A stretch of 42,072 bases of DNA, from positions 1 through 42,072 of the forward strand of contig JAQWBQ010000025.1 of assembly GCA_028706295.1 (NCBI GenBank), given 5' to 3'. The translations under genes were made by a program, and so were the position numbers. Of this stretch, positions 1-42,072 are shown one piece after another (the first letter of the stretch is position 1; each line of letters starts with the position of its first letter). This DNA is from Bacteroidales bacterium (GTDB lineage Bacteria > Bacteroidota > Bacteroidia > Bacteroidales > FEN-979). The notes beneath the pieces were generated by a model. It made no database searches. It saw only the letters and a list, made by a program, of their open reading frames with translations, and was not told the origin of the DNA.

Positions 1-189
1 AAATGGCGAAAAGAATTCAAAATTCAATGAAGGGAATAGATATTAGCGAACAGCGAATAGGGAAAAAGAAATTCAAAATCCTCAAATCCTCAAATTAGCA
101 CATGAGCACATTCAGTCAATATTTGTCCGCAATTCTCAGTCTCCAGTCCGCTCTTTGTCAAACTCTTCGTCAAACTCTTCGTCCGCTGG
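1..189. repeat. 3' word cassette C1
   Basis: Non-coding array directly after the stop codon of the 3226-aa gene. Read in that gene's direction (minus strand) it starts 1-2 nt after the stop with CAGCGGACGAAGAG, then two GACGAAGAGTTT-type 12-mers, further CGGAC words, AATGTGCT/CATGTGCT words, GATTTGAG words, and finally TATTCGCT/GTTCGCTAAT words. The same modules in the same order occur at 21614-21829 and 24229-24482, and part of them at 30247-30376. The 7-12 nt phases do not maintain a reading frame. The array runs off the left edge of the window, so its far end is unknown. Confidence 0.75.
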
Positions 190-3100
190 TTAAAGCATAA
201 CAATCTTGACAAGTTCCTGCTTCCCGTTGTACACAATCCGGCACAGGTAAATTCCCGGAGTAAGAAAATCAAGCATAAAGGTCTCCTTTTTCATTTGGGG
301 AAGATCTTTTTGCAGTACTTCTGAACCATTCATGCTGTAGATATAAATCCGGGCTCCCGAATGGATATCTTCAGGTACGAATTCGAGGGTCACGATACCG
401 GTTGTGGGATTGGGATAAATCAGAATTCGCTGATTTGTCATGGGCTCCACCGGATCTTCATTGCCGGCCGTTACATTAATGAATGAAGGCGCCATGGTAC
501 CGCAGAAAGGCCCGGTCGGAGCGATATATCCGTGCATCATTCCGCCGTTGTATATTTGGGTGCCCGGCATAAACAAAATATTCACACCCGCGATAAAGGT
601 CACATAAGAACCGCCGGTCACATGGAAGAACGAACCATTCCCGGCTACGGTTATGGTGTTTAATGCATCGAAGCAACTGTTCATGCCGTTGGAAATTTCC
701 ATGTTCTGTACCACCAGGTTCGACACCACATTGGCCATGATTTTAAAGGAAGCATCGCTGTTGTCGGTTATAGCGTTGTCGCTGACACTGGTGATCCTGA
801 TCCGGTAGTCGATTCCGACCTGCTGATCAGCCGGGATGGTCCATGACCAACTGCCTGTCGAGGGTGTTGAAGATACCAGGGTTTCATAATAGGTCTCGCC
901 CTTAAGCAATTCTATCTTCACATTTTCACTGATATTATCGGTCCAGGTAATGTTCTGAACGGAACCCTGGATCCAGTATTCGCCGCCATCGGGTGTCAGC
1001 ACCGTGATAGCGGGTACGATGTTCACGGTCATGATGATGGTATTTGAAACCGCCGGATTCACCGAGGCACAGGAATGACCTGAAGTCATCAGGCAGACGA
1101 CCTGATCACCGTTGACAGGAATATAAGAAAATACCGGAGTATTGTTCTGCTTGTCCACACCGTTGACTTTCCACTGAAAGAATGGCGCATTACCGGGATT
1201 CACGGGGTTTGCGGTAAAGGTCACCGGAATGCCTGAATTCACCGGGTTTGCCGATGCTCCGATGGTAAGACTGACAGGGATAACCGAAGGAACCTGCATG
1301 GTAATTCCATTTGACATGACCGGATTTTCGTCGGTACATTCCTCACTTGAAGTCAGCCTGCAAACTACAATATCGCCGTTCGAAGGGAAATAGGTGAACA
1401 CCGGGTTGTTGACGCCTGAATTAATCCCATTGACCTTCCATTGATAAAAGGGCGTCGTGCCGCCGTTCACCGGAACGGCTGTCAGCGTTACCTGCGACTG
1501 GGGGCAGACCGGATTCACATCCGGACTTATGATCACGGAAACCGGAAGATTGGATTTGACAATCATGATCACCGGATTGGATGTTGCCGGATTCCCGGTC
1601 ACATTCGGGGCATTGGAAGTAAGGACACAGGTTACGACATCCTGGTCGACCGGGGTATAACCATACGCCGGACTGTTTGTCCCCACGTCAATCCCATTGA
1701 CTTTCCACTGATACTGCGGATCTGTTCCCCCGTTCACCGGTGTTGCCGTGAACTCAATATAAGAACCGGCACAAATATTATTGGCGGTAGCGGAAATGGT
1801 GATCCCGACAGGAAGGAAGGTCACCACCATGTTCACCGGATTGGAGATGACCGGATTCACCGTTACACAGATGATATCGGAGGTCATCTCACATACCACC
1901 TCATCCAGGTTATTGGGAACATAGGTATATACCGGACTGTTGGAGCCTACGCTTATTCCGTTTACTTTCCATTGGAAAACCGGTGATGATCCGCCATTCG
2001 TCCAGGTTGCCGTGAAGGTCACTGCTGTTCCGGGCAAGACCGGATTGGCAGAAGGTGTGATCGCAAGACTTACCGGTTGCAGCGGGTCAACCGTCATCTG
2101 AATGACATTTGATGTTGCCGTTGTGTTGGTAACACACGTAAGGCTGGTGGTTAAAATGCAGCTCACCACATCTCCGTTTGAAGGTATATAGGTGAAAAAC
2201 TGATTGTTGGTACCGGCATTGATCCCGTTGACTTTCCATTGATACGATGGCGCAGGCCCGCCATTGATATGATATGCCGTGTAGGTAATCGGTCTTCCCT
2301 GACAAACAGTGCTCAACGGAGTCGTAATGGAAACACTTACGGGAACAGGCTGAACCGTCGTCATTTCGATTGGATTGGAAAAGACCGGGTTGTTCATGGC
2401 ACAAGAGATGCCTGAGGTCATTTCACAGGTAACCACATCGCCCTGCACGGGGATATAACTGAAGGTCGGCCCGGCCGACACGGCGTTGATCCCGTTGATC
2501 CTCCACTGGTAAACAGGTGACAATCCTCCGTTTACCGGATGGGCCGTAAAGTAAGCCGGGGATCCGATGCAAACGGTACTGGATGCGACCGTGATGCTCA
2601 CCCCGACAAACAACTGGTTATCTACCGACATCCGGATGACATTGGATGTGGCAGGGTTTCCGGTTATGCATGAAGCATTGGATACCAAATCACAAACGAT
2701 ATAGTCATTGTCAGAAGGAATGTAGGTGTACGACGGGTTATTGGTTCCCACGAGGGTATTGTTGACCCGCCATTGATAACCCGGCGATGATCCGCCATTG
2801 ACGGGGGTCGCCGAGAAGGAAACAGGCGTTCCGTTACATACCGGGTTTTCCGATGCAGTAACCGTCACACCCGGTTGGAGGTTCGGATTGACCGTCATGA
2901 TCACCTGGTTCGAAACAGCCGGATTCCCTGTTGTACAAAGCTCACTGGATGTCAACTGGCAGGTTATCAAATCATTGTTATCAGGTACCAATGAGAGTAC
3001 CGGATCATTTGTTCCCGTGATGATTCCATTCCGTTTCCACTGGTAGGCGGGTGCAGCGCCACCATTCACCGGATGGGCGGTGAAGATGACCTGGGAGCCG

Positions 3101-6100
3101 ACGCATACAGGATTTGCAGAAGCGCTTACACTGAGCGCTACCGGATAAATTTGTTGCATGACCATTGTAACAGTGTTCGACAGGGCAGGATTCCCGGTGG
3201 CACATCCCAGGTTGGAAGTCATCTCGCACCAAACCTGATCATTATTCTGGGGAACAAAAGAGTAGGCAGGTGTGTTGACTCCGACGTTGATCCCATTGAC
3301 CTTCCACTGATATACCGGTGTGGTGCCGCCATTAACCGGTGCAGCCGTGAACGTCACGGTACTTCCCTGACATGCCGGGTTCGTTGAAGGCACAACGGAA
3401 ATTCCTGCTGCCAGCGAGGTATTCACACCCATGGTTATGGCATTGGAAGTTGCCGGGCTGCCCGTAGGACAATTCACTGAAGAGATCAGGGTGCAGGTGA
3501 TCACATCGCCGTTGCCAGGAGCGTAAGTAAAGACCGGACTGTTTGGGCCGATCTCTGTTCCGTTCTTCTTCCACTGGTACACCGGTGTATTGCCTCCGTT
3601 GACAGAGGAGGCGGTAAAGGTGACCGGGGTGCCGCTGCAGACCGGGTTGGCTGAGGCAATAATGGAGACCGACACCGGAACGGAAGGTATCAGCGCTGTG
3701 GTGATCACATTCGATATGGCAGTAGGGTTCTGGATACAGGTAGCATTGGAAGTCAGCTCACAGGTGATCAGATCGCCGGCCGAGGGAATGTAACTGTAGG
3801 CGGAACTGTTAGAGCCGACGGTTATCCCGTTCTTCATCCATCGGTAAACAGGAGTTGTCCCCTGGTTCGAAGCCGTTGCTGTATAGGTGACAGGCGCCCC
3901 GGAACAGGACGGATTTGAAGAGGCATAGATCAGCACGCCCACAACCGCCGGGGTTGTGATGTTCATGATAACGGCATTGGAAGTAACCGGATTACCTGAA
4001 GCACACGACAGGTTAGAGGTCAGGGTACAGGTGATCACGTCGAAATTCTGAGGAACGCAGGAATACGTCGGCTGGTTGGTTCCGACCGGTACTCCGTTTT
4101 TCTTCCACTGGTATCCCGGGGAAGTACCGCCGTTGACCGGGTAGGCCGTAAAATGGACAGTCGTTCCGGCACAAACATTATTGGTGCTGGCCAGAATGCT
4201 CACGCCTGCAGGAATTGATGTAGTTACCGACATGTTGATAGCATTCGAGGTTGCCGGGTTTCCGACCGGGCATACCACGTTCGAAGTAAGCACGCAGGTG
4301 ATTATATCATTATTCGCAGGGGTATAGGTATAGGTCGAATTGGTAGCGCCGCTGATAGCCGTGCCATTTTTCTTCCACTGAAATCCGGGGAAAATACCGC
4401 CGTTGACGAATGCCGCAGTGAACGTGACCGCTGTGCCTGAACAAACGGGATTGGCCGATGCAGTGATGGATATGCTCACAGGCGCTGGTGGCATGGCAGC
4501 TATGTTAATTGTATTCGAGGTGGCAGTGGTATTCGAGATACAGGTGGCGTTTGAAGTCAGTTCACAGGTTATCGCATCGCCATTTGCCGGTGCATAGATG
4601 TAAGTTGAATTTGTTGCGCCGCTGATGTTCACGCTGTTTTTCTTCCATTGATATCCGGGTGATGAGCCGCCGTTGACCGGGGTTGCGGTAAAACTTACGG
4701 AAGTCCCCTGGCAGATACCATTGGCTGATGCATCAATGGTCACGCTAACCGGAACCGGTTGATTGATGGACATGGTAATAGCGTTGGAATTGGCCGGGTT
4801 CCCCGTGGCACACGTCAGATTCGAAGTCATCTGACAGGTAAAAACTTCGTTATTCAACGGAATACAGGAATAGGTTGAATTGGTGGCCCCGGCGATGTTG
4901 ACCCCGCCTTTCTTCCATTGATATCCCGGTGAAGAGCCGCCATTGGAAGGTGTTGCAGTAAAAGTCACGACAGTTCCCGCGCAGGCCGGGTTTGAAGAGG
5001 CCGAGATCGATATTCCGGCTGTAAGCGCTGAGTTCACAACCATGGTGACCGCGTTTGAAGTCGCCGGGCTGCCGGTGGCACAGTTCGCGTTGGAATTGAG
5101 CACGCAGGTGATCACTTCACCGTTGGCCGGTACATAAGAATAGGTTTGATTTGTGGCGCCGCTGATGTTCACATTGTTCTTCTTCCACTGATACCCGGGC
5201 GATGAGCCGCCGTTTGTCGGGGTCGCGGTGAAAGTTACCTGTGCGCCAATGCAAACCGGGTTTGATGATGCCACAATGATGATTCCAACCGGGGCCGAAG
5301 GGATAACAGTCATGACAACCGTATTCGATGTCGCTGTGGTATTCGAGATACAGGTGGCGTTTGAAGTCAGTTCACAGGTAATCGCATCGCCATTTGCAGG
5401 AGCATAGGTGTAGATCGAATTGGTGGCGCCACTGATGTTCACGTTGTTTTTCTTCCATTGATACCCCGGCGATGAACCACTGTTGACCGGTGTCGCGGTA
5501 AAGGTCACGGATGTTCCCTGGCAGACATTGTTGGCCGAAGCTCCGATGGACACGCTCACCGCAGCCGGCTGGTTGACCGTCATGGTAATAGCATTCGACA
5601 AAGCCGGACTGCCCGTGGCACAGGTCAGGTTCGATGTCATTTCGCACGTGATCGCATCATTATTCAACGGAATATAGGAATAGGTCGAATTGGTGGCCCC
5701 GGGTATATCGATCCCGCCTTTCTTCCACTGATAACCCGGTGAAGAGCCGCCATTTGAAGGTGTTGCGGTAAAAGTCACGACAGATCCCGCACAGGCCGGG
5801 TTTGAGGAGGCCGATATCGTTATTCCGGCCGTCAGCGCTGAGTTCACAACCATGGTGATCGCATTTGAAGTCGCCGGGCTGCCGGTGGCACAATTTGCGT
5901 TGGAATTGAGCACGCAGGTGATCACTTCACCGTTGGTCGGTATATAAGAATAGGTTTGATTCGTGGCACCGCTAATGTTCACATTGTTCTTCTTCCATTG
6001 ATATCCGGGCGAAGCGCCGCCGTTGACCGGGGTGGCGGTGAAAGTCACGCTTGTACCCGAACAGACCGGGTTTGAGGACGGGGAAATCGAAATGCTGACC

Positions 6101-9100
6101 GGGGCCGACGGGTTGACGGTCATGACCACAGTGTTCGATGTCGCCATGGTATTCGAGATACAGGTGGCGTTTGAAGTCAGTTCACAGGTAATCGCATCGC
6201 CATTTGCAGGAGCATAGGTGTAGATCGAATTGGTGGCGCCACTGATGTTCACGTTGTTCTTCTTCCATTGATACCCCGGCGATGAACCACCGTTGACCGG
6301 TGTCGCGGTAAAGGTAACGGACGTTCCCTGGCAGACATTGTTGGCCGAAGCTCCGATGGACACGCTCACCGCAGCCGGCTGGTTGACCGTCATGGCAATA
6401 GCATTCGACAAAGCCGGACTGCCCGTGGCACAGGTCAGGTTCGATGTCATCTGACAAGTGATTACATCATTATTCAGTGGAATATAGCTATAGGTCGAAT
6501 TGGTGGCACCGGGAATATCAGTCCCGCCTTTTTTCCACTGGTATCCCGGTGATGATCCGCCGTTGGAAGGGGTTGCTGTGAAAACTACTGTACTGCCGGA
6601 ACAGACAGGATTAGAGGAGGGCGAAATAGAGACTCCGACTGGCATTTGGGCATTGACAGTCATGGTAATTGAATTCGATGTCACCGGGCTGCCCGTCGTA
6701 CATAACTCGCTTGATGTCAATACACAAGTTATGGCATCATTATTTGACGGAATATAGGAATAGGTTGAATTGGTTGCCCCGGCGATTGAGGTGTTGTTTT
6801 TCTTCCATTGGAATCCGGGAGTGTTGCCACCGTTGGCATAAGTGGAATAAAAGGTAACTGTTGCACCTGCACAAACAGGATTGTTTGATACTGAAATGGA
6901 AACACTGACGGGAAGACTTTCCAGTAATTGAATATTATCAGTGGCAGTGGAAGAAGTATTACCAGCCGCATCTCTGAATTTGGCATATACGGTCTTATTT
7001 CCCGGCGAAGAGTTGCCGCCGTTTGTGGAAAGATTCCAGGATTTGGAAGTTGTGTATGTTTCCCAGGCTGACCAGGATACCCCGTCGTTGCAGAATTGCA
7101 TTTTGGAGACTCCACTCAGGTTATCGGTTGCATTGAGCGTTAACGTTACATTTGTCAGGCAGGTTGTTGTTGAGCCGCTGTTTATTGATATTGTGCCCGA
7201 TGGATTTGTCACATCTATATAAAAAGGTCCTTTATGTGTGGCGGATGAATTCCAGTTCCCAACATTATCTTTTGTACGGATATGAAAATACCAATTATTG
7301 GCATTTGGAAGAGTAGGGCTTGTAGTTGAATTTCCTGTTCCCATTACCGTTGTTCCGGGTATAGTGGTGGAAGTATTATCCCATATCCAGGAGTATCCTG
7401 CGATACCGCTTCCATTCCCATCACTCGCACCCGACCAGGAAATATCTATAGTCGGGTCGTTGCTCCAGGTACTGGTTTGGTGTGATGAGCTTGTGATGTT
7501 GGTTGGATTTGAGGGAGCATTTGAATCAATATAAAAGGGCCCAATATGAACAGCCGCGGAGTTCCAGTTTCCGGCAATATCTTTGGTCCGGATATGAAAA
7601 TACCAGTTGTTTCCATCTGCAAGCGCCGGGCTGGTAGCAGATGTCCCGGTCCCGGTCACAGATGCCCCGGGAATCGTCGACGAGGAATTATCCCACGACC
7701 AGGAATAACCTGCTACGCCACTTCCGGAACCATCGGAGGCACCTGACCATGAAATGCTGATCGTATTATCGGCACTCCATATGTTAATTGTATGCGAAGA
7801 ACTTGTAACGTTTGTCGGATTACTGGGTGCGGTTCCGTCAATAAAATAAGGGCCCTTATGCACTGCCCCCGAATTCCAATTTCCGGCGTTATCCCTCGTT
7901 CGAATATGAAAATACCAATTATTACCATCTGTTAATGAAGAACTTGTGGTGCTGGTACCATTACCATTTGCAGTTTGATCTGGAAGAGTAGTTGATGAAG
8001 AAGAAAATTCCCACGAATAATCCTTGACACCACTAAGATTATCGACAGCTCCGGACCAATTCATATCAATTGTTCGATCAGTTGACCATGAAGACAAAGT
8101 ATGTGAAGAGCTTGAAACAGTCGTTGGATTTGATGGGGCAGTATTGTCATAATTAACATTATGATTATTATTCTTCTCCCACATTTGCTGAGCGTAACCC
8201 CAATCAGAAATATAATCGTTAAAAAAATCATATGCCAAATCAGGATCGTGATTTTTAAACGAAGTGGAAATTTTATTGAAGTTAGTATGCGGATAGCTCG
8301 ATGTAACAATTTCAGTCCATATATCGTACCATATTGCCCCTTCGGTCCATTCATCCCTGTCACAAGCAGCATTTCCCCCAGTATTGGCTGAAATATCCCA
8401 AGTTGAGATTGCTGTCCAGCAATAGATAGGGTCTTGTCTCATAACAACCGGAATGAATCTTGCCCATCCTTCAACAACGCCATCCACACTTGTTGCATTT
8501 GCACATCCACCATGATTTGAATTACCGCTTCCATATACTGGAAAACTTCCTCCCCTCATGACTGCTTGTACACAATGTGCATATTCATGAAAAAAACTGT
8601 TCGTGAAAGGATAAAGCATATAATCATTATCCCATTTATTGAAATGGATATGGATATCCGGATCAGCGGTTGCATATGGTGATGAGGTACTATTCAAATT
8701 TATATAGATATCGATGTTATCCATAGTAAAATTTGTAAGATTTTTGAAATAGCCGAATGCCTTAGAGCAATCGAAAAAGGCATGGATACCTTCATCAGCA
8801 CAAGTACTGTTTGAACTGCTCAGGGTCGGAGCAGTTACCGACATCAACTTGGTTTCCCCAGAGTTCACCCAGAAATTACTTGTTTTAAATGTAATAATGT
8901 CATTGAATAAAGTTGTCTCATCTTTAATAACGAATTTTTCTGTTCCCCCACCCGTTGTCCCATCACCATTGACATGAAAGATAAACTTTACTTTAAAATA
9001 AAGATTTGCTCCAGACCCAATATCCACATTCCCAAATGAAAAATACCCGGAATTATCATTGGGATGTACCCAACTCGATCCCTGGACGTAGCTTGTAGGA

Positions 9101-9870
9101 AAAAGGCCGTATTGCGTCACACTGTTATTAACAGCTTCAGTCGAAAAAATTGTCGACCCCAGTTGAGTATCCCAGATCAGGCCAACTTTATATAGTTCAA
9201 TTTGAATGCCACGTAAAGGATAACACTTCCCATTTGGAAATGCATATGTACATATTATACCTGAGATATTTGCGGTTCCCAATGGTGCATCGTTCTGCTC
9301 AATGTTACTAGTATTTGAATTAATATCATGAACTTCTTTTATATCACCTTTGGAATTCCCAACCTGTCTAAAGCCAAAACTCTTTATTCTCTTTATTTCC
9401 AGTTCATCAACAACAGAAATTTTGATTTGCTTCCCAAATTTAAAAATTTTTGTGTCGGTAACGATTCCGGTAATCAAATGATCACCGATTGATAGATATT
9501 TGACAGAAACCATAATTTTTTTATCTTGTGACACCCCTTCCCATGATTTTACGATTGATGAGTCTGATAAAATGTTAATATTCAAAGAATTATTTTTTAA
9601 CAAGCCTTTATTAGAAATTTGAAATGTAAGATTTATTTTGCTGTTTAGAGTTGTATAAATAGTTATTGGAGAGGTATTTGTATCTACAAGGTACTCTTTT
9701 GAGTATTTAAAAAAACATTCGATTGGTATTTCTTCATGATGGAAATTTACAGAAGTACCTGTCGGTTTGAAATTCACCCTGCTTTTTGACGGTCGAATAT
9801 CTGTCATAAGAATTATTGATGACATTATTAACACAATCCTTGCAAAAGAAAAAAAGTTTTGTTTTGACAT
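190..9870 (-). CDS. Giant T9SS-exported protein: HExxH metalloprotease-like region plus 22 Ig-like repeats
   Basis: 3226 aa, intact. Residues 1-30 look like a signal peptide. About 200-330 is a CNA/transthyretin-like stretch. About 360-570 resembles a zinc metalloprotease: HEYAH at 428-432, with E467 in VVEGWA as a candidate third ligand (gluzincin-like; inferred). Three ~100-aa repeats opening with APSNPT and containing SWSGA and NWYFHIRT follow at 577-887, then a Big-like domain to about 985. From about 988 to 2953 there are 22 Ig-like repeats of about 89 aa, counted by the QWK/QWR core, each with conserved Cys in VC.G and ITC. Residues 2954-3050 contain TPDGGEYW (Kre9/Knh1-like). Residues 3051-3145 are a domain shared with the 2131-aa protein, and 3146-3226 are a type A T9SS sorting domain (YPNPTTG). 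Likely a surface-attached or released adhesin/protease. The protease half is visibly more AT-rich than the repeat half, suggesting mosaic assembly. Confidence 0.88.
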   Translation of the reverse strand: MSKQNFFSFARIVLIMSSIILMTDIRPSKSRVNFKPTGTSVNFHHEEIPIECFFKYSKEYLVDTNTSPITIYTTLNSKINLTFQISNKGLLKNNSLNINILSDSSIVKSWEGVSQDKKIMVSVKYLSIGDHLITGIVTDTKIFKFGKQIKISVVDELEIKRIKSFGFRQVGNSKGDIKEVHDINSNTSNIEQNDAPLGTANISGIICTYAFPNGKCYPLRGIQIELYKVGLIWDTQLGSTIFSTEAVNNSVTQYGLFPTSYVQGSSWVHPNDNSGYFSFGNVDIGSGANLYFKVKFIFHVNGDGTTGGGTEKFVIKDETTLFNDIITFKTSNFWVNSGETKLMSVTAPTLSSSNSTCADEGIHAFFDCSKAFGYFKNLTNFTMDNIDIYINLNSTSSPYATADPDIHIHFNKWDNDYMLYPFTNSFFHEYAHCVQAVMRGGSFPVYGSGNSNHGGCANATSVDGVVEGWARFIPVVMRQDPIYCWTAISTWDISANTGGNAACDRDEWTEGAIWYDIWTEIVTSSYPHTNFNKISTSFKNHDPDLAYDFFNDYISDWGYAQQMWEKNNNHNVNYDNTAPSNPTTVSSSSHTLSSWSTDRTIDMNWSGAVDNLSGVKDYSWEFSSSSTTLPDQTANGNGTSTTSSSLTDGNNWYFHIRTRDNAGNWNSGAVHKGPYFIDGTAPSNPTNVTSSSHTINIWSADNTISISWSGASDGSGSGVAGYSWSWDNSSSTIPGASVTGTGTSATSPALADGNNWYFHIRTKDIAGNWNSAAVHIGPFYIDSNAPSNPTNITSSSHQTSTWSNDPTIDISWSGASDGNGSGIAGYSWIWDNTSTTIPGTTVMGTGNSTTSPTLPNANNWYFHIRTKDNVGNWNSSATHKGPFYIDVTNPSGTISINSGSTTTCLTNVTLTLNATDNLSGVSKMQFCNDGVSWSAWETYTTSKSWNLSTNGGNSSPGNKTVYAKFRDAAGNTSSTATDNIQLLESLPVSVSISVSNNPVCAGATVTFYSTYANGGNTPGFQWKKNNTSIAGATNSTYSYIPSNNDAITCVLTSSELCTTGSPVTSNSITMTVNAQMPVGVSISPSSNPVCSGSTVVFTATPSNGGSSPGYQWKKGGTDIPGATNSTYSYIPLNNDVITCQMTSNLTCATGSPALSNAIAMTVNQPAAVSVSIGASANNVCQGTSVTFTATPVNGGSSPGYQWKKNNVNISGATNSIYTYAPANGDAITCELTSNATCISNTMATSNTVVMTVNPSAPVSISISPSSNPVCSGTSVTFTATPVNGGASPGYQWKKNNVNISGATNQTYSYIPTNGEVITCVLNSNANCATGSPATSNAITMVVNSALTAGITISASSNPACAGSVVTFTATPSNGGSSPGYQWKKGGIDIPGATNSTYSYIPLNNDAITCEMTSNLTCATGSPALSNAITMTVNQPAAVSVSIGASANNVCQGTSVTFTATPVNSGSSPGYQWKKNNVNISGATNSIYTYAPANGDAITCELTSNATCISNTTATSNTVVMTVIPSAPVGIIIVASSNPVCIGAQVTFTATPTNGGSSPGYQWKKNNVNISGATNQTYSYVPANGEVITCVLNSNANCATGSPATSNAVTMVVNSALTAGISISASSNPACAGTVVTFTATPSNGGSSPGYQWKKGGVNIAGATNSTYSCIPLNNEVFTCQMTSNLTCATGNPANSNAITMSINQPVPVSVTIDASANGICQGTSVSFTATPVNGGSSPGYQWKKNSVNISGATNSTYIYAPANGDAITCELTSNATCISNTTATSNTINIAAMPPAPVSISITASANPVCSGTAVTFTAAFVNGGIFPGFQWKKNGTAISGATNSTYTYTPANNDIITCVLTSNVVCPVGNPATSNAINMSVTTSIPAGVSILASTNNVCAGTTVHFTAYPVNGGTSPGYQWKKNGVPVGTNQPTYSCVPQNFDVITCTLTSNLSCASGNPVTSNAVIMNITTPAVVGVLIYASSNPSCSGAPVTYTATASNQGTTPVYRWMKNGITVGSNSSAYSYIPSAGDLITCELTSNATCIQNPTAISNVITTALIPSVPVSVSIIASANPVCSGTPVTFTASSVNGGNTPVYQWKKNGTEIGPNSPVFTYAPGNGDVITCTLISSVNCPTGSPATSNAITMGVNTSLAAGISVVPSTNPACQGSTVTFTAAPVNGGTTPVYQWKVNGINVGVNTPAYSFVPQNNDQVWCEMTSNLGCATGNPALSNTVTMVMQQIYPVALSVSASANPVCVGSQVIFTAHPVNGGAAPAYQWKRNGIITGTNDPVLSLVPDNNDLITCQLTSSELCTTGNPAVSNQVIMTVNPNLQPGVTVTASENPVCNGTPVSFSATPVNGGSSPGYQWRVNNTLVGTNNPSYTYIPSDNDYIVCDLVSNASCITGNPATSNVIRMSVDNQLFVGVSITVASSTVCIGSPAYFTAHPVNGGLSPVYQWRINGINAVSAGPTFSYIPVQGDVVTCEMTSGISCAMNNPVFSNPIEMTTVQPVPVSVSITTPLSTVCQGRPITYTAYHINGGPAPSYQWKVNGINAGTNNQFFTYIPSNGDVVSCILTTSLTCVTNTTATSNVIQMTVDPLQPVSLAITPSANPVLPGTAVTFTATWTNGGSSPVFQWKVNGISVGSNSPVYTYVPNNLDEVVCEMTSDIICVTVNPVISNPVNMVVTFLPVGITISATANNICAGSYIEFTATPVNGGTDPQYQWKVNGIDVGTNSPAYGYTPVDQDVVTCVLTSNAPNVTGNPATSNPVIMIVKSNLPVSVIISPDVNPVCPQSQVTLTAVPVNGGTTPFYQWKVNGINSGVNNPVFTYFPSNGDIVVCRLTSSEECTDENPVMSNGITMQVPSVIPVSLTIGASANPVNSGIPVTFTANPVNPGNAPFFQWKVNGVDKQNNTPVFSYIPVNGDQVVCLMTSGHSCASVNPAVSNTIIMTVNIVPAITVLTPDGGEYWIQGSVQNITWTDNISENVKIELLKGETYYETLVSSTPSTGSWSWTIPADQQVGIDYRIRITSVSDNAITDNSDASFKIMANVVSNLVVQNMEISNGMNSCFDALNTITVAGNGSFFHVTGGSYVTFIAGVNILFMPGTQIYNGGMMHGYIAPTGPFCGTMAPSFINVTAGNEDPVEPMTNQRILIYPNPTTGIVTLEFVPEDIHSGARIYIYSMNGSEVLQKDLPQMKKETFMLDFLTPGIYLCRIVYNGKQELVKIVML
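1012..6909 (-). repeat. Ig-like coding repeat array with an 810-bp higher-order unit
   Basis: The 22 Ig-like repeats have a DNA period of about 270 bp. In roughly 4.5-6.6 kb the period is really 810 bp (three Ig repeats). Sequence starting at 5341 recurs almost unchanged at 6151, and more diverged at 4531. The protein shows the same A-B-C order (GGTDIPG, NNVNISG, NNVNISG types) for repeats 2-4, 5-7 and 8-10. Repeats 11-22, toward the C-terminus, are more diverged. This pattern indicates recent tandem duplication or homogenisation of triplets at the N-terminal end of the array. Confidence 0.85.
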
Positions 9871-10513
9871 AATATATATATTTAATTAAAAAACAGACAC
9901 ATAAGCATTTATTAGATAAATTTTCGTTTTTAAATCATACTCAGGCTTCAAGAAAATTTAAAGTCATTTTCCTTTAGATGCAGTAATTTCATTAGGAACA
10001 GTACTTCTTTGATTAAGAACCTGTTCCGATTTCGTCTAATCCAATAAAATAATAATTAATACCTCAAATATAATCATAATTTAATATTAAAAAGCATAAG
10101 GTAAAAATTATGAAGAATTTCACTTTCCCAATTTAATAGTGGATATCTTTTCCAGATCCCCCACCCGCTGAAGAAGAAAATATTTTTTGTTCTTTGGCAG
10201 GATGGATTGGTATTCTTGTCCGTGATAAATACGCAGTGATCATGGGCTGGCCGGTGTATCATTCCGGAGGTTTTCTACTTACCATTCCCGCGATCAGATC
10301 CTTCTCACGGGTTTCTGCCATCTCAGTTATCAACCCTTCACCCTCCTCCACCGGGTTTTATGTTGTAACAGTATTTAGGTGATTCTATCGAATTTAGCTT
10401 TGCTTTTTTCATAATTTTTCGTATATTTCCATCTTTCAAATGAAGCAATTTACCCTAGGAGGTGATGGGTTTGTAGATTGTTGTTTTTATGGCATGTTCA
10501 ATATCCCTGAGGG
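9871..10513. other. Intergenic region, possible gene remnant
   Basis: 643 bp between the divergent 3226-aa and 201-aa genes. Most of it is AT-rich. On the minus strand a TATATTTG (10065-10072) fits a Bacteroidota -7 box for the giant gene but lacks a clear -33. The stretch 10150-10370 is less AT-rich. Its minus strand has a 32-codon open stretch of protein-like composition (…EMAETREKDLIAGM…) ending in TGA near 10262, after which another frame stays open. It may be a decayed gene fragment, but I do not recognise it. Confidence 0.4.
10399..10429 (+). promoter_or_regulatory. Candidate Bacteroidota sigma-70 promoter for the 201-aa gene
   Basis: TTTG at 10399-10402, 19 nt, then TATATTTC at 10422-10429, one mismatch from TAnnTTTG. 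It lies about 85 nt upstream of the start codon at 10514, which is preceded by a GAGGG ribosome-binding-like sequence. Confidence 0.45.
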
Positions 10514-11119
10514 ATGAAGAAATTGATATTCATTATTTTTCTTTTATCCTGGATGAACTGTTTGTGCCAGGAAACTGATACAATGGCTTTCAGTAAGACA
10601 AAAAAAGATTTCAGAGTCCTTCCCAAAAACAGTGTTTACCTCGAATTAGGCGGACCGGCGTTGTTGGTTTCGCTTAATTATGAACGCGTTTTCCCCCTTG
10701 GAAAATGTTTTTATTTATCCGGAAGAACAGGTATTGGCGACCTGCCTTCTTTTTATAATACCCTTTCGGTTCCTTTTATGATGAACGGGATGTACCAGGT
10801 TTCGAATAACTTTCTGCTTGAATTAGGGATTGGAATGAATCTTACCTACACTTTTTGGCCGGATTCTAAAGGCGGTGGGGGTCTATTTGATTCTGGTCCA
10901 ATCGAAAGTGGAAGTTTTTTCGATCCATTATTGACATGCCTCGTCGGGATCAGGGTTCAAAGTAAGAAAGGGTTTTTGTTTCGGCTGGGATTTACACCGC
11001 TTATTGAATTGACAAAGAATTCAGAAAAGGGAACATTATATAAACAATTCGGCATGAATACTTCCTTCGTGCCATGGGCAGGCATCAGTTTTGGCTACAG
11101 TTTCAAGGTTAAAAAATAA
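10514..11119 (+). CDS. Predicted outer-membrane beta-barrel protein (201 aa)
   Basis: Residues 1-19 form a signal peptide (MKKLIFIIFLLSWMNCLCQ), so the protein is exported. The mature part alternates hydrophobic and polar residues with Gly and aromatic residues (YLELGGPALLVSLNYERVF; FLLELGIGMNLTYTF; WAGISFGYSFKVKK), typical of small 8-10-stranded Bacteroidota barrels. The last strand ends close to the C-terminus, and no plug, TonB box or enzyme motif is visible. The start is supported by the GAGGG just upstream. The gene stands alone on the plus strand and converges on the remnant at 11198-11466. Its substrate or role cannot be told from sequence. A C-terminal T9SS signal is absent. Confidence 0.7.
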   Translation: MKKLIFIIFLLSWMNCLCQETDTMAFSKTKKDFRVLPKNSVYLELGGPALLVSLNYERVFPLGKCFYLSGRTGIGDLPSFYNTLSVPFMMNGMYQVSNNFLLELGIGMNLTYTFWPDSKGGGGLFDSGPIESGSFFDPLLTCLVGIRVQSKKGFLFRLGFTPLIELTKNSEKGTLYKQFGMNTSFVPWAGISFGYSFKVKK

Positions 11120-11134
11120 AATGTAAACACATGG

Positions 11135-11165
11135 CAGTGTCTTCAGATCTCCCTGATTTACACTG
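11135..11165 (+). terminator. Probable intrinsic terminator after the 201-aa gene
   Basis: Inverted repeat CAGTGT (11135-11140) / ACACTG (11160-11165), with an inner TCAG/CTGA pairing around a 6-nt loop. It starts 15 nt after the stop codon and is followed by a T-rich tract. The stem has an internal loop, so it is only moderately convincing. Confidence 0.4.
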
Positions 11166-11197
11166 TCGATTTGCTTTTCTTTTCTTATTTAACCGGA

Positions 11198-11466
11198 CTA
11201 CAGAAGTCCAGAGTTTCTCAGGATTTCGCCGAGGCGGGGTTGTTGTTCGGCATAATCGTGCAGAACACCCAATATATTTTACGTTGTTCCGCTTTCATGG
11301 GGCGGAGCGAAAGTTTACGGTCCCAGTATGCGAAACCGAACACGCTGACCATCATCGCCGTAAAGATTCCGATAATGGCCCACAGGAAGTTGAAAAACTG
11401 GTCGAATCGTTCATCCATTGTGGTGAAACGGGTATTCATTTCAGACCGCAGATCAGGAAAAATTAC
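11198..11466 (-). pseudogene. Frameshifted, 5'-truncated remnant of a small coiled-coil/membrane protein gene
   Basis: A minus-strand frame directly after the 2131-aa gene's stop codon reads …DLRSEMNTRFTTMDERFDQFF, then a membrane segment (FLWAIIGIFTAMMVSVFGFAYW), then DRKLSLRPMKAEQRKI. It then continues out of frame into IYWVFCTIMP. A neighbouring frame supplies the expected tail VLHDYAEQQPRLGEILRNSGLL ending in TAG at 11198-11200. Small Bacteroidota proteins of this type (coiled coil, one membrane helix, WDR/K..LRP, then an EYA..PxL.EIL-like tail) are known to me. So a frameshift near 11270 and loss of the 5' end are inferred. The first available ATG is at 11439. The alternative, a real 73-aa protein at 11218-11439, is less likely given the tail in the second frame. 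Confidence 0.65.
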
Positions 11467-14400
11467 TTACCAAGGCGACCTTATGATCTTGATTGTTTGA
11501 ATGAATCCGTTGATAGAAACTTTTACTAGATAGAGCCCTGGTTGCTGCGATTCCAGGGAGAAATCATGCTTACGGCCAGGTTCAAGGTTCTTTTGTTGGA
11601 TCATCCTACCCATCAAATTGTAAATTTCTACTTCAACCTTTTTTTCGCCCGGATCGATAGAAAATTCAAGCACAAAGCGACCATTAGTAGGATTGGGTAA
11701 GATTGTGATTCCAAGAGAAGTATTTAGTGAATCTCTTTCTTTGATTTTCATACTGGAATCCTTTTGGGAAACGGCTGATGGCAATGATGGAGATTGGCAG
11801 AAAGGACCGTTGGGAGCTATATAACCCCACAGATACCCTCCATTTTGGACAGTCGTGGTTGGCAAAAAAGAGATTTTCTGACCTGCAATCAGGGTGGCAC
11901 TGCCACCAGGTTGAACAGTAAAGTTAGTTCCACCTCCTGCAACGGTAATAGTAGAACCTGCATCAAAGCAATTGCTTTGACCGGATGCGATCGTAATGTT
12001 TTGTAGTGATGATGAATTATGAATAATGTCATTAACATCCCTTAACAAAAGTTGATACCCTGCTGATGGGTTGGAATAATGAAACTGGGAACAAATTCCA
12101 ATAAGCATAACCTGGTCTGATGGGATCATTTGTCCAACAAGGTTTGAGTTGCTGTTAACTCTTACTTGACATATCTGTCCTCCGGACGCTACATTATAAT
12201 TGGTATTACCTGAAAATATACCTCCGGCATTGTAAAATGTGACATTCATCATCTTCACCAGTGTCGATTCATTTTGTTCATTCATCCCATCAGGCGTAAT
12301 TAATATAGGTTCCGGAATTGGTTTTGGGGCGACAGAAGTAATCCAATTGACCGGGTCAAGCTCAAGTAATTGGCAGTAATTTTTAATAACGCCTTGGATG
12401 AGAACTGAATCGCCTCTTGAAATGTTATTGACCGGACTTCCATAAGCTGCTATACCGGCTGTTGTGTCCTGGAGATACCGAATAATTCCAAGTTCCGACC
12501 CATTCGTTACTATTCCACTTATCAGTACGGTGGATCCGACAGGCATAGCTCTGGCTGCCGCAATGGTCATTGGTTGTGTTGGTATTGAAGGATTTGTGAC
12601 ATCGATGCAAAAATCATTTGCAGAATATTTAAAATCAGGGATGTATTTAAAAGTGACCGGCATGTTTATATCATTACCGGTAAGTTCTTCAAAGACAATC
12701 GGTATTATCCAATCACCTGCCGAAGTAAAAACATAATGAGAGGTACATTCAAAAGGTGCATTATGTGCATAAGGCGTTGGTTCCGTTACATTGTTGGGTA
12801 GGTTAACACAGTTTCCGGAGATATTTATTCCTGTCAATTTGTTCGTTACTAAATCAAAACCCCGGGCAAAAATGTCCGGCTGTGAATTGTCTGTTGACCA
12901 TGGAACCTGTGTGTCGAGCCATGTGAAAAACATCTTCTTTCCATCCATTGATGTAGCAACATTTACACGATTGTCCTCGCTCGAACCACCAAAGTTCCCT
13001 CTGAATTTTTTCAGATGCCCAAGATTTTGTCCCTGCCAAGAGCCACCACCATTGGTGGAGTAAATATTAAAAACGGCAAAACAACTATCTGAATTCGATA
13101 TCGTGTAATCTGATTCTGTCAAACCCACAACAACTCCGATGTGTGGATTTCCCCACTTATCGACTGCAAGATCGCAATCATAAGCAGTTGTGTATCCAAT
13201 CTGATCCCGTGTGGGATATGGAGAAGAAAACAGTTGCTGTATACGGTAATCGGAAAGCAAGGTTTTAATCCCATTTATACCATTTGGTCCGTCGAGTTGT
13301 ATGGAGTACGGTCCTGACCAGGTCAATCCTGCATTTACGGATTTAAATAAAACCGGGTAATAATTTTTATAGGCTCCGGTTTGAGTGGCTTCCCAATTAT
13401 TGACAAGCGCAACAATCCAGGCCGTTTGCCCGTCAGGCGAAAAAGCTACGCGGGGTGTTTTTGGTTTTTGATCATTATCTGAAAATAGGAACAAATAACT
13501 TTCGGCATAGGTAAAATCGCGGGAAGCGGCATTCCAGGTACCCCGGTTCAAAATCAGTGTATCATAATACAAGAAATCTGATTGGTTAAAGGCCACATCG
13601 ACACTTAATGCGATTCCCTGTTGAGAAATTGTGAAGCCATCAGGTATATAATGATTTGGATGAGGTGAGTTCCAGATGAGATGTTTAGTTGAGTCTGCCT
13701 GATTTACAAGATTTTGAATACCCCTGCTGTATCCACCCCATGTGTTTGTTACATCCGATAAATTTGCCGCAAAATAGCCAATATATGCGTTCGAAGGATC
13801 CGTATTTCCGAGTGGATTGTATAATGCTGCTTGCGGATAACGGGCCGCATCAGCATAATAGGTACCGCCCGAATTTAATGTAGCGGCATAAACCTGCCTG
13901 TTATTAGTCCAATTGACTAAGGATTGACCCAAGGTGGTTCCAATATCAGCAGCCAGGTAACCGGATAGGCTGGGAGGTGTAGTTCCTGGTCCCATCCGGT
14001 GAAAATTGATTACAGTTTTAAGGTTATCATCCGCCCAAACCATTGTCCGTTGTCCGCCATTAACACCGTATCCTAAACCATTTGCTGATGTGCCTAATGT
14101 AATTACAGCGTTTGGATTGATTACCAGCTCGTTACCATAAGCTGTTCCAACTGAGTTGGTGGCATAAGCTCTAAAATAATATACTGTATTAGTCGCTAAA
14201 CCCATAATAAAACCGGTAAAGGTCCCTATTCCACTCCCGTCACTGGTATGACTGTTAGTAACAGTTGGATTTGGAGAAGCGCTCCAGCAAATACCTCTGG
14301 CAGTTACCGAGGCCCCTCCATCGGAAGTAACATTTCCGGAACAGTTTAAGGTCGATTGAGTAATATTTGAAAAAGAGGTAGTTATCACCGTGGGAGTTTT

Positions 14401-17400
14401 AGTAGCCGTGCATAAATCAATCACACAACGTACAGAATTTCCGTTCATCTTTTGATCATAGTTCGAATAGACTCCCTTATCAGAATTATATAGCCAATAA
14501 CAATTACCCTGAGTAGAATCCGATTCTGTGGATGACCAAATTACGGATGATTCCTTCAGACCAGAAAAAAAACTCCAGCCAAACCATGATAGAACTTGAC
14601 CTCCTCCAAGGGCGGTAAAGCCACTTGAGTTCGTTGCACCGGTATTGGGGCTCAGCCAATGAGTAAACCCCGTCTCCTTCATCTTTCCACCTGCACTATA
14701 ACTCCCACCCAATAAGGATATCATTGCGATCCATTCCTGATCGTTCGGGATATGCCACCCTGATGGGCAAATGCCCTGCACCTGAGTATTGGGAACGGGA
14801 TTCCATGAGGAAGTGTCAGAGGCTCCGTTCAGGTACTGAACCATCTCACCCCATTCATATAATCCACCATAAATATTGCAGTTTGATTCAAGATCGTCAT
14901 AACAGTATTTCTCAGTAATACCATCATTTGTTTGACTATCGTAAGAATTTATTCTATTGCCAATATTGAGATTTTGTGCCATCCAACAACTGTTTCCAAT
15001 CAAAACAGTGTTATATGTCCTGCCATCCCGGCTATCTGTATAAGGAGACCCACAAATAAAACCAGGTAGGGTTACGAAACTCATTAAACTACCGTAAGTT
15101 GTTCCAATACTGTTTGTGGCATAGGCGCGAATGAAATAAACAGTGCTGGACGTCAATCCTGAAATGGTACTGGTGAAAGTACCGGTGCCTGATCCATCAA
15201 CAGTGTGATTGTCGGATATCGTCGGATTAGCAGCGGTACTCCAGCAAACACCCCGGGCGGTCACTGATGCACCGCCGTCGTTTATTACATTTCCACCAGA
15301 AAAAGCAGTCGTTTGTGTGATATTCGTGGCTGCGGAGGTTGTTACCGTAGGTGAATACGTCGAACTTCCCGGATTTCGCATACACCTTACTGAGAACGCA
15401 TTCGTTTTGATGCGGTTATTTCGGGTTACTGTTAGTCCAGAATATACCAATTCCCTGACATAACCATCTGTTAAGGTGGCTTCTGAGGAAGCTGAGAAGC
15501 TGGCTGTTGCTTTAATCGTAAAGTTAGTTCCAGACCCGCCGTAATAACCTGCTCCAAATGCACTGAATCCACTTTGGTTGGTTGCTCCGGCATTTGGGGA
15601 CAACCAGTGTTCAAATCCTGTATCTTTCATTGAGCCACCTGCAATGTTCACTCCACCAAGAAAATCTGTCAGCGTAGTCCAATCTGAATCCGACGGAACA
15701 TGCCACCCTGATGGACAGATCCCTTGAGCGCCTGGCGTCGAAACGTATTGCATCATCTCATTCCATTGATAAAGGCCGCCGTAAACATCACAGTTTGATT
15801 TTAAATCACTGTAACAGAATTTCTCAATCTCTCCATTGTTTGTTTGTGACTGTGAACTGTTAATTTTAAGTCCAATATTCAGATTTTCTTTCATCCAGCA
15901 TTGTGAGCCGATCTGAACAGTATGATAAACCCGTTCACCATAAGTAACTGTTGGAATTCCTGAACAAGGCTCTCCTGAATTGTATACAGTTACGGTGAAA
16001 GTACAAGCCCCGCCTGAATTTGAAGCCGTTGCATTAAATGAGTTAACACCAGCATTCATTGGGGTTCCGGTTGCGGTAAGAGTGATCGTTTGGGTTCCCG
16101 CATTTAAGAAAATTCCCGAGCCGCTAAAACTATAACCGTTGATAACCCCAGTTGTCACGGAATATATTCCGGGAGCAGCCACTATTGCCTGCATCGTCAC
16201 CGTACTTTGAGCGGTTAATGGAATTCCTGAGGAGTATCCGCCGTTGACTGTTGCATTTATACAGGAATTACCGTTGCCGATTGAATAGGAAGCAACGGGA
16301 AATGGTCCGGATACCAACATTTGTATATTGGGTCGATCTGTTTTTAATCCTGTGTAAGGGGAATTGCATCCGGAGGTGGAAGTTCCGTCAAAATAATAAT
16401 GTTGGGTCAAATTTGGAATCGTTGTACAAAAAACGGTTGAGCTTGTTGTATATGAATTATTATCATAACATATTTCGATGAGTAAATTAGATCCGTCCCA
16501 AATGAATGGAGTCTGCAATTGAATCATCTGCCAGCCGGATGATGGCACTGCATATGTTCCGCTATACACAGTTGATGTACCTGACTCATAGCCCGCTGAC
16601 AAGTTTGACCGTGTTGTATTTTTTATTTTGATCTGGAACCCGTTCATAATTTGAGTCGAGACAGTGGAAATGTTTAATCCGATTTGGGTTATCGACATTC
16701 CTGCAATACCACCCGCTTCTAATATTTCTGTAGCAGGGTAAAGCATTTGTGTTCTGCTGTCCATCCATAATGTATTATATGGCCAAGGTTGTAAAACAGT
16801 GCCATTACCAAATATTATGGCTAATTCCTGAACAGTGGCACTGGTTGTACAAGTAACCTGATTTCCATATGCCGTCCCCACGTTATTAGTCGCATATGCC
16901 CTGACATAATAGGTCGTATTTGGTTGCAGCCCTGAGATGGTACTTGTAAAAGTCCCGATTCCCACCCCGTCAAAAGAATGAGGATTTGATATTGTAGGAT
17001 CTTGTGAGGTGTTCCAGCAAACGCCTCGTTCGGTTACAGCTGCGCCGCCGTCAGAAATTACTGTGCCACCGCATGATGCCGAGGTTTGAGAAATATTCGT
17101 TGCTTCAGTTGTTGTAACTGTCGGGGTCGCCGTTGAAGATCCGGGATCCTTGAGGCAACGGACCGATAACCCATTATTCATAAACAGTGAATTCAATAAT
17201 GAAAAATCGTTCATATTATAACCCAGGTATACAAACCAAATATTGGTGCTTGTTGCTAAAGTCGAGGAAGCAAAATATCCGGATATCAGTAACTCCTTAG
17301 TTTGAGGAGTCCCCGTTCTGAAACCTCCGCCAAGAGCGGTAAATCCACTCGTATTGCTTGCCCCTGTATTTGGGGTTGACCAGTGTGAATATCCAGTCTC

Positions 17401-17862
17401 CTTCATTTTTCCGCCCGCAACACTCGTACCTCCAAGTAAGGTCGATGAGGAACTCCATTCACCACTTGTTGGAATGTGCCAACCTGGAGGACAGACTCCT
17501 TTTGTTCCAGGAGTCGTAACATATTGCATCATTTCATTCCACTGATACAGCCCGCCATAAATGTCGCAGTTTGATTCAAGATCGTTGTAGCAGTACTTTT
17601 CGATCGTCTGGTTATTGGTTTGGTCCTGGATTACGTTGATACGTGTACCCACATTCAGGTTCTCTTTCATCCAGCATTGCGTTCCTATTTGAACGGTATT
17701 ATAGGTCATACCTCCGTATGTAATAGTAGCAGTTCCCGGACAAGCGCTTTGTGAAATGACTGATTTCGGCATCAATAACATCAGATAAAGGATCACAATC
17801 GACAGAATTGTTAATATTCTCATATTTAGTTGATTTATTATTGTTTTCTGAAATTTGATCAT
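11467..17862 (-). CDS. T9SS-exported multidomain protein: three FSMP domains, FN3-like modules, propeller-like and OB-like regions
   Basis: 2131 aa, intact. The ATG at 17862 gives a 13-residue extension. The ATG at 17823 (MRILTILSIV…) gives a cleaner signal peptide and may be the true start. FSMP-type domains (QIG..CWM.ENLN; CP.GWH.P; W; G..ALGGG; SVRC) begin near residues 45, 640 and 940. Each is followed by an FN3-like module (RGVCW; TYYVRAYATN.GTAYG). About 345-620 is an unrecognised beta-rich region. About 1250-1755 resembles a sialidase/BNR propeller (KTPRVAFSPDGQTAW; KSVNAGLTWSGP; STNGGGSWQG). About 1757-1950 resembles an OB-fold DUF5689-type region, then a coat-hanger-like domain (~1950-2024) shared with the 3226-aa protein, and a T9SS sorting domain (ILPNPTNG). 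Expected on the cell surface or secreted; the substrate is unknown. Confidence 0.85.
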   Translation of the reverse strand: MIKFQKTIINQLNMRILTILSIVILYLMLLMPKSVISQSACPGTATITYGGMTYNTVQIGTQCWMKENLNVGTRINVIQDQTNNQTIEKYCYNDLESNCDIYGGLYQWNEMMQYVTTPGTKGVCPPGWHIPTSGEWSSSSTLLGGTSVAGGKMKETGYSHWSTPNTGASNTSGFTALGGGFRTGTPQTKELLISGYFASSTLATSTNIWFVYLGYNMNDFSLLNSLFMNNGLSVRCLKDPGSSTATPTVTTTEATNISQTSASCGGTVISDGGAAVTERGVCWNTSQDPTISNPHSFDGVGIGTFTSTISGLQPNTTYYVRAYATNNVGTAYGNQVTCTTSATVQELAIIFGNGTVLQPWPYNTLWMDSRTQMLYPATEILEAGGIAGMSITQIGLNISTVSTQIMNGFQIKIKNTTRSNLSAGYESGTSTVYSGTYAVPSSGWQMIQLQTPFIWDGSNLLIEICYDNNSYTTSSTVFCTTIPNLTQHYYFDGTSTSGCNSPYTGLKTDRPNIQMLVSGPFPVASYSIGNGNSCINATVNGGYSSGIPLTAQSTVTMQAIVAAPGIYSVTTGVINGYSFSGSGIFLNAGTQTITLTATGTPMNAGVNSFNATASNSGGACTFTVTVYNSGEPCSGIPTVTYGERVYHTVQIGSQCWMKENLNIGLKINSSQSQTNNGEIEKFCYSDLKSNCDVYGGLYQWNEMMQYVSTPGAQGICPSGWHVPSDSDWTTLTDFLGGVNIAGGSMKDTGFEHWLSPNAGATNQSGFSAFGAGYYGGSGTNFTIKATASFSASSEATLTDGYVRELVYSGLTVTRNNRIKTNAFSVRCMRNPGSSTYSPTVTTSAATNITQTTAFSGGNVINDGGASVTARGVCWSTAANPTISDNHTVDGSGTGTFTSTISGLTSSTVYFIRAYATNSIGTTYGSLMSFVTLPGFICGSPYTDSRDGRTYNTVLIGNSCWMAQNLNIGNRINSYDSQTNDGITEKYCYDDLESNCNIYGGLYEWGEMVQYLNGASDTSSWNPVPNTQVQGICPSGWHIPNDQEWIAMISLLGGSYSAGGKMKETGFTHWLSPNTGATNSSGFTALGGGQVLSWFGWSFFSGLKESSVIWSSTESDSTQGNCYWLYNSDKGVYSNYDQKMNGNSVRCVIDLCTATKTPTVITTSFSNITQSTLNCSGNVTSDGGASVTARGICWSASPNPTVTNSHTSDGSGIGTFTGFIMGLATNTVYYFRAYATNSVGTAYGNELVINPNAVITLGTSANGLGYGVNGGQRTMVWADDNLKTVINFHRMGPGTTPPSLSGYLAADIGTTLGQSLVNWTNNRQVYAATLNSGGTYYADAARYPQAALYNPLGNTDPSNAYIGYFAANLSDVTNTWGGYSRGIQNLVNQADSTKHLIWNSPHPNHYIPDGFTISQQGIALSVDVAFNQSDFLYYDTLILNRGTWNAASRDFTYAESYLFLFSDNDQKPKTPRVAFSPDGQTAWIVALVNNWEATQTGAYKNYYPVLFKSVNAGLTWSGPYSIQLDGPNGINGIKTLLSDYRIQQLFSSPYPTRDQIGYTTAYDCDLAVDKWGNPHIGVVVGLTESDYTISNSDSCFAVFNIYSTNGGGSWQGQNLGHLKKFRGNFGGSSEDNRVNVATSMDGKKMFFTWLDTQVPWSTDNSQPDIFARGFDLVTNKLTGINISGNCVNLPNNVTEPTPYAHNAPFECTSHYVFTSAGDWIIPIVFEELTGNDINMPVTFKYIPDFKYSANDFCIDVTNPSIPTQPMTIAAARAMPVGSTVLISGIVTNGSELGIIRYLQDTTAGIAAYGSPVNNISRGDSVLIQGVIKNYCQLLELDPVNWITSVAPKPIPEPILITPDGMNEQNESTLVKMMNVTFYNAGGIFSGNTNYNVASGGQICQVRVNSNSNLVGQMIPSDQVMLIGICSQFHYSNPSAGYQLLLRDVNDIIHNSSSLQNITIASGQSNCFDAGSTITVAGGGTNFTVQPGGSATLIAGQKISFLPTTTVQNGGYLWGYIAPNGPFCQSPSLPSAVSQKDSSMKIKERDSLNTSLGITILPNPTNGRFVLEFSIDPGEKKVEVEIYNLMGRMIQQKNLEPGRKHDFSLESQQPGLYLVKVSINGFIQTIKIIRSPW

Positions 17863-18228
17863 GATTCTTTAATCCACTTTAAAATAAACGACTGCAATGT
17901 AACTATCGTTGATATGCTAATTGTTGGAACCTGATTATTCATGTGAAACAGAAATTGAAAAAATTGAAAAGCATCGTTAACCTGGCAACCTTCTATAGCC
18001 TGTTTCAACATGAAAATTAACCGAATGATCATTGTGTACTACTTTCTCCCCGGGTTATTTTAGGAAGGCGACAAATTTGCAAGGAAGATGGGTTAATGGA
18101 GGAGGAAGATAATATGTGAACGATCAGGACCGCTACTATTCAATCACAATCCCCCTTGGAATCTATAGTGGTAGTAGTAAACGAAAAACCGATGGAAAAA
18201 ATTAAACACAGAAAAATCCCAAGCAAAT
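17863..18228. other. Intergenic, no gene seen
   Basis: 366 bp upstream of the 2131-aa gene and downstream of the response regulator. AT-rich. I found no matching Bacteroidota promoter, no convincing hairpin terminator and no RNA gene. Confidence 0.5.
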
Positions 18229-18987
18229 TTACTCCCCCAATTTGCCGGTTAACTCCCGTAATTTCCCAGACGGGATCTTGAAGGAGATTTCTTTCGATGC
18301 GCATGTTATCGTGCACTGATTGGTTTTACGGTTGACTGTGGCAATGGTATCGATTCTAATCAAGACCGAGCGGGTAAGTCGAAAAAAACAATCCCGGTTC
18401 AACAACTCCTCCACCTTGCCGATGTTCATCGACACAGTGTGCATTGTTCCGCTCCTTAGGTAAATCTCCGTGTAGCTCCAGTCGGCCTGACAGTAAACGA
18501 TCTCGGCGGTGTCGATCATGATAAAGCCGGTGCGGGTGTTGAAGCGGATCTTCTTGTGGGCTTTCAGGTGGGCCATCAGTTCGTCGATCTTGCCGGCAAG
18601 ATGGGTGTGGGGTTTGGCGGCCCGGTACTTCGCCACCACCTCGCTCAGCTCGTCGGGATCGATGGGTTTCATCAGGTAGTCGAAGGCAGCGGCCTTGATG
18701 GCCTGGATGGCATAATGGTTGAAGGCGGTTTGGAACACGACGCAGGTCTGGATGTTCAGCCGTTTCAGGTCGGCAATCAGGTCGAAGCCGGTTTTGCCGG
18801 GCATCTCCACGTCGAGGAAAAGGATGTCGGGAACTTTATCCATTAGTATGTGGAGGGCTTCACCGGCGTCGCGGGCAGCGCCAATGACGGTTATTCCCGC
18901 GATGGATCGGAGATGTAAGGAAAGTACCTCGCGCGACCGCAGGTCATCGTCAACAATCAGGGCGGTGATCTGTTGGTCCATCTTCAA
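18229..18987 (-). CDS. LytTR-family response regulator
   Basis: 252 aa. Residues 8-125 are a receiver domain: acidic pocket DDD at 13-15, phosphoacceptor D59 in LFLDVEMPG, T87 and K107 in YLMKP. Residues about 150-248 are a LytTR DNA-binding domain (IRFNTRTGFIMIDTAEIVYCQAD; TVSMNIGKVEELL; FFRLTRSVLIRID). It therefore acts as a cytoplasmic transcription regulator, probably phosphorylated by the kinase at 19445-21568 encoded upstream on the same strand. The two are separated by 457 bp rather than overlapping, and a good -7 box sits 23 nt before this start, so the regulator may also be transcribed separately. Targets cannot be read from sequence. Confidence 0.93.
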   Translation of the reverse strand: MKMDQQITALIVDDDLRSREVLSLHLRSIAGITVIGAARDAGEALHILMDKVPDILFLDVEMPGKTGFDLIADLKRLNIQTCVVFQTAFNHYAIQAIKAAAFDYLMKPIDPDELSEVVAKYRAAKPHTHLAGKIDELMAHLKAHKKIRFNTRTGFIMIDTAEIVYCQADWSYTEIYLRSGTMHTVSMNIGKVEELLNRDCFFRLTRSVLIRIDTIATVNRKTNQCTITCASKEISFKIPSGKLRELTGKLGE

Positions 18988-19444
18988 AATGAAAGGCTGT
19001 TATTACAGCCAAAGTTAAAAATTCCTTATTCCGATCCAGCATTCTCAGTATAAATTTTACAGATCCGTGTACAAAATTTATCGGGTCGTTAAAACCATGC
19101 CCAATCAAAAAATGCTGTCACATTCGTGAAGGCAATCTCAAAACTGGCATTCAGGGGTATAATATACTGTCATTCAGATATTTTCCCGAGTTGATCGGAA
19201 AGAATCACGCCGCTCAAGGCTGATTAAAAGTACCATCAAATTGTTTTACTACAAAAAGAATAAAAGAATACAGTAGGTTGATTATTCAGTCCCCTTGTGG
19301 AATGATAAACGCCATGCAGCCAAAAAGAATCTGAAAGAACACGTGATGGTTTGTAACCCGGGTATTTCACCGGGACTCAAGGTACGGTCCACGATTCAGC
19401 CTCCATGGCCGGAACAAACCGGAGGCTTATTAAACGCAAGATTT
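18988..19444. other. Intergenic between kinase and regulator
   Basis: 457 bp with no credible gene. It holds the promoter candidate at 19010-19017 and, near the kinase 3' end, an inverted repeat GCCTCC (19399-19404) / GGAGGC (19421-19426) with an inner CCGG. There is no clear U-tract in the minus direction, so I do not call it a terminator. Confidence 0.4.
19010..19017 (-). promoter_or_regulatory. Candidate -7 box for the response regulator
   Basis: Minus strand TAACTTTG matches TAnnTTTG exactly, 23 nt upstream of the regulator start. No clear TTTG is present at the -33 position, so the promoter may be weak or need an activator. Confidence 0.35.
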
Positions 19445-21568
19445 TCAGCTTTTGTAAAAACTGTAATTCATATCCACCGGGATGGTGATAATGACGGTGG
19501 TTCCGGTTGATTGTCCCTGCTCATCTTCCGGGTCAACGATGACATAGTTGATTTTCCTTTTGTTGAATTTATTGATGATCCGGATGGTCTGGTCAATGAT
19601 GGAAATCCCTTTGCCGGTTCCGTGTTCTCCATGCACTCCCGCCTCTTTCCGCCCGACCCCGTTGTCACTGATCCCGATGACAAGCTCACTTTTTTCCTGC
19701 CGGATCCGTATTTCAAGCATTCCGCCGCTTTGTAATGGTTTCAACCCATGTTTGATGGCGTTCTCCACGAAGATCTGGGTGATCATTTTAGGAACCTGTA
19801 CCTGCATATCAACCTGATCATCCAGGTCCATCCGGCAAGTGAACGAATCGTTCATCCTGCTTTGCATCAGGTTGATGTAATGCTGCAGGAAATCGAGCTC
19901 CTCACCAAGTGTCCGTGAAAGCTTATCTGTCTGGAGCACGGTCGACCGCATCAGTCGCGACAGTGAGAGCAGGTTCCGGTTGGCGTCATCCGGTTTCCCG
20001 TCCAGAATCATGGCGCTGATGGAATTGATGGCGTTGAAAGTGAAGTGAGGATCCAACTGATTGTTTAACAGTAATAACTGTAACTCTGTGATCTTTTTCT
20101 CGGCAGCGATCTGCTGTCGCATCCTTTTGCGTTGCAGGTACTGGACCAGCAGGATAAAACCCAGGACAATCAAAAAGATCAGGAAATAAACCGGATACCT
20201 GAAGTAATACCAAGGATTGGGCTCCCAGGAAAAAACCGCCCGTTTGTTGCCATCCTGGATGCACAGTTTTCCTCTCTTACCTGCTTCCCGGATCGATTGG
20301 GAAAGCATGATTTGTCCGGGCAACGGGTTATCCAACCGGATCGGGTGCGAGAACTCATTATCGGTTATTATGAATGCTTTTTCATTTGCTGCTCTGAAAA
20401 GACACTCCTGCTTCCCGTCGCCGTCGATGTCGATGCATTGAAACAAAGTTGATCCGGGCGATTCGATTCTTTTCCTTTCAACGACAGTAAGGCTCGTGTC
20501 GTACCGCTCGATGATTCCGCCTTCACGGGAAAGAAAAACACTGCAGTCTGATTCACGTGATCTGAATAAATCGTAAAATCTATGCCGAAGGGTATCATCG
20601 AGCTGTCGCTCCCGCATTTTTTCTCCTTTTGCATTGAACAACATCAACCTTGCGGTTCCCGTTCCGGCATTCCTGGGCTCCAGGAGTATAAAAAAGAAAT
20701 GGGATGATTTGATTCTGACCACTTCGGGAGCCAATCGGATATATCGTCCGGGAAACTGCACCGGCGGTAAACAGAAATTAAAATCACGGTCATACGCTAC
20801 CAGCCAGGCGCTGTTATCATCATACCGGGCGCTGATCCTTCCCTGGTTATTGTCGATGGCATATGTATCGGTGATCAGTTCAGGACGGCCATCTCCGTTC
20901 AGATCGGCGGTATCGGTAACCGACTGAAACAATACCCCGGTATCGGTCTTTTTCAGTTCACCGGTTTTCAAATTATAGCTGAAAAGGAATCGGGGCTGTG
21001 CCCTGAAACCAGCCATAATTCCCGACACAATCTCTTTGATGCCATCCCGGTCAAGGTCGATCAGCCAGGTGGTTGTCAGTGAAAAATCATTTTCTCCGTT
21101 CTCAGGTTCCAAGGCACCAATAAACAAGTCCCTGAACAGAACCTTTTCTGACCGCATCGGGGCAATGCCATGTAAAAAGAGCGAATCGCCCACGCGCGTA
21201 AACAGGAAAATGCCCACGGAGCCGGTTGAATCATACGCGCCAACCGTGATCGCATCAACCTTAAGCAGTATTTTTCCGGGAAAATAGAAATGATCGAGAA
21301 TGAATCCCTTATGATCGTTAATCTTAAGAGAGGCCTTTCCTTCGGTATTGTCGAAATAGACGATTTGTTCACTGTTGCCATCCCCGTTCAGATCCTGATA
21401 CAGTTCAAGGGCATTCGGCTTGTGCGTTGCACCTGAATCGACAACTTCAACAGAATATTTCCGGAAAATATCGGGGAGGAATAATATGATCAGGACGGTT
21501 ACGGGCAGGGCAATGAACCATGGGGAGAGCCAGAAGTGCCGGAGTGAATAACGCCACAATCGTTTCAT
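19445..21568 (-). CDS. LytS-type sensor histidine kinase with extracytoplasmic FG-GAP-like sensor
   Basis: 707 aa. Membrane helix about 15-33; extracytoplasmic region about 35-452; second helix about 454-476; then a coiled linker and a His_kinase/HATPase module. The phosphorylation motif is QLDPHFTFNAIN with H508. The ATP-binding N-box is FVENAIKHG at 600-608, with DNGVG at 635-639 and GTGKGI at 650-655. The sensor contains four Ca-binding-like loops (DLNGDGNSE ~59, DLDRDGIKE ~171, DLNGDGRPE ~222, DIDGDGKQE ~380), which mark FG-GAP/VCBS-type propeller blades. That is unusual for LytS-like kinases, which more often carry membrane 5TM or tetratricopeptide sensors. Partner: the LytTR regulator downstream. 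The ligand is unknown; surface polymer or calcium binding is only a guess. Confidence 0.88.
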   Translation of the reverse strand: MKRLWRYSLRHFWLSPWFIALPVTVLIILFLPDIFRKYSVEVVDSGATHKPNALELYQDLNGDGNSEQIVYFDNTEGKASLKINDHKGFILDHFYFPGKILLKVDAITVGAYDSTGSVGIFLFTRVGDSLFLHGIAPMRSEKVLFRDLFIGALEPENGENDFSLTTTWLIDLDRDGIKEIVSGIMAGFRAQPRFLFSYNLKTGELKKTDTGVLFQSVTDTADLNGDGRPELITDTYAIDNNQGRISARYDDNSAWLVAYDRDFNFCLPPVQFPGRYIRLAPEVVRIKSSHFFFILLEPRNAGTGTARLMLFNAKGEKMRERQLDDTLRHRFYDLFRSRESDCSVFLSREGGIIERYDTSLTVVERKRIESPGSTLFQCIDIDGDGKQECLFRAANEKAFIITDNEFSHPIRLDNPLPGQIMLSQSIREAGKRGKLCIQDGNKRAVFSWEPNPWYYFRYPVYFLIFLIVLGFILLVQYLQRKRMRQQIAAEKKITELQLLLLNNQLDPHFTFNAINSISAMILDGKPDDANRNLLSLSRLMRSTVLQTDKLSRTLGEELDFLQHYINLMQSRMNDSFTCRMDLDDQVDMQVQVPKMITQIFVENAIKHGLKPLQSGGMLEIRIRQEKSELVIGISDNGVGRKEAGVHGEHGTGKGISIIDQTIRIINKFNKRKINYVIVDPEDEQGQSTGTTVIITIPVDMNYSFYKS

Positions 21569-21613
21569 AAATCAGGAAAAGAAGATAGTATAACCGGTTA
21601 AAAATTGTCAGTT

Positions 21614-21829
21614 TGGGGTTTCAGGTTTCAAGTTACAGAGTTTCAGGGTTTCAGGGTTTCAGAGTTTCAGCGTTAATAGATCTAAGATCAAAGATCAAAG
21701 CTCAAAAGAAGCGAATAGAAATTAGCGAATAGCGATTAGGGGAAAAATTAAAATTCTCACATTCTCAAATCCTCAAATCCTCAAATCCTCAAATTTTCAA
21801 ATTTTCACATCAGCACATTAGCACATTCG
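21614..21829. repeat. 3' word cassette C2
   Basis: Between the kinase start and the stop of the acyltransferase. Read in the acyltransferase direction (minus), from the stop codon: AATGTGCT words, AATTTGAA/GATTTGAG words, TAATCGCTATTCGCTAAT words, GATCTTT 7-mers, then CTGAAACC/CTGAAACT 8-mers. The module order matches C1 and C3. The stop codon lies in GGTGGACTAGCG, which resembles the GTGGACCAGCG word of the other cassettes, so the cassette may overlap the end of the gene. Confidence 0.75.
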
Positions 21830-22723
21830 CTAGTCCACCGGCCTGGTAAATTTCCACCGTTTGTGCGACCAGAGCCAGTATTCCGGTTTTGCGCGTATCG
21901 ATTCCTCCAGCCGTTTCATGAAGGCGCTGACAATCGCACCTTCTGGAAGTTCGGCGGGATTTTCAGAAATCAATTCTGTTTGAAACGTGTAATATCCCCT
22001 TTTAACCGGACGGATGTCGATGTAGACCACGGGCATGTTGAACCGTCGGGCCAGTTGCTCATATCCTTTGTGACAGGGGGTATCCTGGTTGAGAAACTGC
22101 AGCCAGATGCTGTTCTGCAGGTCAAACGGACGCTGGTCGACCCCGAATACATATCCCAGGGCCCGGTTCCGGTTTCCGGTCATGAAACGGAGCGTCTGTT
22201 TCACCGGCAGGATATCCATGTCGTACATGCCCCGGGTCTTTTGCTGGTATGCTTCGACATATGGGTTGCTGAAAGGACTGTAGATGACCACAAACCGGTG
22301 TTTTAACTGTTTTCCCAGGATCTTTCCCCATTCATGGTTCCCGTAATGTCCACCGATCAGCATGACACTCTTTCCCTGCTCGAAGAGGCGGTCGGTAAGT
22401 TCGGGGTTAACCACCCTGAACCGCTTGATCAGCGACGGAATGGACATGGTGTATCCTTTCAGGGTCTCGGCGACCAGGTCACAGAAAAAGCGGAAGAATT
22501 TTTTTGCCAGTTCTTCAATTTCGGGGGCGCTTTTTTCGGGAAACGAGTTTTTAAGATTGTTATAAACCACATCACGGCGGTATCTGATCCCATAATAGAC
22601 CAACAGGTAAAAAAAACGGGAAAAGATCTGGAGCAGCCAGAACGGCATGATCCGGAAGGTCTGTATAAAGAACCAGCTGATGCAGAACACCAGGTAATCG
22701 ACTATTTTCTTTGTTTGTTTCAA
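21830..22723 (-). CDS. LpxL/HtrB-type lipid A (or ornithine/glycine lipid) acyltransferase
   Basis: 297 aa, the usual size for the family. An N-terminal membrane-associated segment (about 10-45) anchors it at the inner membrane. The LPLAT catalytic motif HX4E is visible as H126-YGNH-E131 within MLIGGHYGNHEWGK, followed by family landmarks VDQRP (195-199) and EYWLWSHKRWK (281-291). Known family members transfer an acyl chain onto a lipid A precursor or, in some Bacteroidota, onto aminoacyl lipids. Which acceptor is used here is not visible. The start lies 45 nt after the stop of the CrtI-like gene, so the two are probably co-transcribed. Confidence 0.88.
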   Translation of the reverse strand: MKQTKKIVDYLVFCISWFFIQTFRIMPFWLLQIFSRFFYLLVYYGIRYRRDVVYNNLKNSFPEKSAPEIEELAKKFFRFFCDLVAETLKGYTMSIPSLIKRFRVVNPELTDRLFEQGKSVMLIGGHYGNHEWGKILGKQLKHRFVVIYSPFSNPYVEAYQQKTRGMYDMDILPVKQTLRFMTGNRNRALGYVFGVDQRPFDLQNSIWLQFLNQDTPCHKGYEQLARRFNMPVVYIDIRPVKRGYYTFQTELISENPAELPEGAIVSAFMKRLEESIRAKPEYWLWSHKRWKFTRPVD

Positions 22724-22768
22724 GTTTTCGATTCCGTTAAGGGGCGGGGTAAAGATACGGGGAAATTT

Positions 22769-24223
22769 TCAACGAACCGTTAACCTTTCCTGTCTGAGCG
22801 CTTCGAGCGCTGCAAAATAACCCGAGTAGACCACTCCGGAGAAGCCGCCGCCGAATTTATCCCAGGCGGAAGCGATGTGCAGGTTGGCAACCGGACTGAT
22901 CCGTTGTTTACTCCTCGGTCCCGGATTCTGGGCAAATCCGTACACCGCTGCATCCGTGTTCAGGGTATATCGCTTCATGGTTCGCGCCGTAGCCGCATCG
23001 TACCACACCAGGTGACGGTTGAGGCCCGGAACCAGTTGTTCGAGCCGGGAAAGGAACGATGCGGTTACTTCCGCCTTCCTCTGTTTATAATCCTCCGGAG
23101 TCATTCCGTCCCAGTAATTCAGGTAATCCTCCGCGACCAGGGCGGCAAAACCCTTTCCTTCCGCGACAAGTCCCGACCGGATGTGGCTGTAATCGGTCAA
23201 TACATAGGTCTTATCCTCGAACCTTCCATGACTGTTCCTGCCGATATCATTCAGGGTATTTACATCCGGCCCATACACGCAGGTACAGTAGCACGGGTTC
23301 CCGATCTCTTTGAGCGGCCGGTCAAAGCAAAGGTAAAGGGTATAGAGCGAAGCGCCTGGTGTCCGGTCGCTGATGAGATCCATCAGTTTCCGGCCAAATT
23401 CTTCAGGAAGTAATGTGGTAGCGACCTGCGGAAGGGCGGCATTCACGACAACCTGCTTTGTCCGGGCCGTATGATCGGTTCCATCGCGGAGTGATCGGAA
23501 TTTTACGCCGGTACACAGCCCCGAATCCATAAGAATTTCGAGGGCCAGATGACGGCAACGTACCTCTCCTCCGTGTGATTTGATGTATCCTGCAAGGTAA
23601 TCCGACAGAACCTGAGAACCGCCTTCGATGAATACACTTCCTGAATTATAATAAGTGCCCTGGGCCTGGGCATAATAGTCCATACTCAGCAAATAGGGGT
23701 CATCGCTGAAGGCCATCAGGTTACCCAGCAGGATCAGCTTCAGATCCGCATCCCCGATCAGCCGGTCGAGGTAGCCGCCGATGGATTCAAAGGCCTCCGC
23801 TTCACTTTCGGGTCGGTACTTCCTGAATTGCTCCATCCTGCCGAAATAGATATCCAGTCCGGCGGCTTCGTGTGGAAACTCCGCTAACAGTAAGGCTTTC
23901 GCGGCGTGAAGGTCGTGCGGAACAGTAACATCCTTCCGTTGTGTTATGGCGCGGTAAAAATGGGGTATTTCAGGGAACTTTACATGGTTAAAAATGTCGA
24001 GCTCCGTGAAGATCTTCTGTTTGGGATTTCCCCCCCCGAAGCCATCCATTTCGTGCAAACCCGCCTCCACGCGGAATTCCTTATGCCGGAAGGTCGTGGC
24101 ATAGCCCCCGGGAACGGAATGCTGTTCGAGCAACAGAACCCGTTTCCCTTCCCGCGATAATTTGGCTCCGGCTGTCAGTCCGCCCAGTCCGCCGCCAATG
24201 ATAATTACATCGAAAAAATCCAA
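22769..24223 (-). CDS. CrtI/retinol-saturase-like FAD-dependent oxidoreductase
   Basis: 484 aa. An N-terminal Rossmann dinucleotide-binding fold has GGGLGG at 10-15 and E33 for the FAD ribose, followed by the PGGYATTF signature of the phytoene desaturase / carotenoid isomerase / all-trans-retinol saturase group. The C-terminal FAD-contacting signature is also present (HIASAWDKFGGGFSGVVYSG). Family members desaturate, isomerise or saturate polyene chains. No other carotenoid gene (crtB, crtE, crtY) is in the window, so a carotenoid substrate is not supported. The position directly upstream of an acyltransferase and downstream of an acyl-CoA synthetase suggests lipid or polyene metabolism. Complete, no missing motif seen. 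Confidence 0.85.
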   Translation of the reverse strand: MDFFDVIIIGGGLGGLTAGAKLSREGKRVLLLEQHSVPGGYATTFRHKEFRVEAGLHEMDGFGGGNPKQKIFTELDIFNHVKFPEIPHFYRAITQRKDVTVPHDLHAAKALLLAEFPHEAAGLDIYFGRMEQFRKYRPESEAEAFESIGGYLDRLIGDADLKLILLGNLMAFSDDPYLLSMDYYAQAQGTYYNSGSVFIEGGSQVLSDYLAGYIKSHGGEVRCRHLALEILMDSGLCTGVKFRSLRDGTDHTARTKQVVVNAALPQVATTLLPEEFGRKLMDLISDRTPGASLYTLYLCFDRPLKEIGNPCYCTCVYGPDVNTLNDIGRNSHGRFEDKTYVLTDYSHIRSGLVAEGKGFAALVAEDYLNYWDGMTPEDYKQRKAEVTASFLSRLEQLVPGLNRHLVWYDAATARTMKRYTLNTDAAVYGFAQNPGPRSKQRISPVANLHIASAWDKFGGGFSGVVYSGYFAALEALRQERLTVR

Positions 24224-24228
24224 AATTC

Positions 24229-24482
24229 AAAATAGGGATTAGAGATTAGCGAATAGAAAAATACATAAATTCAAAATAGGGATTAGAGATTAGCGAATAG
24301 CGATTAGAAAAATACATAAATTCAAAATTTTACATCTTCACATTCTCAAATTTTCACATTCTCAAATCCTCAAATTAGCACATTAGCACATTAGCACATT
24401 TTTAATTTCCAGTCCACTTGTCCACTGGTCCACTGGTCCGCTGGTCCACTTGTCCGCTTGTCCAACTCTTCGTCAAACCCGT
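24229..24482. repeat. 3' word cassette C3 (most complete)
   Basis: Starts within a few nt after the acyl-CoA synthetase stop. In gene orientation: TTTGACGAAGAG, six or more 8-mers of type GGACAAGT/GGACCAGC/GGACCAGT, then ten consecutive 8-mers in exact phase (AATGTGCT three times, AATTTGAG, GATTTGAG, AATGTGAA and variants). Then two copies of a ~60-nt unit with TATTCGCTAATC and TTTGAATTTATG words. No open frame or RNA family recognised. Confidence 0.8.
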
Positions 24483-26267
24483 TCAAATAGTTCTGCTCAC
24501 CGAATAGATCTGGTCGATCACTTTGACATATTTTTCGAGAATGAACTTGCGTTTGAGTTTCAGCGTGTGGGATAGTTCTCCGGAGTGGGGCGACCATTCA
24601 TCTTCGACCAATTGGAACCGTTTGATGTATTGAAATTCTTCCAGGTGGCGGTTAAATTTATTGATGATCTCCTGATAATGTTGAAGGACCTTCGGATTGT
24701 TGATCATCCGGCCGGTTTGCTGATGGCGGCATCCCCTGTTGGCGCACCATTCGGCCAGAAGCTGGAAATTGGGTGCGATCAGGGCGCTGGCGAATTTTTC
24801 ACCTTCACCAAAAACAAAAGCCTGGTCGATGAATGCCGATTCCTTGAGCCGGTTTTCAATTTCCTGCGGGGAGACAAATTTCCCGTTGGCCAGTTTGAAA
24901 ACCTCTTTTTTCCGGTCGGTCACCATCAGGAAGCGGCCTTTCACAATTTCGCCGATGTCGCCGGTATGGAACCATCCTTCCGCATCATTTGCCTGAGCAG
25001 TGGCCTGATCGTCGCCATAGTACCCTAGCATCACGTTGGGTCCCTTGCACAGGATCTCCCCGTCGGCTGCTATTTTGATTTCTACGCCGGGAATGACGCT
25101 GCCCACGGAACCCAGCAGGAGATCCGGACTGGAAGCCCTGTTGATGGTGATGATTGGCGAGGTTTCCGTCAACCCGTACATGTTGATCACTTTAACGCCG
25201 GCTGCCCAGAAGATACGTTCGATCCGCGGCTGAAGGGCAGCCCCGCCGCAGCCGACCAATTGGATCTTTCCGCCGATGGCCTCCCTCCACTTGCTGAAGA
25301 TCAGTTTATCGGCCAGCCGGTGACGGAGGCGGTAGTGCCAGGGATTATTCCCATCGGGACGGTACTTGAGTCCCAGGGCGATCGACCAGAAAAAGATCCG
25401 TTTTTTAAACCCGGTAAGTTTATTACCCTTCTGGAGGATGGTATTAAAAATCTTTTCCAGAATCCGGGGAACCGCGTCGAAGCCTTCAGGCCTTATCTCA
25501 CGCATGTTTTCAGCAATCGTACCGAGGTTTTCGGCATAATAGATGGTTGTTCCCGAGTACTGGGTCTGGTAGTTGCCTAAACGTCCGCCCACATGGCAAA
25601 GCGGCAGGATGCTGAGATACCGGTATTCGGATTTCAACCGGAATACATCGGCGGCGGCCAGGAAGTTGGAAACCAGGTTCCGGTGCGACAGCAGAACGCC
25701 CTTGGAGGGTCCCGTCGTTCCCGAAGTATAGATCAGGACTGCCGGATCGTCGGGTGTGGTCTCATTCCGGGTTTTTTCGAGAAGACCGGTCAGTTCGGAT
25801 CCCTGTTTCCTTCCCAGTTCGAGGATTTCAGTCCAGCAACGTACCCCGGGGATCGGGTTAAATGAAAAAATGCGGTCTTCCTGCAAAATGGAGGATGCTT
25901 CATTGCCAAGTTTGGAATAAAGCTGCTTATCGCCGAAAATCAGCAGGGAGACTCCGGCATGGCGGAGGATATGGTTGAATTCACGAAGGCTGAGGGTGGA
26001 AAAGATGGGAACATGGATGATCCCGGCCATGGTAAGTCCCATGTCGACAAAATTCCATTCCGGGCGGTTTGTTGTGATGGTGGCGACCCGGTCGCCTTTG
26101 CCAAAACCCATGGCAAGCATTCCCAGGCTGAAGCTGGTGCTGTATTCAAGGTACTCATCTGTGGAGTAGGGACGCCATTTCCCCCCGACTTTACTAACGA
26201 ATACGTCCGGTTTGTTGAAATGCTGCCTGTATCGCTCAAGCAGGTCGAATGTTCTGGTTATTTCCAT
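24483..26267 (-). CDS. Long-chain acyl-CoA synthetase (AMP-forming)
   Basis: 594 aa, full length. It activates fatty acids to acyl-AMP, then acyl-CoA, at the cytoplasmic face of the membrane. ANL-superfamily motifs: P-loop YTSGTTGPSKG at 180-190, YGLTETSP near 380, GWFHTGD near 442, and the hinge/catalytic DRKKEVFKLANGKFVSP near 459, with the family's C-terminal LKLKRKFILEKY. It belongs to the FadD15/FAA-like long-chain branch common in Bacteroidota. It lies between fabH and the CrtI-like gene on the same strand. A -7 box (TATCTTTG, 26287-26294) about 20 nt upstream suggests its own transcript, which could run on through the cassette into the two downstream lipid genes. Confidence 0.93.
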   Translation of the reverse strand: MEITRTFDLLERYRQHFNKPDVFVSKVGGKWRPYSTDEYLEYSTSFSLGMLAMGFGKGDRVATITTNRPEWNFVDMGLTMAGIIHVPIFSTLSLREFNHILRHAGVSLLIFGDKQLYSKLGNEASSILQEDRIFSFNPIPGVRCWTEILELGRKQGSELTGLLEKTRNETTPDDPAVLIYTSGTTGPSKGVLLSHRNLVSNFLAAADVFRLKSEYRYLSILPLCHVGGRLGNYQTQYSGTTIYYAENLGTIAENMREIRPEGFDAVPRILEKIFNTILQKGNKLTGFKKRIFFWSIALGLKYRPDGNNPWHYRLRHRLADKLIFSKWREAIGGKIQLVGCGGAALQPRIERIFWAAGVKVINMYGLTETSPIITINRASSPDLLLGSVGSVIPGVEIKIAADGEILCKGPNVMLGYYGDDQATAQANDAEGWFHTGDIGEIVKGRFLMVTDRKKEVFKLANGKFVSPQEIENRLKESAFIDQAFVFGEGEKFASALIAPNFQLLAEWCANRGCRHQQTGRMINNPKVLQHYQEIINKFNRHLEEFQYIKRFQLVEDEWSPHSGELSHTLKLKRKFILEKYVKVIDQIYSVSRTI

Positions 26268-26286
26268 CTGCAGATATTATCTGCAA

Positions 26287-26294
26287 CAAAGATA
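26287..26294 (-). promoter_or_regulatory. Candidate -7 box for acyl-CoA synthetase
   Basis: Minus strand TATCTTTG fits TAnnTTTG exactly, 20 nt before the start codon. No convincing TTTG was found upstream, so only the -7 element is supported. Confidence 0.35.
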
Positions 26295-26372
26295 AGAGTT
26301 TATCGACCTTTTACCAGTTGTAAGAGAAAAAGGAATTCAATTGTTTTCTTTCAAAATGTAAATTGCATCCAT

Positions 26373-26400
26373 CATTTTGCATTTTACATTTTACATTTTG
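26373..26400. repeat. Short 7-mer array after fabH
   Basis: Four consecutive 7-mers (CATTTTG, CATTTTA, CATTTTA, CATTTTG on the plus strand), starting 5 nt after the fabH stop codon. It is a small relative, in position and phase, of the longer word cassettes. Confidence 0.6.
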
Positions 26401-26405
26401 AATTC

Positions 26406-27395
26406 TCAGTAGGCCCATTTCACCCAGATGGATCCCCAGGTGAATCCTCCGCCAAATGCGGCAAGAATAAGATTATCTCCTTTTTTCAGTTTGGATTCCC
26501 ATTCCCAGAGGCAGAGGGGGATGGTGGCATCGGTAGTATTTCCATACCGGTCGATGTTGATCATGACCTTTTCTTTTCCGACTCCCATCCGTCGTGCAGT
26601 GGCATCGATGATGCGCAGGTTGGCCTGATGGGGAACAAGGTACGCGATATCGGCCGGGGCCAGGTTATTCCGTTCCATGATCTCGGCGGAGACATCGGCC
26701 ATGCGGGTCACGGCAAATTTAAAAACGGGCTGTCCTTCCTGGTAGATATAGTGTTCGCGGGCATCGACGGTTTCGTGCGACGGCGGTCTCACAGAGCCGC
26801 CGGCTTTCATGTGGAGATGAACCCGGCCGGATCCGTCGGTTCCGGTTATCGCATCCATGATCCCGATCTCTTCTTCGGTCGGTTCTAACAGGAGGGCGCC
26901 GGCGGCGTCGCCGAACAGCACGCAGGTTTCGCGGTTGGTATAGTCGGTAATGGACGACATTTTATCGGCGCCCACCACGATAACTTTTTTGTACATCCCG
27001 GTTTCCACGTATTTGGAAGCGGTGATGAGGGCGAAAAGCAATCCGGAGCAAGCCGCGTTCAGATCAAAACTAAATGCGTTGCGCAGGCCGGCCTTATCGC
27101 TGATGATGTTCGCGGTGGCCGGGAACATCATATCCGGAGTCACGGTAGCGCAGATAAGAAGATCGATTTCTTCGGGACCGATTCCGGTCTTTTCGAGCAG
27201 GCCCTTAACAGCTTCAGCGCCCAGGTCGGAGGTGCCTAATCCCTCCCCTTTCAGAATATGTCGTTCACGGATTCCGGTGCGGGAAAGGATCCATTCGTCG
27301 GAGGTTTCCACCATGGTCTCCAGTTCTGCATTGGTCAGAATATAAGGAGGAACCCACCCGTGAATTCCTGATATCTTGGCTCTTAATTTTGACAT
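26406..27395 (-). CDS. fabH: 3-oxoacyl-[ACP] synthase III
   Basis: 329 aa, standard length. It starts fatty acid synthesis by condensing acetyl- or branched acyl-CoA with malonyl-ACP. The thiolase-fold triad is visible: C116 in AACSGLLF, H256 in VPHQANLRI, and N286 in [11 protein letters not shown]. The C-terminal GGGFTWGS glycine loop is present. It lies 6 nt after plsX in the conserved DUF177-rpmF-plsX-fabH operon. The active-site segment after N286 reads TTDATIP instead of the more common TSAASIP, which is within family variation. Confidence 0.96.
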
Positions 27396-27401
27396 GGTCG
27401 G

Positions 27402-28361
27402 TTAAATATTGTTTGGAGAATACCGCTCCAGCGCATGTTTGATTTTCTGCGATAAACGGGCCTCATGTACCTCTTTGGCCATCAGGATCATGCGTCGGAT
27501 CGCGTTGGCATTGGAGATACCATGACCCACCAGCACAGTAGAGTTGATCCCGAGGATGGGAGTTCCGCCGTAGTTCTCATAATTGAACCGGTCGAGGTAG
27601 CTGTCCCTGATCCCACGCTTGATCATAACCCGGTACATGGCTTCGACCTGTTTCAGGACGATGTTGCCGACGAAACCGTCGCAGACGATTACGTCGACGT
27701 TGTCGCGGAACAGTTCGCGTCCTTCAACATTGCCGACAAAATGATAATCCTTTGAGTCCTTCATCAACTGAAAGGCCGATTGGGCTGTAAGGCTTCCTTT
27801 TTTCTCTTCGGAACCGATGTTGAGCAGTCCGACGCGGGGTTTCTTAATATGGAACACATGTTCGGCAAAGAGCGAACCAAGGATACCAAACTGGTACATG
27901 ACATCGGGTTTTGCATCCGGGTTGGTGCCGACGTCGATCAGGACGCTGGTGCCCCCGTTTTCCTTGGGAATATATGCCGTTGTAGCCGGCCGTATGATTC
28001 CCTGGACGGTATTGACTGTGTAGATGGCACCCACCATCATTGCGCCGCTGCTCCCGGCGCCTGCAAAAGCATGTATCTCCTTATGTTTCAGCATTCTGAA
28101 ACCGACGGAAATACTTGAGTTGGGTTTATTGATCAGCGCTTTGGTAGGCTGTTCATCCATCTCGATCAGATCAGGCGCATCGACGATCTCAAAATTCCCG
28201 GGATCAACCTTTTCCTCCCGGAGAAAGGCATGAATGACTTCCCGGTCGCCGATCAAAACAATCTGATCCGATTCAGGGAGTTCCTTCCGGGCCAGAATGG
28301 CGCCATGCATAGTGGCTTTCGGAGCGAAGTCGCCCCCTAACACATCCAGACCGATTTTCAT
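27402..28361 (-). CDS. plsX: Phosphate acyltransferase PlsX
   Basis: 319 aa. It makes acyl-phosphate from acyl-ACP, the first step of the PlsX/PlsY route to phosphatidic acid. Family signatures: the N-terminal MKIGLDVLGGDFAPKA, GAGSSGAMMVG, LIDVGTNPDAKP, GNVEGRELFRDNVDVIVCDG with FVGNIVLK, and the C-terminal GINSTVLVGHGISNANAI. Soluble, peripheral on the membrane. It sits 21 nt after rpmF and 6 nt before fabH, so translation is probably coupled. No oddity seen. Confidence 0.96.
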   Translation of the reverse strand: MKIGLDVLGGDFAPKATMHGAILARKELPESDQIVLIGDREVIHAFLREEKVDPGNFEIVDAPDLIEMDEQPTKALINKPNSSISVGFRMLKHKEIHAFAGAGSSGAMMVGAIYTVNTVQGIIRPATTAYIPKENGGTSVLIDVGTNPDAKPDVMYQFGILGSLFAEHVFHIKKPRVGLLNIGSEEKKGSLTAQSAFQLMKDSKDYHFVGNVEGRELFRDNVDVIVCDGFVGNIVLKQVEAMYRVMIKRGIRDSYLDRFNYENYGGTPILGINSTVLVGHGISNANAIRRMILMAKEVHEARLSQKIKHALERYSPNNI

Positions 28362-28382
28362 TGATATCGATTTTGATTAGAA

Positions 28383-28568
28383 CTATTCCGCAGTAGCCTT
28401 CACGATGGCCTGTTTTCCACGATAGTAACCGCATTCGGGGCAGACCCGGTGGTAGAGTACGGGAGCGCCGCAGTTGGAACAAACAATAGTGGTGCGGGCA
28501 ACAGCCTTGTCGTGGGTCCTTCTCTTGTCCCTGCGGGTGGTTGAAATTTTATGTTTCGGGTGTGGCAT
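28383..28568 (-). CDS. rpmF: 50S ribosomal protein L32
   Basis: 61 aa. The N-terminal MPHPKHKISTTRRDKRR is the L32 signature. It has a zinc ribbon of C30-x2-C33 and C43-x2-C46, so this is the zinc-binding (C+) form rather than a zinc-free paralogue. It is located, as usual, between DUF177 and plsX, linking ribosome synthesis with lipid synthesis. Confidence 0.97.
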   Translation of the reverse strand: MPHPKHKISTTRRDKRRTHDKAVARTTIVCSNCGAPVLYHRVCPECGYYRGKQAIVKATAE

Positions 28569-28577
28569 AGGAAAAAT

Positions 28578-28612
28578 ATTTACGATTTATGATTTACAAT
28601 TTACGAATTATC
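28578..28612. repeat. ATTTACG 7-mer array
   Basis: Five consecutive 7-mers (ATTTACG, ATTTATG, ATTTACA, ATTTACG, AATTATC) between DUF177 and rpmF, inside an operon. Two more ATTTACG units lie at 33684-33697. Confidence 0.55.
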
Positions 28613-28641
28613 TAATTGATTATTAATTAGTTTTTTGATAT

Positions 28642-29160
28642 TTACTGTTCCTTCAGTTTTTTAAGGGCATCCCAGCGGGGATCGGCCGTGTGGTGACTGG
28701 TCAGTTCATGGAGCTTGGCCATGATCGCGGGATTGCAGGTACTATTTCCCTGTTCATCATCCGGGTGAACTTTCCGCGCGGGCAGTAACAGGTGAATGTA
28801 CTCGTAGATAAAAGGCGCGAGATCCAACTGATGTAAAGACTCCGGAATGATCTGTACCTCATCGGTTTCCTCCTCAAAACGGTCACCCAGTTTAATGATC
28901 AGCCGTTCCTCTCCCGCGACTTCGATATCGAGCGGATCCGCACAACGATCACATCGAACAACCACATGACCTGTCAGGGTGAAATGAAGATCCATCATTC
29001 GTTCCTCCTTCACCATCTTCATGGTTACCGATACCGCCCCATCACTGATCTCAGAATCTTCAGCAACTTCAAAGAACTTTGCTCCAACGTGGTAGTCGAA
29101 CTGATGCGCTCCCGGCTTCAATCCATGAAACGCCAACGTGTATCTTTCCGGATAGTTCAC
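28642..29160 (-). CDS. yceD: DUF177 (YceD-like) protein
   Basis: 172 aa. It matches the DUF177/YceD family found upstream of rpmF in most bacteria; family members have been linked to 23S rRNA accumulation and 50S maturation. Visible features: C70-x2-C73 in RCDRCADPLDI followed by the acidic EEETDEVQII stretch and the conserved DLAPFIYEYIHLLLP segment. First gene of the rpmF-plsX-fabH operon, with a full promoter match 20 nt upstream. Confidence 0.9.
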   Translation of the reverse strand: MNYPERYTLAFHGLKPGAHQFDYHVGAKFFEVAEDSEISDGAVSVTMKMVKEERMMDLHFTLTGHVVVRCDRCADPLDIEVAGEERLIIKLGDRFEEETDEVQIIPESLHQLDLAPFIYEYIHLLLPARKVHPDDEQGNSTCNPAIMAKLHELTSHHTADPRWDALKKLKEQ

Positions 29161-29179
29161 CGCTTCCTCAAAAAGGCTG

Positions 29180-29211
29180 CAAAATTATAAATTAATTTGG
29201 TGAATACCAAA
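29180..29211 (-). promoter_or_regulatory. Bacteroidota promoter of the DUF177-rpmF-plsX-fabH operon
   Basis: Minus strand TTTG (29208-29211), 20 nt, TAATTTTG (29180-29187), an exact match to TTTG-N19-21-TAnnTTTG. The predicted start site is about 13 nt upstream of the DUF177 ATG. Confidence 0.65.
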
Positions 29212-29286
29212 AACCTGTTCCGATTCGGTACAACGAGGACCCGGATGAATTTTAGGTACTCCTCCTGCAAATCTGCCAATTATTGA

Positions 29287-29294
29287 TATGTTTG
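29287..29294 (+). promoter_or_regulatory. Candidate -7 box for proline dehydrogenase
   Basis: TATGTTTG matches TAnnTTTG exactly, 40 nt before the start at 29335. No clear -33 TTTG is present. Confidence 0.4.
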
Positions 29295-29334
29295 CATATA
29301 AAAACAGAAACACCTGCACCAAAACCTGCAAACT

Positions 29335-30246
29335 ATGTTCAACAGGATCATAACCGGAATGCTGCCCCTGATGCCCAAAAAACTGGTCTGGATTTTCTCC
29401 CGGAAATACATTGCCGGGGAGACCATCGAAGATGCCATCAGGGTTTGCCGGTCGCTTCAGGCCCGGGGAATCAAGGCCACCATCGACCTGCTGGGTGAGT
29501 TCATTACCGAACTTGCGCAGGCAGAAGAAAACAAGAAGGCCTATTTAGCCATCATCGAGCGTATTGAAACGGAGAAGCTCGACGCCAACTACTCACTTAA
29601 ACCGACCAGTTTCGGGTTGCTGATCGACCCGGAGGTATGTTACCGCAATGTTCGTGAGATCGTGGCAAAAGCGGCCGAAAACGGAAATTTTGTTCGGATC
29701 GACATGGAGGACTCTCAATGCACCGACCTGGAGATCCAGTTGTTCAGAAGACTTCTTCCTGAATTTCCCGTACACGTCGGACTGGTCATACAGGCATATC
29801 TGAGACGGACCCTGCAGGATCTGCGCAACCTGACCGACCTGAACAGTTTGGAACATCCGGTCAATATCCGGTTATGCAAAGGGATCTACATCGAGCCTGA
29901 AGCGATAGCCTATAAAAAGTATGAAGAGATCAACCAGCATTACCTCGAAGATCTCGAATTTATCTTTCAGCAGGGATTCTATCCCGGAATCGCAACTCAC
30001 GACCAGCCTCTTGTCGACGGCGCCTGCAAGCTGATCGAGAAGTACCGGGTACCGAAAAACCGTTATGAGTTCCAGATGTTATACGGTGTGACGCCTGAAT
30101 TGAGGGCTTCGATCGTTGCCAAAGGCCACACCATGCGGGTGTATGTTCCGTTCGGCAAGGATTGGTTTGGCTACTCCACACGCCGGCTTAAAGAAAACCC
30201 CAAAATTGCAAGCCATATTATAAAAGCGTTGTTTGTAAGGGGATAG
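29335..30246 (+). CDS. Monofunctional proline dehydrogenase
   Basis: 303 aa. It oxidises L-proline to pyrroline-5-carboxylate with FAD and passes electrons to quinone; membrane-peripheral. A TIM-barrel PRODH domain without the P5C dehydrogenase half of PutA. Signatures: DLLGE (52-56), SLKPTSFG, RIDMEDS, VIQAYLRRT, RLCKGIYIEPE, GIATHD, YEFQMLYGV, and the substrate-binding YSTRRLKENP near the C-terminus. The divergent spacing from DUF177 leaves 174 bp with promoters for both. The stop codon is followed at once by word cassette C4. It converges on the 1077-aa oxidoreductase, and a shared role in amino acid oxidation is possible but not shown. Confidence 0.95.
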   Translation: MFNRIITGMLPLMPKKLVWIFSRKYIAGETIEDAIRVCRSLQARGIKATIDLLGEFITELAQAEENKKAYLAIIERIETEKLDANYSLKPTSFGLLIDPEVCYRNVREIVAKAAENGNFVRIDMEDSQCTDLEIQLFRRLLPEFPVHVGLVIQAYLRRTLQDLRNLTDLNSLEHPVNIRLCKGIYIEPEAIAYKKYEEINQHYLEDLEFIFQQGFYPGIATHDQPLVDGACKLIEKYRVPKNRYEFQMLYGVTPELRASIVAKGHTMRVYVPFGKDWFGYSTRRLKENPKIASHIIKALFVRG

Positions 30247-30376
30247 ACCAGCGGACGAAGAGTTGGACGTAGAGCGGACAAGTGGACTTGTTTCTGAAAC
30301 CCTGAAACTCTGAAACTCTGAAACCCTGAAACCCTGAAACCCTGAAACCCAAAACCAGGCAGACCAGTGGACCAGT
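30247..30376. repeat. 3' word cassette C4
   Basis: On the plus strand, directly after the proline dehydrogenase stop: CCAGCGGACGAAGAGTTGGA, GGACAAGTGGAC words, then seven CTGAAACC/CTGAAACT 8-mers, then GGACCAGTGGACC. This is the same orientation relative to the upstream gene as C1-C3, although this gene is on the other strand. Confidence 0.75.
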
Positions 30377-30403
30377 TAAATCGTCAAAGCTGGCAACCGT
30401 AAA

Positions 30404-33400
30404 TTATTTAAAGGCTTTTTCCAGCATCCCGTCGCCGGAGCGTTTCAGTCGGTCGAAATACGCGGGAACCTCTTTGCCCGTCAGTTTGTCAACGTACAAT
30501 TTCGCAAGGTACTGACCGAGCATGAAACCCTGGCCGCGCATTCCCAAAAAGAGGCCCAGTTCAGGATCAATGATCATGCGGGGTTCCACGTAGTATCCGG
30601 CCCATACGGCCTGGAATCCTACAGAGGAGAGTTCGGGGATCCAATCGGTGAAGATTTCAGAAGCGATCTCAACGAAATCCTGTGAATTGATCTTGATATT
30701 TTTATCGGCCTCCATCGGTTCTATTGCCGGTGAGGCGCAACCAATGATCTGTCCGGTCTCAGCAAGTTGTTGCCCGTAAACCGCAACAAATCCCTTGTAC
30801 CTGCGGCGGTCAATGAGCATGTCGAGCGGTCCTCCGTCTTTACCAAGCATCGGCAGTCGGCGGGTGATAAAGGCCTGGTGCTTTACAGGATAGAGGCCTG
30901 TTTCGATCCCGAGTTGTTTTGCAAAATGGTTTCCCTCGGGACCCAGCGCGTTGATGAAAATCTCACATTCATAGGTCACGTACTCATGTTGATGATTCCG
31001 GACTAACACCAGATAGGATCCGCCCTCTTTTTTTACATCGATGAGCCGGCAATCCTCTTCCACCCTGCCGCCTTTATCCAGTCCGATCCGACGGATCAGA
31101 TCGATGACCCTGCCGGGTGTGGCCTGCCAGCAATCGTGTGTGATCAGCGCCGCCTGGTAAGTCGTCAGCGAAGGATTGATCCGGGGAGAGATCTCCCTGA
31201 CGAAATCTTTGGGTTCAACCATGTAAGCATCGGACCATGACATCGAATCGACCAGCGCCCGGTACATGGTATCATCGTGCGCAAAGGTCACGTAACGGGT
31301 CGGATGGTAGTCGATGTTGTGGATCTTTTGCAGATCTTTAAAGATTTCATGGTTGTGCACCGCAATGTCAGACAGTTCGGGGAGGGAGAAATTGGGCCGG
31401 CCTCCGGCAATGTTGCGCCAGGATGCGCCCCGGCCGGAGTTGAGCAGTACGCATTCCATCCCGGCCTCACTGAGGTAACGGAACAGGGCGCTGCCCGTGA
31501 TGCCGCCTCCGGCCACAACCGATTTTACCTTTATCCTCCCGGGATGGGTTTCAGCCTTGCCAGTGATGACCGTTTCGTGCACGGTTCTCGGGTAGAGTTC
31601 ACCCATTGAGATCTGATTCGAGAGCGGCCCGCGCGGGGTGGGTTCCCCTACAATGCTGATCCCGCTTCCGCGAAGCGTCGTCTTCAGGCGGCGGATGCAC
31701 CGTTTGCCACGGCAGGCGCCCATTCCCAGCCGGGTGGTGTGCTTGATTTCGTCGACCGAGATGAATTTGCGGTCACCGATGGTTTCAAGGATCTCCTCCA
31801 GGGTCACATCGTCACAATGGCACACGTAGGTCGCGACTTTTTCTTCCTGATGATAGGGTTTAAAAGCAATCGGTTGCGGGTAGCGGTCCTTGAGAATAAA
31901 TCCCCGCACCTCGCTGAGGCCTGCGCCGTGAATTGTAAGCGAACGCACCCGGGCAATATTTGTTTTATTGGGTTTCGTGAGTATTTTCTCTACAACACCT
32001 TCTCCAAGGATCGTTCCCTGATTATCGACCAGAAAACATTCGGCCGGCGCTGCAACTTCATATTCAATGGGTAGAAAGAGCCAGTCTTTAGCAAGGTTAT
32101 ATCCGAATATCGCAAGTCCCGGGCACTGGTACACGCAATCCATACATCCGATGCATTTTGCGAAGTCGATTTCGGGAACCGTGCTGGTCGATGTTTTGGT
32201 GATGGCGCCATGAGGGCACGAGAATGCGCACGGATTGCAGGCAAAACCGTACAGGCAGTCGATCATCACGAAACCTTTCTGGTTCATCCGTTCGGGGGTG
32301 GGACGAAAGGGTTCGGGGATGACGCGCACAGGATGTTGTTGCGAATCGATATACTCTTTGGAAAGGGACAGATAGGTGTCATAATCGAATGAAGCGCCCA
32401 TCTCCTGAAGGACGTCGAAGGCCGCTTGTCTTCCCCGCAGCACGGCGCTGGTGCCCTCCCCGATCCGGATGGCATCGCCGGCGCCGAAACAATGACGTCC
32501 GAAAATTTCGTTCCCTTTGATCAGCAACTGATCATCCTGAACCAGCCCGGTGCAGATATTGATGGCATCGATGCCGTCGATGATCTTTTCGGTTCCGGGA
32601 ACCGGTTTGAAATTCACGCATTCGGCAACGACCGCCCCGGTTATCCCGTCGTGGTTCTCGTTGGGGATTGCTTTCAAAAGTATGTGTGAAGTAAGGATGG
32701 GGATACCCAGGCGTCTTACCCTGTTGGCCTGGACCGGGAATCCGCCTTCGGAGGGCAGGGCTTCGAGGATGGCTTTTACCCGGGCTCCCGCCTGCATCAG
32801 CTGATACGATGTAAGATAACCGATATTCCCGGCCCCGACGGTCAGAACATTTTTCCCGAGGAGGGTCAATTCGTTGTTCATCATCTTCTGAACCACGGCG
32901 GCGGTGAAAACGCCCGGCAGATCGTCGTTTTCGAATGTCGGCATGAAGGGGACCGCACCTGTGGCGACGATTAGGTACGCTGCATCGACAAAATAAATCT
33001 CTTCGGTCCGGATATTTTTCACGGCGATGCGACCACCCTCAAGAATATCCCACACGGTGGAATTGAGGAAAATGCCTTCGTGGTCTTCGCCTGCGAGGGT
33101 TTTGGCGATGTCGAATCCACGCATTCCTCCGAATTTCTGTTCCTTTTCAAAAAAGAAAAACTGGTGGGTCTGCATCAGGAATTGCCCGCCAATCTTATCG
33201 TTGTTATCAATTACAAGATTTGATACATGGTGTTTGTTCAGCTCTTCACGGGCAGCCAGACCGGCGGGTCCGGCCCCGATGATGGCCACCGTGGTTTTGA
33301 AAACCCGGTGGGGTTGATCCTTGCTCACGGAGGTGCGATAGGGTGCATAATCGTGTGGGATCTCTTTAACCTCTTTAACTCCATCGATCCGCGTGATACA

Positions 33401-33637
33401 GATCCGCTTTATCTGCCCGTCGACCAACATTTCGCAGGCGCCGCATTTCCCGATGCCACATTCCAGGCTCCGCTCGCGGTTTGCCAGACTGTGGCTGTGA
33501 ACCGGAAACCCGGCCTGGTGAAGGGCCGCTGCAATGGTAAACCCTTTATCACCGGTTATTTCATGTCCCTGGTAGTTGAATGTTGATTGTTCCTGTTGTG
33601 TGATCTCAATGATCGGATGCTTCGTGATTTTATACAT
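30404..33637 (-). CDS. Fused multi-centre FAD/iron-sulfur oxidoreductase (HcnABC/OoxAB-like plus 2x[4Fe-4S])
   Basis: 1077 aa, intact. Order: (1) plant-type [2Fe-2S] domain, 15-100, with C60, C65, C68, C80; (2) FAD/NAD(P) pyridine-nucleotide oxidoreductase, 113-420, with GAGPAG at 121-126 and GAGNIG at 268-273; (3) two [4Fe-4S] clusters, C461/C467/C470/C474 (unusual first spacing) and C495/C498/C501/C505; (4) BFD-like [2Fe-2S], C606, C608, C642, C647; (5) C-terminal D-amino-acid-oxidase-type FAD domain, 704-1060, with GGGITG at 710-715. In hydrogen cyanide synthase, opine oxidases and dye-linked proline dehydrogenases the corresponding modules are separate subunits. The DAO domain would oxidise an amine or amino acid and the rest would relay electrons. 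The substrate is unknown; the convergent proline dehydrogenase hints at an imino acid. A GlpA-like role is an alternative. Confidence 0.88.
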   Translation of the reverse strand: MYKITKHPIIEITQQEQSTFNYQGHEITGDKGFTIAAALHQAGFPVHSHSLANRERSLECGIGKCGACEMLVDGQIKRICITRIDGVKEVKEIPHDYAPYRTSVSKDQPHRVFKTTVAIIGAGPAGLAAREELNKHHVSNLVIDNNDKIGGQFLMQTHQFFFFEKEQKFGGMRGFDIAKTLAGEDHEGIFLNSTVWDILEGGRIAVKNIRTEEIYFVDAAYLIVATGAVPFMPTFENDDLPGVFTAAVVQKMMNNELTLLGKNVLTVGAGNIGYLTSYQLMQAGARVKAILEALPSEGGFPVQANRVRRLGIPILTSHILLKAIPNENHDGITGAVVAECVNFKPVPGTEKIIDGIDAINICTGLVQDDQLLIKGNEIFGRHCFGAGDAIRIGEGTSAVLRGRQAAFDVLQEMGASFDYDTYLSLSKEYIDSQQHPVRVIPEPFRPTPERMNQKGFVMIDCLYGFACNPCAFSCPHGAITKTSTSTVPEIDFAKCIGCMDCVYQCPGLAIFGYNLAKDWLFLPIEYEVAAPAECFLVDNQGTILGEGVVEKILTKPNKTNIARVRSLTIHGAGLSEVRGFILKDRYPQPIAFKPYHQEEKVATYVCHCDDVTLEEILETIGDRKFISVDEIKHTTRLGMGACRGKRCIRRLKTTLRGSGISIVGEPTPRGPLSNQISMGELYPRTVHETVITGKAETHPGRIKVKSVVAGGGITGSALFRYLSEAGMECVLLNSGRGASWRNIAGGRPNFSLPELSDIAVHNHEIFKDLQKIHNIDYHPTRYVTFAHDDTMYRALVDSMSWSDAYMVEPKDFVREISPRINPSLTTYQAALITHDCWQATPGRVIDLIRRIGLDKGGRVEEDCRLIDVKKEGGSYLVLVRNHQHEYVTYECEIFINALGPEGNHFAKQLGIETGLYPVKHQAFITRRLPMLGKDGGPLDMLIDRRRYKGFVAVYGQQLAETGQIIGCASPAIEPMEADKNIKINSQDFVEIASEIFTDWIPELSSVGFQAVWAGYYVEPRMIIDPELGLFLGMRGQGFMLGQYLAKLYVDKLTGKEVPAYFDRLKRSGDGMLEKAFK

Positions 33638-33762
33638 GGTGGGTGGTCTTGTTTCGTCAGTACCGGCTTAGAGACTGTTTAAAATTTACGATTTACGATT
33701 GTATGTTCGATTTCGGATTAACAGTCATAATCCTATGGAATGATCTTATTTTTTTCCGGGTG

Positions 33763-33770
33763 CAAAAATA
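33763..33770 (-). promoter_or_regulatory. Candidate -7 box for the 1077-aa oxidoreductase
   Basis: Minus strand TATTTTTG fits TAnnTTTG. The nearest TTTG upstream is spaced only 15 nt away. It would give a leader of about 120 nt that contains two ATTTACG words (33684-33697). Confidence 0.35.
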
Positions 33771-33818
33771 GACAAATTCCCATTTCAAAATCAGATTAAC
33801 TGTTAATAAATTCACAAT

Positions 33819-34760
33819 TCAGAGTGAGACGAAAAAGCCCACCGATATAAGGTTTTCGATCTGCAGGGCGGAGCTGACTTCCCGTTCAAAGTAGAGCCGG
33901 GTCTGGATGGAGGTTTTAAGGAATCTGGTGATTCTGACTGCAAGCAGGCTTTTCAGCGTCATGTCGACCGGTTGATGGTAATCTTTAAACAGCAGCAAGT
34001 CGCAGTCCCAATGAAACCGGGTCAGGAAGGCTTTGTCGATAAGCAGATGAAAGGTCAATCCATATTCGAAGCGATGGTCCTGGTCCATGGAGACTCCGAA
34101 ACAGGATTCTCTTCCGGGTTGGCTGAAGATTTTTTTATTGCGGACATAGGTCAGTTTTGCCGCGCTTATGCCGACATCGACTTTTATTGCGTCGCGGAGG
34201 TTCCATCCCAGTCCGCCTGAAAAGATCCATAACAGCGGCGTGAGAAAGGAGGCCGACAGATAGCGATCGACCCCGGCTGACCCGGCGACATAATCGTAAC
34301 AGTTGAAGAACCGGGTCGACAGGTAGGAAAGAACAATTAATTGTAAAGATCTGGATAACTTTAATTCGAGGCGGGTATCGAGGGTGTTTTCATCCGGCTG
34401 AAATCGGGTAATGCTGTCGAAAAAGATCTGAAACCCGAGGTCATGGGAGAGCAAATGGGTGACTCGGAAGGCGCTGCCGGAGTTGAGTTGAATCCTGTAT
34501 TTCAGTTGTTGCTGCAGAAACAGGTTATTCTTGTTTGGATCCTGTTGCCAGTTTTGCAGAAACAGACCTGAAAAATTGATCCTGTAAGAGAGATCCTGAT
34601 AGCAGGAGAACCGCACCAGGGATGTGCCGGCGGGAGCCAGGGAGCTGAGCGGGAGCAGGACCAGGGTATCGTTCCAGAGCAAATTCTGACCGTGACTTTC
34701 CGCGGGCGTCATGCAACAACCCATAACCCAAATCCAGCCGATCCAAATCGCCCCGCGCAC
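33819..34760 (-). CDS. Exported protein, DUF3078-like outer-membrane barrel
   Basis: 313 aa with a GTG start at 34758-34760; the in-frame stop at 34773-34775 excludes an earlier start. A signal peptide of about 25 residues ends near AESHGQ. The rest is beta-rich with repeated aromatic strand ends, and resembles the Bacteroidota DUF3078 family (NLLWNDTLVLLPLSS; FSGLFLQNWQQDPNKNNLFLQQQLKYRI). The last strand ends at the C-terminus (LISVGFFVSL), so an outer-membrane beta-barrel is likely. Starts 44 nt after the 203-aa gene, probably one transcript. No enzyme motif. Confidence 0.65.
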   Translation of the reverse strand: MRGAIWIGWIWVMGCCMTPAESHGQNLLWNDTLVLLPLSSLAPAGTSLVRFSCYQDLSYRINFSGLFLQNWQQDPNKNNLFLQQQLKYRIQLNSGSAFRVTHLLSHDLGFQIFFDSITRFQPDENTLDTRLELKLSRSLQLIVLSYLSTRFFNCYDYVAGSAGVDRYLSASFLTPLLWIFSGGLGWNLRDAIKVDVGISAAKLTYVRNKKIFSQPGRESCFGVSMDQDHRFEYGLTFHLLIDKAFLTRFHWDCDLLLFKDYHQPVDMTLKSLLAVRITRFLKTSIQTRLYFEREVSSALQIENLISVGFFVSL

Positions 34761-34803
34761 CCCGTTTGTTTTTTAAGGAATTCATGAACTTTTATTGTGG
34801 TAA

Positions 34804-35415
34804 TCAGCGAATTTTAAGACTGTTTCCCGATGTCAGATTCCATTCCTTTTGCATGTCCATGTTCAGAAGGATCATCCGGATGGTTGTCGTTTTGTTTTCT
34901 CCGGCTGCCTTTTCAAGATCAAAAAGGCGGTAATTATATTTTCCAAGAAATTTCGCCCAGATCACAACCAGTGTAAAATCGACCTTTGCAGTCGGGTCAA
35001 CAAGCCCTTTATCGGGGCCAAAAGGGACGATCAGGCGGGTGATCTGATCCAGGGTGATCTGATCGGTCGACAGGTAATTTGAATCTGCATGAAGGCTTCT
35101 GATTGCTTCCGATCCCGCCCATTGGCATTTGGCAGTGTCCCGATCGATCCATTTTCCGTCACGGTCGAAAAGCATGTGGCTGAGGAGGTTTTTTCTGATC
35201 TCCGGCCGGACAAGGGCAGTACGATAGGCTGAAGTATCGCGGAACATATAAAGGTCATGCACCGGGAACTGATTTTTCTGAAGGAATGAGATGAGCGATT
35301 CCGGGGTTTCCGTTCCCGGCTGGGTGATGTCATATTTCAGATTCATATAACTTTTGCACCCCTCCTGCAAAGCCGGGATCAGGAACAGGAGCAGGATTCG
35401 GGCGATGGTTTTCAT
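34804..35415 (-). CDS. Exported protein, possibly a lipoprotein (unrecognised)
   Basis: 203 aa. N-terminal hydrophobic stretch MKTIARILLLFLIPALQEGC, with Cys20 as a possible lipidation site, though the -3 residue is a poor lipobox match. The remainder is soluble and contains FLQKNQFPVHDLYMFRDTSAY and LIVPFGPDKGL…DFTLVVIWAKFLGKYNYRLF, which I do not recognise as a known domain. The context (followed by a barrel gene) suggests an envelope role. The ATG and first four codons belong to the leader sequence shared with the gene at 41038-41778, although the two proteins look unrelated after MKTI. Confidence 0.65.
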   Translation of the reverse strand: MKTIARILLLFLIPALQEGCKSYMNLKYDITQPGTETPESLISFLQKNQFPVHDLYMFRDTSAYRTALVRPEIRKNLLSHMLFDRDGKWIDRDTAKCQWAGSEAIRSLHADSNYLSTDQITLDQITRLIVPFGPDKGLVDPTAKVDFTLVVIWAKFLGKYNYRLFDLEKAAGENKTTTIRMILLNMDMQKEWNLTSGNSLKIR

Positions 35416-35637
35416 TTGTTAATGATTTTATATTTAATGTGCTCATATTTATTTTACTGCTTATCTCCTTTGAGCAAGTTGATGTTTTCGGGGCGGGGTC
35501 ATTTTATCAGCCACTGCCGGTTGCCGCTTTTGATACTTGCTTAAAGGGGATAAGCAGTTTTATTTTTTTCGGGTCAAATGGAATATCCATTGTGATCATC
35601 CGCGGTTTGCATGAACCTGTTTCCTATGGATATTTCA
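35408..35637. repeat. Shared leader repeat, copy A (split)
   Basis: Leader of the 203-aa gene. The proximal block 35408-35435, which includes the start codon, matches 41771-41798 at 27 of 28 positions. The distal block 35572-35637 (66 bp) matches 41803-41868 without gaps at 54 of 66 positions. It carries an inverted pair TGAAATATCCA / TGGATATTCCA at its ends and a strictly conserved CAGGTTCATGCAAA in the middle. In this copy the two blocks are 136 nt apart; in copy B only 4 nt. Confidence 0.8.
35456..35558. mobile_element. MITE-like 103-bp inverted-repeat element
   Basis: Terminal inverted repeats of 24 bp (35456-35479 and 35535-35558), 22 of 24 positions matching, beginning ACTGCTTATC. The interior is 55 nt with no coding capacity. 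It is flanked on both sides by TTTATTTT (35448-35455, 35559-35566), a possible 8-bp target duplication, though the context is AT-rich. The related leader at 41771-41868 lacks it. No transposase in the window matches it. It could instead be a strong attenuator-like stem-loop of the leader. Confidence 0.65.
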
Positions 35638-35673
35638 ACGTAATACCGGGGTTAGCTTCATAAAACGGAAAAA

Positions 35674-35706
35674 CCGGGGAGTGCATGGAAACGTCACACC
35701 CCCCGG
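35674..35706 (-). terminator. Intrinsic terminator after the 159-aa gene
   Basis: Minus strand stem CCGGGG / CCCCGG extended past one mismatch by GTG/CAC, with a 13-nt loop, then TTTTT. It starts 15 nt after the stop codon of the 159-aa gene. It should separate that gene from the 203-aa gene downstream, so the latter needs a promoter between 35416 and 35673. Confidence 0.7.
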
Positions 35707-35720
35707 GGCCGGTAAAGTCA

Positions 35721-36200
35721 TTACAATTGAAAGATGACAGTGTAAACGCCGCCGCTGTATGTTACAGGGTAGATCCCCTGCCGGATCGTCAGCGGTGTGG
35801 ACGAACCGAGAACTTTGGAAGTCGCACCCGACAGGGTGAATGGATCTTCGAGGGTAATACTGGTCTTATCTTTGAAAACCGGAAGGGTTGATCCGCCTTC
35901 ATATTTAGTCAGTTCGCGTTCTTCAATCTGCAGGATCAACTGGTTTTTATCATTCAGCTGGGCCTTGACGGGGCAGGTATTGTAATCGTTAGCCCCGCTC
36001 ATGTTATCTTCAAATCCAATGGTAAATTCAAAGCATAGCCCGAATCCCCTCTTGCATTCGAACTTCGGACGGTGAAAGGTAATACGGATATTGACCCATG
36101 CCGATGGGGAGGAAGTGGGAATAGCGATGAGATCACCGGCATAAATTGATCCTGAAATCAGCATCAGGCTGAGAACGGAGAAGAGTATAAGTTTTTTCAT
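35721..36200 (-). CDS. Small exported protein (unrecognised)
   Basis: 159 aa. A clear signal peptide is seen at 1-21 (MKKLILFSVLSLMLISGSIYA). The mature 138 residues are beta-rich with Cys residues near 49, 56 and 76 and end in a VYTVIFQL strand. It has no lipobox, T9SS domain or recognised family. It is probably a periplasmic or surface-released protein. The gene is single, with a strong terminator behind it and 455 bp in front, and no exact promoter match was found for it. Confidence 0.65.
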   Translation of the reverse strand: MKKLILFSVLSLMLISGSIYAGDLIAIPTSSPSAWVNIRITFHRPKFECKRGFGLCFEFTIGFEDNMSGANDYNTCPVKAQLNDKNQLILQIEERELTKYEGGSTLPVFKDKTSITLEDPFTLSGATSKVLGSSTPLTIRQGIYPVTYSGGVYTVIFQL

Positions 36201-36489
36201 GGCTTTTTGATTAAAAATTCAACAAAACGCTGCCTGATGGCCGCCGGCAGCCGACGGTTGGTCCTTAAATTCTGGGAGCAGGACCCTGCTACCGAAATCG
36301 GGATCATTCCAAAAGATCCTTCATTCGTTGGGTTCAAAGATCCATGATTGGTGCGCCTCCTTCCCTTTTAAAAAATTCACAGGTTAATCGGGGCGACTGC
36401 GAAAAGGTAATACGGATACAAGGGATTTTTTTTACACTTATTGATAAATGATTATAATTCAATAGATATCATTTATTTACACAAAAGGC

Positions 36490-36523
36490 TTGGAATTTAT
36501 CTGAAAAATTTTTAGTATCTTTG
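36490..36523 (+). promoter_or_regulatory. Bacteroidota promoter of the starch-synthase-like / DUF4270 operon
   Basis: TTG at 36490-36492, 23 nt, then TATCTTTG at 36516-36523 (exact TAnnTTTG). The predicted transcript has a leader of about 125 nt. Confidence 0.6.
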
Positions 36524-36589
36524 CACCCGGATTTCCAGAATCTGAATAATTGCCGGGAAACAAGAGCATCCGGAGATATCTTACCGGCT

Positions 36590-36608
36590 CTGATCCTTTC
36601 CGGATCAG
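36590..36608 (+). promoter_or_regulatory. Leader stem-loop
   Basis: Perfect 7-bp stem CTGATCC / GGATCAG with a 5-nt loop inside the predicted leader, about 48 nt before the start codon. No U-tract follows, so it is not a terminator; it may affect mRNA stability or translation. Confidence 0.4.
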
Positions 36609-36655
36609 AAGGCAGGGAATAAATAAATCAAACAGGGATTAATTGAGAGGAATAT

Positions 36656-37483
36656 ATGGAAAAAGCGAAAGTTTTGTTTGTTGAGCAGGAGATTAGCCCA
36701 TATCTGAAAGAAAGCCCCATGGGAATGATCGGGAGGTATCTCCCCCAGGGTATCCAGGAGAAGGGAAGAGAGATCCGTACGTTTATGCCGAGGTTCGGGA
36801 ATATCAATGAACGGCGGAATCAGCTACACGAGGTGATCAGGCTTTCAGGCATGAATCTGATCATCGACGACACCGACCACCCGCTGATCATCAAGGTGGC
36901 ATCCATACAACAGGCACGGATGCAGATCTACTTTATCGACAATGAAGATTATTTTCAGCGGAAGTTCACCCTTCACGATAAAAACAACAAATTTTTCCCG
37001 GACAATGACGAGCGTGCAATTTTTTATTCCCGGGGAGTTATCGAGACCGTGAAAAAACTGGGATGGGGCCCTGATGTGATCCACTGTCATGGCTGGATGA
37101 CCAGTCTGGTCCCGATCTACATTAAAAAAGCTTACTGCGACAATCCCCTCTTCACCGAGACCAAATTGATCTATTCCATCTATGATGATGACTTTGAAGA
37201 ATCCCTCCACAAGGATTTTGCTCATAAAATCAAGTTGGACGGGATTAATACCCGGGATCTTAAACACTATAAGACGCCTTCTTACGTTAATGTCATAAAA
37301 GCGGCCATCGATTTTTCCGACGGTGTGATCATCGGATCACCGAAAGTCAACCCGGAACTGATCAGCTACCTGAAGGAAATCGATAAACCGTGGCTCGATT
37401 ATCAGCCGATGGATCGTTACGTGGAAGCCTATAATGATTTTTACGATGAGATCCTGGTCCATGACACGGTTCCGGTCGAATAA
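36656..37483 (+). CDS. Glycogen/starch synthase N-domain-only protein (GT5-like)
   Basis: 275 aa, about half the length of a glycogen synthase. It resembles the GT5 N-terminal Rossmann domain: MEKAKVLFVEQEISPYLKES, RYLPQGIQEKGREIRTFMPRFG, and GPDVIHCHGWMTSLVPIYIKK (139-158). The C-terminal ADP-glucose-binding GT-B domain is missing, and the K-x-G-G-L motif near residue 18 is replaced by KESPMGM, so glycogen synthesis by this protein alone is not expected. Such short proteins are common in Bacteroidota next to DUF4270 and glmS, as here. The function is unknown; an envelope or sugar-sensing role is a guess. The stop is 23 nt before the DUF4270 gene. Confidence 0.8.
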   Translation: MEKAKVLFVEQEISPYLKESPMGMIGRYLPQGIQEKGREIRTFMPRFGNINERRNQLHEVIRLSGMNLIIDDTDHPLIIKVASIQQARMQIYFIDNEDYFQRKFTLHDKNNKFFPDNDERAIFYSRGVIETVKKLGWGPDVIHCHGWMTSLVPIYIKKAYCDNPLFTETKLIYSIYDDDFEESLHKDFAHKIKLDGINTRDLKHYKTPSYVNVIKAAIDFSDGVIIGSPKVNPELISYLKEIDKPWLDYQPMDRYVEAYNDFYDEILVHDTVPVE

Positions 37484-37506
37484 CTGAACGCTCTAAAATC
37501 AACCAT

Positions 37507-38865
37507 TTGAAGTCACCCGTGAACAAACTGCCGGTTTCTCTGCTGATCGGAACACTTCTGCTGTTCATCCTGTTTTCCTGTAAAAAAGATCCTTACGAGA
37601 TCGGGTTTGACCTTTTGCCGCCGACTGATACGTTGAATGTCAGGACCACCGACACCATTACGGTGGAAGCCTTTTCGGTGATCGTCGACTCGGTCCGCAC
37701 CGATAAAGTCAGCTCCCTGTTGCTCGGCTCCATGCTGGATCCGGTATTCGGCAAGACCACCGGTAGTTTTTATACGCAGCTTGAACTCTCCTCAGAAGAA
37801 CCCGATTTCGGCGATCAACCGGTGCTGGATTCTCTCGTGCTGATGCTTTTTTACAATAATTATTACGGTGACACCCTGACCCGGCAGCATGTCAGGGTTT
37901 ATGAGCTCAGCGACGACCTGGTTTACGACAGCGTGCACTATTCCAATGACCGGCTCAACGTTTATCCCGTATTGCTGGCCGATCAGGATTTTTATGTCAA
38001 ACCCACCGACAGTGTCAAGGTCGGCGATGAAACGCTGGCGGCACATTTGCGGATCAACCTGAGCAAGCAAACCAGTTACCTGGGGAACAAAATCCTCTAT
38101 GCTCCGGCCAGCGCCCTGACAAGCAACAGCGAATTCGTGAAATTCTTCAAGGGATTGTATGTGGAATCCACACCGGTTAACAACGGGGGTTCACTATTCT
38201 CATTCTCGGTTACCAACGCAACCTCAAAACTCGTGGTCTATTTTCACGACGGGGCAAACCCCACCAAGGATTCGCTCAACTATGAACTTACCATCAAGGA
38301 TGCCTGCGGCAGGTTTCTGCATTACGACCACAACCGGTACCTCGATGCCAGCCAGGATCTGAAACGACAGATACTCAATCACGACTCGGCGCAAGGGAGA
38401 TCAAAACTCTTTTTACAGGGGCTTGGAGGCGTGCGGATTAAAGTAAAATTTCCCTTCATGAAGAATTTCGGGAAAGGTAAGGTCATTGCCGTGAACGACG
38501 CGCTTCTGATGTTTAAAAACTACGAGACCGACACCACCCTTGCCCCCCCCTATTCACTGACCCTGCTCAGACAGGACAGCGTGGGCACGATCGGGCATCT
38601 GCCTGATGAGTACGAGGGAACCGGTTATTTCGGCGGAACCTACAATGCAACTTCGCGTACCTATTTCTTCCGGATTACACAATATATGCAAAAGATCCTG
38701 CTGAATTCCTATTCCAAAAGCTACGACTTGTACATGTATGTCACCAACCCCCGTTACAACCAAGTAACTCCCAACCGGATCATTCTCGACGGAACCAACC
38801 CCGCGATACCCGGCAGCAACACGTCACGGTTTCAATTGAAAGTTACCTATACCATTTTAAATTGA
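37507..38865 (+). CDS. DUF4270 surface lipoprotein
   Basis: 452 aa from TTG; the GTG at 37519 is equally possible and gives MNKLPVSLLIG. The signal peptide ends in LFSC with lipid Cys25, followed by KKDPYEIGFDLLPP, typical of DUF4270 (DPYEIGFDL; T.T.DTI; LLGSMLDPVFG; ARSF.I.Q.L). Known only from Bacteroidota; molecular role unknown. Second gene of the unit after the starch-synthase-like gene. A weak terminator-like hairpin follows. Confidence 0.85.
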   Translation: MKSPVNKLPVSLLIGTLLLFILFSCKKDPYEIGFDLLPPTDTLNVRTTDTITVEAFSVIVDSVRTDKVSSLLLGSMLDPVFGKTTGSFYTQLELSSEEPDFGDQPVLDSLVLMLFYNNYYGDTLTRQHVRVYELSDDLVYDSVHYSNDRLNVYPVLLADQDFYVKPTDSVKVGDETLAAHLRINLSKQTSYLGNKILYAPASALTSNSEFVKFFKGLYVESTPVNNGGSLFSFSVTNATSKLVVYFHDGANPTKDSLNYELTIKDACGRFLHYDHNRYLDASQDLKRQILNHDSAQGRSKLFLQGLGGVRIKVKFPFMKNFGKGKVIAVNDALLMFKNYETDTTLAPPYSLTLLRQDSVGTIGHLPDEYEGTGYFGGTYNATSRTYFFRITQYMQKILLNSYSKSYDLYMYVTNPRYNQVTPNRIILDGTNPAIPGSNTSRFQLKVTYTILN

Positions 38866-38870
38866 TCTGC

Positions 38871-38902
38871 CGGGAACAGATTCATGGATCCCGTCCTTTT
38901 TT
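38871..38902 (+). terminator. Weak terminator after the DUF4270 gene
   Basis: CGGGA (38871-38875) / TCCCG (38889-38893) with a 13-nt loop, followed by CCTTTTTT. The stem is only 5 bp. Confidence 0.35.
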
Positions 38903-38950
38903 ATCTCTTTCGTTATGGTTTTTTAAGGATTAAAGTCTGTTTGAATTTTG

Positions 38951-38985
38951 TTTGTGAGGAGAAAAAACCTTTCTTTGTATTTTTG
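38951..38985 (+). promoter_or_regulatory. Bacteroidota promoter of glmS
   Basis: TTTG at 38951-38954, 23 nt, then TATTTTTG at 38978-38985. The predicted start site is about 13 nt before the glmS ATG, so glmS has its own promoter and a very short leader with no room for a glmS ribozyme. Confidence 0.6.
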
Positions 38986-39004
38986 ATGCGTCAAAATTTT
39001 AACT

Positions 39005-40843
39005 ATGTGTGGAATTGTAGCCTATATCGGACCCCGGGATGCTTACCCGATCCTCATGAAAGGATTGCACCGGTTGGAATACCGTGGATATGACAGCGCC
39101 GGTGTTTGTCTGATCAATGATGATATCCGGATATACAAATGCAAGGGTAAGGTTTCCGATCTGGAGGATCATGTCAACGGCCAGGATATCTCAGGAACCA
39201 TAGGAATGGCGCATACCCGTTGGGCAACGCATGGCGAACCCAGCACCCTTAACGCCCATCCGCATATCTCTCAGAACAAGACCCTGGCCCTGATCCACAA
39301 CGGTATCATCGAAAATTATGCCTCCATCCGGAGTGAACTGAAAAACAGGGGATATCTCTTCAACAGTGAAACCGATACGGAAGTCCTGGTTCACCTGATC
39401 GAAGACATCATGATTAATGAGAAGGTGCCTGTTGAAGAGGCGGTCAGGATCGCTCTCAATCAGGTTATCGGCGCCTATGCCATCGTGATCCTGGCAAAGG
39501 AATTTCCCGATAAGATCATTGCAGCCCGCAAAGGAAGTCCCATGGTGATCGGGATCGGAAACGGGGAATTCTTCATCGCTTCCGATGCCACGCCGTTGAT
39601 CGAGTACACCGACAACGTAGTCTATCTGAACGACGAGGAAATCGCCATCATTGAACGGAATAAAGATTTGAAAATCAAAACCATACTCAATAAAGCACAT
39701 ACTCCTTACGTTGAGAAGCTGGAGATGAGCCTGGGCGAGATCGAAAAGGGCGGGTTTGAGCATTTTATGCTGAAGGAGATCTACGAACAGCCACGGTCCA
39801 TCCAGGATTCGATGCGGGGCCGGTTGCATGTGGATCACGGTATCGTGACCCTGGGCGGTATCCGCGACTACGAGCAGAAAATCATCAATGCCGGCAGGAT
39901 CATCATCACGGCTTGCGGAACCTCCTGGCACGCCGGTTTGGTGGGCGAGTATCTCCTTGAGGATCTGGCAAGGATCGCAGTGGAAGTGGAATATTCTTCG
40001 GAGTTCCGGTACCGCAATCCGATCCTTTCGGAAGATGATGTCGTTCTGGCGATTTCCCAGTCGGGTGAGACCGCCGACACCCTGGCGGCCATTGACCTGG
40101 CCAAGTCGAAGGGCGCCACGGTACTGGGAATCTGCAATGTGGTGGGGTCATCGATTGCCCGGGCAACCCATGCCGGGGTTTACACCCATGCCGGACCCGA
40201 AATCGGGGTGGCCTCTACCAAAGCCTTCACGGCGCAGGTTGCCGTCCTGGCCATGCTCGGACTGCTGGTTGCCCAGAAAAAGGGGACCATTCCCAAGTCG
40301 AAATTCCAGCAACTGTTGATAGAGCTTGATAACATACCCGCCAAGGTAGAGCGGATCCTGAAACAAAACGAAAAAATCCGCGATATTGCCACTATTTACA
40401 AGGATGTAAAGAATTCTTTGTACCTGGGACGCGGTTACAATTTTCCGGTCGCGCTTGAAGGCGCCCTTAAACTAAAGGAGATCTCGTATATCCATGCCGA
40501 AGGCTATCCTGCAGCAGAGATGAAACACGGACCCATCGCTCTGATTGACGAGTCGATGCCGGTGGTCTTCATCGCTACCAAGCGCGGTATTTACGACAAG
40601 GTGATCAGCAACATCGAGGAGGTGAAAGCCCGCAAGGGAAGGATCATTGCCATCGTGACCGAAGGCGACGAGTCGGTAAAAGCGCTGGCCGATCACTGTA
40701 TCGAGATCCCCGACACCGAGGAGATGTTCGTCCCGTTGCTGGCCACCATCCCGTTGCAACTCCTCTCCTACCACATCGCGGTCATGCGCGGCTGTAACGT
40801 CGATCAACCCCGCAACCTGGCCAAGAGTGTGACCGTGGAGTAA
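39005..40843 (+). CDS. glmS: Glutamine-fructose-6-phosphate aminotransferase (isomerising)
   Basis: 612 aa, standard length. It makes glucosamine-6-phosphate for peptidoglycan and lipid A. The N-terminal glutaminase domain has the mature nucleophile Cys2 (MCGIVAYIG), HTRWATHG and HNGIIENY. Two SIS isomerase domains follow: CGTSWHAG and ISQSGETADTLAA (SIS1), and GRGYNFPVALEGALKLKEISYIHAEGYPAAEMKHGPIAL (SIS2). It ends in the canonical DQPRNLAKSVTVE. No insertions or missing residues. Confidence 0.98.
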   Translation: MCGIVAYIGPRDAYPILMKGLHRLEYRGYDSAGVCLINDDIRIYKCKGKVSDLEDHVNGQDISGTIGMAHTRWATHGEPSTLNAHPHISQNKTLALIHNGIIENYASIRSELKNRGYLFNSETDTEVLVHLIEDIMINEKVPVEEAVRIALNQVIGAYAIVILAKEFPDKIIAARKGSPMVIGIGNGEFFIASDATPLIEYTDNVVYLNDEEIAIIERNKDLKIKTILNKAHTPYVEKLEMSLGEIEKGGFEHFMLKEIYEQPRSIQDSMRGRLHVDHGIVTLGGIRDYEQKIINAGRIIITACGTSWHAGLVGEYLLEDLARIAVEVEYSSEFRYRNPILSEDDVVLAISQSGETADTLAAIDLAKSKGATVLGICNVVGSSIARATHAGVYTHAGPEIGVASTKAFTAQVAVLAMLGLLVAQKKGTIPKSKFQQLLIELDNIPAKVERILKQNEKIRDIATIYKDVKNSLYLGRGYNFPVALEGALKLKEISYIHAEGYPAAEMKHGPIALIDESMPVVFIATKRGIYDKVISNIEEVKARKGRIIAIVTEGDESVKALADHCIEIPDTEEMFVPLLATIPLQLLSYHIAVMRGCNVDQPRNLAKSVTVE

Positions 40844-40857
40844 AAAAATGTTTTACT
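40839..40857 (+). terminator. AT-rich hairpin at the glmS stop
   Basis: AGTAAAA / TTTTACT with a 5-nt loop, overlapping the stop codon and followed by a T-rich tract. The stem is weak, with only two GC pairs. Confidence 0.25.
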
Positions 40858-41037
40858 TGTTGTTACTTTTCTTTTTCTTAATCGTTTGGATGTGTGGGGA
40901 ATGCCGCCATTCTCAGGTTATTCAAAGAGCAAGCATTGTGAAATAGTGTTAAACACCCGGTTGATTTTAAAAAAGTCAGATTCTTCCAGGCCAATGTTCC
41001 TTCAACCGGAGGTCAAAATTCACCATACCAATTAGCG

Positions 41038-41778
41038 CTATTTCGACTTTACCAGGTTGATGTTGTATGTAAAGGATAATCCCCAACCATACATGATCGA
41101 GCCCTTACCGCCTTCGTGAGGAATGAGGTAATGAATAAAACCTTCAGGCCTTACTGACCAGCGGTTGAGGTTGCCGCTGAATGCAAAGCCCAGATTCCCT
41201 CCAACGAAATAGGTTGGATCCGTACCATGACCCGGGATATATATCTGCATCCCAGGAGCCACATTGAATTCAACATACTTCTTATAATGCAGCGAAATGA
41301 TGAACCTGGGATTTAAAAGGTAATAAACCTCCAATTCAGGGTTTTCCTGGAAATCGGAATGTTTTTTCGGTTGATACAAAATGACACTGAATGGAACCTG
41401 GATGGCAAGCACATCACTCAGGAATGCGTACTTTGGTGCTATGCCTACCACATTTTCCCTGCTATCTTCAAGCTTACCGAGATCGAAGAACCCTCTGGCA
41501 TATGATAGTTTGACATCGAAATTTTTCACGATCCCTATGCCAACCCTGATACCAGGTGTATAACCATATGTTCCATCGTACATTTTTGATGCGTAGTATG
41601 AACCTGCTCCAAACAGCGATATCTCAAGCTGGGCAGGCTTAAGTGAAGGAGCGCCATCGAAACTGACAGGCCAGAGTTGCCCCCTCGAAAACAACGGATT
41701 TATCATCAAGGCAATAAAAAATCCTGTTCCGGCGATCAGCGGGAAAAGTTTACGGATGTGATTTGTAATTGTTTTCAT
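41038..41778 (-). CDS. Outer-membrane beta-barrel protein (246 aa)
   Basis: The N-terminal signal peptide, about 34 residues (…GFFIALMINPLFSRGQ), shows export. The mature chain has alternating strands with Gly/aromatic edges (LEISLFGAGSYYASKMYDG; IRVGIGIVKNFDVKLSYARGFF; GWGLSFTYNINLVKSK), typical of transport- or OmpW-like Bacteroidota barrels. No substrate can be inferred. Preceded by a full promoter match (41897-41927), with a leader of about 110 nt that is the shared leader repeat, copy B. Confidence 0.7.
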   Translation of the reverse strand: MKTITNHIRKLFPLIAGTGFFIALMINPLFSRGQLWPVSFDGAPSLKPAQLEISLFGAGSYYASKMYDGTYGYTPGIRVGIGIVKNFDVKLSYARGFFDLGKLEDSRENVVGIAPKYAFLSDVLAIQVPFSVILYQPKKHSDFQENPELEVYYLLNPRFIISLHYKKYVEFNVAPGMQIYIPGHGTDPTYFVGGNLGFAFSGNLNRWSVRPEGFIHYLIPHEGGKGSIMYGWGLSFTYNINLVKSK

Positions 41779-41868
41779 TTGTTAATAATTTTATATTTCA
41801 TTGGTCACATGGAATATCCAATATTACCATTCACGATTTGCATGAACCTGGTGCATTTGGATATTTCA
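41771..41868. repeat. Shared leader repeat, copy B (uninterrupted)
   Basis: The proximal block 41771-41798 includes the start codon. The distal 66-bp block 41803-41868 has ends TGAAATATCCA/TGGATATTCCA and a central CAGGTTCATGCAAA (minus strand). Only 4 nt separate the blocks; this is the empty-site form of copy A. It lies wholly within the predicted transcript leader. Confidence 0.8.
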
Positions 41869-41896
41869 TAAACTAATTTTTATTGGTTTGACAGGA

Positions 41897-41927
41897 CAAA
41901 GGTAGGTTCGTGGCAAGTGGTTCCAAA
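41897..41927 (-). promoter_or_regulatory. Bacteroidota promoter of the 246-aa barrel gene
   Basis: Minus strand TTTG (41924-41927), 19 nt, TACCTTTG (41897-41904): an exact match with ideal spacing. The predicted start site is near 41890. Confidence 0.65.
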
Positions 41928-42072
41928 ACGATTTTCCGGGACTAACGGATGGAACATTTGTAAAAATACAAAAAAGTGCCTCCGGATACGATTAAAATCG
42001 CCTCATGAATTGATTTATGAAAACCAGGAAGAAGGAAGAAGGTGATTTTCGGAAAAAATGCAAATGAATTTT

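Follow-up and report, generated by a model that had tools for sequence, protein, structure and literature searches.

Ordered word cassettes in the window

The window (the whole stretch of DNA analyzed here, 42,072 nt) is contig JAQWBQ010000025.1 of the draft genome GCA_028706295.1 (Bacteroidales bacterium). It carries four arrays of short degenerate words (cassettes 1–4, Table 1), lying next to genes for a protein with Ig and Por_Secre_tail domains, a lipid A acyltransferase, an AMP-binding enzyme and a proline dehydrogenase. The arrays are real and stand where the first-pass annotation had placed them, with words, order and orientation common to all four. The words are A12, GACGAAGAGTT; A, GGAC[CA]AG[TC] or GGACTGG; C, ATTTACG; E, [AG]ATGTGCT; F, [AG]ATTTGAG; G, CTA[AT]TC[GC]; H, TTTGA[ATG]C; and I, CTGAAAC[CT].

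Table 1. Positions of the cassettes, hinges and minor array within the window.
Feature	Position	Strand	Composition or basis	Location
Cassette 1	1–189	-	A12x2, A, E, Fx2, hinge, Gx2	behind stop of Ig-domain / Por_Secre_tail protein (190–9870)
Hinge of cassette 1	58–82	-	T-rich stretch joining the stop-side words to the far-side ones; aligned with other hinges
Cassette 2	21569–21829	-	Ex2, Fx4, hinge, Gx3, Hx3, Ix5	behind lipid A acyltransferase gene (21830–22723)
Hinge of cassette 2	21737–21765	-	by reading and hinge alignment
Cassette 3	24224–24482	-	A12, Ax7, Ex3, Fx3, hinge, Gx5	behind AMP-binding enzyme gene (24483–26267)
Hinge region of cassette 3, variant form	24305–24345	-	by reading only; missed by the hinge search pattern
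Cassette 4	30247–30403	+	A12, A, Ix7, A	behind proline dehydrogenase gene (29335–30246)
Short ATTTACG array (word C), minor member	28578–28610	+	4.7 copies

The open reading frames preceding the cassettes end at 190, 21830 and 24483 (minus strand) and at 30246 (plus strand), so that each cassette begins 0–10 nt past a stop codon, as had been proposed. Cassette 1 is placed at the very start of the contig, cassette 3 contains a 44-nt tandem duplication (24214–24300), and cassette 4 sits between convergent genes. Table 1 gives the full spans read for cassettes 2 and 4; the cassettes themselves are delimited at 21614–21829 and 30247–30379. The module order described earlier is indeed kept, although the full module set is present in no cassette. 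On the other hand, the ten exactly phased 8-nt units attributed to this region are in fact 7 (the CTGAAACC run in cassette 4; 30294–30350, 7.1 copies), and the 12-mer listed as a repeated word is tandem only in cassette 1 (2.8 copies).

Distribution, order and turnover of the words

Genome-wide, and with one mismatch allowed, the doublets GATTTGAGx2 and AATGTGCTx2 gave 37 and 55 matches, respectively, while each backward pattern gave 0, and chance is therefore excluded. In a sample of ~425 kb of this genome (G000; 20 stretches, 12 of them chosen for carrying such doublets, which makes the gap densities upper estimates), all eleven word classes were denser in gaps than in genes, from 3.71 vs 0.005 per kb for G, 2.27 vs 0.005 for D, 2.74 vs 0.29 for I and 1.12 vs 0.057 for E down to the weakest contrasts, 0.60 vs 0.17 for A and 0.52 vs 0.17 for K. 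Such short patterns have chance matches inside genes as well (65 for A, 79 for H, 112 for I and 67 for K in 385 kb of genes). The array period in the 38 flagged gaps was 8 in 22, 7 in 13, 11 in 1 and 12 in 2.

Word pairs in same-direction gaps of this sample obeyed one order 185:20 (138:14 without the array-dense locus L080), as they did in the sister species G006 (122:29), which shares 94–97% DNA identity with the window genome. Sense-majority gaps outnumbered antisense-majority gaps 27:5 and 33:8 in the two genomes, so the uniform orientation originally claimed holds as a strong tendency with exceptions. Divergent gaps were array-poor in both (1/27 vs 34/130 others, p=0.01; in G006, 1/17 vs 44/97, p=0.002). 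A random spread of the words with unconserved order, the outcome that was to overturn the observation, was not what we found: ordered and oriented words behind stop codons hold in the sampled part of the genome and in the sister species. The succession E-F-TTTCCC was present in 2 of 19 genomes of the genus (the window genome and G006; 0 controls), and the E-F order in 1 of 393 genomes of an order-level sample that took in no genus mates, namely in the window genome itself.

At 21 array loci (17 in the window genome, 4 in the sister species) two word blocks are joined by a common AT-rich hinge, approximately AATGTGAAAATTTTGAATTGATTTTTTCCC. The search pattern fixed an F word and a TCC(C)TA end, leaving the intervening stretch free; it returned 34 rows, including 1 chance row outside arrays, and the remainder beyond the 21 loci were duplicates from overlapping loci. 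Because these loci share a hinge, the words are not independently placed, and the cassettes resemble copies from a single dispersed repeat family. The order noted in the first-pass annotation is thus real, although it can be explained without a grammar of words placed separately.

Array gaps change fast. Between the sister species 14 of 15 differ in length, vs 7 of 19 other gaps (p=0.001), and 4 of these 7 hold sub-threshold array words (L065:17382, L078:7032, L079:2839 and L080:8192). At orthologous sites modules are exchanged within an unchanged order, a 44-nt segment has been tandemly duplicated and units have been lost; for example, the gap of cassette 3 measures 259 nt in the window genome and 204 nt in the sister species, which has a single copy of the 44-nt unit. 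Cassette 2 shows no alignment with the G006 gap, and the gene beyond that cassette (19445–21568) had no match in the sampled G006 stretches. Cassette 4 is absent from the sister species, where 12 nt lie between the two genes; at this one filled/empty site (window 30247–30403 vs G006) an 8-nt stretch is replaced, with no target-site duplication. Among 18 genomes of the genus, including our own, the same site holds AATGTGCT, GGTAAGTT, GGTAGCGA, GAATGGTG or other arrays, and none in 8. These changes in unit number and tandem segments lend partial support to the earlier suggestion of a slippage-generated spacer.

Other Bacteroidota also carry AATGTGCT, the commonest cassette word, which points away from the nearest gene edge in 57 of 65 cases. 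On the stop side the gene's own stop codon is the T[AG]A of the first unit in 20 of 63 arrays (offset 0 in 20, -8 in 4, -16 in 0), and 30 of 69 lie at 0 mod 8 (p=1.7e-10); excluding 15 loci not titled Bacteroidota leaves 20/60 at 0 and 2 at -8, with 28/58 at 0 mod 8 (p=3e-11). Start-side arrays show no register (3/29 at 0 mod 8). The exact register is absent in the window species (0/7 stop-side E arrays at 0) and in G006 (0/3), and a small replicate, with 1/4 and 1/1 at exactly 0, was not significant (p=0.41 and 0.12). Gene truncation was rejected as the source of the register, given the offsets of 20/4/0 at 0/-8/-16: random-frame insertion into gene ends predicts approximately equal counts at each offset, and we count this result for an anchor at the stop codon. 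Phylum-wide presence could not be argued from a genome count, as AATGTGCT doublets occurred in 7 of 395 genomes, including our own, against 6 of 395 for the backward control, and the count therefore shows nothing beyond G000 and the distant relative G596. The claim of a wider presence rests instead on the polarity, arm and register data.

Origin and possible function of the arrays

The best reading of these data, in which our confidence is somewhat better than even, is that the cassettes are one dispersed non-coding minisatellite family shaped by slippage and word-anchored recombination. A member would comprise a stop-side block (words A, B, C, D, E and F, degenerate and 7 or 8 nt long), the AT-rich hinge and a far-side block (G, H and I). 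Replication slippage and unequal recombination would lengthen and shrink the blocks, and homologous recombination at shared words would overwrite copies and swap modules while keeping their order, so that inheritance, not selection, would account for the apparent grammar. The stop codon may serve as an anchor, since the protein would stay intact when a word containing T[AG]A is duplicated or newly joined; words with lengths not divisible by three would be tolerated mainly outside genes. Purifying selection together with the anchor could then account for both the position behind stops and the scarcity in divergent gaps. An RNA-level role in the window species, though possible, is not needed.

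Some observations speak against this reading. Slippage alone would predict gene-specific words, and recurrence in distant genera would require copying or transfer; cassette 3 had no match in plasmid or phage collections (by BLAST with the low-complexity filter on, hence a weak result). Nor does the stop-codon anchor explain the start-side arms that point away from genes (24/60 in the named set, 10/25 in G596). The arrays were also considered as recombination seams; seams would gather gene-order breaks, and these fell at 4/19 arrays vs 3/22 other places (p=0.68), so that such a role is unsupported. In the polysaccharide-type locus L080, four adjacent genes have their best G006 C137 matches in another order, possibly as paralogues.

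A functional 3'-end element, in which the sense words would work at the mRNA level and be maintained by selection, is unlikely in our estimate. The words would form either an array for an RNA-binding protein or an all-frame stop or stop-start chain, since AATGTGCT repeats read AUG UGC UAA/UGA with overlapping UAAUG or UGAUG. This would fit the sense bias, the stop-codon register in relatives, the filling of the same slot with different words by genus mates and, by reading, the fact that either base at the A/G position of T[AG]ATGTGC preserves the stop codon. Stop codons are indeed denser in the sense direction (0.085 per nt) than in antisense (0.062), but they barely exceed dinucleotide shuffles (0.075), for which an all-frame stop series was rejected as the driver, and three-frame closure is mixed (62 vs 69 nt for shuffles in the window genome, 45 vs 77 in G006 and 60 vs 101 in G596). 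Moreover, 10 of the 25 G596 arms adjoin start codons on the antisense strand, the slot of cassette 4 is empty in the sister species and array-free in 8 of 18 genomes, and the window species has no excess RNA structure. In gaps of 80–310 nt, the first 26 arrays of this genome gave a mean folding z of -0.03 against dinucleotide shuffles (2/26 below -2; -0.97 for 20 other gaps). These values do not support an RNA hairpin or terminator in the window species, nor, as far as structure is concerned, the 3'-UTR stabilizer or substitute terminator of the first-pass annotation. By the same lack of excess structure the arrays do not match an intrinsic terminator with its G+C-rich hairpin and T run, though the hinge does hold a T run.

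The arrays of G596, on the other hand, fold strongly (mean z -8.1, 10/10 below -2, vs -2.6 in 20 other G596 gaps), which suggests, against the reading preferred here, that structure is kept, at least there. One might thus regard the arrays as bidirectional terminators or 3' hairpins whose inverted arms form a stem behind stops, the window species having decayed versions. Inverted copies at L212, L234, L254 and L262 would agree with this, as would the skew of array gaps, G over C and then C over G, in both genomes (+0.21/-0.31 in G000 and +0.22/-0.33 in G596, with +0.20/-0.12 in G006; other gaps, -0.01/-0.06 in G000 and +0.03/-0.15 in G596). Given the mean z of -0.03 in the window species, and with Rfam matching nothing in the window and none of the arrays in six array-bearing stretches, we hold this very improbable. 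The inverted arms could also mark the ends, T[AG]ATGTGC...GCACAT[CT]A, of a non-autonomous MITE-like element mobilized by a transposase with a preference for stop codons or their ends. Inward-facing arms at both gap edges in G596 and several named genomes, the shared hinge and the filled/empty site point that way; the 8-nt replacement without target-site duplication at that single clean site, the G596 gaps without a common core (by eye) and the two word blocks, which are not complementary in the window species, make it distinctly unlikely. It is improbable, too, that a sequence-specific writing process (e.g. a templated enzyme or a recombinase) starts at T[AG]A and lays 8-nt words behind genes across Bacteroidota, with a species-specific vocabulary and a shared anchor and direction.

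Relation to known repeats

The minisatellite-like cassettes are ordered and composed of many words, and they turn over within a few percent divergence while position and direction stay largely fixed. The origin and spread of such arrays in bacteria thereby becomes a testable question; the arrays could serve as fast-changing strain markers and may account for some of the points at gene ends where assemblies in the genus break. A search for six word strings in the PMC literature (without preprints) found them only in two leishmaniasis papers, once each.

CRISPR arrays have repeats of ~21–48 nt with unique spacers between them, whereas the units here are 7–8 nt and spacerless. REP/BIME and MITE elements occur as dispersed intergenic copies, a feature shared by the cassettes, and inverted arms are found in G596 and some named genomes. 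Terminal inverted repeats were not seen in the window's own cassettes. Unlike REP/BIME elements, the arrays of the window species show no palindromic unit with a stable hairpin (strong hairpins occurring only in G596), and unlike MITEs they show no target-site duplication at the one site tested. The STRR heptamers of cyanobacteria are degenerate intergenic 7-mers, tandemly repeated and present in many copies; the cassettes differ in their ordered multi-word make-up, 8-mers, stop register in relatives and host group. With head-to-tail units of 5–11 nt above chance and concentrated in gene gaps, they do have the general features of long simple sequence repeats and STRRs.

The novelty claimed for such repeats was overstated, since short intergenic tandem repeats, some of them in Bacteroidetes, are already described (PMC4679880); PMC4692102 appears to treat heptamer repeats as well. 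According to the former, Mrazek et al. (2007) treated long simple sequence repeats, with a class of 5–11 nt in which 7-mers are commonest, and proposed slippage; as presented there this is a statistical class, with order, polarity and anchor no part of the definition. PMC4679880 itself (MacGregor 2015) describes TAACTGA intergenic direct repeats, patchy among species, larger heptamer assemblages in some Bacteroidetes gaps, and gaps that differ between close relatives. These repeats resemble the cassettes in being short tandem words of non-triplet length that lie between genes. However, TAACTGA is, in that text, one exact heptamer found mostly before start codons in its main genome, with related heptamers seldom repeated, whereas the cassettes consist of different words, about ten degenerate 7- and 8-mers in fixed order around a hinge, lying mostly behind stop codons in the sense direction.

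Ordered word arrays, probably of one family

Four arrays of 7- and 8-nt words behind stop codons (cassettes 1 to 4) had been proposed in the window by the first-pass annotation; all four exist as claimed, using the same words in the same order and in one direction with respect to the preceding gene, and the ten CTGAAACC-type units reported for cassette 4 came down to seven. In same-direction gaps the sense order of the word classes is GGACCAGT (A), TTGACAA/CGGAAAA (B), GATTTACG/GATTGACAAG (C), GAATGACT (D), AATGTGCT (E), GATTTGAG (F), TTTTGAATT (J), CTAATCG/CTATTCG (G), CTTTGAAC (H) and CTGAAACC (I). Word pairs follow this order 185 times, with 20 against, in the source genome (G000), a ratio flattered by the prior derivation of the order from these data, and 122 times versus 29 in G006, the fairer count, although many of the G006 sites are orthologous; neither pairs from one gap nor related copies are independent. 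From sequence identity (98% for protein; 94-97% for the main DNA matches, 92% for one short match) G006 is judged a sister species. Sense-majority and antisense-majority gaps stand at 27:5 in G000 and 33:8 in G006, and exceptions such as those in L069 and L078 (see table) are found.

The F-to-G segments can be aligned across the hinge joining the stop-side and far-side blocks (consensus GAATGTGAAAATTTTGAATTGATTTTTTCCCTA). Of the 34 aligned rows, 17 are distinct loci of G000 and 4 are loci of G006; one is a chance row that lies in no array, and the others repeat loci that overlap. An F word and a TCC(C)TA end were demanded by the search pattern, so that the evidence is the likeness of the middle only, where columns agree by up to 80% in part. 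Such a common hinge is not expected of separately assembled words, and the cassettes therefore look like one family.

Arrays and neighbouring features (L, sampled stretches)
Feature	Coordinates	Strand	Observation
Cassette 1	1-189	minus	holds window base 1, at contig start
Cassette 2	21614-21829	minus	
Cassette 3	24224-24482	minus	259 nt, 204 nt in G006; 44-nt segment doubled in G000
Cassette 4	30247-30379	plus	absent from G006, 8 nt instead
Heptamer array gap	26268-26405		same length in G000 and G006
Convergent partner gene	30404-33637		ends in KAFK
MITE-like element	35457-35557		101 nt, near-perfect inverted ends (CTGCTTATCYCCTTTRAGCAAGT); end pattern recurs in L074, L080 and five G006 stretches; gap 165 nt longer in G006
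Gap	40844-41037		about 1.7 kb extra in G006 (C189, about 32.6-34.5 kb), including an ORF reading like ATPase
L065 array	15462-15620		E-F-G in G000; B-rich string ending in G-like words in G006
L069 array	10723-10920		reversed string from downstream gene
L070 array	16424-16680		ATGGTG-type 8-mers, direct and inverted blocks; strong hairpin predicted (z -4.0)
L078 array	12753-12926		reversed string from downstream gene
L079 array	734-958		225 nt in G000; 87 nt in G006, A-type words alone remaining
L079 FMN riboswitch (RF00050)	4588-4736	minus	gap also holds a word cassette; riboswitch lies further downstream, in the next gene's leader
L305 (G596) Bacteroidales small SRP RNA (RF04183)	10494-10596		close to array gap

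Contig C42 has 43,713 bases, of which the window is 1-42072; the draft genome comprises 3.99 Mb in 149 contigs. The cassettes lie beside ordinary genes (Ig-domain secreted protein, histidine kinase, lipid A acyltransferase, amine-oxidase-like flavoprotein, AMP-binding enzyme, proline dehydrogenase, FAD oxidoreductase), and a Por_Secre_tail domain was found among the window proteins; this domain, like the genomes in which the words recur, is consistent with Bacteroidota. About 425 kb of G000 (the window and 20 stretches, 12 of them chosen for carrying matches) contained 157 gaps of 60 nt or more, as defined by a simple ORF-based caller that misses small genes. A periodic array was present in 38: 32/110 same-direction, 5/20 convergent and 1/27 divergent gaps. 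Under a second definition these figures were 29/110, 5/20 and 1/27, and in G006 39/84, 5/13 and 1/17. Arrays may break assemblies, since the contig starts within cassette 1 and contigs C17 and C127 of the genus mate G012 likewise open with AATGTGCT runs.

Turnover within the genus

Among orthologous gaps of at least 45 nt, the length differed by more than 2 nt between G000 and G006 in 14 of 15 array gaps versus 7 of 19 others. The same comparison revealed no target-site duplication at the cassette 4 site. Across 18 genus genomes, G000 included, this site behind proline dehydrogenase holds cassette 4 in G000, other 8-mer arrays in G009, G012, G004, G017, G016 and G011, short or inverted ones in G018, G008 and G015, and none in G006, G013, G002, G014, G003, G005, G010 and G001. 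The locus L080 (G000, C87), compared with L316 (G006, C137), carries arrays in most gaps and ORFs that read as glycosyltransferase-like and ATPase-like; the best matches of four neighbouring genes are reordered in G006 with direction unchanged.

The E word and the stop codon

A search of 100 genomes taken as relatives found AATGTGCT doublets in 19, G000 among them, and no backward controls. A scan of an 84,980-species collection with ATGTGCTRATGTGCT, for which a full run would be estimated to give about a thousand chance matches, matched at least 114 stretches; the 80 listed are titled Bacteroidota (65), other groups (14) or unassigned (1), several loci sharing a source genome. Among the matches listed, most of those from Bacteroidota fall between genes (59 gap, 12 genic) and those of the 15 remaining loci are mostly genic (6 gap, 10 genic), as chance predicts. 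E arms point outward from the closest gene edge in 60/69 cases in the named loci (Bacteroidota, 57/65) among the matches listed, and in 25/25 in G596, 13/13 in G000, 4/5 in G006 and 7/7 in a replicate. G596 belongs to a different family within the class (completeness 100; G+C of the stretches read, 62%) and has 55 doublets, its E words forming inverted arms that face inward.

Among arrays that contain two or more E words, the first T[AG]ATGTGC unit lay at an offset of 0 mod 8 from the gene's stop codon in 30/69 (p=1.7e-10 versus 1 in 8), with 20 of these at exactly 0; on the start-codon side there was no register (3/29 at 0 mod 8). With negative offsets allowed, 20/63 lay at 0, 4 at -8 and 0 at -16. 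The exact-0 arrays come from the named loci (11/40), G596 (4/14) and genus mates (5/9), with none in G000 (0/7) or G006 (0/3). Leaving out the 15 non-Bacteroidota loci gave 11/37 named at 0 and 2 at -8; once the arrays of G596 and the genus mates were added, 28/58 were at 0 mod 8 (p=3e-11). The replicate sets (1/4 and 1/1 at 0) are consistent with the register, though not significant. Codons for KAFK precede two anchored stops, in G012 and G004; the window's convergent partner gene having the same end, these genes appear untruncated.

Proposed origin and common features

Unit numbers would change by slippage and unequal exchange, exchange at common words could swap modules while retaining their order, and an anchor at the stop codon would set place and register. 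This view does not explain the arrival of a cassette in a new gap, the recurrence of one word in distant genera, or start-side arms. That the cassettes instead have a functional role at the 3' end of the gene we regard as less likely; dropping the non-Bacteroidota loci did not alter this weighting.

When gaps of 80-310 nt were folded against 20 dinucleotide shuffles each, arrays of G000 had no excess RNA structure (mean z -0.03, n=26; other gaps -0.97, n=20), whereas those of G596 reached a mean z of -8.1 (n=10; other gaps -2.6, n=20). In both genomes, array gaps are skewed, G outnumbering C in the first half and C outnumbering G in the second. Structure is thus not common to the arrays; what they have in common is words, polarity and skew.
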